This document shows, one piece after another, positions 1 through 43,022 of a stretch of 43,022 nucleotides of DNA. A model generated the notes under the pieces. The model was not told the origin of the DNA. It saw only the letters and a list, made by a program, of their open reading frames with translations, and ran no database searches. Every line of letters starts with the position of its first letter. Position 1 is the first letter of the stretch. This DNA is from a virus. The stretch spans positions 1 through 43,022 of the IMG/VR virus record IMGVR_UViG_3300025769_000239. One strand, given 5' to 3'. The translations under genes were made by a program, and so were the position numbers.

Positions 1-102
1 TATGACTGTGGTGCAAGCCACTGGACGCCCGAATGGGTGACACGCGCAAAGAGTGCTACCACCCAGAATTCCTCCCGGATCAACACCCAACTCACCCCAT
101 GA
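1..102 (+). CDS. C-terminal end of the zinc-ribbon protein (wraps from the right end)
   Basis: This is the same reading frame as the last 34 codons of the 122-residue gene that starts at 42608. It begins in frame at base 1 and ends at a TGA that overlaps the next start codon. It is partial only because of where the circle was opened. It carries the Gly-to-Trp difference caused by the terminal-repeat mismatch. Confidence 0.8.
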   Translation, partial: YDCGASHWTPEWVTRAKSATTQNSSRINTQLTP

Positions 103-148
103 CCACCCCACGCACACCCGGCCGCCCGCCGATCCCCGCCCGCGAACG
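1..148. repeat. Terminal direct repeat, left copy
   Basis: These 148 bases recur at the right end of the window with a single mismatch (T here at position 22, G in the other copy). The redundancy means the contig closes on itself. It reflects a circular or circularly permuted genome, or less likely a true short terminal repeat. The unique unit is 42,874 bp. The mismatch changes a codon of the zinc-ribbon gene (TGG here, GGG at the right end), so it is either read error or a population variant. Confidence 0.95.
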
Positions 149-281
149 CAAGGACGCGCAGGTCATCCTGCGCGTCCGCCGCGCCGACAAAAGCCGCTGG
201 GTCCGCCGCGCCCAAAAGGCCGGCGGCACCCTTGCCACCTGGATCATCGACAAACTCAACCAACCCGACCCCAAGCCATGA
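99..281 (+). CDS. Small ribbon-helix-helix-like basic protein
   Basis: This 60-residue basic protein starts with a Pro/Arg-rich tail. A short strand (about residues 20-25, VILRV) and two helices follow, the second ending in a TWIIDKLN-like pattern. The pattern resembles small RHH or DUF1778-type DNA-binding proteins and antitoxins, but the match is weak. Its ATG overlaps the stop of the zinc-ribbon gene (ATGA) and its own stop overlaps the next start in the same way, so it is translationally coupled in the integrase operon. A role in controlling integration or excision is inference from position only. Confidence 0.7.
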   Translation: MTTPRTPGRPPIPARERKDAQVILRVRRADKSRWVRRAQKAGGTLATWIIDKLNQPDPKP

Positions 282-544
282 GCGAAATCCTACCAAATCC
301 CACCCGCCGACCCTCCGCCGGCCAACAAGTCAACCATCTACCCGCCGGCACCGCCCGCGACACCATCAAACGAGCCGCCGAAATCGGTCAGAACCTCAAC
401 CCCAACCTACGATTTGAGGCAGCCGCCCTCCTCGGATTGGCCCAACTCATCCACGACCTCGAACAACGCACCGAGGCGCACGCATCATCGATCCTCCGCC
501 ACCCACGCGGCGCCGACGCACAGCCCAAGCGCAGATTGTTATGA
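278..544 (+). CDS. Hypothetical protein upstream of integrase
   Basis: This 88-residue protein has no family I recognise. Residues 20-75 look helical (an AAEIGQ...AAALLGLAQLIHDLEQ pattern) and the last 20 residues are basic. Both ends overlap neighbours by ATGA, and the last overlap couples it directly to the integrase start. It may be an accessory or directionality factor, but nothing in the sequence proves that. Confidence 0.65.
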   Translation: MSEILPNPTRRPSAGQQVNHLPAGTARDTIKRAAEIGQNLNPNLRFEAAALLGLAQLIHDLEQRTEAHASSILRHPRGADAQPKRRLL

Positions 545-1704
545 GGACGTTCCAGAGGACACCAGGCGGCAAGCACTACTACGAATTCCGGTACCGGGGA
601 AAACCCTACAAACGCGGCGGATTCAGCACCGCGCAACAGGCCACCACCGCCGGCAACGCCGCCCGGCGCATGCTGGAGCAAGGCTACATCGACGAATACA
701 AAGCCCTCAGCAAACGCCAGCCCAGCCCCTACGCAAAACTCCAAGACATCCGCGACCACTACCGCGACGTCGCCCGCGCCGCCCCCAAAACCATCACCGC
801 CAACCTCAACAACTGGGACCACCTCCTGCGCACCATCGGCCTCGAACCAAACACCCCCGCCGACAAACTCAACCCCGCCGCCATCCGCAAATGGTACCGC
901 CACGCCGAAACCAAACTCACCGGCGACCAACTCCAAGACCGATCCACCAAAGTCACCGCCAACAGCATATTAAACAGCGCCCTCACCATCATCGCCGACA
1001 AACTCCTACCCCACTACCAAGACGCCGGCCTCAAACTCCCCGACTACAGCGACCTACGCCGCACCATCAAAGCCGAGAATTTTCATTTACCCCGCAAAGA
1101 CTATCATCCGCCCGCCCCCGAAATCATCGCCAACACCCTGCGCGACTGGGAACAACTCGACGACCGAAACCTATTTCTCGCCATCGGCTGGATCCTCAGC
1201 TTCGGGCTGCGCAAATCCAACGTCATCGCCGCCCACTGGGACTGGATCCGCCAGGAGCATGGCCACTGGAAACTCGACCACGACACCCACACCAAAGCCG
1301 GCACCGGCCGCCTGCGAATCCAAGCCCTCAGCCCCTACTTCAACACCACCCTCGCCATCGCCAGGCGCAACAACTGGACCACCGGCCCCGTGCTCAGCGG
1401 CGACAAAACCGAAACCCACGACACCACCTTCCGCCGCCTCAGCAACTTCCTCCTCGACCACGGCTGGACCATGCAAAAGAAAGCCCACGCCCTGCGCGAC
1501 TACGCCATCAGCTGCGTCGCCGCCAAGTACGGCATCTACGACGCATCACTATTCGCCGACCACGCCAACGTCACCCAAACCCAGTCAAACTACGCCAATT
1601 TCGTCGCCCAAATGAAATTCCTTCCCGACGCCCAAAAGCCCTGGCACTGGACCCGCGTCCAAGACACCGACCACGCCCCCAAAATTCAAATAGCCGTCGC
1701 ATAA
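541..1704 (+). CDS. int: Tyrosine recombinase (phage integrase)
   Basis: This 387-residue protein has the C-terminal catalytic domain of tyrosine recombinases: first Arg at about residue 224 (GLRKSN), His-x-x-Arg at 316-319 (HALR), a second His at about 341 and the nucleophilic Tyr at about 351 (NYANF). An N-terminal SAM-like core-binding domain covers roughly residues 55-190. It should integrate the phage by recombination between attP and a bacterial tRNA gene. A tRNA-Lys-like attP core lies about 270 bp downstream, the expected arrangement. It is longer than integron integrases and I see no IntI-specific insertion, so it is not an obvious candidate for recombining the cassette sites. Confidence 0.95.
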   Translation: MRTFQRTPGGKHYYEFRYRGKPYKRGGFSTAQQATTAGNAARRMLEQGYIDEYKALSKRQPSPYAKLQDIRDHYRDVARAAPKTITANLNNWDHLLRTIGLEPNTPADKLNPAAIRKWYRHAETKLTGDQLQDRSTKVTANSILNSALTIIADKLLPHYQDAGLKLPDYSDLRRTIKAENFHLPRKDYHPPAPEIIANTLRDWEQLDDRNLFLAIGWILSFGLRKSNVIAAHWDWIRQEHGHWKLDHDTHTKAGTGRLRIQALSPYFNTTLAIARRNNWTTGPVLSGDKTETHDTTFRRLSNFLLDHGWTMQKKAHALRDYAISCVAAKYGIYDASLFADHANVTQTQSNYANFVAQMKFLPDAQKPWHWTRVQDTDHAPKIQIAVA

Positions 1705-1773
1705 CGGCGACGACTGACCCCTTCCCCGGCGCGACCTTCCGCGACCCCTCAGACAACCACCGTCCCACCCCTG

Positions 1774-1794
1774 AAATCGCATCACTTGCGATTT
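1774..1794 (+). terminator. Hairpin after integrase
   Basis: A perfect 8-bp stem (AAATCGCA / TGCGATTT) closes a 5-nt loop, 70 bp after the integrase stop. There is no strong T-run after it, so it is terminator-like and not a classic intrinsic terminator. As a palindrome it could also be a protein site in the attachment region. Confidence 0.45.
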
Positions 1795-1975
1795 GCAATT
1801 AAACAAAATAATTATGGGTGACTGCTGGGTGCGTTTATGGGTGCGCCAACGGGTGGATCTAGCCGGATATTCCCGGACCTTGCAGACGATGAAAACCCAC
1901 CGACCAATTGATAACCCAGAGCACCAAACACCCTGCAAACATTGGAGAAACCGAGCAAACCCCAGAAAAAGAAGG

Positions 1976-2027
1976 TGGTACCCCAGGAAGGACTCGAACC
2001 TACAACCAATTGATTAAGAGTCTGCTT
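1976..2027 (-). other. attP: Probable attP core: 3' part of a tRNA-Lys(CTT) gene
   Basis: Read on the minus strand, this is the anticodon loop CTCTTAA, a T-arm with TTCGAGT, an acceptor strand CTGGGGT and the final ACCA of a tRNA. The 5' half (D-arm and 5' acceptor) is missing, so it is not a functional tRNA gene. A phage copy of tRNA 3' sequence next to an integrase is the classic attP core that restores the host tRNA on integration. Identity probably starts in the anticodon loop, because the 5' anticodon stem does not pair well. Confidence 0.8.
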
Positions 2028-2099
2028 GTGGATTCCTGCAATGGGTTGATTTTAGGGGAGTTACATCGCTTCCAGGGTCTCGGGGTGCTGGTTTGGGTG

Positions 2100-5000
2100 C
2101 TATCTGGTTCGCTTGCGGTCCTGGGGGTGGAGGAATTTCAGGGCGAGGCCGGCGAGTTTGTTGCGATGGCCCGCCAGGGTTTTGAGGCGGGCGGTTTTCT
2201 GCTTGGGGGTCAGCCGGCGGGATTCACGGGCGACCAGCATGGCCTTGTTGATCGCGGACAAGCCGTCGGCGTGTTGCCGGAGGCGGCGGAGGTTGGAGTA
2301 TTTGCCGCCGGCCTCGTAGTAGTTGATCCGCTCGGCGTTGGCCCGCCAATAGCCAGCCGCTTTGGGATCCATGATGGTCTGGAAATCACGCATGGTGGCC
2401 ACGGTCTGCTCGGCGCGGCGGAGCCCTTCGTAGAAACGTTGCACATCGGCATTGGCGGCATAAGGGGACTTGGCAAAGGCGCGGATGCCGGGGTATTCCG
2501 TCCATTGTTTGACCGGCGCGGGCGGGACATCGACCAGGCCGGACTTGGCGGCGAGGAAATCGAGGGCGTCGGTGCCATACTTGCCGAGGCCGCCCATGGT
2601 TCCGCGGACGGTGTTGTCGATGACGATGGGTGAAATGGTGCGTTCTTCATCGCCGAGGAAATCCGCCGCCATGCGGGAGAGATACTTGGCGGTTTCACTG
2701 GTGGCCGGGGTGGCCCGGAATGATTTGGGCAGGCGTTGATCGGCGGAACCTTCCAGCGGGGCATCCCGAAAGAAGGAATGATTGGCCATCGCCTCCACGG
2801 CGGGCTTGAAGCCGGCGGGCATCACGCTCGGATTGACGAGCGGCAGCGGGTTGGCCATCTGCAGGGTGTCGCGGAACCATTTCTTGACGGCGTTGGGATC
2901 CTTGTCGGTGGCGTAGTCCAGGGCGCGTTCGACGCTGGTCCCGTAGACCTGCCCCAACAGGAAGGGTTTCGGGAGCGAGAACACCTGGTCGCCGACCCGG
3001 ATGTTCCAAAAGAATTGCTTGCGCCACTCGGGGAGCTTCTGGATTTCTTCGTCGTCCTGCCCCAGCCACCAAGTCAGGAGACTGGGCACGGTGATATACA
3101 GGAAGCCCTTGGCGGCCACCTTGGAGGCGTTCTTGAGGTTCCGGGGATCGTGCTCGCGGCGGAACTTGTCGAGGTCTTGAATCTGGGCGTTGTAGAAAGG
3201 GATCAGGCGGTTGGCCACCCGGCCCTTGAAACCACCACGGGCGAAATTGAGGGTGACATCCTTCGAGGCGTTGGCGGCCTCGACATCTGACGCCCCAGCT
3301 TCCTTGGCGCGACGAAACTCCGCCAGGCGGGTCGCCAACTCCATCTTCTCCGACATCTTCTGCAGGGTGAGCAGCGGATTGCCCCACTTGGCCGCCATCT
3401 GCCCGGCGGTTTCGGTATCCGTCACCTCTTCGAGTTTGGCCCGCAAATCCTTGCGATCGGTGGCGACCATGTCGGCGTAGCGGCCGCCTGACTTCACGTA
3501 GTCCCAATACCAATTGTCTTTGCGCAGGGCGGAGAACAGGCCTCGGGCGGTGTCCACGAAGGGCACGAAGCCATGCTTGGAATAGACACCGGCGGTGATC
3601 GGATCGCGCATGATGTTGCGCCCCATGAATTCCACAGTGAGCGTGGCCCCGGACCGCAAGACTCGCGTCAACCAGTTGAGCGGCTTGTAAAAGGGCAGCT
3701 TGGCCACGATGGAGGAATCCGTGGCATCGGCCAGTTGCAAAGCCTTGTACAGTTCGGCGTCATCGACCTGCCAGCGTTCGCGTTTGCCCTCGCGCCAGAT
3801 TTGGAAAATGCCCTGGGTCGGGTCGGCCTGCTGGTGATGGAGACGCCAGAGGCGAAAGGCCAGGGGTTGATCCTGCAGGCGCTCGCGGATTTCAGCTTCC
3901 TGATCGGGGTCCAAGTCAAAATCCATGTCGCGCGCCCATTGCACGAGGACATCGGCCGGGACTTCGACGTCGTCGGGCTTGAGCTTCTTGGCCGGGCGAT
4001 CGCCGATCCGGCCCCCGCCGTCGGTGCGGTTGATGGCATCCGCCAGGGCGAGACTCACGCGGTTGCGCTCGGCGGCATCGCGCAGGCTGTAGACGTTCTT
4101 GATGATCGATTCGAGCGGGTTGAAAATACGCCCGTCGGAACCGACAAAAGATTTCAGCGGCTTGGCCACGTCGGCAAAACCACGGCCGCGGCCCTTGCTG
4201 CCCAGGGATTGTTCATCCCGCTGGAAAGGCACATAGAACTGATTGGACTGCTTGATGCGCCGGGCTTCGGCCGGGGACAGGAAACCGGCATCCACCGCGA
4301 TCTGCAATTCGTTGGCGAGGAAATTGTCGAGGCGCTTCCACGGGGCGGCATACTTCTTGGCCCGCTCTTTCAGCCATTTACCCAAATCCTGCAGCTTGTT
4401 GCGGTTGAAGCCGGTGGCCTTGCCCTGCATCTCCTTCTCGATGACGCGATTGCCGACGAGCCATTGGGCAAATTCGTTGATGTCCTCGACGCCGGCCAGG
4501 ATGTCGCGCAGGCCCGGACCGACATCCTGCCCGCCAAAGCCCATCTGGCGTTGGTAGAGGGAGTATTCCACCTTGCCCACCCAGCCGCCGAGGTAGTTGG
4601 TGGCGAGCTGCGATGCGCGGGTGGCGGTTTCCGGATCGAGGCCATGCGCGATCAGGCGTTGCTCGGCGCGTTCCAGCGGGGCCAGTTCGGACACCCAATC
4701 ATCGTACAGCTTGTCCCACCAATCGGAAAAGGTCTGACCCTTGGCTTTGGGCTTCCAATTGATCATGGACCGCAGATCGGCGGCGATCGGCTGGTTGATA
4801 TGCTCGGTGATCAAGCCTTGTGCCGTGTCCAGTATGTGCCGGATTTCGGGATGCTGTGCCGCCAGGTGTTCGGTGGCGTATTTATGAAAGCTCGGCGCTT
4901 CGGCCTGGGCGGTCGCCGGGTCGGTGAGATAGAGGCGGATGAATTCCGCCACCCCTTCGCCGAGTTGGTAATCCTTCGTACTCGAGGCATTGGCCGAGGA

Positions 5001-8000
5001 GTTGCCCCGGCCGGGGGCACCTAGCTCCATCAGTTCAGTTACCGCGGCCGCCTGTTCCGAGTTGCCGATGGCGATGTCCGGCAAGGCGATCTTGTGGAGG
5101 TAATGCCCAATCTCATGCGAGGCGACCGTAAGACTGTTCAACAAGGTTTTGCGGGCGCGAATGACTTCGGAGGTGGAGCGGAAGAAGCCGGCTTTGCCGC
5201 CGGCCCCCACACGGAAAGGCACGTCCAAAGCCTGCTGGAGATACTCGCGGATCTGCTGGGGATGAATACCGGGCGAGTTCGGTGCCGGGGTGGCGTCATC
5301 GATCTGACGGGGGAGCGTGGCGCGGTTGAGGGTCGCGGCGGTGCCGGGTGATGGCGGGGAGAAAAGGTCGACGTCGTCGGTGCCGACGCCTTCGGCTTTG
5401 GTTTGGCCGAAGATGTCGGCTTGGCCGAGGGTGCCGGTGGTGCCTTCGAGGGGGGCGTGCTTCTGGTGTTCGAATTCGGCGCGGCGGGCGCGTTTGTCCT
5501 GCTGGTTGGCGACCTTGTCCTGCTCGGCTTGGAAACTTTGGTCGTCGTGGGTTTCGAGGGCGAAGGGATCGTCGGGCGCGGGGGCGAAGTCGGCCTCGCG
5601 TTCGGCTTGCTCGATCTGCTCGACGTAGATGATTTCCTCGGCTCCGACTCGTTGGCGGCCGAAGCGTTTGCCGTCCTTCAGGATGACATCGCCGGTGTCG
5701 GGATCGACCTCGATGACTTCGAGGGGCGTGCCTTCGACGTCGAGGGTGTCGCCGATGCCGAGGTCGCCGCCTTGCACGGGCTGGGCCCCTGTGTCGGTGG
5801 CTTTCTCCCAGTTGAGGAGTTGGCGGCCTTCCTCGCGCAGCCATTTCTCCTCCCGCTTCCGGGTCTTGGTGGTCTCGATGCGTTCGCGGCTGGCTTTGCC
5901 AATCTCCGCCTTGAACTCTTCGAGCGACATATCGTCGTATTTGCCGGTAAACTCGTCCGATTCCTGGAGGGCTTGCAAGGCCTGATCGGGGCGGAACTTG
6001 AACTTGGCGGTGGCTTTGCTGCCGGCGTAGATGAAGTTATGCGCGGGTGGCAGCGGGGCGAGGCCTTCGTAGAGTGATTTATTTTCTTTCCACCACGGGT
6101 CACCCAGTTCTTTGCGGGCGCGGGAGGCGGACATCATGCCGCCGACTCGTTCGAGATCGTCGAGAATGTCGCCCACGGCGGCGCGGGGGGCGCTGCGCCG
6201 GCCCTTGACAGCGGGCTCCGGGGGGCGTTCACTGGGAATTGTGGACGCACTGTCGGGCGCTGGCTTCTCGGAAGTTGAATTCTCGGCTTTATCCGTCCGG
6301 GGGGCGGGCGTCGGCCCGTCCCCGAGGAGGGCACTCGCCTGCTTGGGTTTCCCAAGGCCTAGTTCCTGTAGCCGCGTTTGAAGGCGTTCATACTTGACCC
6401 CTTGGACCTCCTTCCAGTTGGGATCGTTTGCGAGCTCCGGGCCGACCCAGTCAAAGCCTTCCGCCAGGTCGGCATCGGACGGGCGCTTGGACTGCAGGAC
6501 TTCGGCCGCCATGATGAGATTCATTTCCCTCTGCGAGCCGGGACGGGCGTCTGCCAGATCCAACATTTCCCGGAAGACATCGCCCACATATTGCCCTTCA
6601 TAACCGCGGCGCGCTTCCTCGGTTTCCATGGCGGAAAACTGATCTTGAACGGTCGCCAACTTGCGTTCCCCAGCCTCGTCCAGTTCACCCTCGTCCAGCA
6701 TTCTCTCCAGCTCATCGATTTCCTTCCGAACGCGAATCCTATGGGCGTCAAATGCCTCGGGCGTCATCTGTCGGAGGCGGTTATCGGCCACAGCAGGGCG
6801 GGATAGACCCAACGGCACCGACGGAGCGGTGCCCTCCACCTTGTCGAGTTCGGCGAGGGCGCTTTCGGGGAGCGGGAAATTGCCGGCTACCGGTTCGTTG
6901 GTCTTGGGTCCGGGTTGGGAGGTGGCTTCACGGGGGGCGGACGGCTGGGGTGCTGGTCCCTGTTCGCTCGCTGGGATTGGTTCCACTCGGCGACTCGTTG
7001 GCGGTGGCGGCTGCGGTTCACCCGGCGTTGTAGCTGGTCGTGGTAGCTCATTGTTGGGTTGAGAGTTGATGGGTTTCAGAGTTGAGGGTTGGGGCGGCTC
7101 GGTCTGTTGTTCGAATTGCTGTTTGAGTTGGCGGAGGGATTCGGTGGCCTGGTTGAGTTGCTGCTCGTCGTGCGCGACGCGCTCGGGGTTGATGCTGCCG
7201 TCGGGCAGGATGAGGCGGGGGACGTTGGCGATGCCGCCGATGGCCGCGCCGATGCCGCCGGCATGGGCGCTCTCAAACAGGGCTTCCTCAAAGGTGATGT
7301 CTTCGCGCCAACTCAGTTTCTGAATGCCGGATTGCAGGAGTTGATCGGTCCACTCATCCGCGCCTTCAAAGCCGGCCTGCCGGGCGAATTCGACGGCGCG
7401 CTGCTTCAGGCCACCCGCTTTGGCCGCCTTGGTCACGGCTTCCACACCGGTCTTGCCGAAGCCGGCGGTGACAAGACTGGTCACAAAGCCTTGCGCTAGC
7501 GCGGCTGGTCGGCTGACGTCCCGCGCTTCCCGCGGGGTGAGGCCTTGCTCGACGTAATGCTTTTCCGCATCACGCAAAGCCGCGCCATAGGATTGCGCCC
7601 CGGCGGAGATGGCCATGGCGGGCAGGCCGGCAGGGGCGACAGCCAGGGAGGGAATCAACGAGGTGGCACCTTGGGCGAGTTCTCCGACCACGGCGGGGCC
7701 GCCGGTGTTGGAGCGGATTTCGCCGAAGTTATCCGCCCACTCGCCCGCCACTTCGGCGGAGCCGCGAAACTGATCGGATATGGCACCGGGGCGATTCAAG
7801 GATTCCAAGCGGCGGCGCAGGGCTTCAGGCACGCCCGGATTGTTGAGCGCTGGATTCTCGTGCTCGGTAAGGTCCGCCAGCACGGTGTTGAATTGCTCGC
7901 CAATGCGGGCCATGCCTTCGGCTTCGCCAAGGCTGACTTGATCGAGCACACCGCCGGCGTGGGGCTTCGGGGGATCGTCGGGGTGCGCGAGGAATTCGTG

Positions 8001-8189
8001 CGTGCCGACCTCCTGGGCCCGGTCGGCGGCGGCGCCTTGCCGGTTCACCAGGTCGAAACGCTGCTGAAACTGTTTGTCCTGCAGGAATTGCGGGTATTCC
8101 TGGCCGATGAATGCGGTCAGGTCGCGATCGGACACATCCTTGAAACGAGGCTCCTCGCTCCGGAAGAATTCCAGCACTTCGTTGGGCAT
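2100..8189 (-). CDS. Large polyvalent internal virion protein with metallopeptidase motif
   Basis: At 2029 residues this is the largest gene in the window and the last of the leftward unit. The N-terminal third is followed by a Pro/Gln-rich linker (about 355-430). A zinc-metallopeptidase motif HEIGH lies near residue 1025, with a downstream GVAEF near 1078 that could give the third ligand. The C-terminal half (about 1490-1600, with an FMGRNIMRDP-like stretch) resembles the LPD38 domain of phage polyvalent proteins. Such multi-domain proteins are packaged and injected with the DNA in podoviruses. It follows two smaller Ala/Gln-rich proteins, the usual trio of ejection proteins. The protease substrate is unknown. 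The start at 8189 leaves 5 bp to the upstream gene. Confidence 0.8.
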   Translation of the reverse strand: MPNEVLEFFRSEEPRFKDVSDRDLTAFIGQEYPQFLQDKQFQQRFDLVNRQGAAADRAQEVGTHEFLAHPDDPPKPHAGGVLDQVSLGEAEGMARIGEQFNTVLADLTEHENPALNNPGVPEALRRRLESLNRPGAISDQFRGSAEVAGEWADNFGEIRSNTGGPAVVGELAQGATSLIPSLAVAPAGLPAMAISAGAQSYGAALRDAEKHYVEQGLTPREARDVSRPAALAQGFVTSLVTAGFGKTGVEAVTKAAKAGGLKQRAVEFARQAGFEGADEWTDQLLQSGIQKLSWREDITFEEALFESAHAGGIGAAIGGIANVPRLILPDGSINPERVAHDEQQLNQATESLRQLKQQFEQQTEPPQPSTLKPINSQPNNELPRPATTPGEPQPPPPTSRRVEPIPASEQGPAPQPSAPREATSQPGPKTNEPVAGNFPLPESALAELDKVEGTAPSVPLGLSRPAVADNRLRQMTPEAFDAHRIRVRKEIDELERMLDEGELDEAGERKLATVQDQFSAMETEEARRGYEGQYVGDVFREMLDLADARPGSQREMNLIMAAEVLQSKRPSDADLAEGFDWVGPELANDPNWKEVQGVKYERLQTRLQELGLGKPKQASALLGDGPTPAPRTDKAENSTSEKPAPDSASTIPSERPPEPAVKGRRSAPRAAVGDILDDLERVGGMMSASRARKELGDPWWKENKSLYEGLAPLPPAHNFIYAGSKATAKFKFRPDQALQALQESDEFTGKYDDMSLEEFKAEIGKASRERIETTKTRKREEKWLREEGRQLLNWEKATDTGAQPVQGGDLGIGDTLDVEGTPLEVIEVDPDTGDVILKDGKRFGRQRVGAEEIIYVEQIEQAEREADFAPAPDDPFALETHDDQSFQAEQDKVANQQDKRARRAEFEHQKHAPLEGTTGTLGQADIFGQTKAEGVGTDDVDLFSPPSPGTAATLNRATLPRQIDDATPAPNSPGIHPQQIREYLQQALDVPFRVGAGGKAGFFRSTSEVIRARKTLLNSLTVASHEIGHYLHKIALPDIAIGNSEQAAAVTELMELGAPGRGNSSANASSTKDYQLGEGVAEFIRLYLTDPATAQAEAPSFHKYATEHLAAQHPEIRHILDTAQGLITEHINQPIAADLRSMINWKPKAKGQTFSDWWDKLYDDWVSELAPLERAEQRLIAHGLDPETATRASQLATNYLGGWVGKVEYSLYQRQMGFGGQDVGPGLRDILAGVEDINEFAQWLVGNRVIEKEMQGKATGFNRNKLQDLGKWLKERAKKYAAPWKRLDNFLANELQIAVDAGFLSPAEARRIKQSNQFYVPFQRDEQSLGSKGRGRGFADVAKPLKSFVGSDGRIFNPLESIIKNVYSLRDAAERNRVSLALADAINRTDGGGRIGDRPAKKLKPDDVEVPADVLVQWARDMDFDLDPDQEAEIRERLQDQPLAFRLWRLHHQQADPTQGIFQIWREGKRERWQVDDAELYKALQLADATDSSIVAKLPFYKPLNWLTRVLRSGATLTVEFMGRNIMRDPITAGVYSKHGFVPFVDTARGLFSALRKDNWYWDYVKSGGRYADMVATDRKDLRAKLEEVTDTETAGQMAAKWGNPLLTLQKMSEKMELATRLAEFRRAKEAGASDVEAANASKDVTLNFARGGFKGRVANRLIPFYNAQIQDLDKFRREHDPRNLKNASKVAAKGFLYITVPSLLTWWLGQDDEEIQKLPEWRKQFFWNIRVGDQVFSLPKPFLLGQVYGTSVERALDYATDKDPNAVKKWFRDTLQMANPLPLVNPSVMPAGFKPAVEAMANHSFFRDAPLEGSADQRLPKSFRATPATSETAKYLSRMAADFLGDEERTISPIVIDNTVRGTMGGLGKYGTDALDFLAAKSGLVDVPPAPVKQWTEYPGIRAFAKSPYAANADVQRFYEGLRRAEQTVATMRDFQTIMDPKAAGYWRANAERINYYEAGGKYSNLRRLRQHADGLSAINKAMLVARESRRLTPKQKTARLKTLAGHRNKLAGLALKFLHPQDRKRTR

Positions 8190-8194
8190 AATGT

Positions 8195-9067
8195 TTAGCG
8201 GTTGAAAATTGCGTCACGCGCACTGGTGGCCGGCTTGCGCTTCTGGAAGCGTTGCCACATTTCATCGGCGGCCGGGGCGGCAGACGATGCGGCGGGACCG
8301 GCGTCGGATTCCGCCAGTCCGCCGGGAAAGAGCATCCGAGCGAGGGCGGCTTTGTAGGGATCCTCTGTCTCTCGGAGATCGATCACCTTGCCAGACCGAT
8401 CCACATAGACGCCGGGCACCTTGGAGCCGGCTTCATCGACGAAGGGTTTGAAGCCGATTTCGCCGGCCTTCTGGTCGGGCAAGACCTGCATGCTCTTGCC
8501 GAGTTGGGCGACGGTGGCACCGCCGGGGGCCTGGATGAATTTCATTTGCTCGGCGGTCTGCGGATCGGTGGCTTGACCGTACTTGGCGAGGCCCATGGGG
8601 TCGGCCTGCGGGTTGTTCTCAAGTGTGGCGGCGTATTGGTGGGGTTGCAACTGGCCCTGGGTGACGGCGCGAATCTGTTGGAGATCGCGCATGGCCTGGG
8701 TGGTGGCTTCGGCCTGCTGGTATTGCTTGAGTTTGTGCTGTTGCTCCTGGGCGACGGCTTCGCCTTCCTTGGCGCGGACGAAGCCTTTGAGGCTGGGCAG
8801 ATCCATGGTGGTGGTCTGGTCGGTGTCGGCGTAGCCGGCGGCTTTGGCGTAGGACTGCAGGGCTTTGAACTCGGCGGTCTGGGCCTTCTGCTGGTCTTCG
8901 GCTTCCTGCTTCTTGGCGGCGTATTTCTCCAGGCCTTCGGCGATGGAGTTGCCGGCGGACATGAGGCCGGCAGCCATCGAGCGACCGGGCTGGGTGGCGG
9001 CTTGCATGTAGCCGGGCGGCAGACTGTTGACCGGACCACGATAGGGGGCGATGTAGGTGCGGGGCAT
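8195..9067 (-). CDS. Putative internal virion (ejection) protein
   Basis: This 290-residue protein is rich in Ala, Gln and Lys. It has a long predicted coiled coil at about 55-130 (AKKQEAEDQQK onward) and a Gly/Ala-rich start. No enzymatic motif is visible. The composition and its place between the tail nozzle module and the giant polyvalent protein match podovirus ejection proteins, which are diverse in sequence. The assignment is by context and composition. Confidence 0.65.
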   Translation of the reverse strand: MPRTYIAPYRGPVNSLPPGYMQAATQPGRSMAAGLMSAGNSIAEGLEKYAAKKQEAEDQQKAQTAEFKALQSYAKAAGYADTDQTTTMDLPSLKGFVRAKEGEAVAQEQQHKLKQYQQAEATTQAMRDLQQIRAVTQGQLQPHQYAATLENNPQADPMGLAKYGQATDPQTAEQMKFIQAPGGATVAQLGKSMQVLPDQKAGEIGFKPFVDEAGSKVPGVYVDRSGKVIDLRETEDPYKAALARMLFPGGLAESDAGPAASSAAPAADEMWQRFQKRKPATSARDAIFNR

Positions 9068-9097
9068 GATGTTTCTCGTTCTGGGTGCTTCGTTATC

Positions 9098-9955
9098 TTA
9101 ACCGCGTCCGGCAAAACCGCCGCCGATACTGCCGAACATGCTCATGAGGCCCGAGGTCGCGGAGGCCTTATTGCTCGCATGGGCGATGTTGTTGGCGTTG
9201 GTGGATTGCATGTTCATCCCGAAGATGTCGGAGGCATAACCGCTTTCGGGATTGAACATGGCGGCTCCGGAATTGGCGTTCATGCCGTAGCCTTGATTGG
9301 TCAAGGCACTGGCTGCGCCCGGCGTTTGACTGGGCCGCCCGAAGAGACTCAGGAACGGATCGGCCCCGGTGGCCTGTGAGACCCCGGCGACCTGGGTGGC
9401 GAAACCCTGCCGTTCGCGCCGGCGACTTTCGGCGGCGGAATCCAAGGCCAAGGCTTCCATGATGGAATCGGTGTTGCCGTAGCCGAGGCCGCGGGCGGCC
9501 TGTGATTCGCGGATGTTCTGCTGCACCTCGCGCTTCTGCACGGGGTTGAGATCATAGCCGGCAGCCAAATCCTCGCCCGCCTGCGCCTGCAGGCCTTCCA
9601 CGAGGTCGCGGTTGCCGGAGCCATCGCGGAGGATGTCGGTGAGTTGGCCGGCATATTGCCCGGCGATCTCCACTTCGCCGGCGGTTCGCGTTTCCCGATC
9701 GGCGTTCTGCGCGGCCGCCAAGGCGGGATAGACTTCGTTCTGGTACAGATCGAGCAGGCCGGTCTGCCCATCGGTGCCCAGCATGACATCGTTGAGGCTT
9801 TGCAGGTCCAGCTCAGTGTAGCCGGGCCGGGTGGCCTGCTCGGCGGCGAGGACGTCCGGAGCGAGTTCAATCTGCGCCTCCAAGGTGTCGCGGGTTTCCT
9901 GCCCGTAGTCGCGTTGCGCGGCGGGTGGTGGTGGATCTGGTGCCCAAAAGCCCAT
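9098..9955 (-). CDS. Putative internal virion (ejection) protein
   Basis: This 285-residue protein has a Pro-rich start (DPPPPA), a helical middle and a Gly/Ser/Ala/Asn-rich tail (about 215-285) ending in a glycine cluster. This pattern is common in P22 gp7-like or other small ejection proteins. It has no catalytic motif and is one of three consecutive candidate internal proteins. The function is inferred. Confidence 0.65.
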   Translation of the reverse strand: MGFWAPDPPPPAAQRDYGQETRDTLEAQIELAPDVLAAEQATRPGYTELDLQSLNDVMLGTDGQTGLLDLYQNEVYPALAAAQNADRETRTAGEVEIAGQYAGQLTDILRDGSGNRDLVEGLQAQAGEDLAAGYDLNPVQKREVQQNIRESQAARGLGYGNTDSIMEALALDSAAESRRRERQGFATQVAGVSQATGADPFLSLFGRPSQTPGAASALTNQGYGMNANSGAAMFNPESGYASDIFGMNMQSTNANNIAHASNKASATSGLMSMFGSIGGGFAGRG

Positions 9956-9958
9956 AGT

Positions 9959-10408
9959 CTAGTTCTTTCTGTTGTCTGATTGTTTCAGTAGTTTCAAGAC
10001 CGACTCACGCCACAAATGTCCACATTGCAACAGTCGATCCACTCCTCCCACGCACACAAATATCGCGCAACCCAACTCCGCCAGGCCGTCGGCGACCTTC
10101 ACCCGATACTCCTGACAGTCGTTGGCAAATTTCCAAGCGTCAATCCCATTGAGCAACACGGTGGAAAGAACCCGGAAATGCTTCACATAAAAGGGATTGT
10201 TCGGCAGATCCCACAACAGGTGCCGCACCATCTGATGCACGTCATCGGGTTCCCACGGGTCGCCATCGAGCACATGATCGTACGTCGCCGACCAACTGAT
10301 GCAGTGGCGGATCAACCACGCGGCCTGCTGATCCTCGGGCACGAGGTGCTCCATGAGGGCAACCAGATCGAGATCGCCCCCGGCGGGCATGTGGGCGCTG
10401 GCTTTCAT
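9959..10408 (-). CDS. Hypothetical protein
   Basis: This 149-residue acidic-to-neutral helical protein contains several Trp, His and Cys residues. I do not recognise a family. It sits 4 bp from each neighbour, between a fibre-like protein and the ejection proteins, so it is likely structural or an assembly chaperone. Confidence 0.6.
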   Translation of the reverse strand: MKASAHMPAGGDLDLVALMEHLVPEDQQAAWLIRHCISWSATYDHVLDGDPWEPDDVHQMVRHLLWDLPNNPFYVKHFRVLSTVLLNGIDAWKFANDCQEYRVKVADGLAELGCAIFVCVGGVDRLLQCGHLWRESVLKLLKQSDNRKN

Positions 10409-10412
10409 TCCG

Positions 10413-10874
10413 TTACTGGGCGAGCTGGCTGGTCATCTGCCAACGGGTGTTGGTGGCGTCCCAGCGGGCCTCGATGATCTGGCCGAGTTCGATGTCGCCA
10501 CTCACCAGTTCGGTGTCGTGTTGCTTGCGGAGATCGCGGGCGGTCAGGCTGTCCACCTGGATGTTGAGCGCGCCGGTGTTGCCGACGGGGGCGCGCCAGG
10601 CGATCCAGGTGCCGTCGGCGATGTTGCCGTCGGTGAGGCTGGAGCCGGTGGTGATGACGTGGTTGGTGGCGGTGCTGCTGGTCTCGGTGCCGGCGAAGGC
10701 GTGGGCGTCGAACTTCGTCTTGGCGGCGGTGACGGCTTCGTCCTCCAACTGGCTGGCGTCGAGCTGCCCGGTGAGGGTGAGCACGGCGCGGCTGGATTGA
10801 TTATGAAAGGCGGAGGTGAGCTTCTGCGCGTATTGCAGGAGCTTGCCGGGGTATTGGGTGATTCCTAGTGCCAT
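10413..10874 (-). CDS. Putative short tail-fibre/knob protein
   Basis: This 153-residue protein begins with a short helical segment. About residues 90-150 form a beta-rich domain with a 'GDIELGQIIEARWDAT' pattern typical of trimeric phage fibre heads, where a repeated beta motif ends in a Tyr/Trp-Asp turn. It follows the nozzle gene, so an appendage of the tail machine is likely. Family identity is not certain. Confidence 0.55.
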   Translation of the reverse strand: MALGITQYPGKLLQYAQKLTSAFHNQSSRAVLTLTGQLDASQLEDEAVTAAKTKFDAHAFAGTETSSTATNHVITTGSSLTDGNIADGTWIAWRAPVGNTGALNIQVDSLTARDLRKQHDTELVSGDIELGQIIEARWDATNTRWQMTSQLAQ

Positions 10875-10891
10875 GATGAGTTGAAGGGTGG

Positions 10892-13300
10892 TCAGATGGT
10901 GGCTCCGTAGCTGCGTTTCCCAGCGCGGGCGTTGACGTGGCAGGCCTTGACGGTGGCGCGGCCGGTGGTGTTGGTGATGCGGAGCTGGCAAAACCAATCC
11001 TGGGTGCGACTGAGGCTTTCGTGGTGTTCGTAGGATTGCATTTGATCGAGGTTCACGCCGTTCACGCCGAGATCCACGCCATCCTGCCCGTCATCGAGCA
11101 CGACGGAGTAATCCTCCCGGCCCCGGTCGCCATGATCGTCGCCGGAGTTGGTGGTGGCCCAAGTGTCGCCGGTGGCGAGCAAGGCCCGGTCGCGGGTCCA
11201 GGCGGAGACGAGGGTTTCCGTCTCGCCGGGGCCGGGGGTTTCGGCGGTGATGGTGAGGGTAGGATCCCAGGTATCGACAATGAGGCGCGCGTCGGTAAAG
11301 CGTTTCTGCCAGGGCTGCGCTCCGTGGTAGCCACGGGTGAGCAGTTCGGTGGCGATCGCCGACTGGGCCACCACCTGATCGGTGGAGCAATCGAGGTAGC
11401 AGAAGGCTTCGGGCTCGGTGGCGTCAACGTTCGTGCCGTAGTAGCCGGAGCTGGTGACACTGACGCCGTTGATCTTCACATCCGGCAAGGTGGCATCAGC
11501 GGACCAGACACGGATTCCGCGATCCAGTTGCTGAATGGTGAGCCCGCCGGTAGTCCATACCGTGGAGTTGGTGGTGGCGTAGCCGGTGTCGGAATCGGTC
11601 CACAATCGATTGCCAATATCCGGCAGCAGCCCACCGGCCGCCCAAGCCGTGCCGGCATTGCTGAGGCCCGGCCCCACACTGACGAGGGTGCCGCCGCCGA
11701 TCTGGACAGTCTGCCCGGAGGTCGTGTGCGGATAATCGACCACGATGAGATCGATGTAGGCCGGGGTCGGGGGGGAAAAGATTTCATCCTGCGCGCCGTG
11801 CTCCTCGACGATGCGAACCTCGCCATCGAAGGTCACGTAGCAGAGGCGCAGACTGCCGTTGATGGTGAGCTTGAAGAAGCGGCAGATGTTCATGCCGTCG
11901 AATTCATCGGTACCCGCCCAGGCTTGGGTGAAGGTGTCGTAGACCAACACCAGATTGTTCACACCTTCATGCAAAATCTTCTTGATGCTACAGGCGACGG
12001 CCTCGCCGGGCGTGCCATTGATATTGATGGAGGTGCTGGTGGCGGTGAAGTCGGCATCGCCATCGTAACGACTGTTGCCGAGCCGGAAATAGAGATCACT
12101 CGCCCGGCCTTGCGTGTAGCGATAGCGGGCTCCGACTTCCAAGCCGGAGACCGTGATTTCCGCTGCATCGTAGTCCATGCTCGGGGCCAGTTCGGTGCGA
12201 CTAAGGATCGTCGGATCGTCGGCGGGGACGGCAAAATACAAATAGTTGTCGTGATACTCGGCGACGGCGTTGGCGATATGATCCCAGCGGACGCGGCGCA
12301 TGGTGGTCTCCAGCGGATCGCTGAGGGTGCGAGCGGTGCCTTGCAGCTCGTTCTGCTGGGTGAGGCCCAGGGTGACGATGCCGCGCTCACTGATCCAGGC
12401 GACGTCCACGCCGAAATCCACGACGGACCACGGGGCCACGCAGCCGTATTTGCGGGTGACGTTGCGCAGGTTGAGGCTGGACAGGTCGCCTTTGACGTTG
12501 GAGGCGAGCCAGCAGGACTGATCCTTGAGCATCAGGATGCTGTTGTCGCCATCCGCCACGGCGACCATGGCCACGAGCCGATCGTTGTCGCCTTGGTTGA
12601 TTCGGAAATCGTCAAACTGACTGTAGCGGGTGTAGTCGAGCACATCGCCGGCCACCACCTGGTCGCGGGCAGTCTCCAGAAACATGCGATTCCCGAGGAA
12701 CAAGCCGAAGGCGCTGCCAGGGATCGGCAGGGTGCCGTCGCCCTGGCCGGTCTGCTCCACGTAATCAAACCCATCGGCGAGGTTGCGCATGACCATGGCC
12801 ACCTTGTCCTCACCCCGGATGACGATCTGCGTGTTGAAGGCCTGGACGATCTGGTAGAAAGGCTTGACGCCGGCGGCACCATCACTGAGTTCGAGCGGCT
12901 TGCCGTCTTCATCCACCAGGAAATCAAGATCCTCATCCATGAGATACCCAAAGGGGCTTTGGATTTGCTCGGCCGGCATAAAGGGCTTGACCTTCCAGAG
13001 CCCCCCATCGGCGGCGATGATGGCGTATTCTTCGCCACCGGGATCGGCAATGGTGGCGGCTCCATAGGCTTCGCCCCAGCGGGTAAGACCGTCGGTGGGC
13101 AGACAGGGAAGAATGACGTGACCACCACGGGGCTCGGCGGCACCATTGCGAAAGCGCAGGTTCTTGGCCTTACTTACCATTCCGGACGGCAGGAGCGCGG
13201 GGGCAATCCGCTCGTCCACCCCACGAAAGGCGGCGTCGCCATCGATCAGGGGCAGCTCATCGCCGCTGCCGTAGTCTCTATGTCGGGTTCCAGTGGGCAT
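10892..13300 (-). CDS. Tail nozzle/hub protein (P22 gp10-like)
   Basis: This 802-residue protein opens with the pattern seen in podovirus nozzle proteins: FRGVDERIAPALLPSG, then N-R-F-R-N-G and R-G-G. Many beta strands follow with internal YLYFAVP and WISERG motifs, consistent with the nozzle beta-propeller. It would close the distal end of the short tail. It starts 1 bp after the stop of a small lipoprotein gene. Sequence similarity across this family is low, so the call rests on motif layout, length and synteny. Confidence 0.75.
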   Translation of the reverse strand: MPTGTRHRDYGSGDELPLIDGDAAFRGVDERIAPALLPSGMVSKAKNLRFRNGAAEPRGGHVILPCLPTDGLTRWGEAYGAATIADPGGEEYAIIAADGGLWKVKPFMPAEQIQSPFGYLMDEDLDFLVDEDGKPLELSDGAAGVKPFYQIVQAFNTQIVIRGEDKVAMVMRNLADGFDYVEQTGQGDGTLPIPGSAFGLFLGNRMFLETARDQVVAGDVLDYTRYSQFDDFRINQGDNDRLVAMVAVADGDNSILMLKDQSCWLASNVKGDLSSLNLRNVTRKYGCVAPWSVVDFGVDVAWISERGIVTLGLTQQNELQGTARTLSDPLETTMRRVRWDHIANAVAEYHDNYLYFAVPADDPTILSRTELAPSMDYDAAEITVSGLEVGARYRYTQGRASDLYFRLGNSRYDGDADFTATSTSININGTPGEAVACSIKKILHEGVNNLVLVYDTFTQAWAGTDEFDGMNICRFFKLTINGSLRLCYVTFDGEVRIVEEHGAQDEIFSPPTPAYIDLIVVDYPHTTSGQTVQIGGGTLVSVGPGLSNAGTAWAAGGLLPDIGNRLWTDSDTGYATTNSTVWTTGGLTIQQLDRGIRVWSADATLPDVKINGVSVTSSGYYGTNVDATEPEAFCYLDCSTDQVVAQSAIATELLTRGYHGAQPWQKRFTDARLIVDTWDPTLTITAETPGPGETETLVSAWTRDRALLATGDTWATTNSGDDHGDRGREDYSVVLDDGQDGVDLGVNGVNLDQMQSYEHHESLSRTQDWFCQLRITNTTGRATVKACHVNARAGKRSYGATI

Positions 13301-13408
13301 TTAAAACATGGCCGGGACCGGGTCGCGATCGAGCGGCTTCTTGGGCGGCGTCTCACATCCGGCTGTACACAGGGCGGCACAGACCGCGATCAATAGCATC
13401 TTGCGCAT
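13301..13408 (-). CDS. Small lipoprotein (possible outer spanin)
   Basis: This 35-residue peptide starts with MRKMLLIAVC and has a lipobox ending in TAGC at residue 18. The mature tail is short and Pro-rich. Small Pro-rich lipoproteins nested in another gene's 3' end are typical of Rz1-type outer spanins, and this one overlaps the upstream gene's 3' end. No inner spanin is clearly identified, so this is a suggestion. It implies an outer-membrane host. Confidence 0.6.
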   Translation of the reverse strand: MRKMLLIAVCAALCTAGCETPPKKPLDRDPVPAMF

Positions 13409-13847
13409 GGGTATATTCTCCGGTTTGGCGTTCGATAAAATAGCAGGCGCCGTCGTCGCACCACACGATGCCGGTGGCGTGGCGGGCATAGTCGAAGCCG
13501 GTGGCGGCGACCTGCTCCGGGGCGGGGCCGGCGATGCCATTCAAGGACTGGCCGGTCGGTATATCCACGATGCACATCACCAGCGTATGGTCGGAGGCTT
13601 TGGCGACGTTGGTGGCATCGGTGCGGATGCGGTTGGCATGGTCCGCCTCCCGCACCTGCTGCTCGGTGATGTTGTCGCAGTCAAACAGCTCCGGCTCGTA
13701 CTCCACGGGATGCCGGCGGCACCACTGCCCAAAGATCCGGACCCATTCGAAACTGGGCCGGAAATAGTGCCGGTCCATGAACATCTCGGTCGCGAAGCCG
13801 AGGGCCTGGAGGGCGTCTTGGAATTGTTGTCCGGTGACCTGTTTCAT
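13353..13847 (-). CDS. Papain-like (MOA-lectin-related) protein
   Basis: The start was chosen at the ATG overlapping the upstream stop (ATGA), giving 164 residues. An FDCDN motif (candidate catalytic Cys), a later ARHATG (candidate His) and FIERQTGE (candidate Glu) follow the order in the papain-like domain of Marasmius oreades agglutinin, a fold that recurs in phage proteins of this length. It lies in the lysis-like cluster, so a role in cell-wall processing or virion maturation is possible. I am moderately sure of the fold and unsure of the activity. Confidence 0.55.
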   Translation of the reverse strand: MKQVTGQQFQDALQALGFATEMFMDRHYFRPSFEWVRIFGQWCRRHPVEYEPELFDCDNITEQQVREADHANRIRTDATNVAKASDHTLVMCIVDIPTGQSLNGIAGPAPEQVAATGFDYARHATGIVWCDDGACYFIERQTGEYTHAQDAIDRGLCRPVYSRM

Positions 13848-14098
13848 GATCCGAAAAGTTTCTGCCACCAAGCGGCACCGCCGCCGGAACCACCGACCAC
13901 TGCGCCGCTGACCACCCATTGCTTGACGCGCTCCAGCTTGTCGAGGCGCTGCTCCATTGGCTCCACCTTGCTCAATATCTCCGTGTGATTGTCACCGACC
14001 TTGGTCTTGATCGACTCCAACTCCGTGAGCACCTGGCCAAACATGAATTCGACGCTGCTCTTATTTACATTTCTTTCGTTGCCCATTGCTTCGTTCAC
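13844..14098 (-). CDS. Coiled-coil membrane protein, holin-like
   Basis: This 84-residue protein has a long N-terminal coiled coil (about 18-60, with heptad-like L/I/V spacing). A Gly/Ala-rich hydrophobic segment (about 61-78) follows, then a short tail. The layout resembles XhlA-type haemolysin/holin accessory proteins. The segment is weakly hydrophobic because of its glycines, so holin activity is uncertain. It overlaps both neighbours by ATGA. Confidence 0.55.
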   Translation of the reverse strand: MNEAMGNERNVNKSSVEFMFGQVLTELESIKTKVGDNHTEILSKVEPMEQRLDKLERVKQWVVSGAVVGGSGGGAAWWQKLFGS

Positions 14099-14475
14099 GG
14101 TTCAAGAGTGCGCTTGGCCCGGTGCATCCAACCGAAGAAGCGGACCGCGAGATACATGCAGACCCGCCGCCATCTCGGCACCTGCCGTGCTTGCAGGGCA
14201 TCGAGAAAGACGGCATCACAGACGGCGCGACTATAGCCCAAGTGACTGTAGAGGTAATCGTGCAGCACGGGCGGCTCGGGGTATTGATGAGGCGGAAAGA
14301 GCCACCAGAGCCCACGCGGGACACTGGCATAATCACTTACGAACCCACTGGGCACAGTGATGGTCCAAGCGCCGTCCCCAGCGGGGCCAAGGCGATAGAT
14401 AAAAGCCTGGCGCAGGCGGATCTTCAGACCGTCCTCGACCGGGGTGCTGATGAGTTCGCTTAGAAATTGGCTCAT
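14095..14475 (-). CDS. DUF1353 family protein
   Basis: This 126-residue protein carries the family signature: a F-x-S-D-x-A-S-V-P-R stretch at about 45-55, a V-L-H-D-Y-L-Y stretch at about 70-76 and a conserved C-terminal Arg/Phe/Gly segment. DUF1353 proteins are common in phages next to lysis and tail genes, but their biochemical role is not established. Here the gene lies between a lipoprotein and the holin-like gene. Confidence 0.8.
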   Translation of the reverse strand: MSQFLSELISTPVEDGLKIRLRQAFIYRLGPAGDGAWTITVPSGFVSDYASVPRGLWWLFPPHQYPEPPVLHDYLYSHLGYSRAVCDAVFLDALQARQVPRWRRVCMYLAVRFFGWMHRAKRTLEP

Positions 14476-14513
14476 GACTCAGGAAATCCACCCGCTCACG
14501 CTCGCTGCTACAT

Positions 14514-14828
14514 TTACGGAGTCGCCACGGCGTTGATGGCGTTGCCGAGCGCGGTGCCACCGGCGGCAATGACAGGGGCGGCATTGGTACTCACATCGCG
14601 ATCGTAAACATCCACGGAGAGCGAGCGGTGGATGTCGTTGGTACCGCCGGTGATGGTGTAGTTGAGGCCGCGCAGGCCTTCCTTGCTCATGAACGAGCGC
14701 GCACTGAGGCGGACGTTCTCGCGGATGGTGCCGTCGGGATTGTAGGTGGTGCGGACTTCGCGGAGGGAGCCGCAGCCCAGGGCGGTCATGCACATGGCAC
14801 AGAGGATTGGGTAGGTGATTTTACGCAT
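14514..14828 (-). CDS. Lipoprotein
   Basis: This 104-residue protein starts with MRKITYPILC and has a lipobox ending ALGC at about residue 19. The ATG at 14828 is preferred over an in-frame TTG two codons earlier. The mature part has a beta-rich middle and an Ala/Gly-rich end. It could be the outer component of a spanin pair or a superinfection or envelope factor. It is placed directly after the tailspike gene. Confidence 0.65.
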   Translation of the reverse strand: MRKITYPILCAMCMTALGCGSLREVRTTYNPDGTIRENVRLSARSFMSKEGLRGLNYTITGGTNDIHRSLSVDVYDRDVSTNAAPVIAAGGTALGNAINAVATP

Positions 14829-14830
14829 GA

Positions 14831-16699
14831 TCAATTGACATCGACTCCCACCTTTTCGATTTCCAGAAAGGTGTATTGATCGGAGCCGAACACGTCAAAA
14901 TTGTTGGTCGACTTGGCGACTTGCGCCTTGATGAGGTCACCGGCATCGGCATGGACGATGGCCGAGGTGAGGCCGGTCTGCAGGGAGGTGGCCACCGGCA
15001 ACGGCAGACGCAACACCAATCGGGCGGTGCCATCGACGAGCACCTGGAATTTGGCTATTTCGCCGGCGGTGCCATTGTAACAACTGGCCTGCAACACGAT
15101 GCGATAGTAGCCCTCCTCCTTGACGGTCAGCCCATAGCTACCGCCGGTGACGAGACTGGAGGCGTCCACCTTGGAGCTGGCGAACTGAATATCATTCATC
15201 GACGCACTGGCGACAGCCTGGTCGGAATTCTTGTAGATGGCGGCGATCGCGCGGTTGGGCGTGACGGTGAGCCCCTGCCCGGCAGTGGTCGCGGCCCCGG
15301 CATAATCGACGAGATCGGCCTGGAATCCAGTGTCCCCAAGTTTGGTGACGTTGTCGCAATAGATCGCCCCGGAGGCCCCGACGGTGTTCTTGATACAGGC
15401 GGTGCCGACATTGTTGTAGACGGTATCCCGGATCATCACCGGGTAGCAGGCGGACTCGACTTCGATGAAGTAATCCAGCTCATCCCCCACCGCGCAACCA
15501 AGGGAGCAGTTGGCCATGGTGACGTTCTTGGCTCCGGCGCCGATGCGGTAAAAGCGATTGGAGGCGTAGCCGGTCTGATCGTTGTCGGACTCATGGTAGC
15601 AACCGGAAATGAATGCGCCTTCCACCCCGCCCCCGAGGTACACATGGGCGTAGGGTGTGCTGGCATCACCGGTGCCGGCGTTGTTCTCCATGTTGATATT
15701 CCGCAGAAAGATGCCATTGGGGTAGCCGTTGGTGGTGTCCACCCAGACGCCATGCTTGGAGTTGCCGGAGATACTGCCGCCGACGATGCGCGTGTCATTG
15801 CACGTTGACGAGTCGTAGGTGAGGCCGTGGCCGGTGTTTTCGATGACATCGCAATGCTCCACCAGCGTGGAGAAAGAGGAACAGCGAACGCCGGTGGTGA
15901 CGAAGCCGCGAATGGTCACGTTGGAAATGCGAATCTTCGGGGAGCCCATACTCACCCCCACCTTGCCGACGCCGCTACCATCGAGCACCAGGTCGCGGAT
16001 GGTGGCCCGGCGCACGGCGGCGGTCGAAACCCGGATCGTGATGCGCTCACCGACGGTGCCGCCGATCATGGTGAGGGTGCCACCGGAGGACTCACCCGCC
16101 CCGGTCAACGTGTAGTCCGTATCCTCAACGAGCGCAGTATCATTACCGGACGCATCGGTGGCGGTGGCGATGACATGAGCGGCCAGGGCAAAGTAGAAGG
16201 GCACGGTCAACGCATCCGTGGCCGTGGCGAGCACGTAGTCCACCTGGGAACAGTTGAACACCGAAATAGCCGCGCCCGCCTTGAGCACGGTGCCGGTGGT
16301 GGCCCCGGTGACATCGCGGCCCATGCCTTCGATGACGATTCCCTCCTCCTGCATGTGCAGGCCGGTGTTGAGCAGGTAGGTGCCGGAGGGAATTACGACC
16401 TTGCCACCGACCGCTTCGGCGGCATCGATGGCGGCTTGCAGGGCGGGGGCATCATCGGCGACGCCGTCGCCCGTGGCCCCGTAATCCTTGGCATTGAAGA
16501 CATCCGCAAAGCGGTCCTCCATATAGCGGGGCGTATTGCCGCCCGTAGCCGGCCGCTTGGTGAATTCCTTGGGGTAAATCTTGACGACCTTCGGAGTAGA
16601 GCCCGCCCCGCCATCGGCATCGACAAGCGGAATAGGATCGGCGGTGGGGTTGAGGTTGTCCCCGGTCAATTCGTCTTTGTTCTCGATGGTGTTGGCCAT
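14831..16699 (-). CDS. Tailspike with pectate-lyase-like beta-helix
   Basis: This 622-residue protein has a short N-terminal attachment part. At about residues 68-110 comes a VFNAKDYGATGDG...AALQAAIDAA motif, the hallmark of pectate-lyase-3-type beta-helix depolymerases. A long repetitive beta region follows to about 480. The last 130 residues (YRIVLQASCYNG...) resemble a C1q/TNF-like trimerisation head. It probably binds and cleaves a surface polysaccharide of the host. The bond cut cannot be inferred. Confidence 0.85.
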   Translation of the reverse strand: MANTIENKDELTGDNLNPTADPIPLVDADGGAGSTPKVVKIYPKEFTKRPATGGNTPRYMEDRFADVFNAKDYGATGDGVADDAPALQAAIDAAEAVGGKVVIPSGTYLLNTGLHMQEEGIVIEGMGRDVTGATTGTVLKAGAAISVFNCSQVDYVLATATDALTVPFYFALAAHVIATATDASGNDTALVEDTDYTLTGAGESSGGTLTMIGGTVGERITIRVSTAAVRRATIRDLVLDGSGVGKVGVSMGSPKIRISNVTIRGFVTTGVRCSSFSTLVEHCDVIENTGHGLTYDSSTCNDTRIVGGSISGNSKHGVWVDTTNGYPNGIFLRNINMENNAGTGDASTPYAHVYLGGGVEGAFISGCYHESDNDQTGYASNRFYRIGAGAKNVTMANCSLGCAVGDELDYFIEVESACYPVMIRDTVYNNVGTACIKNTVGASGAIYCDNVTKLGDTGFQADLVDYAGAATTAGQGLTVTPNRAIAAIYKNSDQAVASASMNDIQFASSKVDASSLVTGGSYGLTVKEEGYYRIVLQASCYNGTAGEIAKFQVLVDGTARLVLRLPLPVATSLQTGLTSAIVHADAGDLIKAQVAKSTNNFDVFGSDQYTFLEIEKVGVDVN

Positions 16700-16716
16700 G
16701 ATTTAGCGAGCCAGCA

Positions 16717-17088
16717 TCACTGCTCATTGTAGCCCAAGGTTCCCGTGATGGCTCCCGCCACGGAAAGCTGGGCGGTGACGTTGCCGGCGGCGGTGGCCAG
16801 GGCTCCGCGTTTGCCCAGCACCTCGACGGTGTAGCGTTCATTCGCCGCCAGCACCGGCGTGCGATACAGCACTTCACTGCCCTGCTTGAAGACGACACTG
16901 CCGGCGGCGCTCACAGAAAAGTCGAGCGTCACGAGCCGTACCCGCTTCCCGCTGGTAGCGGTGATTACCTCGGTGGCCGAGTCGATGGTGACCGCCGAAA
17001 GATCCGCCGAGAGATCCGGCTGGTAAGCAATGAGACCGACCGGGACGCCATCCCGTGTGCTGCCGGCGAAGGTTTGAAATTGTTTCAT
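16717..17088 (-). CDS. Hypothetical beta-rich virion protein
   Basis: This 123-residue protein has many alternating hydrophobic positions and no Cys, consistent with a compact beta sandwich. A GKRVRLVTLDFSVSAAG-like stretch is shared in style with small phage proteins beside tail fibres. It lies between the neck protein and the tailspike, so a fibre-attachment or decoration role is reasonable but unproven. Confidence 0.55.
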   Translation of the reverse strand: MKQFQTFAGSTRDGVPVGLIAYQPDLSADLSAVTIDSATEVITATSGKRVRLVTLDFSVSAAGSVVFKQGSEVLYRTPVLAANERYTVEVLGKRGALATAAGNVTAQLSVAGAITGTLGYNEQ

Positions 17089-17090
17089 AA

Positions 17091-18101
17091 TCAGTAGGTT
17101 TGGACTTCGATGCGATTGGTGACGGGTTGCAACTGGGAGGCTTTCATCTGTTCAGCCTGGAGAGCGGCGGAGGCGCGCTGATCGTAGCGGACGGCCATGT
17201 CATCCTGCCCATCATGGCGGAGCCAGTCGGCGTAGGCGGCGAAGGTGAGATAGCTCAGAAAGATGTAGGGGATTTCGAGCTTGGCCCAGTAGGCGGTGGC
17301 GGTGGGCAGGTTGCCAGTGCTGGCGGCGGTGCATTTGTAGAAGTTAATCACCGACCCATTGGTATATTGCACATGGTCCCCGATGGCGTAGGCGGTGGCG
17401 GCGGCGTATTCCTCCCCCTGAATAAGCGGCGCGCGCTGCTGGAACTCGATCCAGACACGGGCGATGCCAGCGGGCACCTGAACGCCGTTCTCGTTGGTCT
17501 CGAATTCGGGGCTCACCCAATTGCGCTGGGTGCGGGGGTTCTTGTTGTAGACGTCGCGCACCATGCCGATCTCAGTCTTGCCGGCCTGCGTATAGCTCAC
17601 GTACGGATCGAAGACGGTGAGCGGCCCCCAGTAGGCGGTGTCGGTGGGCAGGTTGCCGGTACTGGCGGTGTGGCAGGCGTAGTAGGTGTCGGTCGTAGGG
17701 TAGTAGGCCACGTCGCCGGCGGCATAGGCGGTGGTGGCGGCGTAATCGCTGGCGGAATAGTTGCGCTGACTGGGATACCAGTTGGTGTAGTTGGGATCCT
17801 CGTTGGCATCAGCCGGGGCGACACTGCTGGTGGCCTGGGTGCATTGGTAATACTTGAGGGTGCCGAGGTAGCAGACCTCGTCGCCGACGGCATAGCTGGT
17901 GCCGGAAACCCAATCGGGCCGGTAATGGCGCTCCTCGACCCTCATGGTCTCGGGCCAGTAGGCATCCTCCCACGCTTCGCGGAGGCGGCGGGAGATGAAG
18001 CCGCGCCAGCGCCGTTTCTGCTCGGCGGAGAGCTGAGAATACTCTTCGCCGGCCAGTTCGGAGGCTTGCTGCAGGACGAGGTTGTAGTCGGCGGATCTCA
18101 C
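17091..18101 (-). CDS. Neck/adaptor protein with three carbohydrate-binding-like inserts
   Basis: The start was taken as the GTG that overlaps the upstream stop (GTGA), giving 336 residues; a longer frame upstream reads through the previous gene and looks spurious. The N-terminal 60 residues and C-terminal 60 residues (AYADWLRHDGQDDMA onward) are helical, as in podovirus head-tail adaptors. Between them lie three copies of a Y-x-x-G-D-x-V/A-x-Y...YY/FYxC...YW unit (about 70-115, 125-160, 245-285), which resembles CBM5/12-type chitin-binding modules. These may be exposed on the neck and bind sugars. The fold is inferred from pattern only. Confidence 0.65.
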   Translation of the reverse strand: MRSADYNLVLQQASELAGEEYSQLSAEQKRRWRGFISRRLREAWEDAYWPETMRVEERHYRPDWVSGTSYAVGDEVCYLGTLKYYQCTQATSSVAPADANEDPNYTNWYPSQRNYSASDYAATTAYAAGDVAYYPTTDTYYACHTASTGNLPTDTAYWGPLTVFDPYVSYTQAGKTEIGMVRDVYNKNPRTQRNWVSPEFETNENGVQVPAGIARVWIEFQQRAPLIQGEEYAAATAYAIGDHVQYTNGSVINFYKCTAASTGNLPTATAYWAKLEIPYIFLSYLTFAAYADWLRHDGQDDMAVRYDQRASAALQAEQMKASQLQPVTNRIEVQTY

Positions 18102-18517
18102 CCGTAGGACTTGTGGAATTTGACGTCGCGGCCGGTGGGGCCGGTGAATTGGGTGGTGGAGGAATTGATACTGGCGGTGTTGCCGACGTGAATATCTTTG
18201 GTGCCGCCGGCATCGACGAAGACGGCGGGGCAATCCTCTTTCATCAGGCGTTGCCAGGTGGGATCATGCCAGACTTCAGGGCGCGGGGTGCCATCAGCAT
18301 CGGCGGCGATGTGCGCGCCGGTGTAGTAAAGGGTGGGGTCGATCTCCATGACGGGCGCGCCGAGGCCATCGAGGGAGCGGCGATCGGTGCCGAGTTGCTT
18401 GGCAATGTAGTCTTGCGCCTGGCGGGCAGTGCGGATCTCGCCTTCGTTCCATTTGCGGACCACTTCTTTGACCTGTTCGAACAGTTGTTCCTCGCTGATA
18501 TTTTTTTCGGCGTTCAT
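18098..18517 (-). CDS. Hypothetical head-completion-region protein
   Basis: This 139-residue protein has a helical N-terminal half (EEQLFEQVKEVVRKWNEG) and a beta-rich C-terminal half. I do not recognise the family. The ATG at 18517 is preferred over an upstream alternative. It overlaps the adaptor gene (GTGA) and follows the capsid genes, so it is probably a minor head or neck component. Confidence 0.6.
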   Translation of the reverse strand: MNAEKNISEEQLFEQVKEVVRKWNEGEIRTARQAQDYIAKQLGTDRRSLDGLGAPVMEIDPTLYYTGAHIAADADGTPRPEVWHDPTWQRLMKEDCPAVFVDAGGTKDIHVGNTASINSSTTQFTGPTGRDVKFHKSYG

Positions 18518-18546
18518 CTTGATTGATCGAAGCACAGACGGAGCGG

Positions 18547-18621
18547 AGCCCCTCCCGCCGCCAGGGCGACCCGGCTCAATGGATAAAAGCCGGGCCGCCG
18601 GTGGCGAGGTGCGGGAGGGCT
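18547..18621 (-). terminator. Very large GC-rich stem-loop after the capsid pair
   Basis: An imperfect inverted repeat with arms of about 30 nt (outer GCCCCTCCCGC-like, inner ACCCGGCT/AGCCGGG) closes a short AT-rich loop, between the decoration-like gene and the next gene. There is no T-run, so it is more likely an mRNA-stabilising or attenuating structure than a full terminator. It would set capsid genes above the downstream neck and tail genes in expression. Confidence 0.6.
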
Positions 18622-18634
18622 GCTTTCGCAGATT

Positions 18635-19075
18635 CTAGCGACTGTCCGCGATGCGGAGGTAGATGTCCGCTTCGCCGGCGTCGAGGTCGCTCAACGATTT
18701 GGCCGTCATGGAGTTGACCGTGAGGTCGACAGTGTCAGCGGCGGCGTAGTCGTGCGTGACGGTGGTACCGGTCTTTTGGTTGACCTCGGTGCCGTTGGCG
18801 TTGACCTGCATGCTGACGAGCAATTCGTCGGCATCGTTGCCATCACCGACGGTGATGGTGTTACTATTGAAGGCGGCATCGGAGGCGTCTTCAAACGCGG
18901 TCTTGAGCACGACCTTCACGCAGGCGACGGAAACCTTGTCGGCAACAGTAGCCAGGGCAATGACCTGGGCGGTGTTGGCGGTGGCTTCGGTGAGGTCGGC
19001 GTGGGTGACGTTGGCGACGTGAGTAGCGCCGCCGTGGCTGGCGCTTTCTTCAATGGTGAGAGGTGAGAGAGTCAT
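18635..19075 (-). CDS. Putative capsid decoration protein
   Basis: This 146-residue acidic protein is rich in Thr, Ala, Val and Asp, with no Cys and an all-beta look. It directly follows the major capsid gene, the usual place for a cement or decoration protein. A strong stem-loop follows the stop codon. Family identity was not recognised. Confidence 0.55.
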   Translation of the reverse strand: MTLSPLTIEESASHGGATHVANVTHADLTEATANTAQVIALATVADKVSVACVKVVLKTAFEDASDAAFNSNTITVGDGNDADELLVSMQVNANGTEVNQKTGTTVTHDYAAADTVDLTVNSMTAKSLSDLDAGEADIYLRIADSR

Positions 19076-19122
19076 GATGTTTTCTCGTTCTTCGTGATGG
19101 TGGTTCGTTCCCGGCGCGAGGC

Positions 19123-20130
19123 TTACGGGATGAATTTGCCGAGGCCGATGGGGTTACCCACTTCCAGGCCGGCAATGTTGCGGATGAGTCGGCGTTCCCC
19201 GCCGCCGTTGTTCGAGAGCTTTTCGACGCGGGTGTTGACCATGGGTCGCTCGCAGATCTTGTCCATGTCGAGCAGGTAGCCACGATCCTTGTCGGGCGCG
19301 CCGCTGGACCAACCGATGAAGCTGGAGGGCTCGACGATGATCTCGCCGAAGTCGCCTTCAAACACGCTGATGGTGGAGGTGACCTTGCGCTCACTCATGC
19401 CACTGTTGAAGTTGCGCTGCGTGAGGGCGGCCTTGCTGTCGGTGCCGTGCTCACGCTTGGTCGTCATCGTGGTAAAGCGCCGACGGAGCGTGGAGCCGCA
19501 GAGCAGCTTGTAGGAGCCGTTGGCGAGGCCGACGGCATCGAACACGGCAGTGAGGATGCCCTGCAAATCCGTATCCTCATCGAGGGAGGCGGTGGCCGTG
19601 CTGACAACCTGCGCGGCGGCGGGACGGTAGGCCTCCGGGACGCTAAACAGCGTCGGGCCGGCGGTGGAAATCCACGTACCGAGGCGGCATGTCTTGGAGC
19701 CGGTGAGGCCGTCGTCATCGGCGGCATCGCCATCCCCGAGGTAGGTGGCTTCCTTGTCGCGTTTGATCTCGACGAGCTTCTTGGCGACGGCCCGCTTGAG
19801 CGGATCCTTTGCGCCGGGCATGTCGGTGCCTTCCTGCGTCTGGACGGAGACCTTGGCGGTGCGGCGGAATTCCTGCACGTTGTTCCGCAGCTTGGCGCGA
19901 TCGCCGTGGGCGTCTTCGTATTCGTCGACGTCCTTGCCATCGACGTGCCCTTCGAGGCCATCGGGGTCGTCGTATTTATCGACGGTCCAGTCGAAAGTTG
20001 AGTTGCGGGCTTTCGGCCCCGTCTTCAGCGAGGTGCAGAAAGGGGTGTTCTTTTGGTCAACCACATGGAGAAGGTCGGAGTAATCCTCCTTCTTGGTCGT
20101 AATATCTTTGTTCAGTGTTCCAGCAGGCAT
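19123..20130 (-). CDS. Major capsid protein, SU10/DUF5309-like
   Basis: This 335-residue protein shows the pattern of the SU10-type capsid family: TPFCTSL near residue 30, FDWTVD near 46, a GKDVDEYEDA loop, an RTAKVSVQTQEGTD strand and an ELKRD/EIKRDKEAT helix. This is the HK97-like fold used by phiEco32/SU10-type podoviruses. A scaffold-like gene lies just upstream. Length and synteny agree. Confidence 0.8.
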   Translation of the reverse strand: MPAGTLNKDITTKKEDYSDLLHVVDQKNTPFCTSLKTGPKARNSTFDWTVDKYDDPDGLEGHVDGKDVDEYEDAHGDRAKLRNNVQEFRRTAKVSVQTQEGTDMPGAKDPLKRAVAKKLVEIKRDKEATYLGDGDAADDDGLTGSKTCRLGTWISTAGPTLFSVPEAYRPAAAQVVSTATASLDEDTDLQGILTAVFDAVGLANGSYKLLCGSTLRRRFTTMTTKREHGTDSKAALTQRNFNSGMSERKVTSTISVFEGDFGEIIVEPSSFIGWSSGAPDKDRGYLLDMDKICERPMVNTRVEKLSNNGGGERRLIRNIAGLEVGNPIGLGKFIP

Positions 20131-20145
20131 AGTGCTTGGTGTTTC

Positions 20146-21216
20146 TTAAATGTCGTCCGGCAGACTGGCCGCCAGGTCATCGACACTTCCTGTCTCCTGA
20201 AATCGCTTGCGAGCTTGGGCCTGCGGATCGACTTTGCGCGGCGGCGGCTGGGCACTGCCACGGGGTTGCCGTGGCGGGTCAGGTGCCGCTGCCTTGGGCT
20301 TGGCGGAGGCCGGCGGGGCCGCGAGGGCTTGCCGAGCTTTGATAGCCTTGAGGCCTTCCACTGCTGCGCCGACCATGACGGGCCAATCGTTGCCGAGGGA
20401 TTTCACACCGGGATACCGCTGCACGATGTTCTGGTAGGTCTGGGCTTCCTGGCTTTCGGCATCGCTCAACCAACTGAAGGTCTTCTCTGCCTGCTGCCGA
20501 TAGGCGGCCTGTTCCCGCAGGGATTCGCGGCGTTTAGGTGCTTCCCGCAACACGGTGACGGCCTGCGCCTGCACAGACATCAGGTGCGCCCGCATGGTGG
20601 CCGGATCGTAATCCGGCAGTGCCACCTGATTGGCGCGCAACCATTGCTCAACCCGGTCGGGATCTTCTTCGAGGCCTTGCAACTGTTCACCGACATGTTG
20701 GAACACGTTTTCGGCGGTTCCTTCCTGTTGGGCGAGTTGCTCGGGATCCTCGATGTGATCCAGCGCGCCAGGTTTGCGCGGTGGGGCCTCAGACTCCGGT
20801 TTGTTCCGGGCTTCCAAGGCTTCCAAGCGTTCCTGAAGGGCTTTGCGTTTGGCGACTTCCTTGCCGATGCGCTTGTCGAAGGCTTCCTGCATCTTCGGGG
20901 TCCAGGGAGCTTCCTCGGTGGGAGGCTCCACGGCGTCCGGATCAGCGGGGGCGTCGTCGTCGTTTGCGATTTCGTCAGAGTCGTCGGAGTCTGCCGCCGG
21001 TTCGGCGGGATCCTCTTCGGGCTCCGGATGAGAAAGATCGTTTTCCTGTGGCCCATCGTCCGAACTGGGTTCGGGTTGTTCCTGCTCCGCGGTGGCGGGG
21101 GCAGATTCGAGTGATGGTTCGATTTCATCGGCGAGCAACTGCTCGACGACAGCGTCGATAGGATTTTCCGTTTCCGTGGGGTTATTGGGACCACTACCCA
21201 TTGCTTCTGCGTCCAT
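20146..21216 (-). CDS. Putative scaffolding protein
   Basis: This 356-residue protein has a very acidic Glu/Asp/Pro-rich N-terminal 100 residues. A coiled-coil region with KRKALQERLEALEARN (about 125) and a long helical middle follow. The Pro/Lys-rich tail ends in RFQETGSVDDLAASL, a motif type common at scaffold C-termini. It is immediately upstream of the capsid gene. It should drive procapsid assembly and leave the mature head. Confidence 0.75.
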   Translation of the reverse strand: MDAEAMGSGPNNPTETENPIDAVVEQLLADEIEPSLESAPATAEQEQPEPSSDDGPQENDLSHPEPEEDPAEPAADSDDSDEIANDDDAPADPDAVEPPTEEAPWTPKMQEAFDKRIGKEVAKRKALQERLEALEARNKPESEAPPRKPGALDHIEDPEQLAQQEGTAENVFQHVGEQLQGLEEDPDRVEQWLRANQVALPDYDPATMRAHLMSVQAQAVTVLREAPKRRESLREQAAYRQQAEKTFSWLSDAESQEAQTYQNIVQRYPGVKSLGNDWPVMVGAAVEGLKAIKARQALAAPPASAKPKAAAPDPPRQPRGSAQPPPRKVDPQAQARKRFQETGSVDDLAASLPDDI

Positions 21217-21401
21217 AAGAACAACCAGACCGGAAATTGATTTTGCCGCCGGTCAGCCGCGACAGATTCGATTGTGAACAGGCGGATTCGGGTGTGAGAC
21301 CGAGGCCCGCCAGGGGCCGTGATGGAAATAGAGCACGCCGGCTCCGGGAGGGGAAGAGGAGGGAAAGCGGAGGGGGAAAGGTAGGGATATTGGGGGACGA
21401 A

Positions 21402-21599
21402 TCAACCGGTGGTCGGGGACTTGAGGAAGTCTTCAATGTCGGCTTTGCGCCACTTGCGGGTGAAGCGGGAGGCGGGGTGCGGCTCAATGCCATGCTCGCG
21501 GGCGATCTCCGGCCAGGTGTTCTTGCCGAAACCGGTGGCCGAACAGACTTCACCGGTGGTGAGCAGGAGGGGTAAATTCTCGAATTGTTTCCAGGTCAT
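21402..21599 (-). CDS. Small helix-turn-helix protein
   Basis: This 65-residue protein has a MerR/excisionase-like HTH pattern (LLTTGEVCSATGFGKNTW... at about 11-29, then FTRKWRKADIEDFL). It lies between cassette array 1 and the scaffold gene, an odd place for a regulator. It may be an array-associated or late regulatory gene. Confidence 0.65.
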   Translation of the reverse strand: MTWKQFENLPLLLTTGEVCSATGFGKNTWPEIAREHGIEPHPASRFTRKWRKADIEDFLKSPTTG

Positions 21600-21712
21600 G
21601 GCAATGGGTCAGGTGATATTCAGGGTAATCCCGATGGAGGTATTTAGCATTCCAATATCTTCTGGTAGGAGTGGCACTAAAACCGGCCGCGTTGGCGTTT
21701 TGTGGATTCCAC

Positions 21713-21753
21713 GTTAATTGATATACCTCCTGGCGGACCAATACTCAGTTGGT
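21713..21753 (-). repeat. Array-end element, copy 1
   Basis: This 41-bp sequence matches the element at 29229 at 38 of 41 positions. Both copies sit at the 3' end (in gene direction) of a cassette array. It contains a GGAGG half and, in copy 2, a CCTCC-A-GGAGG palindrome. I interpret it as a remnant of the last recombination site or of the insertion boundary. Confidence 0.75.
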
Positions 21754-21759
21754 GTGCCT

Positions 21760-22464
21760 TCATAGTCCGAGCACGCCTTGGGCTAGCCGCGCTGCTGCGA
21801 TCTCGCAGTATTGTTCGTCTCTTTCGATTAGGATGGCCTTCTTACCCATGTCCTTCGCGGCGCGTCCGGTTGTGCCGGAGCCGGCGAATGGGTCGAGGAT
21901 GGTTTCCACACCATCCCCAGCCTGGTTGATGCACCATTGCATCAGCTTCACGGGTTTCTGGGTCGGATGCTGTGCGCCGTCTTTCATCAGTTCGACACGG
22001 TTGATGGTGCAGATTCGCAGAGCGCCTTCCAGATTTGTCCAGGCAAGTTCACCATCGCTTTGACAGATCCTTTGCCCCTTGTCCCAAACAAGCCATTTCA
22101 TTGCCGGATGTAATGCGTTCACGAAGTAGTTCCCACCCCAGATGATATGGCGATCCGCGCTCTCCATTAGCATTTGGATTTCCCACTGCTTCGGAGCTGA
22201 TGAGTCCCAGCCTTTGAATTCATAGGCTTTCCGACCGCCATGTTTCGATGTGGTTTGCTTGCCCCCGTCGCGTCCTATCCCATACGGGGGATCGGTAAGC
22301 AGTAGATCCACCTTGCCAAGCAACGGCACAATCTGCCGGCAATCGCCGTGATAGATCGTGATTCCGTCCTCTTGGTAGTAGGGAGCGGGCGGGGCACACC
22401 ATCTCAGTGGAGCCAACCGGGGCTCCGGGTCTGCGATTGTCGTTGTGTCAGATTCAGCTTTCAT
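21760..22464 (-). CDS. Beta-class DNA methyltransferase (N6-adenine or N4-cytosine)
   Basis: This 234-residue protein has the catalytic DPPY at about 58-61 (LLTDPPYGIG) before the SAM-binding DPFAGSGTT near residue 197. That order defines the beta class. No restriction endonuclease is nearby, so it is an orphan enzyme that probably protects phage DNA. The start was set at the ATG inside site A. The first 25 residues are encoded by the repeat (RLAPLRW) and lie outside the catalytic domain. It is the last cassette of array 1. Confidence 0.9.
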   Translation of the reverse strand: MKAESDTTTIADPEPRLAPLRWCAPPAPYYQEDGITIYHGDCRQIVPLLGKVDLLLTDPPYGIGRDGGKQTTSKHGGRKAYEFKGWDSSAPKQWEIQMLMESADRHIIWGGNYFVNALHPAMKWLVWDKGQRICQSDGELAWTNLEGALRICTINRVELMKDGAQHPTQKPVKLMQWCINQAGDGVETILDPFAGSGTTGRAAKDMGKKAILIERDEQYCEIAAARLAQGVLGL

Positions 22465-22500
22465 AGCGTTCGCCCGGCGGCTCACTTCGTCAGTAGGTGC
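22395..22500 (-). repeat. attC-like site A
   Basis: An imperfect inverted repeat lies between the 97-residue gene and the methyltransferase. The distal arm reads GAAGTGAGCCGCCGGGCG and the proximal arm GGTTGGCTCCACTGAGATGG (gene direction). The methyltransferase start codon lies between the arms. Confidence 0.7.
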
Positions 22501-22794
22501 CTATAGATTATCCAGCCGCCACTGGACATCAGCCATTTCATTCCGGTGTTTTTCCACCTCATCTATCAGGTCATGGTATAGCCACTCAGTTTCCTCACCG
22601 ATCCGCCAGCTACCGTCGATGATGTCTGCGCCTCTCCAGCACACGCCTTGCTTTTGCAGCCACTCCACAACCGCAGTGCATCGCACCATATGCGCCCACT
22701 TATCGGGTTGCACCGGCACGGCACCTACCAAATCGCCGGAGCCAATCGAGGATGCCGCTTCCTGCTGAGGTTCGGTTTCAGTTTGTTCGCTCAT
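22501..22794 (-). CDS. Cassette protein, hypothetical
   Basis: This 97-residue protein is not recognised. The first 25 residues (SSIGSGDLVG) come from site B. The rest is helical with several Trp and an EETEWLYHDLIDEVEKHRNEM helix. It starts by ATGA overlap with the upstream cassette gene. Confidence 0.65.
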   Translation of the reverse strand: MSEQTETEPQQEAASSIGSGDLVGAVPVQPDKWAHMVRCTAVVEWLQKQGVCWRGADIIDGSWRIGEETEWLYHDLIDEVEKHRNEMADVQWRLDNL

Positions 22795-22830
22795 GGTTTT
22801 CGCCTCTCTGGCTCAGCTTGGGTGGTATGC
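22721..22830 (-). repeat. attC-like site B
   Basis: The arms are ACCCAAGCTGAGCCAGAG and GATTGGCTCCGGCGATTTGG with outer box GGTAGGTGC (gene direction). The site overlaps the end of one gene and contains the start of the next. The extra unpaired base in the inner box is present. Confidence 0.75.
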
Positions 22831-23162
22831 TCTCTTGCAGCATCGAGCATCTCCCGAAGTGTTTTGCGTTTTATCTTTCCATACTTCGGAGCGTATCCGA
22901 TCCAGCAGGGGTAGCTGCCGTCCATAGACGGTGTTCCCGCCCATCTCGGCATCTCGCGGGCATTCGATTCCAGGTGGTCAAGTCGTTCGGAGTCCTTCTT
23001 TAGCTCGCGGATCTTCTCGACCAGTTCATCTTGCATCAGCTTTCCATAGGGGTCCCCAGCGGCGTCCCTGATTTCAAGCACCAGAGCCAAGAGAGGAGCG
23101 TCCGAGCCTACCAAACCAGTGGAGTCAATCGGGACTGCTGGCTGTTGTTCATTCTTTTCCAT
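22791..23162 (-). CDS. Cassette protein, hypothetical
   Basis: This 123-residue protein has a head encoded by site C (PIDSTGLVGS). A helical middle (DELVEKIRELKKDSERLDHLES) follows, then a compact C-terminal part with Trp, Tyr and Cys and an RREAREHT-like basic tail encoded by site B. No known family. Confidence 0.65.
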   Translation of the reverse strand: MEKNEQQPAVPIDSTGLVGSDAPLLALVLEIRDAAGDPYGKLMQDELVEKIRELKKDSERLDHLESNAREMPRWAGTPSMDGSYPCWIGYAPKYGKIKRKTLREMLDAAREHTTQAEPERRKP

Positions 23163-23212
23163 ATTCCTGATCTTGGTTTTCCGCCCTCTGACTCACTTCG
23201 GTGGTAGGTGTC
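23106..23212 (-). repeat. attC-like site C
   Basis: This is one of the best-preserved copies. In gene direction the outer/inner boxes read CTACCA|CCGA|AGTGAGTC on one side and GACTCCACT|GGTT|TGGTAG on the other. CTACCA pairs with TGGTAG and AGTGAGTC pairs with GACTCCACT with one extra base, around a 4-nt unpaired spacer. This is the attC architecture. Confidence 0.8.
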
Positions 23213-23454
23213 TTTAGTATTCGTTCATACTTGGCCCGACACGCCCTTGGCGACCTGTGGTTTCCATACTCTCGGTTCAGCATCTTCGATACCCACGGCC
23301 ACCCCGGCCATTGGAATTGCCAAGCGGCTTCAACTAGATGCACCAGTTGATGAGTCTCGCCATCATAGTCACTGACAGATGGCCACGGTTTACGCCTGCC
23401 AAGTCCATGGATCACTTCGGGGGCAGGTGTATTTGTTATGATGCCATCCTCCAT
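23149..23454 (-). CDS. Myb/SANT-like DNA-binding cassette protein
   Basis: In this 101-residue protein, residues 45-85 (FQWPGWPWVSKMLNREYG...RSPRACRAKYERI) have the spaced Trp and final R-x-x-x-A-C-R-x-K-Y of Myb/SANT-like helix-turn-helix domains seen in small phage proteins. The C-terminal TTEVSQRAE tail is encoded by site C. The residue 8-22 stretch is encoded by mini-site D. Confidence 0.6.
   Translation of the reverse strand: MEDGIITNTPAPEVIHGLGRRKPWPSVSDYDGETHQLVHLVEAAWQFQWPGWPWVSKMLNREYGNHRSPRACRAKYERILKTPTTEVSQRAENQDQEYGKE
23392..23430 (-). repeat. Compact attC-like hairpin, mini-site D
   Basis: A 37-nt hairpin with outer boxes CACCTGCC and GGCAGGCG encloses an inner AAGT...ACTT stem and a TCC-AT-GGA core. 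It looks like a site with almost no central loop. The CCGAAGTGA motif of the larger sites is retained. It lies inside the coding sequence of the Myb-like gene. Confidence 0.55.
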
Positions 23455-23675
23455 GTGGACACGCCCTCCTGTATGCTCATATACCTCACTGCGATCAGAG
23501 CGCAGTAGATGAACAGAAAGCCCATTGCTGGCACACCCCACGCCACGTTCCAAATGATTTGCCACCACGGAGCCATGTTTGGCCGGGCTTCCGTATTCGG
23601 CCACGCCATACACCTACCAAAATGGTGGAGCCAAGCCGGGATGCCGCTCTCTGCTGTGTTCGGTTCTGTCTTCAT
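23436..23675 (-). CDS. Small membrane protein in cassette
   Basis: This 79-residue protein has one strong transmembrane segment (about 42-66, IIWNVAWGVPAMGFLFIYCALIAV). The head is encoded by site E in a different frame from most cassettes (PAWLHHFGR). It overlaps the next gene's start by 19 bp. Function unknown. Confidence 0.6.
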   Translation of the reverse strand: MKTEPNTAESGIPAWLHHFGRCMAWPNTEARPNMAPWWQIIWNVAWGVPAMGFLFIYCALIAVRYMSIQEGVSTWRMAS

Positions 23676-23719
23676 AGTCTCAGGTTTGCGCCGTCTGGCT
23701 CACCGTGGTGTTAGACGCC
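23611..23719 (-). repeat. attC-like site E, with canonical outer box
   Basis: In gene direction the distal outer box is GTCTAAC, a perfect match to the integron R'' consensus RYYYAAC. The proximal box is GGTAGGT, one base off GTTRRRY. Inner boxes are CGGTGAGCC and TTGGCTCCACC. Confidence 0.75.
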
Positions 23720-23729
23720 ATCAGCTTCT

Positions 23730-24032
23730 CTAGCTCCTTGGCGCATTCACGCCGGGCACAGTCCGCCATGTAGTTTCCATGTCCGGTGAGAGTGTCAGCG
23801 CCGCCCGGTCGGCCTTGGTTTCGAGTGGCCGCAGGTCGTTCACGCCGCGAAAGCATATTTCGCTTGAGTTCACCACTTCACACACATACAGAAGCTTGTC
23901 TGCTGGAGTGTCCTCGTCATTCATTGCCTTACTCGCGCCTTTCACCCATACAATTTCCACGTCTCTATTGCAGTGACTCCACCGCACGCCTACCAAACCA
24001 GTGGTTCCAATCGAGAAGGTTGGCTCACTCAT
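23730..24032 (-). CDS. Cassette protein, hypothetical
   Basis: This 100-residue protein has a head SIGTTGLVGV encoded by site F. The rest has alternating strands, including a VEIVWVKG strand and a CEVV...CFRGV pair, suggesting a small beta fold. Not recognised. It starts by ATGA overlap. Confidence 0.6.
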   Translation of the reverse strand: MSEPTFSIGTTGLVGVRWSHCNRDVEIVWVKGASKAMNDEDTPADKLLYVCEVVNSSEICFRGVNDLRPLETKADRAALTLSPDMETTWRTVPGVNAPRS

Positions 24033-24076
24033 CCGCTGCGCCCATCGCGGGACAAGCTCAACGGATTGATGGTAAT
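23987..24076 (-). repeat. attC-like site F, partly degenerate
   Basis: The proximal arm is well kept (GGAACCACTGGTTTGGTAGG, gene direction). The distal arm is diverged, with a TTACCATCAATCCGTTGAGC-like match inside the upstream gene's 3' end. Confidence 0.6.
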
Positions 24077-24379
24077 CCGCTGGTTTTGATAGAATTCTTT
24101 GGTCACCACCGTATGGCCGCCGGAGGGCAAGCGATCTTGGTAGCGAATGGCCATCGACTCCAACACCAACGCCTCAACCATGGCACCACCAAGTATCCCA
24201 CCCAGGCTGCGAACCTTCAGGTTTTTGACTCTGGTATTGTCGTCGGAGTAGTAGTAGTCGAAGCCAGGATGGAACGTGAAGTCGATGGTGTCCCCAAATA
24301 CGTCCTGCTGAATGGTTTCGAAAGATGAACCAGCGGCACCGATAGCCGCGCTGCTGCGTTGTTCATTATTTTCCCTCAT
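24029..24379 (-). CDS. Cassette protein, hypothetical
   Basis: This 116-residue protein uses the ATG at 24379; an in-frame TTG overlapping the upstream stop would add 11 residues. A tyrosine-rich patch (DYYYSDD) and a beta-rich middle are visible. Not recognised. The first residues (AAIGAAG) correspond to degenerate site G. Confidence 0.6.
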   Translation of the reverse strand: MRENNEQRSSAAIGAAGSSFETIQQDVFGDTIDFTFHPGFDYYYSDDNTRVKNLKVRSLGGILGGAMVEALVLESMAIRYQDRLPSGGHTVVTKEFYQNQRITINPLSLSRDGRSG

Positions 24380-24420
24380 TGTCACTTTCTTTCTGGTTTT
24401 CGTTCGGCTCAATCGCCGTC
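24321..24420 (-). repeat. attC-like site G, degenerate
   Basis: This is a weak copy at the 5' edge of array 1. The GCCGCTGGTT stretch aligns with TCCACTGGTT of the good sites, and a distal GAGCCGAACG remains. It may mark the first, oldest site of the array. Confidence 0.4.
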
Positions 24421-24666
24421 CGCGACTTCGAGTTCTTCCGGGGTCATGGCGCGGTATTCCTCAAGGCGGGCGCGGATCCGGAGGACGCCATTGAGCTGGC
24501 CGGCGATCTTGTGAAGGGGTTCGCCGATGTGGGCGGGGTCGCCGATGTCCTGGGCGACCATCTCTTCCTCGTCGCGGAGGATGGCGAACACGGATTTGAG
24601 GACGGGGTTGGCAGCGGAGAGTCCGCCGAGGGCGGAGACGATGTCGTATTGAGTTTGTTTATCCAT
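24409..24666 (-). CDS. Hypothetical portal-linked protein
   Basis: This 85-residue helical acidic protein has a C-terminal RARLEEYRAMTPEELEVADGD. It follows the portal gene by 24 bp and has no repeat-encoded ends, so it belongs to the structural module and not to the array. A head-assembly role is likely but unproven. Confidence 0.6.
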   Translation of the reverse strand: MDKQTQYDIVSALGGLSAANPVLKSVFAILRDEEEMVAQDIGDPAHIGEPLHKIAGQLNGVLRIRARLEEYRAMTPEELEVADGD

Positions 24667-24690
24667 TTGATTATCGGAACCCGCACCGCC

Positions 24691-26847
24691 CTACCCCACT
24701 TCCTTGACGCCGGTGAGGCCGGCGAGTTTGTTTTCGCCGAGTTGGCTGATGGATTGTTGAAGGCTTTTCTCGTAGTTGAGCATGAGTTGCTGGAAGCGTT
24801 CGTCGGCTTGCAGGGCTTGCTGGTATTTGGGGTTCTTCTTGACGATGTCCCGCAGGAATTGCTGCTTTAGCTGGGCGGCGGGGTCGAGCTGGGGGTAATT
24901 GACTTCGTTGCCGGCGGCCATCATGAGGACGTCGGTCTCGACGTCTTTGCGGACGCGCTGGGCGGCTCCGTTGGCGTCGCCCATGACGGTGCGGGCCAGG
25001 GCGGGATCAATGGCGTTCATGACGGGGCCGACCATCTTGCCGTAGTCGATCATGCCGCCGCGATCGAGCGGGAGGGCGAACTGCTGGATGGCCTTCAATT
25101 TCTGCGTGGTGTACTCCATGTCGAGGTCGCGGACGTCGAAGGCGAGTTCGAAGCCGACTTCGCTGGCGGTCAACTCGGGGCCGGCGGCGGGGCGTTGGTC
25201 GCCGGAGATGAATTTGCGCTCGGCGGGGGTGAGGTATTGCTCACTGAGTTGCCAGACCTGGGCGAAGGATTCCTCGACGGCGGCCATGAAGAAGGCGGCG
25301 CGGTATTGCAGGCGGAGTTGCCAGGCGAGCGGCAGCACGTCGGCATGGGCGGTGCCGAAGTATTTGGCGGTGAGGCGATCGACGACTTCCATGAGGTTGA
25401 AGGCGAGCGCGGGGTTGCCTTTGGGGGGCTCCATGAATTCCACGCCTTGCCCGAGGAATTTCTTCATTTTGACGCCGGGGCCGGTGCGGTATTTCTCGCC
25501 GAGCCGGTTGGGGACGGTCATGGCGGGATTGACTTCGAGGTTGGACCGATCGACGAGCATGTCGCACTGGGCCTTGATCATGTCCTGCCAGGTACCGGCG
25601 ATCTCGGGCACGCCACGGCTGTCGAGCAGGCGGCGGTTGAGGCGCTCTTGCTGGTCGGCAATGATCGGCAGCTTGCCATGCCAATACCCGACCGGACCAT
25701 GCTTGGCATACAAGCTGCGCGGGGTCAGGTCGCTTTCGGCGTTCACGTTCGGGCAGAAGACGGTACACATGAGGCGGGGGTTGCCGCGTTCATCGATCTG
25801 GCGGTAGTAGGCCCAGACGATGTCGATGCTGTGGCTGTCGACGTCGAGGCGGGCGTCGTTCTCGTAGCCTTCTTCGTGGAGGTAGTCGGATCCCTGGTTG
25901 GTGGCATCGTCGGACTGGCCGGCGGTCTTGATGGCTTCGTCGACAAAGGCTTCGCTCCATTCATCGGTGATGATGTTTTCGCGGAGTTCGCCTTCGTGCA
26001 TGGGGTCGAGGATGAAGACGACGCGGGCGCGGTCGAGGTCGGTGGTGCTGCTGGGCCAGAAGACGTCGTCGCCGTATTTACGGGCGGTGAGGGTGGGCTT
26101 GTTGTGGCGGACGTAGGTGTAGGGGTAGGTGGCTTCGCCGGTGGTCTTGAGGCTGTCGACGAGGCGGATGATTTCGCGGTCGGACAATTCGCCGGAGCCG
26201 ACGTCGAGGGCGGCGCGGACGAAGGCGAGGATTTCTTCGTCGTCGGAGTCGCGCTCCAACAGGGCAGCGAGGACGGGAGCCATCCGGGGATCGCCCTGGA
26301 GTTCCTGCAGGGTGATGGTCTTTTCGATGGTGGCGAGGGAGGTGTCCCAGCCGGTCTGCAGCGCGCCGACGCCGCTGTTCAGGGTGTAGTCGGCGAAGAG
26401 ATCGAGTTCGCGCAACCATTCGCGGCGGTTCTGGCGGCGGAAGTGGTTGATGGTCTTCTCGGCGTATTCGGCGGCGTCTTCGGCTTCGGGCCGGCCGGCG
26501 AGGCCGGAGACGACGCCGCGCATGACGGTGGTGACGAGGGTGGCCTTGAGATCGAGGATGACTTCGTCGGCCTTGGGGATCCGGACGTCGCTGGCCCCTT
26601 CCCAGGGTTTGGGTTCGCCGTCGAGGTCTTCGCGGTGTTTCTTGCCGTCCTGGGATTGGCCGGGCCAGCGGGTGAAGCGGACCTGGTCGACGCGGTCGGA
26701 GCTCCAGCGTTGCTGGAGTTCGCCGCCGGCGGCTTCGTATTCGGAGTAGAGCAGATCGAGGTCTGGCTCGGCGGAGGGATTGGCCGGGGCCACGAGTTCA
26801 TCGCGGTCGCCGGCTCCGGGGGTGCCGGAGGAAATTGTATTTTGCAT
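24691..26847 (-). CDS. Portal protein
   Basis: This 718-residue protein shows the podovirus portal start pattern: an acidic leader, then PWEGASDVRIPKADEVI at about 80-97. Long helices and a wing domain follow, and the C-terminus is Gln/Leu-rich and helical (QALQADERFQQLMLNYEKSL). Length suits P22-like portals. It lies directly after the large terminase. It forms the dodecameric DNA channel at one capsid vertex. Confidence 0.85.
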   Translation of the reverse strand: MQNTISSGTPGAGDRDELVAPANPSAEPDLDLLYSEYEAAGGELQQRWSSDRVDQVRFTRWPGQSQDGKKHREDLDGEPKPWEGASDVRIPKADEVILDLKATLVTTVMRGVVSGLAGRPEAEDAAEYAEKTINHFRRQNRREWLRELDLFADYTLNSGVGALQTGWDTSLATIEKTITLQELQGDPRMAPVLAALLERDSDDEEILAFVRAALDVGSGELSDREIIRLVDSLKTTGEATYPYTYVRHNKPTLTARKYGDDVFWPSSTTDLDRARVVFILDPMHEGELRENIITDEWSEAFVDEAIKTAGQSDDATNQGSDYLHEEGYENDARLDVDSHSIDIVWAYYRQIDERGNPRLMCTVFCPNVNAESDLTPRSLYAKHGPVGYWHGKLPIIADQQERLNRRLLDSRGVPEIAGTWQDMIKAQCDMLVDRSNLEVNPAMTVPNRLGEKYRTGPGVKMKKFLGQGVEFMEPPKGNPALAFNLMEVVDRLTAKYFGTAHADVLPLAWQLRLQYRAAFFMAAVEESFAQVWQLSEQYLTPAERKFISGDQRPAAGPELTASEVGFELAFDVRDLDMEYTTQKLKAIQQFALPLDRGGMIDYGKMVGPVMNAIDPALARTVMGDANGAAQRVRKDVETDVLMMAAGNEVNYPQLDPAAQLKQQFLRDIVKKNPKYQQALQADERFQQLMLNYEKSLQQSISQLGENKLAGLTGVKEVG

Positions 26848-26974
26848 GGCGTTCGAAACTTAGTGCTCCCCAGCCCTTGCGGAACGCCGTGCAAGGTTGA
26901 TACACCACGGCCGGCGGTCCGTCAAGGGGAAGGGATTTCCAACCACGGAAGGGACGGAATTTACGGAAGGGGGC

Positions 26975-28789
26975 TCATTCATAGCAGACTTCCATGTCGG
27001 TGCCGATGGGTTGGAGTTTGGCGAGGGCCATGTAGCGGACGCAGTCGGCGGGGTCTTTCCAGGGGTGTTTCTCGCCGCCGGGTTCGCCGGGCCAGTGCTG
27101 GAACATGCCGATGATCTGGCGGCAGCGGTCGCTGACGAAGAGTTGCGGGCTGTTCATGAGCATGTCGAGGGGGGCGTCGGGGTTCCAGTGGAGGAGTTCG
27201 TTGATCTGGGTGAGGCCTTCGCCGACGCCGACGCCGCTGGCGGGGATGACTTCGACGCCGGGCTCGATGCGGCCACCGATCTGCTCGTCGACGGCGAATT
27301 CATCGACGAGACAGGTGCCGCCGTGCCGGGCGGCCTGCGGGTTGCGGCCGGCGCGGGGATCGATGTAACGGCACCAGACGTCGTCGCCGCCGGCGGCTTC
27401 GGTGTCGCGCCAGAGTTGCTTGTAGCGACTGACGCCGTAGCCGAGGGAGTTCTGGGCGGGACCGGCTTTGTGAAGTTTGGCGAGGTTGTCGCCGGTGGAT
27501 TCAGGGTTGGGGATGGCCCATTCGCCGTAGGTCTGTTCGTCGGGCCATTCGCGGTAGATGTAGTGGCGGCCGTCGCGGGTGACGCGGACCCAAAACATGA
27601 ACCAGTTGCGGCCGCCGGCGGGATCGACGATGAGGTAGTCGGTGCCGTCTTTGGGCAGTTCGCCGTGGGGGATGATGTTCCAACTGCCCCAGAGGGGGAA
27701 GGGTTTGCCGCTGGTCTTGCGGGTGTAGCCGTAGGCGATGCGCTGGATGTATTCGCTGGAGCGGCCGGCGCAGTCTTCGCGGACGCCTTCGTAGAAGCTG
27801 CGTTGGCCGTCGCCGAAGGGGTTCAATGAACTCCAAAAGTAAATGGTGCGGCCACGGTTGAGGGCGGCGTCGGCGATGTAGGGCATGGTGCCAACCTCGG
27901 TGCCAGGGACGTTGACTTTGCCGGGGAGGAGTTCGGCGGGCGCGCTGAGAAGAATCTTGGGACTGTCGCCGACGGCTTCGGCGATGGTGGGGGTCATGCC
28001 GTGGATGGGGGTGTAACTCCAGAGAAGCTGGGCTTGCTGGAAGCGGAGGCGGCGCAGGAGCATGCCGAGCCAGTTGACGCGGAGGTTTTCATCGGCCCAA
28101 CAACCGACGGTGACATTGCCGGCGCGGCCGAACATCCAGCCTTCGCAGTCGTTGGGATCCTGGTTGTAGGTTTTGAAGTGAAGTTTGGTGCCATTGGGGA
28201 GCTGGCACATGCCATCGCTGAAGCCGTGGTGATCGGAGTATTTTATGTAAAACTTGGGGGAGCGTTTGCCGTTCAGGGCTTTCCATTCTTTGGGCAGGTA
28301 GTGCCAGATGATGGCTTGTTGGGTTTGGATGGAGGTCTTTTCGTTCTCGGCGAGGCAGAGGATGTTGGAGCGGGGATTGGCGACGGCGGACTTGATGGTG
28401 CGCCAGCCGGCGTAGCGGGATTTACCGGAGCGATTGCCGCCGAGGAGGATGAGGAAAAGGAGAGGGTTGGGAGAAGGACTCGCGACCGAGGTGGATTGGG
28501 TGAGCGTGGGACTGGGCTGGCAATCGGGATCGGCTTGAGTGGAGGCAGTGATGGTATCGAGGGCGGTGGTGGTGGGGATGTGGCCTTCAAGGAGGGCGTC
28601 GGCGTCGGCCCAGTGGGGGAGCGGTGGCTCGTGGTTGAAGGGATCTTCCTGGGCGTTGGCGATGAGTTCCTCGCGGGCGACGTAGGCTTCAGCGAGGGCG
28701 GCCATGCCCTCCTCGGTGGACATGAGGAGGGCTTGTTCGGCCTCGGAATACCACGGAATGAGGGGGTAGTTGGTGGGGTTCAGATCCAT
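26975..28789 (-). CDS. terL: Terminase large subunit
   Basis: This 604-residue protein has a Walker A GGNRSGKS at about 117-124 and a C-terminal nuclease half containing YLIVDPAGGRN (metal-binding Asp) near residue 390. It is the ATPase/nuclease motor that packages and cuts phage DNA. A 30-residue Thr/Ser/Pro-rich low-complexity stretch at about 75-110 just before Walker A is unusual. The gene overlaps the upstream small-subunit candidate by 10 bp. Confidence 0.9.
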   Translation of the reverse strand: MDLNPTNYPLIPWYSEAEQALLMSTEEGMAALAEAYVAREELIANAQEDPFNHEPPLPHWADADALLEGHIPTTTALDTITASTQADPDCQPSPTLTQSTSVASPSPNPLLFLILLGGNRSGKSRYAGWRTIKSAVANPRSNILCLAENEKTSIQTQQAIIWHYLPKEWKALNGKRSPKFYIKYSDHHGFSDGMCQLPNGTKLHFKTYNQDPNDCEGWMFGRAGNVTVGCWADENLRVNWLGMLLRRLRFQQAQLLWSYTPIHGMTPTIAEAVGDSPKILLSAPAELLPGKVNVPGTEVGTMPYIADAALNRGRTIYFWSSLNPFGDGQRSFYEGVREDCAGRSSEYIQRIAYGYTRKTSGKPFPLWGSWNIIPHGELPKDGTDYLIVDPAGGRNWFMFWVRVTRDGRHYIYREWPDEQTYGEWAIPNPESTGDNLAKLHKAGPAQNSLGYGVSRYKQLWRDTEAAGGDDVWCRYIDPRAGRNPQAARHGGTCLVDEFAVDEQIGGRIEPGVEVIPASGVGVGEGLTQINELLHWNPDAPLDMLMNSPQLFVSDRCRQIIGMFQHWPGEPGGEKHPWKDPADCVRYMALAKLQPIGTDMEVCYE

Positions 28790-29133
28790 GAGGAATTGGG
28801 GCTTGAGATACCAACCGATACTTCAACCGGGCGGGGTTCGGGCAGGTTTAGAGCTTGGCAAAGGTTTCGGACGCGGGCTCGAAATGCGGGGTAGATGCTG
28901 AGCCGATCCTCGACGGCACGGACGCCATAGATGACGGTGCCGTGTTCGCGGGCAAAGGCGGTGCCAATGGCGGTGTAGCTAGGGCGCGGTGCGGTGCGGC
29001 GCAGAAGCCACATGGCAAGCTGCCGCGCATGGGCCTGAGCTTCGCGCCGGCGGCTCTCCAGGAGAGCCGCGGCGGGAATTTGAAGCTCCTCGCTCACGGC
29101 GTTGACAATGGAATTGAAAATGGAGGGTGGCAT
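28780..29133 (-). CDS. DnaA domain IV-like DNA-binding protein; candidate small terminase
   Basis: In this 117-residue protein, residues about 28-85 match the C-terminal DNA-binding domain of DnaA: R-x-x-A-x-A-R-x-L-A-M-W-L-L-R, then Y-x-x-I-G-x-x-F and the signature EHGTVIYG (DHTTVxxx in DnaA). The ATPase domains are absent. It overlaps the large terminase gene, where the small subunit is always found, and no other small subunit is visible. So a DnaA-type helix-turn-helix may recognise the packaging site. Alternatively it is a replication or host regulator. Confidence 0.75.
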   Translation of the reverse strand: MPPSIFNSIVNAVSEELQIPAAALLESRRREAQAHARQLAMWLLRRTAPRPSYTAIGTAFAREHGTVIYGVRAVEDRLSIYPAFRARVRNLCQALNLPEPRPVEVSVGISSPNSSWI

Positions 29134-29178
29134 ATTGACTTTAATCCTACGGAAGGCAACTGGTGTTTTAATATCACA

Positions 29179-29207
29179 CGATAACGTAGCGCATAGTGCT
29201 GTTATCG
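29179..29207. promoter_or_regulatory. Inverted repeat upstream of terminase operon
   Basis: CGATAAC and GTTATCG arms are separated by 15 bp, with a further AGC/GCT pairing inside, about 45 bp before the small terminase candidate. It could be an operator or the packaging recognition site. It does not match the DnaA-box consensus TTATNCACA. Confidence 0.45.
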
Positions 29208-29228
29208 CTGTCGATTTTGGGTGAGAGC

Positions 29229-29269
29229 GTTAATTGATATACCTCCTGGAGGAACAATACTTAGTTGGT
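29229..29269 (-). repeat. Array-end element, copy 2
   Basis: This element is 38/41 identical to the one at 21713. The stop codon of the last cassette gene lies inside it. It separates array 2 from the terminase promoter region. Confidence 0.75.
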
Positions 29270-29590
29270 AGCACTCAGCCCCAGTTCTTCCAGTGTGTAT
29301 GTTTCAATAATCCACTCTCCAAGAGCCGCGTTGAGCTTTTGCAGTTTTCCCTTGTGGTTTGCACTTACCCTATCAGCTATCCGGTCTCGACTACCTGGAT
29401 CTACCGCACCCCATGCAGCCTCCATTGCATCCATTGCAGACCGCAGGGATTCTATATGGTCCGCGGCCTCGTTCAGGAGACGCTCCCATTGATTGTCCGT
29501 GAAGATATGTATGTGTGGATTCCGCAGCCGTGCTACCAAGCCAGTGGACTCAACGGCAGTTTGCGGGTTGTTGTTCGATTCAGTTTCCAT
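29261..29590 (-). CDS. Cassette protein, hypothetical
   Basis: This 109-residue protein begins with AVESTGLVAR encoded by site H. A FTDNQWERLLNEAADHIESL helix and a C-terminal helical pair (KLQKLNAALGEWIIET) follow. Not recognised. It is the last gene of array 2, and its stop is inside the array-end element. Confidence 0.65.
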   Translation of the reverse strand: METESNNNPQTAVESTGLVARLRNPHIHIFTDNQWERLLNEAADHIESLRSAMDAMEAAWGAVDPGSRDRIADRVSANHKGKLQKLNAALGEWIIETYTLEELGLSATN

Positions 29591-29637
29591 TTGATTCACT
29601 TTCGTTGTTCGTGCCGTGAGTCACTTCGACGGTAGCT
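29531..29637 (-). repeat. attC-like site H
   Basis: Well-preserved arms in gene direction: GCTACC|GTCG|AAGTGACTC and GAGTCCACT|GGCT|TGGTAGC. The outer boxes differ from other sites (GCTACC) and the partner changes to match (GGTAGC), keeping the pairing. Confidence 0.8.
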
Positions 29638-29948
29638 CTTTCTTGGCATGCCGTGTTCCTCTTGGCAGTGAGCATCTGCATGGTCGCTTCCACCTGCTTC
29701 ATTACGCTGTATGATTGGTCTAAGCCTTGCCGGTGTACGAGTTGCGGAGTTTCTGGGATTTGTGGCCGGTCCCTCGGGAAGCATGGGTCAACGCCTGTCA
29801 GGTTATATTCTGACACTCTCGCCGATTGCCATATATCACATCTGGCAGCCCACAGTGTTTCAATGAGTTCAGTCACTTCTGCCACGTTCAGAGCTACCAA
29901 GTCAGTGGACTCAACAGCGGCGGTGTGGTTTTCGTTTGGTTCAGTCAT
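29580..29948 (-). CDS. Cassette protein, hypothetical
   Basis: This 122-residue protein has a head AVESTDLVAL encoded by site I and a tail ATVEVTHGTN encoded by site H. The middle is helical with a Pro-rich linker (DRPQIPETPQ). Not recognised. Confidence 0.65.
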   Translation of the reverse strand: MTEPNENHTAAVESTDLVALNVAEVTELIETLWAARCDIWQSARVSEYNLTGVDPCFPRDRPQIPETPQLVHRQGLDQSYSVMKQVEATMQMLTAKRNTACQERATVEVTHGTNNESESNGN

Positions 29949-29998
29949 GTCGTTTCTTTTCAGTTGTCCGCGCTGTGAGTCACTTTGGCGGTAGACGA
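29891..29998 (-). repeat. attC-like site I
   Basis: Arms CTACCGCCAAAGTGACTC and GAGTCCACTGACTTGGTAG in gene direction. The site lies between the DpdA-like gene and the next cassette gene and carries the latter's start codon. Confidence 0.8.
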
Positions 29999-30628
29999 CT
30001 ACGCCGCCAGCAGTTCCATCTGCCTCTTGCCTTCGAAGTAGTTTTCCAGTTTCGTCATTCTTGATTGTTGTTCTCCATCGCGAAACCACCCGGTTCCGTC
30101 TACGGATTCCGCCCCCAAGTCATGGCATCGCCACACCCGGTCCATTGTGTTCACTCGCCCGACATGGACTCGGGAAAAGTGTTCGCACCACATTGGCACG
30201 GTTGACCATTTCCATTCGGTAGTTCCGCCCACAAATATTACATCCGCATCAGTGGGGACATCTCCCGGCCCCATGCCATCCTGCACCGCAAAGGCCAGAT
30301 CCCAACCGTATTGACGAGCCGTGGGCGCGTATCGATCCCACCGCTCCAGTGTGCCCTGTTTATCCGCCACCACATCAGGCACCAGCACCCACTTGGCATC
30401 TCTCCGGTTTGATCGGGTATCGTTCAGCATTTTCATCCAGGCGGATTCGCTCCATTCCGTTCCGTTCGTCCACGCCCCAAAGGCGTCGTTGTCCATCGCG
30501 AATGGCACCCACGGATACCACTTCGTTTTACGGCTGGCCGATGGACCTACTAACCACCCCACCTTACCGGGATATTTACCGGCCCAGTGGTGGAATGTCG
30601 CACTGCTGTGATTTGCTAGCATTATCAT
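29999..30628 (-). CDS. dpdA: DpdA-like tRNA-guanine transglycosylase family protein
   Basis: In this 209-residue protein the VLVPDVV near residue 84, the IFVGGTTEWK near 140 and the C-terminal HVGRVNTMDRV...GAESVDGTGWF fit the short phage DpdA lineage, related to tRNA-guanine transglycosylases. Such enzymes exchange guanine in DNA for a 7-deazaguanine base. It is coupled to queC (TGATG) and downstream of it, which supplies preQ0. A degenerate half-site of the repeat is visible in its first codons (FHHWAGK). Small enough that it may be the DpdA2 type. Confidence 0.75.
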   Translation of the reverse strand: MIMLANHSSATFHHWAGKYPGKVGWLVGPSASRKTKWYPWVPFAMDNDAFGAWTNGTEWSESAWMKMLNDTRSNRRDAKWVLVPDVVADKQGTLERWDRYAPTARQYGWDLAFAVQDGMGPGDVPTDADVIFVGGTTEWKWSTVPMWCEHFSRVHVGRVNTMDRVWRCHDLGAESVDGTGWFRDGEQQSRMTKLENYFEGKRQMELLAA

Positions 30629-31212
30629 CACTCCAGTGCGGCCTTTCGTTTCTCACACGCGGGGCATTCACCACATGGTTCGTGCGTGTCGTTGTAGCAT
30701 GACCACGATTGTTCAACCGGGGCATCAGGTTTCACCTTCAGCGTGAATTGGACTAGCTGCCGCTTGGTCAGCGATACGAACGGAGTCACCACCCGGCATT
30801 TGATTTCACTCGCCGCCAGTTGTTGGTTGAAAGCGCCGATCCATTCAGGGCGGCAGTCAGGGAAGCCTTCCGCATCATCTTGGTTACAGGCATACGCCAC
30901 AAAGGCGCATCCTGTGGCCTCTGCATGATTCGCCGCATGAGCGAGCAGGATGGCATTCCGTCCCGGCACCACCCACGTTCCCTGACCTCCGGTCAGCTTG
31001 CTTCCTAGGAGCTTTGGCAGTTGCACCACATTCCACGGAGTTCCTGTCTCTTCGCAGTGCCAGTGCGCCCATTTACGCTCCTTGCGTGAGTGATTGCTTC
31101 CGTAGTCGATATGCAGTGCTTCAACGATTTCCCCGGTCGCCCGCAGGTAGTAGAGCATTGCCACCGAGTCGAGTCCGCCAGATAGCAGTAGGAGCGTTTT
31201 CTTGGTTTGCAT
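30628..31212 (-). CDS. queC: QueC, 7-cyano-7-deazaguanine (preQ0) synthase
   Basis: This 194-residue enzyme has the PP-loop SGGLDS at about 9-14 and a C-terminal zinc cluster (C...PCGECPACEKR). QueC converts 7-carboxy-7-deazaguanine to preQ0 using ammonia and ATP. I chose the ATG at 31212 because the SGGLDS loop then sits at its normal distance from the N-terminus; an upstream in-frame start in site J would add 25 repeat-encoded residues. No folE, queD or queE is present, so precursors must come from the host. Confidence 0.92.
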   Translation of the reverse strand: MQTKKTLLLLSGGLDSVAMLYYLRATGEIVEALHIDYGSNHSRKERKWAHWHCEETGTPWNVVQLPKLLGSKLTGGQGTWVVPGRNAILLAHAANHAEATGCAFVAYACNQDDAEGFPDCRPEWIGAFNQQLAASEIKCRVVTPFVSLTKRQLVQFTLKVKPDAPVEQSWSCYNDTHEPCGECPACEKRKAALE

Positions 31213-31222
31213 GTAGTCCAGT

Positions 31223-31331
31223 CGTCTACCATGCCAGTGGAGCGAACCCCGGTCTTCGGCTTGCGATTGTTCTTCGAGTTCGTTCATGTCGTTTGATCTT
31301 TCGCGGGGTCGCTCACCTTTGCGGTAGCTGT
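31223..31331 (-). repeat. attC-like site J
   Basis: Arms CTACCGCAAAGGTGAGCG and CGCTCCACTGGCATGGTAG in gene direction. It shares about 31 bp (2 mismatches) with site L, running through the site edge to the start codon of the next gene. Confidence 0.75.
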
Positions 31332-31529
31332 CTTTGACTGTTTGGGTGATTCAGTCATGTTCTTGATTATCCCACGTAGCATATCCGCGCACTCGGGACA
31401 TAATCTCATCGTGAGCATTCTGGTTTCTATCACAATGACCCGATGGTCGTCTCTGGTTTGGCAACTGTTGCATGATCCGCTCTCTGAACTATTGGACCAG
31501 AATCCAACCACCCATTTTGGATATTTCAT
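31284..31529 (-). CDS. Small zinc-ribbon cassette protein
   Basis: This 81-residue protein has two CxxC pairs (CNSC near 17 and CPEC near 45) that should bind one zinc. The C-terminal tail AKVSDPAKD is encoded by site J. It starts by ATGA overlap with the membrane-protein gene, so these two genes form one cassette. Function unknown. Confidence 0.65.
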   Translation of the reverse strand: MKYPKWVVGFWSNSSESGSCNSCQTRDDHRVIVIETRMLTMRLCPECADMLRGIIKNMTESPKQSKTATAKVSDPAKDQTT

Positions 31530-31723
31530 TGTTCCCTCTCCGTCCACCATACCAGCGCAATCATAGGCAGAGTCGCTGCCCAGAATTGCCACGTCCAGAA
31601 TTGCCATCCAGCGGCCCCGCATATCCCTCCAGTCCAAACGGCATATGAATATCGTTTGACAGCTACCAAAGCAGTGGAGCCAACCGGGGTTGGCGGGTTT
31701 GCGTTGTTCGTTGTGTCTTTCAT
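31526..31723 (-). CDS. Small membrane protein, Trp-rich
   Basis: This 65-residue protein has a head PVGSTALVAV encoded by site K. One or two transmembrane segments follow (about 26-61), unusually rich in Trp. Function unknown. It is the first gene of a two-gene cassette. Confidence 0.6.
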   Translation of the reverse strand: MKDTTNNANPPTPVGSTALVAVKRYSYAVWTGGICGAAGWQFWTWQFWAATLPMIALVWWTEREQ

Positions 31724-31767
31724 GATTGTTCTCCGTTCGCCCGGCGGCTCACTTCGGTGGTAGATGC
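31660..31767 (-). repeat. attC-like site K
   Basis: Among the clearest copies: CTACCACCGAAGTGAGCC and GGCTCCACTGCTTTGGTAG in gene direction. The RNA ligase gene ends inside it and the membrane-protein gene starts inside it (ATGA overlap). Confidence 0.85.
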
Positions 31768-32310
31768 CTCCGCTTTCGGGAAGTCCTTGCCCTTGATTTT
31801 GACCATGCGCCCGTCTGGATGGTGCCATACGATCCCTTCGATGCCCTTCGCAGCGATGTAGTCCCGCAGCGCCTCATATTCTCGCGGGGCATCGTAAAGT
31901 TTATGGATGCCGTGCGGCACTAGCGTGTGGCGCTCGTAGTTCTCCGGGTTGCCTTGGATTTTAGGACCTACCAGCTCGTACGTTCCATCACTCATCCCAT
32001 GCGGTATCCGGAAGGCTTCCCGGTGGTATTGGTCCGCTGGACTATCACCCACCGGCACCCAGCCTTGCTGCTTGCCGGTGTTAGGATCGGGTTCAGTTGC
32101 AGCACGGAATCCCGCCGGGGGCGTCTTTCCTTTTTTCACCTCGTAGCGCCGCCACAGCTTCCCATCCTCCACCATGCAACAGGTGCCATCGAATTTCCGA
32201 GTTGCTTTACCTTCTCCTGCTATCACCCATTCCGCACCGGGCACGACTTCGTCTCTGACCCTGCGGTCTCCGTCATAGTTGCGTTGGTATAGGCTTATGA
32301 TTTTCTTCAT
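31720..32310 (-). CDS. RNA ligase, RLIG1 (DUF5565)-like
   Basis: This 196-residue nucleotidyltransferase has the lysine motif KFDGTCC near 37-43, then GWVPV near 82, an ELVGPKIQGNPE stretch near 112, LVPHG near 129, EGIVWHHPDG near 157 and VKIKGKDF near 170. These blocks follow the order seen in the RLIG1/C12orf29 family of 5'-3' RNA ligases. Expected role: rejoining RNA cut by host defence nucleases. The tail STTEVSRRANG is encoded by site K. The start lies just outside site L. Confidence 0.85.
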   Translation of the reverse strand: MKKIISLYQRNYDGDRRVRDEVVPGAEWVIAGEGKATRKFDGTCCMVEDGKLWRRYEVKKGKTPPAGFRAATEPDPNTGKQQGWVPVGDSPADQYHREAFRIPHGMSDGTYELVGPKIQGNPENYERHTLVPHGIHKLYDAPREYEALRDYIAAKGIEGIVWHHPDGRMVKIKGKDFPKAEASTTEVSRRANGEQS

Positions 32311-32320
32311 GTAGTCCAGT

Positions 32321-32426
32321 CATCTACCAAGCCAGTGGACTCAACAGCGGCCGTCGGCCTGCTGTGCTTGGATTTGGTTTCATTGTTTTCAGTTCTTCGC
32401 GCTGTGAGTCACTTCGGTGGTAGATA
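32321..32426 (-). repeat. attC-like site L with short leader ORF
   Basis: Arms CTACCACCGAAGTGACTC and GAGTCCACTGGCTTGGTAG in gene direction. A start codon inside the site (32383) opens a 19-codon frame that stops at the TAG of the outer box. The RNA ligase then starts 13 bp further on. Confidence 0.8.
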
Positions 32427-32853
32427 CTCCAGTCCCCGCGCACTGGCGGCACGGGCGGTATTCGGCTCCATCCTCCTGTGTCCACCTCCGGAGCGTTTTC
32501 CCTGATCCGGCACACTCAGCGCATTTGTCGGTTTTCTTTTCCCATTCCGCCATCCATTGAGTGTGATCATCTGGTTTGATATAGAATTCTCGGTGAGTGG
32601 CCTTGTCCATCTTACTCCAGTTAGTTTCTCCTTTTCGTGGGCCTGTCTTCTTCGTGGGAGCCACCGCACCCGCCACCCTGTAGACTTGCGTTTCCATTGA
32701 GCCCAGCGGGAGGCATTGCCATTGATACATCTTCCAATCCTGCCCCATTCCAGATAGCTCTCGCGCGTGTTCTTCTAGCATGTTCATATTCGTATCTACC
32801 AAGCGAGTGGAGCCAACGGCAGTTTTCGTCTGTTGTTCAGTTTTTGTGCTCAT
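32389..32853 (-). CDS. DnaJ-type zinc-finger cassette protein
   Basis: In this 154-residue protein, two CxxCxGxG motifs (CAECAGSG near 111 and CRQCAGTG near 134) form a DnaJ-like zinc finger near the C-terminus. The head TAVGSTRLVD is encoded by site M and the tail STTEVTHSAK by site L. The middle has several Trp and Lys. The J domain is absent. Function unknown. Confidence 0.7.
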   Translation of the reverse strand: MSTKTEQQTKTAVGSTRLVDTNMNMLEEHARELSGMGQDWKMYQWQCLPLGSMETQVYRVAGAVAPTKKTGPRKGETNWSKMDKATHREFYIKPDDHTQWMAEWEKKTDKCAECAGSGKTLRRWTQEDGAEYRPCRQCAGTGVSTTEVTHSAKN

Positions 32854-32902
32854 AGATTGTCATCGGTTTCCGTGCTGTGGCTCAGCTTGGGTGGTAGGCA
32901 CC
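32793..32902 (-). repeat. attC-like site M
   Basis: Arms CTACCACCCAAGCTGAGCC and GGCTCCACTCGCTTGGTAG in gene direction; outer box GGTAGA at the gene side and TGCCTACC at the distal side. Confidence 0.8.
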
Positions 32903-33183
32903 ATAGCTATCAGTGCGTCCACTAGCTTGGATCGGTCTTTATATGCCTTCTGCTTCACGTCGGCCGAGTATCCACCTCGTTCCACATCGATGTAGTCGAT
33001 ATGACGGTTTATCGAGTCTATTGCTTTCCGTATTTCGACCGCTATTGGTGCCGAACATGTCAGTGGAGCCAACGGGAGCTGCTGGCTCTCCGTTGGGTCT
33101 GTTTCGCCAGCGATATTGAGGGGTTTATCGGCTATCGCTGCCGCCCTCTCCTCCTCCACTCTCTTTGCCATTTCTTCAGTCAT
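32860..33183 (-). CDS. Cassette protein, helical, hypothetical
   Basis: This 107-residue protein has an N-terminal charged helix (AKRVEEERAAAI), then a repeat-encoded LPLAPLTCS from site N in mid-protein. Helices with RHIDYIDVERGGY follow. Not recognised. Here the repeat-encoded stretch is about 35 residues from the start, so this gene has a longer own leader. Confidence 0.6.
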   Translation of the reverse strand: MTEEMAKRVEEERAAAIADKPLNIAGETDPTESQQLPLAPLTCSAPIAVEIRKAIDSINRHIDYIDVERGGYSADVKQKAYKDRSKLVDALIAMVPTTQAEPQHGNR

Positions 33184-33227
33184 TGGTTCGTGTCTTTCTC
33201 GTCCCGTGGCTCACTGCGGTGTTCTGC
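33049..33227 (-). repeat. attC-like site N, long
   Basis: The proximal arm GTTGGCTCCACTGACATG and distal arm CACCGCAGTGAGCCACGG (gene direction) are kept. The interval is about 180 bp, longer than in the other sites, and the outer boxes are diverged. Confidence 0.6.
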
Positions 33228-33520
33228 TAAAAATGAATGCGGAAGTATCGATCGTTCCACCCGTCAATCGGGCATGAACCTACGTCGATTTTCTCGACCT
33301 CATACGTCTGCATGGTTGCGGTGTATCCGCGAGCGAATCGAACGTGCGTAATCTCGTCGCGCTTATCGAAAATCAACTTTCGCCAGCGTGGAGTCATTGC
33401 GCGGTATTCGATCCGCTTGGAGCCGCGGACTGTCTCATAATACCAGTGATACGTCAGCACTAGGTGGAGCAGAACCATACGGCTCACATCAATTCCTTTA
33501 CTCGTTCCTCGTTCAGTCAT
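33227..33520 (-). CDS. ASCH/PUA-like domain protein
   Basis: This 97-residue protein has the pattern HLVLTYHWYYETVRGSKRIEYR, then WRKLIF...VRFARGYTA and a final GW...RIHF. It fits the small ASCH/PUA-like fold in which a beta barrel binds RNA or modified bases. Phage versions are short like this one. Its start and first residues come from degenerate site O. First cassette of array 2. Confidence 0.7.
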   Translation of the reverse strand: MTERGTSKGIDVSRMVLLHLVLTYHWYYETVRGSKRIEYRAMTPRWRKLIFDKRDEITHVRFARGYTATMQTYEVEKIDVGSCPIDGWNDRYFRIHF

Positions 33521-33548
33521 GTGTGGTGGTTCACTTTGGTGGTTCACC
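33453..33548 (-). repeat. attC-like site O, degenerate
   Basis: A GGTTCTGCTCCACC stretch aligns with GGTTGGCTCCACT of the good sites. The distal arm reads ACCACCAAAGTGAACC. It sits at the 5' edge of array 2, right after the helicase gene, mirroring degenerate site G in array 1. Confidence 0.5.
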
Positions 33549-34989
33549 CCTCGATGGATTGATCGGCGACGTATTGGCGGGCTTCTTTGATCTTGAATTC
33601 TTCGAAGTGCATGGAGGCTTTCCAAAAGGTGAAGGCGCAGTCGCCGGTGGGGCCGTTGCGTTGCTTGACGATGCGCGCGTTGATGCGGCGGCGGGTGTTG
33701 CTCCAGTCGTAGCTTTTCACGAGTTCCTGCTCTTCGTCACTGAGGCTTTTCTCGACGGGTTGATAGAGGATGGTGACGTTGTGCGCGTCCTGCTCGATCT
33801 GGCCGCTTTCCTTGAGGTCGCTGAGTTGCGGAGGGCGGGCGCGTTCGGCTTTCTCGATGTCGCGGTTGAGCTGGGCCAGGACGATGACAGGGACGTCCAG
33901 TTCTTTGCACATGGCGAGCAGTTCCTGACTGATGACGGCGACTTGTTGCTCGCGGTTCTGGTAATAGCGGCCGGCGGGCGGTTTTACGAGCTGGACGTAA
34001 TCGATGACGATGAGGCCGATGTTGTGGCGGCGTTTGTAGCGGCGGGCTTTGCTGCGCATTTCGAGGACGTCGATGCCGGATTTGCCGTCGACGAAGATGG
34101 GGGCGTCTTTGATCTCGACGGCGGCGGTGGTGACTTTGGGCATGTCCTGGTCTTCCATGTAGCCGGTGCGCAGGCGTTGAAAATCGACCCCGCCGCGCTG
34201 GCAGTACCAGCGGTGGCCGAGCTGGTTGGGGGTCATCTCCAGGCTGAAGAAGAGGACGGGCATCTGCTGGGTGACGCAGACGTGGCTCATGACATCCATG
34301 ACCCAAGATGTCTTGCCGGTGCCGGGGCGGCCGGCGACGACGATGTATTCGGAGCCGTAGAAGCCGGTGGTCATCTTGTCGTAGTAATCGAAGCCGGTCT
34401 TGAGGCCGGCTTTCAGGCCAACCATGCGTTCGTAGCCCTGCAGGTCTTCGAGGCATTGGTCCATCATCTGCCGGCCGGTGACGATGGAGCTTTCGCCCTG
34501 GGTGTCGCCGGCGGAGAGGATGAGGGATTCGACTTCGTTGATGATCTCGGAGGCTTTTTTCTCGGGGTCGAAGATGGCTTTCACGCCGGCGGTGAGGGAG
34601 GCGAGTTGGCGGCGGAGTTTCCAGAGTTCAAGGCATTCGCTGTAGTAGTATTCGAAGTTAAGCGGCGTGGCGCAGGCGTCCACCATTTCCATGAGACTGG
34701 CGATGCCACCGAGGTCGTCGTCGGTGACTTTGAGACGGGGGGCCAGGGTGGTAATATCGACAGGATCGCCACGGCGGGCCATCGGAGCGATATGGGAGTC
34801 CCATAGTTTCTGGTGGTTGAGTTCGTAAAAGAAATGTTCACGCTGAGAGAGGCGTTCGGAGAGGAGGGCGAGGTTTTCCTGCCCGCCGTTGTCGATCATG
34901 ACGGAGCCAAGGAGGGAGCGTTCGGCCTCGATGGAATGTGGCGGCAGGCGGTCCGAGGTGGGACTGGGTGTTTTGTTTGGGTTATCCAT
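33544..34989 (-). CDS. dnaB: Replicative DNA helicase (DnaB-like)
   Basis: This 481-residue protein has an N-terminal DnaB domain (IEAERSLLGSVMID at about 20-33), Walker A AGRPGTGKTS at 219-228, Walker B LIVIDYVQL and the downstream AQLNRDIEK and LSDLKESGQIEQDA motifs. Length is that of a full DnaB. It should unwind phage DNA with the host polymerase, as no phage polymerase is encoded here. It overlaps the distal end of site O. Confidence 0.95.
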   Translation of the reverse strand: MDNPNKTPSPTSDRLPPHSIEAERSLLGSVMIDNGGQENLALLSERLSQREHFFYELNHQKLWDSHIAPMARRGDPVDITTLAPRLKVTDDDLGGIASLMEMVDACATPLNFEYYYSECLELWKLRRQLASLTAGVKAIFDPEKKASEIINEVESLILSAGDTQGESSIVTGRQMMDQCLEDLQGYERMVGLKAGLKTGFDYYDKMTTGFYGSEYIVVAGRPGTGKTSWVMDVMSHVCVTQQMPVLFFSLEMTPNQLGHRWYCQRGGVDFQRLRTGYMEDQDMPKVTTAAVEIKDAPIFVDGKSGIDVLEMRSKARRYKRRHNIGLIVIDYVQLVKPPAGRYYQNREQQVAVISQELLAMCKELDVPVIVLAQLNRDIEKAERARPPQLSDLKESGQIEQDAHNVTILYQPVEKSLSDEEQELVKSYDWSNTRRRINARIVKQRNGPTGDCAFTFWKASMHFEEFKIKEARQYVADQSIEG

Positions 34990-35005
34990 TGATTTGCTCT
35001 TCTTT

Positions 35006-35197
35006 TTACTGATCTGAATTCGACGACTGGGCGGGAGGCGCGGCGAAACGCGGCCGACGATTTACACCGCCAAAGGTTTGCCCACCGAAGCGGTGAGATT
35101 TGAGACCGCGACGGCGTTCCCATTTGGCGTAGGCACGATTGAATTGGGCCTGATCGCCGGCGGACCAGGAGAAGGCGGGGAGGTTTTCTTCGTTCAT
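35006..35197 (-). CDS. Small basic hypothetical protein
   Basis: This 63-residue protein starts at MNEENLPAFSWS. The Gly/Arg-rich C-terminal half lacks clear structure. It is directly upstream of the helicase. Not recognised; a longer upstream frame looks spurious. Confidence 0.5.
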   Translation of the reverse strand: MNEENLPAFSWSAGDQAQFNRAYAKWERRRGLKSHRFGGQTFGGVNRRPRFAAPPAQSSNSDQ

Positions 35198-35352
35198 GTT
35201 GCTTGATTTTGTTTTAGGTGGCTGAGGGAAAGGGTGGCCGGGTTTGTGCATTGGGCACCGAGCGGATAATAATACTGCTCAACCATGGGGAGTCTCGGCC
35301 CCGTGTTTTTATGTTGATTGGGTCCGCTCACCCGGCCGTTAAAGTTCATAGG

Positions 35353-35535
35353 TCAGCAAATTTCTTTGAGGATCATCCCTTCGATGTCTTCCCATGTTTC
35401 AGGGAGGTCGGTCTGGTCCCACTCGAAGCGCACGTTTCCGCGTTCATCTCCGCTAATGAATGCCTCCCCAGTCCAGTCTCCAAACGCCCATCGAATAGAT
35501 TTCGCTCCTGTTTCTCTGATTTCAATTATCTCCAT
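35353..35535 (-). CDS. Small hypothetical protein overlapping the C5 methyltransferase
   Basis: This 60-residue acidic protein is rich in Trp, Ile, Glu and Asp (RFEWDQTDLPETWEDIEG). Its ATG lies 14 bp inside the methyltransferase gene. A longer frame through that gene exists but is a shadow. The protein-like composition supports it; no family was seen. Confidence 0.5.
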   Translation of the reverse strand: MEIIEIRETGAKSIRWAFGDWTGEAFISGDERGNVRFEWDQTDLPETWEDIEGMILKEIC

Positions 35536-36241
35536 TTGAAAGAATGTCCCACGCAAGTTTTGCCACCTCTGGAACTTGTCCGTTCCGAATGGCGTTAGTT
35601 CTGTCCAGCCCATAGGCCAACCCATCATCATTTCCTCTAGCCTCGGTAAACACATCGATCCAATCCTGGTCCCACGAAACCGATTTGAACTGCCTCCCCA
35701 TTCGTCGCATCTCCCCACTATGTGATTGGCTTCGCTTTTCACTCCGCTTGGAGTCGGCAACCACCCACAGTCGGGCTCGTTTGTGGGGAAGACCACAGGC
35801 ATCCCCGCCCAGCACTCCCCATTTAGCATGGAACCCCATTGAGGCCAGGTCTCCGAGAACGACGTTGAGCCCTCGCCTTGTGAGAGTGGCGGAGTTTTCC
35901 ACGAACACGTATCTCGGTCCCACTTCGCGAATGATTCGGGACATCTCTTTCCAGAGTCCGCTCTTTGGACCATTGATTCCTGCTCCTTTTCCGGCTGATG
36001 AAATATCGACACAAGGAAAGCCTCCCGATACCACGTCAACAAGGCCGCGCCATGGTCTACCGTCGAAGGTTCGGACATCATCCCAAACTGGAAAAGGCTC
36101 AAGGATTCGGTCGTTTTGTCGCGCCAGCAATACGTCTCGGGCATATCGCTCTCTTTCAACGGCGCAAACAGTTCGCCAGCCAAGGAGATGCCCTCCAAGT
36201 ATTCCGCCACCAGCGCCTGCGAATAGTGCCAACTCATTCAC
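35522..36241 (-). CDS. C5-cytosine DNA methyltransferase
   Basis: This 239-residue protein has motif I LFAGAGGG (6-13), the catalytic Pro-Cys in GGFPCVDIS (73-81), motif VI ENS (115-117) where ENV is usual, and motif VIII GLPHKRARLW near 148. It is short: the target-recognition region is only about 60 residues. It starts at a GTG overlapping the upstream stop (GTGA). No partner nuclease, so it is probably a protective orphan enzyme. Confidence 0.88.
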   Translation of the reverse strand: MNELALFAGAGGGILGGHLLGWRTVCAVERERYARDVLLARQNDRILEPFPVWDDVRTFDGRPWRGLVDVVSGGFPCVDISSAGKGAGINGPKSGLWKEMSRIIREVGPRYVFVENSATLTRRGLNVVLGDLASMGFHAKWGVLGGDACGLPHKRARLWVVADSKRSEKRSQSHSGEMRRMGRQFKSVSWDQDWIDVFTEARGNDDGLAYGLDRTNAIRNGQVPEVAKLAWDILSNGDN

Positions 36242-37077
36242 GCCTGCCCTTTCAGGCTGCGCAGGCGTTGCTCCAGGGCTTGGTATTCCTCGCGTTGATG
36301 CTCCAACGGGGTCATGCCGCCGAGGGGGTTGCCGGCGTGGTGGCGCAGCTCCCTCTCAATCTTCTCGATTTCTATGGCGGTCATGTTGGGGGAAAGTTCG
36401 GCCCGTTTTTGAGCGGACCCATTCCGAACTTCTCCACGGGCACGAGCGTCTCCGTTGACCCAGTCGGCTCGGAAGCGTCGAATGAAGTCGCCTTGCCAGT
36501 CGTGGGGAAAGGGCCGGCAGGGATCTGCGCGCCAGGCGAACCAGTTCAATGCCCATTGGTCGGGAATCTGCGCAGGTATGCCGCGTGCCATGTCACCGGG
36601 GTAGGTGCGCGCAAATTCGCTGACCTGATCTTCGGTGGGGACCTGGTCGTTACCATTCCCTTTTCTCTCCTTCCCTCCTTCTAGACAGATTTCGGGTTGA
36701 GTTGTGGTTGAAGTGTGGTCGGAATCTGGTTGGTCTGCGGTTGTCTGCGGGTTGTATAGGTCGTAGTTTACGATGGAAGTGAGGCCGAGTCGGCCGTCTT
36801 TGGTGCGGTTGATCATGCCTTCGCGTTGGAGCATGTTCAGGAAGTTGTTGACCTTGTGGCGGGTCCATTTCCAGCGGTCCATGAGTTTACGTTCGCTCCA
36901 TGCCAAGGTGCCTCGGGGGATGTCGACGAATCGTTCGTTGAGGAATTCGCGATTGGACTGGTCGTTGGCGAGCATGAGGAGGTCGGCCCAGGCTTTGCCG
37001 GGATCGAACTGGCCGCTGGTCCAAAGTTTGTGACCGGCCAAGGCTCTAGCGAGCATCACTGTGCCTTCCATCTTCAT
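36238..37077 (-). CDS. Replisome-organiser-like winged-helix protein
   Basis: This 279-residue protein's N-terminal 110 residues (MEGTVMLARALAGHKLW...AWADLLMLAN...KLMDRWKWTRHKVNNFLNMLQREGMI) match phage replication proteins with a winged-helix start. A Thr/Gln/Glu linker and a helical C-terminal part follow. It probably loads the helicase at the phage origin, working with SSB and DnaB encoded on either side. The start could be the second Met (37071). Confidence 0.75.
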   Translation of the reverse strand: MKMEGTVMLARALAGHKLWTSGQFDPGKAWADLLMLANDQSNREFLNERFVDIPRGTLAWSERKLMDRWKWTRHKVNNFLNMLQREGMINRTKDGRLGLTSIVNYDLYNPQTTADQPDSDHTSTTTQPEICLEGGKERKGNGNDQVPTEDQVSEFARTYPGDMARGIPAQIPDQWALNWFAWRADPCRPFPHDWQGDFIRRFRADWVNGDARARGEVRNGSAQKRAELSPNMTAIEIEKIERELRHHAGNPLGGMTPLEHQREEYQALEQRLRSLKGQA

Positions 37078-37267
37078 CGTCGATCCTCCGCAGGCAGGGG
37101 CCTTTGCGCATGTGGAATTTCCACCGTGTGCCCCGTGGATTGGTGAGGGTGATTCCGTGTTTTTCGTCGCGGCCCCATGTCCAGACGAGGTGGGCTGGCC
37201 ATGCTTGTGGCCCGTGCCCGGTCATCGCGTGCAGTTTCCAAAGTGAAATGTGAATCCATGGGTTCAA
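37046..37267 (-). CDS. Small hypothetical protein, alternative start
   Basis: This 73-residue Trp/His/Arg-rich protein uses a TTG start that overlaps the SSB stop (TTGA); the first ATG would give 59 residues. It overlaps the next gene by 32 bp. Tight coupling supports it. Not recognised. Confidence 0.5.
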   Translation of the reverse strand: MNPWIHISLWKLHAMTGHGPQAWPAHLVWTWGRDEKHGITLTNPRGTRWKFHMRKGPCLRRIDDEDGRHSDAR

Positions 37268-37674
37268 AACGGAACGGCGTCGTCGGAGTCAGGGCAGCCT
37301 ACGTCAGGACGGGCGGAGGGTGTCTCGGCGCTGGTGTCGAGGGTTTTTCGGGATCCGGTGAAGGAGAAGGATTTCACAATGATGCGCGTTTTTTCGCGTT
37401 TTTTTCCGGTGTCCTTGTCTTCCCATGTTTCGCGACTGAGGCGTCCGACGAGATGCAGAGAGGTGCCTTTGCGGGCGTATTGCAGGAGGGTGTCGGCTTG
37501 GCGGCCAAATACCTTGCAGCCGGCGAAGTAGACGTCTTCCTGTTTGTTGCGCTCGGCGTCATACCAGACTTCGTTCACAGCAAGGGTGAACTCAGCGGCA
37601 GTGGTGCGGGTGCCGAATGCTTTCGGATCCGCGACGACGTTGCCCATGAGAATGACTTGATTAAAACCGGGCAT
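37264..37674 (-). CDS. ssb: Single-stranded DNA-binding protein
   Basis: This 136-residue OB-fold protein starts MPGFNQVILMGNVVADP and has the core RTTAAEFTLAVNEVWYD...EDVYFAGCKVFGRQAD. It ends in an acidic tail DDAVPF, the tip that recruits replication and repair partners. Length is slightly below bacterial SSB. It overlaps its upstream neighbour by ATGA-type coupling. Confidence 0.95.
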   Translation of the reverse strand: MPGFNQVILMGNVVADPKAFGTRTTAAEFTLAVNEVWYDAERNKQEDVYFAGCKVFGRQADTLLQYARKGTSLHLVGRLSRETWEDKDTGKKREKTRIIVKSFSFTGSRKTLDTSAETPSARPDVGCPDSDDAVPF

Positions 37675-37880
37675 CAGAGGTTTGATTTGATGGTGGAGGT
37701 GGCGAGCCGCCAGGAGTCGAGCTTGCCACCGTGATCCAAAGCCCCGACCAGCTCGTGGTCATACGGGCGTAGTGGATCGAGGCCAGACCGAAAGATAAGG
37801 CCGTGCTTAATGCCCCATGCAACGAGCAGGGGCGCGATGGACTGCAGTCCTGAGTGGTGATTGACGGTTTTTGTATCCAT
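37674..37880 (-). CDS. Small hypothetical protein
   Basis: This 68-residue protein contains GLQSIAPLLVAWGIKHGLIFR and a C-terminal GKLDSWRLATSTIK. Stop and SSB start overlap by one base (TGATG type). A longer overlapping frame was rejected. Not recognised. Confidence 0.55.
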   Translation of the reverse strand: MDTKTVNHHSGLQSIAPLLVAWGIKHGLIFRSGLDPLRPYDHELVGALDHGGKLDSWRLATSTIKSNL

Positions 37881-37886
37881 TGATTT

Positions 37887-38432
37887 TTAGCGTTTGCGGG
37901 TTTGTCGAGGTTTTTGAGTCGTCCAAATATTGAGGGAGGGGTCGTGCTGCGCCTGGATGGATTGACCGGGCTTGAAGAGGTCAGCCCACCGAGGATCGAT
38001 ACGGACCCAGACGTCGCCTTTTTCATCGGAGCAATGGAGCATTCGGGCATTGCGGAGGTTGCCGGTGGTGGGAGTTCGAAGAACTTGCACGGAGCGCGCG
38101 TCCTGTGCTGCCGCTGGCGCGTTTTTTCGCATGAGAGCAAGTAGACTGTCCGACGGGAGGTCCAAGGCGGCACAGATGGATTCCATGCCGGTCTGGCTGT
38201 AGGCGACTTCCCGGCACTGGATGGCCCAGTGCTCGCCCGCTCGCAGGCCTTGCCGGGCTTTTTGAAGCAACCGGACGTGAACACCCGCTTTCGTGGCAAT
38301 CTGCCGCTCGGGGTATGGAAAGGAAGGGCGATCGGCCCGCGCCGGGGACTGGGGAGAGTCGGTTTTTCCGGCACGAATTACCGGCGTTCCGCTGCCGCCG
38401 ATGCCCAAAGGTTTGTTTGTAGATTCACTCAT
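37887..38432 (-). CDS. Hypothetical early protein
   Basis: In this 181-residue protein, the middle (GEHWAIQCREVAYSQTGMESICAAL) and the C-terminal block (RNARMLHC...VWVRIDPRWADLFKPGQSIQA) form a conserved-looking pattern seen in small phage early proteins. The ATG at 38432 overlaps the upstream stop region. Function unknown; replication-module context. Confidence 0.6.
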   Translation of the reverse strand: MSESTNKPLGIGGSGTPVIRAGKTDSPQSPARADRPSFPYPERQIATKAGVHVRLLQKARQGLRAGEHWAIQCREVAYSQTGMESICAALDLPSDSLLALMRKNAPAAAQDARSVQVLRTPTTGNLRNARMLHCSDEKGDVWVRIDPRWADLFKPGQSIQAQHDPSLNIWTTQKPRQTRKR

Positions 38433-39135
38433 CACAATCAGTAGAAACGTTTGTGTTCAAATTCTCTGAGGCCAACCCATCATCCACCCCACCCCCGGTC
38501 GAAACAGCAACCCCCCCCCCGCCCCTTTGCGCGATCTCCGGGGCCGGCTGGGAATCGTCGCCGTTGGTCCCTTTATCGGGCCCCAGGTCGCCGGAAATGC
38601 ACCCATCCGCGCACCCATCGTCCTGAGATCCTGCTATTTGCTCAGGAACCTGCCCGGAAACACTTGATTGCACATCAATTGCGGCCTTGGCGGCTCTCAT
38701 CTTGGCGAGCACATCATCCACCGAGATCGCCTGGCGATGCTCCACAATCTGGGTAGCCTCGCCCCGCGCCTCAGCCGCTTTTGTAGCCGCAATGCCGCCA
38801 GTCAAACCCAATTCCGCGAACTTGATCTTTGTGGGATCCTCCTGAAGCCGCTTGGTCAACTCCTCCGCGCACATCAATTGGACCAACTCCCACCGCCTCG
38901 CGGTCTTTTCCCGGAGCGTTACTACTTGATCCGGGCACTCCCGCTCAGCCTCCAGCACTGTATTTGGGGAGATCCCGAGCCACTCCGCCACCTGGCGCAC
39001 CGGCACCGCGAGCCCTCGGAGCCGCGCTGCCGCACGTTTGATCCGCTCATCCGTGTGCCGGCCATACCCCCTGCGGGTTACCTCCTCCATCACGGCCTCC
39101 GGAAGGTCCATCGGCAGCTCTAGCGCATCACTCAC
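38425..39135 (-). CDS. Helix-turn-helix early protein with poly-G tract
   Basis: In this 236-residue protein, residues about 30-60 (RLRGLAVPVRQVAEWLGISPNTVLEAER) form an HTH. A helical middle and an Asp/Gly-rich low-complexity tail follow. A run of 10 G (coding strand) lies in the tail. Slippage there would shift the last 35 codons. It could regulate early genes or act in DNA packaging; context favours regulation. Confidence 0.65.
   Translation of the reverse strand: MSDALELPMDLPEAVMEEVTRRGYGRHTDERIKRAAARLRGLAVPVRQVAEWLGISPNTVLEAERECPDQVVTLREKTARRWELVQLMCAEELTKRLQEDPTKIKFAELGLTGGIAATKAAEARGEATQIVEHRQAISVDDVLAKMRAAKAAIDVQSSVSGQVPEQIAGSQDDGCADGCISGDLGPDKGTNGDDSQPAPEIAQRGGGGVAVSTGGGVDDGLASENLNTNVSTDCDE
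38511..38520 (-). repeat. Homopolymer tract (10 G on the coding strand)
   Basis: Ten consecutive C on the plus strand lie inside the HTH gene. Tracts of this length slip during replication and also during sequencing. It coincides with the point where the plus strand changes from G-rich to C-rich. Confidence 0.85.
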
Positions 39136-39425
39136 GCCGCCACCCCCGATTTCCGCCGCAGCTCACCCACGGACCGTGCCCGCGTCTCCTCCGAAAACGT
39201 AAAAATTGCCGGCTCATCCTGGTTGATCTCCTCCGACCGGACTGCTCGACTGACCAAAAATGCCGTCACTGACGACTCTGGAATCCTCAACTTGGGTTTG
39301 CGCCGCGTCCCCAAATCCACCACCCCAGCAAAAACACCGTCAGCCACCCAGCCCTGGACCGTAGACAGCCCGAGCCCCAATCGTAGCGCCACCTCCCGCG
39401 TCGAAAAATAGCTCTCGACCGCCAT
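39132..39425 (-). CDS. Excisionase/MerR-like helix-turn-helix protein
   Basis: The start was set at MAVESYFSTREVALRLG, preceded by a GGAGG about 12 bp upstream, one of the few good Shine-Dalgarno sites here. The 97-residue protein has HTH-17-type motifs (STREVALRLGLGLSTVQGWV). It may act as a regulator or excisionase. A longer frame upstream overlaps another gene and is spurious. Confidence 0.7.
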   Translation of the reverse strand: MAVESYFSTREVALRLGLGLSTVQGWVADGVFAGVVDLGTRRKPKLRIPESSVTAFLVSRAVRSEEINQDEPAIFTFSEETRARSVGELRRKSGVAA

Positions 39426-39427
39426 GT

Positions 39428-39589
39428 CTATTGACCGTCCTCCCAAAATATCCGCCGAAAAATACGCCCATGCCGCCGCCTCATGTCCCGGTTGCGCCGC
39501 TGGGCCGGCCATGAGCAAAACACACAAAAAGCCGCCATGGAGCCGCAGAAAACGCAGATTGCACCCACCGTGAAAACATCCGCGATCAT
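39428..39589 (-). CDS. Small membrane protein
   Basis: This 53-residue protein has an N-terminal hydrophobic segment rich in Cys (VGAICVFCGSMAAFCVFC) followed by a strongly basic tail (RRNRDMRRRHGR). It starts by ATGA overlap with the upstream gene and ends 2 bp before the HTH gene start, filling the gap exactly. That fit supports it being real. Confidence 0.6.
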   Translation of the reverse strand: MIADVFTVGAICVFCGSMAAFCVFCSWPAQRRNRDMRRRHGRIFRRIFWEDGQ

Positions 39590-39996
39590 GACGGCACCTC
39601 CTGCATTGCGCCGACAAAATGCCGCTCTGAAACAAAAACATCCGACGGACGGCCGAGCATTGCGCCGACATCACTGGGACAGGGGGAATCAGAAAAAGCC
39701 TCAGCGAACACGGCAGACTGCCGTTGTTGTGGGATCACTGAGGCCCAGGAGGTTTTGAGGTTGTCCCCGTCCGTCGAAATTGTTTGAAGGTCGCAAAAAT
39801 CACCGTACATCGCCCGCGCCTGCTCACAGGCCGGCTCACACATACCGTGCGACACCGCGCCCGGCTCCACGCCATCGAGGAGGCCGAGCCACTCACCGCA
39901 GCACATGCACACCCGAAGACCCTGCCCCGATCGCGCCGCCGCAAAAATCATCCCCACGCGCCGAGGGTCCGCGTTATGTGCGTGCCGCGACCTCAT
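39586..39996 (-). CDS. Small zinc-binding protein
   Basis: In this 136-residue protein, a CMCCGEWLG motif near 30 and SHGMCEPAC near 49 give a four-cysteine cluster of the short zinc-ribbon type seen in phage early proteins. The C-terminal half is acidic and Ser-rich. Coupled to both neighbours by overlaps. Confidence 0.65.
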   Translation of the reverse strand: MRSRHAHNADPRRVGMIFAAARSGQGLRVCMCCGEWLGLLDGVEPGAVSHGMCEPACEQARAMYGDFCDLQTISTDGDNLKTSWASVIPQQRQSAVFAEAFSDSPCPSDVGAMLGRPSDVFVSERHFVGAMQEVPS

Positions 39997-40256
39997 GCCG
40001 CCACCTCCTCGACAAAATCCCGCATCGCGCCCTGCCCGGCGAACAATGCCACCGCCAACATATCCGCCGGCTCCACGCTCATCCGATCCACGCCGACCGG
40101 CCCCATGATCGCCCAGTAATAACCACCCTGGACCGTCTCCACCACGATCAGCCGATGATGATCGTCGATCGCCTTAAAATAACAGATGTGCGCCGGCTCA
40201 ATCCCGCCAGTAGCTCGCAGACTCTCCGACTCGCTTGGATCCAGAGACAGCCTCAT
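39993..40256 (-). CDS. Hypothetical early protein
   Basis: This 87-residue protein has a compact beta-rich pattern (HICYFKAIDDHHRLIVVETVQGGYYWAIM). Not recognised. Its ATG overlaps the stop of the upstream RHH gene. Confidence 0.65.
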   Translation of the reverse strand: MRLSLDPSESESLRATGGIEPAHICYFKAIDDHHRLIVVETVQGGYYWAIMGPVGVDRMSVEPADMLAVALFAGQGAMRDFVEEVAA

Positions 40257-40423
40257 TGATCCACCTCCAAATCCTCCTGCGCCGCACGCTCCAAATCCTC
40301 CCGCACCAATCGGCGAAAATACTGGGAGCGATTCAAATCCAGCTCCCCAACCCTACGCGCAATCTTAGGTAACAACTCATCCGGCAAAGTCACAGCAACC
40401 GGTTTTGGTGGAGATTTCCTCAT
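40253..40423 (-). CDS. Ribbon-helix-helix protein, first gene of leftward unit
   Basis: This 56-residue protein has the strand VAVTLPDELL (residues 9-18) and helix RVGELDLNRSQYFRRLVREDLERA, a clear RHH_1/CopG-type fold. It is the first gene after the leftward promoter, so it probably autoregulates or competes with the rightward RHH protein encoded 100 bp away. No Shine-Dalgarno; the transcript would be nearly leaderless. Confidence 0.75.
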   Translation of the reverse strand: MRKSPPKPVAVTLPDELLPKIARRVGELDLNRSQYFRRLVREDLERAAQEDLEVDQ

Positions 40424-40433
40424 CGCGTAAAGA

Positions 40434-40463
40434 GTATTACCACACGGAATAATATTCTGTCAA
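40434..40463 (-). promoter_or_regulatory. Leftward promoter
   Basis: On the minus strand TTGACA (40463-40458), an 18-bp spacer and TAATAC (40439-40434) form a sigma70-like promoter. The expected start of transcription is about 4 bp before the RHH start codon. Confidence 0.7.
40447..40457. promoter_or_regulatory. Operator-like palindrome in leftward promoter
   Basis: GAATA-A-TATTC is a perfect short palindrome within the spacer between -35 and -10. RHH dimers bind such short inverted or direct repeats. A repressor here would block the leftward unit. Confidence 0.5.
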
Positions 40464-40482
40464 CTCTCACCCTTGAAATTAA

Positions 40483-40510
40483 TTTACGGCGTGCGAATAA
40501 TTGGTATGAT
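40483..40510 (+). promoter_or_regulatory. Rightward promoter
   Basis: TTTACG (40483), 16 bp and an extended -10 TGG-TATGAT (40505-40510) lie just before the rightward RHH gene. The -35 is weak, typical of a regulated promoter. Confidence 0.5.
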
Positions 40511-40523
40511 TGCATTATCCGAA

Positions 40524-40856
40524 ATGACAACCAAACGCCGAAGCCCAGGAAATACTGCAATATCCGTCTCCCTTGATCGGACGCTAGTTAATCAAATAGA
40601 CCAACGCACCGCCGCCCTCGGTCTATCCCGCTCGCAATACCTGCGACTCCTCGCCCAGCGTGACCTCACCGACCGCACCCCCATCACCGTCAGCGAGACA
40701 CCCACGACCTACCTCACCCCCGACCAACGCGCCGCCGCAGCCCAGGCGGGACAAACAGCACTGGCGCGTCAGGCGCATCCGCAACCTGCATCTCCAACTG
40801 ATCCGCCCACCGACGATACAACGCCGACAGCCTCAAACGATCAGCCAGAGACATAG
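40524..40856 (+). CDS. Ribbon-helix-helix protein, rightward
   Basis: This 110-residue protein starts at MTTKRRSPGN. Residues 11-46 (TAISVSLDRTLVNQIDQRTAALGLSRSQYLRLLAQRDL) are an RHH domain. The C-terminal half is Pro/Thr/Gln-rich and looks disordered. It is divergent from another RHH gene, and the pair resembles a regulatory switch. An upstream start would reach into the promoter and is unlikely. Confidence 0.75.
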   Translation: MTTKRRSPGNTAISVSLDRTLVNQIDQRTAALGLSRSQYLRLLAQRDLTDRTPITVSETPTTYLTPDQRAAAAQAGQTALARQAHPQPASPTDPPTDDTTPTASNDQPET

Positions 40857-40905
40857 CCCGCACCACCTCGTACAACTCCCGATCCAGCCCACCATTCCCT
40901 TTCAT
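40714..40905 (-). CDS. Antisense small protein overlapping the RHH gene
   Basis: This 63-residue frame reads like a real protein: GLDRELYEVVRAMSLADRLRLSALYRRWADQLEMQ is amphipathic and helical, unlike the low-complexity sense strand opposite it. A perfect TATAAT lies at 40917-40912, 7 bp before the ATG, so it could be made from a leaderless transcript. Its 3' two-thirds are antisense to the RHH gene. Confidence 0.45.
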   Translation of the reverse strand: MKGNGGLDRELYEVVRAMSLADRLRLSALYRRWADQLEMQVADAPDAPVLFVPPGLRRRVGRG

Positions 40906-40980
40906 CCGCCCATTATATCCAAACCCACGACCGCCAAAACTGGAAACAATCTGACCCCTATCAGCACCACCACCACAAAA

Positions 40981-41235
40981 ATGAAAAATCCCACCCTCGC
41001 CCAACTCGCCACCATCACCACCGGCCTCGCCCTGCTCGCCGCCGCCATCATTACCACCGGCTCCACCCCACGCCCGCCAGCACCCGCCGACCAGATCGGC
41101 CGCTACCAACTCCACCTCACTCCACACGGCCACCCGATCCTCCTGGACAGCACCACCGGCCACACCTGGCTGGGCCGCCCCGATCGGACCAACATGGCGC
41201 AATACTGGTACCCATTCCCCGCGCCCCCAAAATAA
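40981..41235 (+). CDS. Small membrane-anchored protein
   Basis: This 84-residue protein has one N-terminal transmembrane segment (about 10-28). A short extracytoplasmic domain follows with RYQLHL...LDSTTGHTW, a pattern of small envelope proteins. A role in superinfection exclusion or lysogenic conversion is possible but only inferred from the operon. Confidence 0.6.
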   Translation: MKNPTLAQLATITTGLALLAAAIITTGSTPRPPAPADQIGRYQLHLTPHGHPILLDSTTGHTWLGRPDRTNMAQYWYPFPAPPK

Positions 41236-41250
41236 ATGTAACACAATTAT

Positions 41251-41278
41251 TTGACAGCCGGGATAAATAGTGTAATAC
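41251..41278 (+). promoter_or_regulatory. Promoter of the DUF4942 gene
   Basis: TTGACA, 16 bp and TAATAC lie about 70 bp upstream of the DUF4942 start. The same -35 and -10 hexamers occur in the leftward promoter. Confidence 0.6.
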
Positions 41279-41350
41279 ATTAATACGTGAGCGGCAAACA
41301 CGCCGCCACCGGCCCGGCCCGATGCCGGATAGACGATAAGCAAAAATATC

Positions 41351-42154
41351 ATGGAAACCATCGACACTGACCTCATCACCCGCAGCTCCATCCAAGAAAT
41401 GGTCACCACCTGGGAACACGCCAGCGCCCAGATTCGCACCGCGATTGAAACCATCAACACCGCCGACAAGGCCCTCGCTGGAATCTTTGGCAAATCCGGC
41501 ACCGGACATTGCTACAACACCACCTGGAAACACCTCGAACGCGCCTACAACGACGCCGACGCCGACAGCGTTGTTAAAGCCCGCTCTCGTGACATCTGGC
41601 AACAACTCGTACACCTCACCGGCATCCGCAAACTGATGAGCGAAAAGCGTGAAAGGGAACTCGACCGCCAACTGGAACGGGAAGAACTGCCAGAAATCAC
41701 TGTCGACGCCGTCACCGGAATGCTCCAACAGCAACACCAATCCGCCGAAACCTACATCGTTGAATCAGTAACCGAGGTCTACAACTGGCTCCGCCCCCAC
41801 GATAGCTACAAAACCAACAGCCCCTTCGAACTCGGCAAGAAAGCGATCGTTCACGCCTGCGAACCAGGATACAGCCGCGACAAGCCATTCAGAGTCAGCT
41901 ACTACCGGCAAAACCACATTCGCCAACTCTCCGCCGTCTTCCGCGCCCTCGACAACAAAGAGCCCGGAAAGACATACAACGGCGAACTCGGCGACGCCAT
42001 CAACGAGAGCAAGACCGGCACCGGCAAAACCGAATACTTCAAATTCAAATGCTTCAAGAATCACAACGTGCATCTTGAATTTCTCCGTCCCGACCTCGTC
42101 GCCAAATTCAACACCATTGCCGGTAGCCGCCAGCTCAAACCCGAGAACGCCTGA
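41351..42154 (+). CDS. DUF4942 family protein
   Basis: This 267-residue protein ends in the family's YFKFKCFKNHNVHLEFLRPDLVAKFN block at about 228-255, preceded by helical regions with DLITRSSIQEMV near the start. DUF4942 proteins occur in phages and plasmids, often near DNA-modification genes, and their role is not established. It has its own promoter and a huge stem-loop overlapping its stop. Confidence 0.8.
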   Translation: METIDTDLITRSSIQEMVTTWEHASAQIRTAIETINTADKALAGIFGKSGTGHCYNTTWKHLERAYNDADADSVVKARSRDIWQQLVHLTGIRKLMSEKRERELDRQLEREELPEITVDAVTGMLQQQHQSAETYIVESVTEVYNWLRPHDSYKTNSPFELGKKAIVHACEPGYSRDKPFRVSYYRQNHIRQLSAVFRALDNKEPGKTYNGELGDAINESKTGTGKTEYFKFKCFKNHNVHLEFLRPDLVAKFNTIAGSRQLKPENA

Positions 42155-42208
42155 ATCCCCCCAATCCGCCCACGGTCTTTGCGATCGTGGGCGGCCGGGG
42201 CGATTCAG
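42151..42208 (+). terminator. Long near-perfect stem-loop at the end of DUF4942 gene
   Basis: CTGAATC pairs with GATTCAG, CCCC with GGGG, and CCGCCCACGGTC with GATCGTGGGCGG around a TTTGC loop, with only a few mismatched bases. It spans the stop codon. No T-run follows. It could stop or attenuate transcription, stabilise the mRNA or bind a protein. Confidence 0.65.
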
Positions 42209-42224
42209 CCCGCATCAAAACATC

Positions 42225-42494
42225 ATGACAATCACCCTCATTCAATCCGCCGCCAACCTCGACCCCAACGACACCGCCACCGACCCGGCTCAGAGTTTGA
42301 CCAACTACATCGCCGCCGTCACTGAGGCGATTCGCGCCGAATACCCCGCAGCCGAAGTCGAGCACAATGACTCCGACTCCGTCACGTACGCATGGACGCT
42401 CTCCGGTTACGACGCCGGCGACCGGGCACAGGTTGAGGACCGCATCCAATCCATCACCGAGGCAGTCTACGACGCAGGAACTTTCTGGGCCTAA
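42225..42494 (+). CDS. Hypothetical protein
   Basis: This 89-residue acidic protein with AITEAIRAEYPAAEVEHNDSDSV-type pattern (alpha/beta) is not recognised. It lies between the stem-loop and the cassette-like site P. Confidence 0.6.
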   Translation: MTITLIQSAANLDPNDTATDPAQSLTNYIAAVTEAIRAEYPAAEVEHNDSDSVTYAWTLSGYDAGDRAQVEDRIQSITEAVYDAGTFWA

Positions 42495-42506
42495 CCCCAT
42501 CACCCC

Positions 42507-42602
42507 ATGAAACCCAAACCCACCATCCCCGGCGGCACCAACACCATCTGGCACCATTTTACCACCACCGAAGTGAGCCACGGTTGGTACACGGGAACGT
42601 AA
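42507..42602 (+). CDS. Small ORF ending in a repeat-encoded tail
   Basis: This 31-codon frame ends in TTTEVSHGWYTGT. The same TTEVS tail is encoded by the distal arm of sites in the arrays. It is short and has no Shine-Dalgarno, so it is uncertain. Confidence 0.35.
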   Translation: MKPKPTIPGGTNTIWHHFTTTEVSHGWYTGT

Positions 42603-42634
42603 CGACAATGAGTCATTCAACTGGAATGGTGAAG
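42560..42634 (+). repeat. attC-like site P on the opposite strand
   Basis: ACCACCGAAGTGAGCCACGG is an almost exact distal arm, followed after about 30 bp by a diverged proximal arm (CAACTGGAATGGTGAAG). As in the arrays, it precedes a gene whose start codon lies inside the site and whose first residues read STGMV, like STGLV elsewhere. Confidence 0.6.
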
Positions 42635-42976
42635 CTGCCGGATGGAGAGATCCGGTGGTTCGAATACAACGGCACAGTGGATCTCTGCCACCCGAAGCTG
42701 TGGAAGACCGCCAAGGAAGTAAGCGATCACTGGAGAGAGGATGAGCCGTGGAAGGAATGTAACTGTAACAACGAAGCGGTGCCTGTGCAGGCATACACAT
42801 CATACGGCTCCGGGATCTCATGGACGGCGACTGCTTGCCCCGAATGCGGAGTGATCGTCAGAGGGAGAGATCCGTATGACTGTGGTGCAAGCCACGGGAC
42901 GCCCGAATGGGTGACACGCGCAAAGAGTGCTACCACCCAGAATTCCTCCCGGATCAACACCCAACTCACCCCATGA
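42608..42976 (+). CDS. Zinc-ribbon protein
   Basis: This 122-residue protein has four cysteines in CNC near 51 and CPEC near 78 that could bind zinc. Several Trp surround the cluster (EVSDHWREDEPWKEC). The start at MSHSTGMVK is inside site P. The stop overlaps the next start (ATGA). The gene crosses the terminal repeat and so also appears in part at the left end. Confidence 0.7.
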   Translation: MSHSTGMVKLPDGEIRWFEYNGTVDLCHPKLWKTAKEVSDHWREDEPWKECNCNNEAVPVQAYTSYGSGISWTATACPECGVIVRGRDPYDCGASHGTPEWVTRAKSATTQNSSRINTQLTP

Positions 42977-43022
42977 CCACCCCACGCACACCCGGCCGCC
43001 CGCCGATCCCCGCCCGCGAACG
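42875..43022. repeat. Terminal direct repeat, right copy
   Basis: This repeats the first 148 bases with one mismatch (G at 42896 against T at 22). It shows that the contig closes on itself. Confidence 0.95.
42973..43022 (+). CDS. Start of the RHH-like gene (continues at the left end)
   Basis: These are the first 16 codons of the gene that is complete at positions 99-281. It is cut only by the window edge. Confidence 0.8.
   Translation, partial: MTTPRTPGRPPIPARE

Follow-up and report, generated by a model that had tools for sequence, protein, structure and literature searches.

In a normal integron cassette, attC lies 3′ of an open reading frame (ORF) that depends on a promoter, and expression drops with distance from that promoter. 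Integrons and CALINs (at least two attCs with no adjacent integron integrase) have been described in phages such as Tetrasphaera phage TJE1, and phage attCs proved usable by a bacterial IntI in the assay of that study (Qi et al. 2023, PMC9892861). The main text of that study makes no mention of start codons. Short ORFs are known at other integron sites: ORF-11 and ORF-18 of attI1, and those present in attC, can help translation of the next cassette (reviewed in PMC8876359). In Cluster K mycobacteriophages, the SAS/ESAS elements are conserved repeats with inverted arms found at the starts of unrelated genes (PMC3203893).

The phage array analyzed here resembles the arrays of Qi et al. in having attC clusters without intI and cassettes with DNA methyltransferases. 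In TJE1, however, attC lies 3′ of its own ORF and the next ATG falls outside attC, whereas in our array the ORFs are flipped and the ATGs lie inside the sites. We found no prior account of flipped ORFs with the next gene's start inside attC in the open-access literature, although one could have been missed. The short ORFs of attI1 and attC end before the gene, whereas leaders occur in every examined site of the array and are mostly fused in frame. One of them, at 32322 to 32425, is ORF-11-like and stops, as in attI1, at a TAG occupying positions 3 to 5 of the R box. SAS/ESAS differ from our sites in sequence and in their location upstream of the start, and recombination is not known for them.

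The phage genome and its array

The window, by which we mean the whole 43,022-bp record, is one viral genome whose ends (positions 1 to 148 and 42875 to 43022) share 148 bp at 99.3% identity. This overlap indicates that the record is probably complete and is circular or terminally redundant. Genes for an SU10-type capsid protein, a terminase large subunit, DnaB, and a DnaD-like protein identify a tailed phage. Two array blocks flank the terminase and portal genes, and the array genes, with the sites read alongside them, occupy the minus strand (Table 1). Between 22394 and 33548 we count 11 full sites of about 100 bp, plus 2 half-sites that each provide a start. On the gene strand, a full site consists of CTACCACCGAAGTGAGCC, about 64 nt containing an ATG, and GGCTCCACTGNNTTGGTAG.

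Table 1. Array features and the tyrosine recombinase of the window. CM, covariance model; VTS, variable terminal structure. CM E values are rough.
Feature	Coordinates	Strand	Gene-strand ATG	Reading frame	CM E value	Remarks
Tyrosine recombinase (PHROG 1 integrase)	541..1704	+				Probable prophage integrase, not integron integrase
Second array-end element (putative attI-like)	21705..21753	−				GGCACACC pairs with GGTGTGCC of last body
N6_N4 DNA methyltransferase	21760..22464	−				N-terminus encoded by site
attC site	22394..22500	+	22464	LAPL	0.19	Leader fused to N6_N4 methyltransferase
attC site	22723..22830	+	22794	IGSGDLV	0.086	ATG overlaps upstream-gene stop (ATGA)
attC site	23106..23209	+	23162	IDSTGLV	0.0036	
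attC site	23612..23716	+	23675	WLHHFGR	0.43	L box to L box 100% identical in G001
3′ half-site only	23988..24034	−	24032			Leader MSEPTFSIGTTGLV
Array-end element (putative attI-like)	29218..29269	−				CTACCAACTAAGTATTGTTCCTCCAGGAGGTATATCAATT; R box pairs with R box of last body
attC site	29531..29637	+	29590	VESTGLV	4.8e-4	
attC site	29893..29996	+	29948	VESTDLV	0.0018	
QueC (7-cyano-7-deazaguanine synthase)	30628..31287	−				~25-residue site-encoded N-terminal extension before usual start
attC site	31224..31329	+	31287		0.007	Leader MNELEEQSQAEDRGSLHWHGR fused to QueC
attC site	31661..31765	+	31723	VGSTALV	2.1e-5	L box to L box 100% identical in G001
RNA ligase 1 family protein	31720..32310	−				C-terminus STTEVSRRANGEQS inside next site
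attC site	32322..32425	+			1.8e-4	19-aa leader MKPNPSTAGRRPLLSPLAW ends at R-box TAG
attC site	32794..32899	+ (gene on −)	32853	VGSTRLV	0.036	
attC-like site	33049..33228	+	33183	LAPL		Long ~137-nt VTS; canonical R′ box GTTCGGCA; absent from CM matches
5′ half-site only	33520..33548	−	33520			Directly after dnaB (stop 33544); ATG opens 97-aa ORF

Four window cassettes gave a Pfam match, in each case to a product encoded on the minus strand. The gene beside QueC at 29999 to 30631 (minus strand), apparently the one called DpdA in an earlier first-pass annotation, had no Pfam or NCBIfam match, and its sole match was PHROG 15826 (function unknown). Elements that are putatively attI-like by their position end both window blocks as well as the array of a related phage, G001, and a similar sequence, judged by eye, ends the array of another, G005. 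Both window elements contain, on the plus strand at 21718 to 21745 and 29234 to 29261, a promoter-like TTGATA-16-AATACT aimed into the array and antisense to its genes, at the location expected of a classical Pc; the total from the promoter and terminator scan was not above chance.

No integron integrase is encoded in the 43,022-bp window. We rejected its tyrosine recombinase as the array enzyme because it is not an integron integrase. This protein had no detectable relationship to the integrase of the array phage G002, and a peptide-pattern scan found no relatives of it in viral contigs. Other array-bearing phages have unrelated integrases or are partial contigs, and we counted this, like the lack of IntI in the window, against our explanation of the array. 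Near the end of the record (42562 to 42579 and approximately 42930 to 42945), a 5′ half-site with a downstream ATG (ORF MSHSTGMVKLPDGE...) occurs on the opposite (plus) strand; it adjoins the integrase across the terminal overlap and is possibly a stray or decayed cassette.

Pattern scans recovered G001 to G004 (L002, L004, L009, and L012), which are nearly identical where they overlap, the two more distant array phages G005 (L005) and G006 (L008), and L067/L068 (G399/G400). Several of these relatives are contig fragments. L003, L006, L007, L010, L011, L024, L028 to L030, L033, L034, and L036 to L039 were rejected as chance or single half-matches. In G001 (L014 coordinates 3915 to 3956), a gene-less cassette body of 42 nt lies between perfectly paired R boxes (GTTAGACGCC...GGCGTCTAAC), and at L032 228 to 1657, in a Verrucomicrobiia metagenome-assembled genome, an IS110-like transposase ORF adjoins an attC-like site that reads VDSTVLV after its ATG.

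The sites belong to the attC type of a Verrucomicrobiota integron

The phage contig L068 (IMGVR_UViG_3300017766_003544) encodes IntI at its array end (331.6 bits). It has phage terminase, portal, and major head protein genes and, separate from this bona fide integron integrase, a phage integrase. The L boxes of the second L068 attC are different, but this site too holds an ATG leader (MPDPKTNLPAPEGCAASPCSAVG). Relatives of the L068 IntI are present in 78 of 289 Verrucomicrobiota genomes (E ≤ 1e-60), and one of these 78 contains a chromosomal array of 14 cassettes, L098. Our sites share with the L098 attCs the L boxes GTRGAGCCAAC and GGCTCAC, a length of about 100 nt, and paired R boxes. They differ in R box (GTTRGGC in L098) and in the VTS, which in predicted folds is 55% unpaired in the phages but structured in L098 (20% unpaired). 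All 14 ORFs of L098 are directed away from intI and are followed 3′ by attC, whereas those of L068 are directed toward intI; the phage ORFs are therefore flipped with respect to both attC and the array end.

A covariance model (R1) built solely from nine attCs of L098 led to the same conclusion. Its ten best matches in the window were 10 of the 11 full sites, all on the plus strand, opposite the genes, with rough E values of 2e-5 to 0.43. It also matched sites in G001, G005, G006, and L068, again opposite to the genes, and gave no match in TJE1; an Rfam search returned no match. That a single chromosomal array supplied the model was counted against our explanation. Because the matches lie opposite the gene strand, the genes are flipped relative to those of normal cassettes, which places the VTS, as an open loop with the ATG and leader, 5′ in the gene.

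The inverted L boxes covary, forming 198 of 217 Watson-Crick pairs in a register with one extra base (shuffled mean, 174; maximum, 188; 112 pairs in the contiguous register). As in attC, one constant base stays extrahelical, on the L″ side, and the central spacers are unpaired. Excision as a circle brings together R″ and R′ of one attC, so an integron cassette predicts that R boxes match across the gene body. This is what we found: positions 6 to 8 of the 8-nt R boxes matched across the gene in 83 of 87 cells (shuffle mean, 35; maximum, 52), whereas R boxes within one site matched in 39 of 90 (about 35 expected). The phage cassettes thus have R″ and R′ complementary across the gene and move as discrete units (see below), but the ORF of a cassette is expected upstream of and codirectional with attC, and here attC is on the plus strand and the genes are on the minus strand. 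The window has at least two attCs with no adjacent integron integrase, as in a CALIN, and does not hold the intI and attI of a complete integron; intI is present in L068. Counted against attC is that most R boxes read GGTAGNNN instead of the canonical RYYYAAC/GTTRRRY, although some sites have canonical-like R boxes (GTTCGGCA and GTTAGACG), as do L067/L068 (GTTCGCC).

Inverted repeats beside starts, kept across unrelated genes, would also be expected of phage translation or RNA elements like SAS/ESAS (PMC3203893), with shuffling due to ordinary homologous recombination between repeats. We consider this explanation highly improbable given the match to an attC covariance model, the fixed polarity, R-box pairing across genes and not across sites, intI at the L068 array end, and breakpoint homology of just 5 to 11 nt in two indels described below. 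Moreover, the 13-bp motif GGGATAGGAGCCC that SAS/ESAS carry upstream of starts was matched once at ≤2 mismatches, compared to 1.35 matches expected.

Start codons, leaders, and gene ends lie within the sites

In 11 of 11 full window sites, the ATG of the next gene lies between the two half-sites, and in 10 the ORF from this ATG continues past the 3′ half-site to enter the gene body. In the exception (32322 to 32425), the RNA ligase ATG (32310) comes shortly after the leader's stop. We extended the analysis to 31 nonredundant sites from five viral contigs (the window, G001, G005, G006, and L068). An ATG was present on the gene strand of all 31, compared to 17.1 expected from shuffles (maximum of 26 in 2,000 trials), and on the antisense strand of 16 (17.4 expected). 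Most leaders are 16 to 23 codons long. In the 25 leaders whose frame extends 60 nt or more into the body, the three reading frames at the L′ box are used 12, 9, and 4 times. The stop codons of at least eight window array genes fall within the next site, a half-site, or an array-end element.

The first-pass annotation had reported that most cassette sites hold the next gene's start in three frames, and this observation is real. The usual leader is slightly longer than the 10 to 20 codons given there. The three readings of the repeat were recovered (VESTGLV, VGSTALV, and IDSTGLV; WLHHFGR and SLHWHGR; LAPLTC, LAPLRW, and LSPLAW followed by a stop), as were the gene ends reading TTEVSRRA, found in RNA ligase (stop at 31720), with TTEVTHSAKN at another gene end (stop at 32389). 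The view that DNA structure, not peptide, is conserved is borne out by the covarying L-box arms and by one DNA being read in three frames.

Translation also appears to start in the site, as had been proposed, judging from coding signals. The leaders show codon periodicity, with G at 38% of first and 13% of second codon positions (χ2 = 83.7; frame-permutation P < 0.0005 for 25 leaders, a value that is approximate because the leaders are partly related by descent). Homologous leader pairs have few differences. An open frame spans the whole gene body, from one R box to the other, in 21 of 30 cases on the gene strand and 9 of 30 on the antisense strand, so that a separate start region could hardly be accommodated. 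These two signals, together with the ATG excess confined to the gene strand, make it distinctly unlikely that the ATGs are incidental, that ORFs begin inside bodies, and that the frame is open across the site simply because stops are sparse, even though plausible starts outside the site exist at M26 of the QueC ORF and at the RNA ligase ATG.

The L stem forms in 25 of 31 sites in predicted RNA folds, which leave the ATG region about 62% unpaired. We rejected the idea that the VTS is specially unstructured for its composition, because its unpaired fraction (0.552) is not above that of mononucleotide shuffles (0.551); its openness reflects T-poor composition, not base order. A VTS with a stop in each of the three frames was no commoner than chance either (4 versus 5.6 expected), and we rejected such stops as a designed feature.

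Cassettes move with their own start

Two cassettes are common to the window and G001 at 99.1 to 99.4% identity over 455 to 520 bp, and their L-box-to-L-box core and body have 100% aligned identity. The surrounding DNA is otherwise unrelated, apart from short matches at sites and a single 231-bp body in common. Each of the two cassettes extends from the 5′ half of its own site into the 5′ half of the following one. Two G001 cassettes are missing from G004. The large blocks that these two contigs share are 99.97 to 100% identical, and both indel junctions map to a CTACC present in both, where identity spans 5 and 11 nt. The breakpoint was at the 5′ half-site in every clean move, namely, the two window/G001 cassettes, a G399/G400 cassette, and the two indels. 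These breakpoints indicate that the moving unit is the site, ATG, leader, and downstream gene, so that a newcomer brings its own start. At one such junction, the body of the upstream gene is retained and its tail changes from GWATTKVTHSSE to GWATANVSHRMETEQ, each ending in a stop, where the frame enters the site.

Leaders and bodies have also been re-paired. In three instances a leader recurs on different bodies, and in one a body recurs under another leader, at 91 to 97% identity. The QueC leader (31224..31329) is on a different gene, a 95-aa ORF, in G001 (96%); the leader at window position 22794 is on another G001 gene (G001 5189; 91%); and within G001, one leader is duplicated over different bodies. 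Such re-pairing implies that both half-sites have exchanged, the 3′-half exchanges apparently being older events. These four exchanges at the 3′ half are unpredicted by a single-cut IntI model and were counted against the attC reading.

The re-paired leaders, which are in frame on their different bodies, are what would be expected if, as the first-pass annotation held, the site stayed with the upstream side and incoming bodies were inserted after it, fused to the resident leader. However, three shared cassettes and two indels shift site and gene together, and we regard this model as unlikely. The claim that the resident upstream site supplies the newcomer's leader is therefore not supported, as stated, by the clean moves. 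Its corollary, that any newcomer is expressed as a fusion, survives in part: most leaders are fused in frame and older re-pairing occurred, but a newcomer brings its own start.

Discussion

We conclude, with a probability of roughly 0.77, that the array is a phage CALIN with attCs of a Verrucomicrobiota-integron type, in which the ORFs are flipped, attC lies 5′ of the gene, and the VTS carries the start and leader. According to this model, the R-box and L-box arms would form the recombination hairpin, and the VTS of about 64 nt would have become an open loop containing the next gene's start, the leader, and usually the previous gene's stop. The ATGA or near-ATGA overlaps that are often present should couple translation of neighboring genes. 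The leader ATG would be the start used in vivo, and we infer that IntI from the host or a coinfecting phage drives exchange on single-stranded DNA. The similarity of the attCs points to a putative Verrucomicrobiota host.

A more far-reaching and tentative extension, which we think somewhat less likely to be right than wrong, is that attC has been remade as a translation adaptor. The VTS would then be an exchangeable, exon-like module coding for the C-terminus of one protein and the N-terminus of its neighbor, both half-sites would reassort leaders and bodies, and protein ends would be exchanged routinely through a site-specific system.

The array links phage accessory genes to the attC type of a Verrucomicrobiota integron. 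Every examined site would bring its own translation start, usually coupled to the previous gene, and if the sites are used as we propose, how well a newcomer is expressed should be less dependent on its position. The phage could then swap anti-restriction genes, such as those for QueC and the methyltransferase, with no promoter needed per cassette, and protein termini would be exchanged through recombination. A DNA-shuffling signal would thus double as translation punctuation, marking where one protein ends and the next begins.
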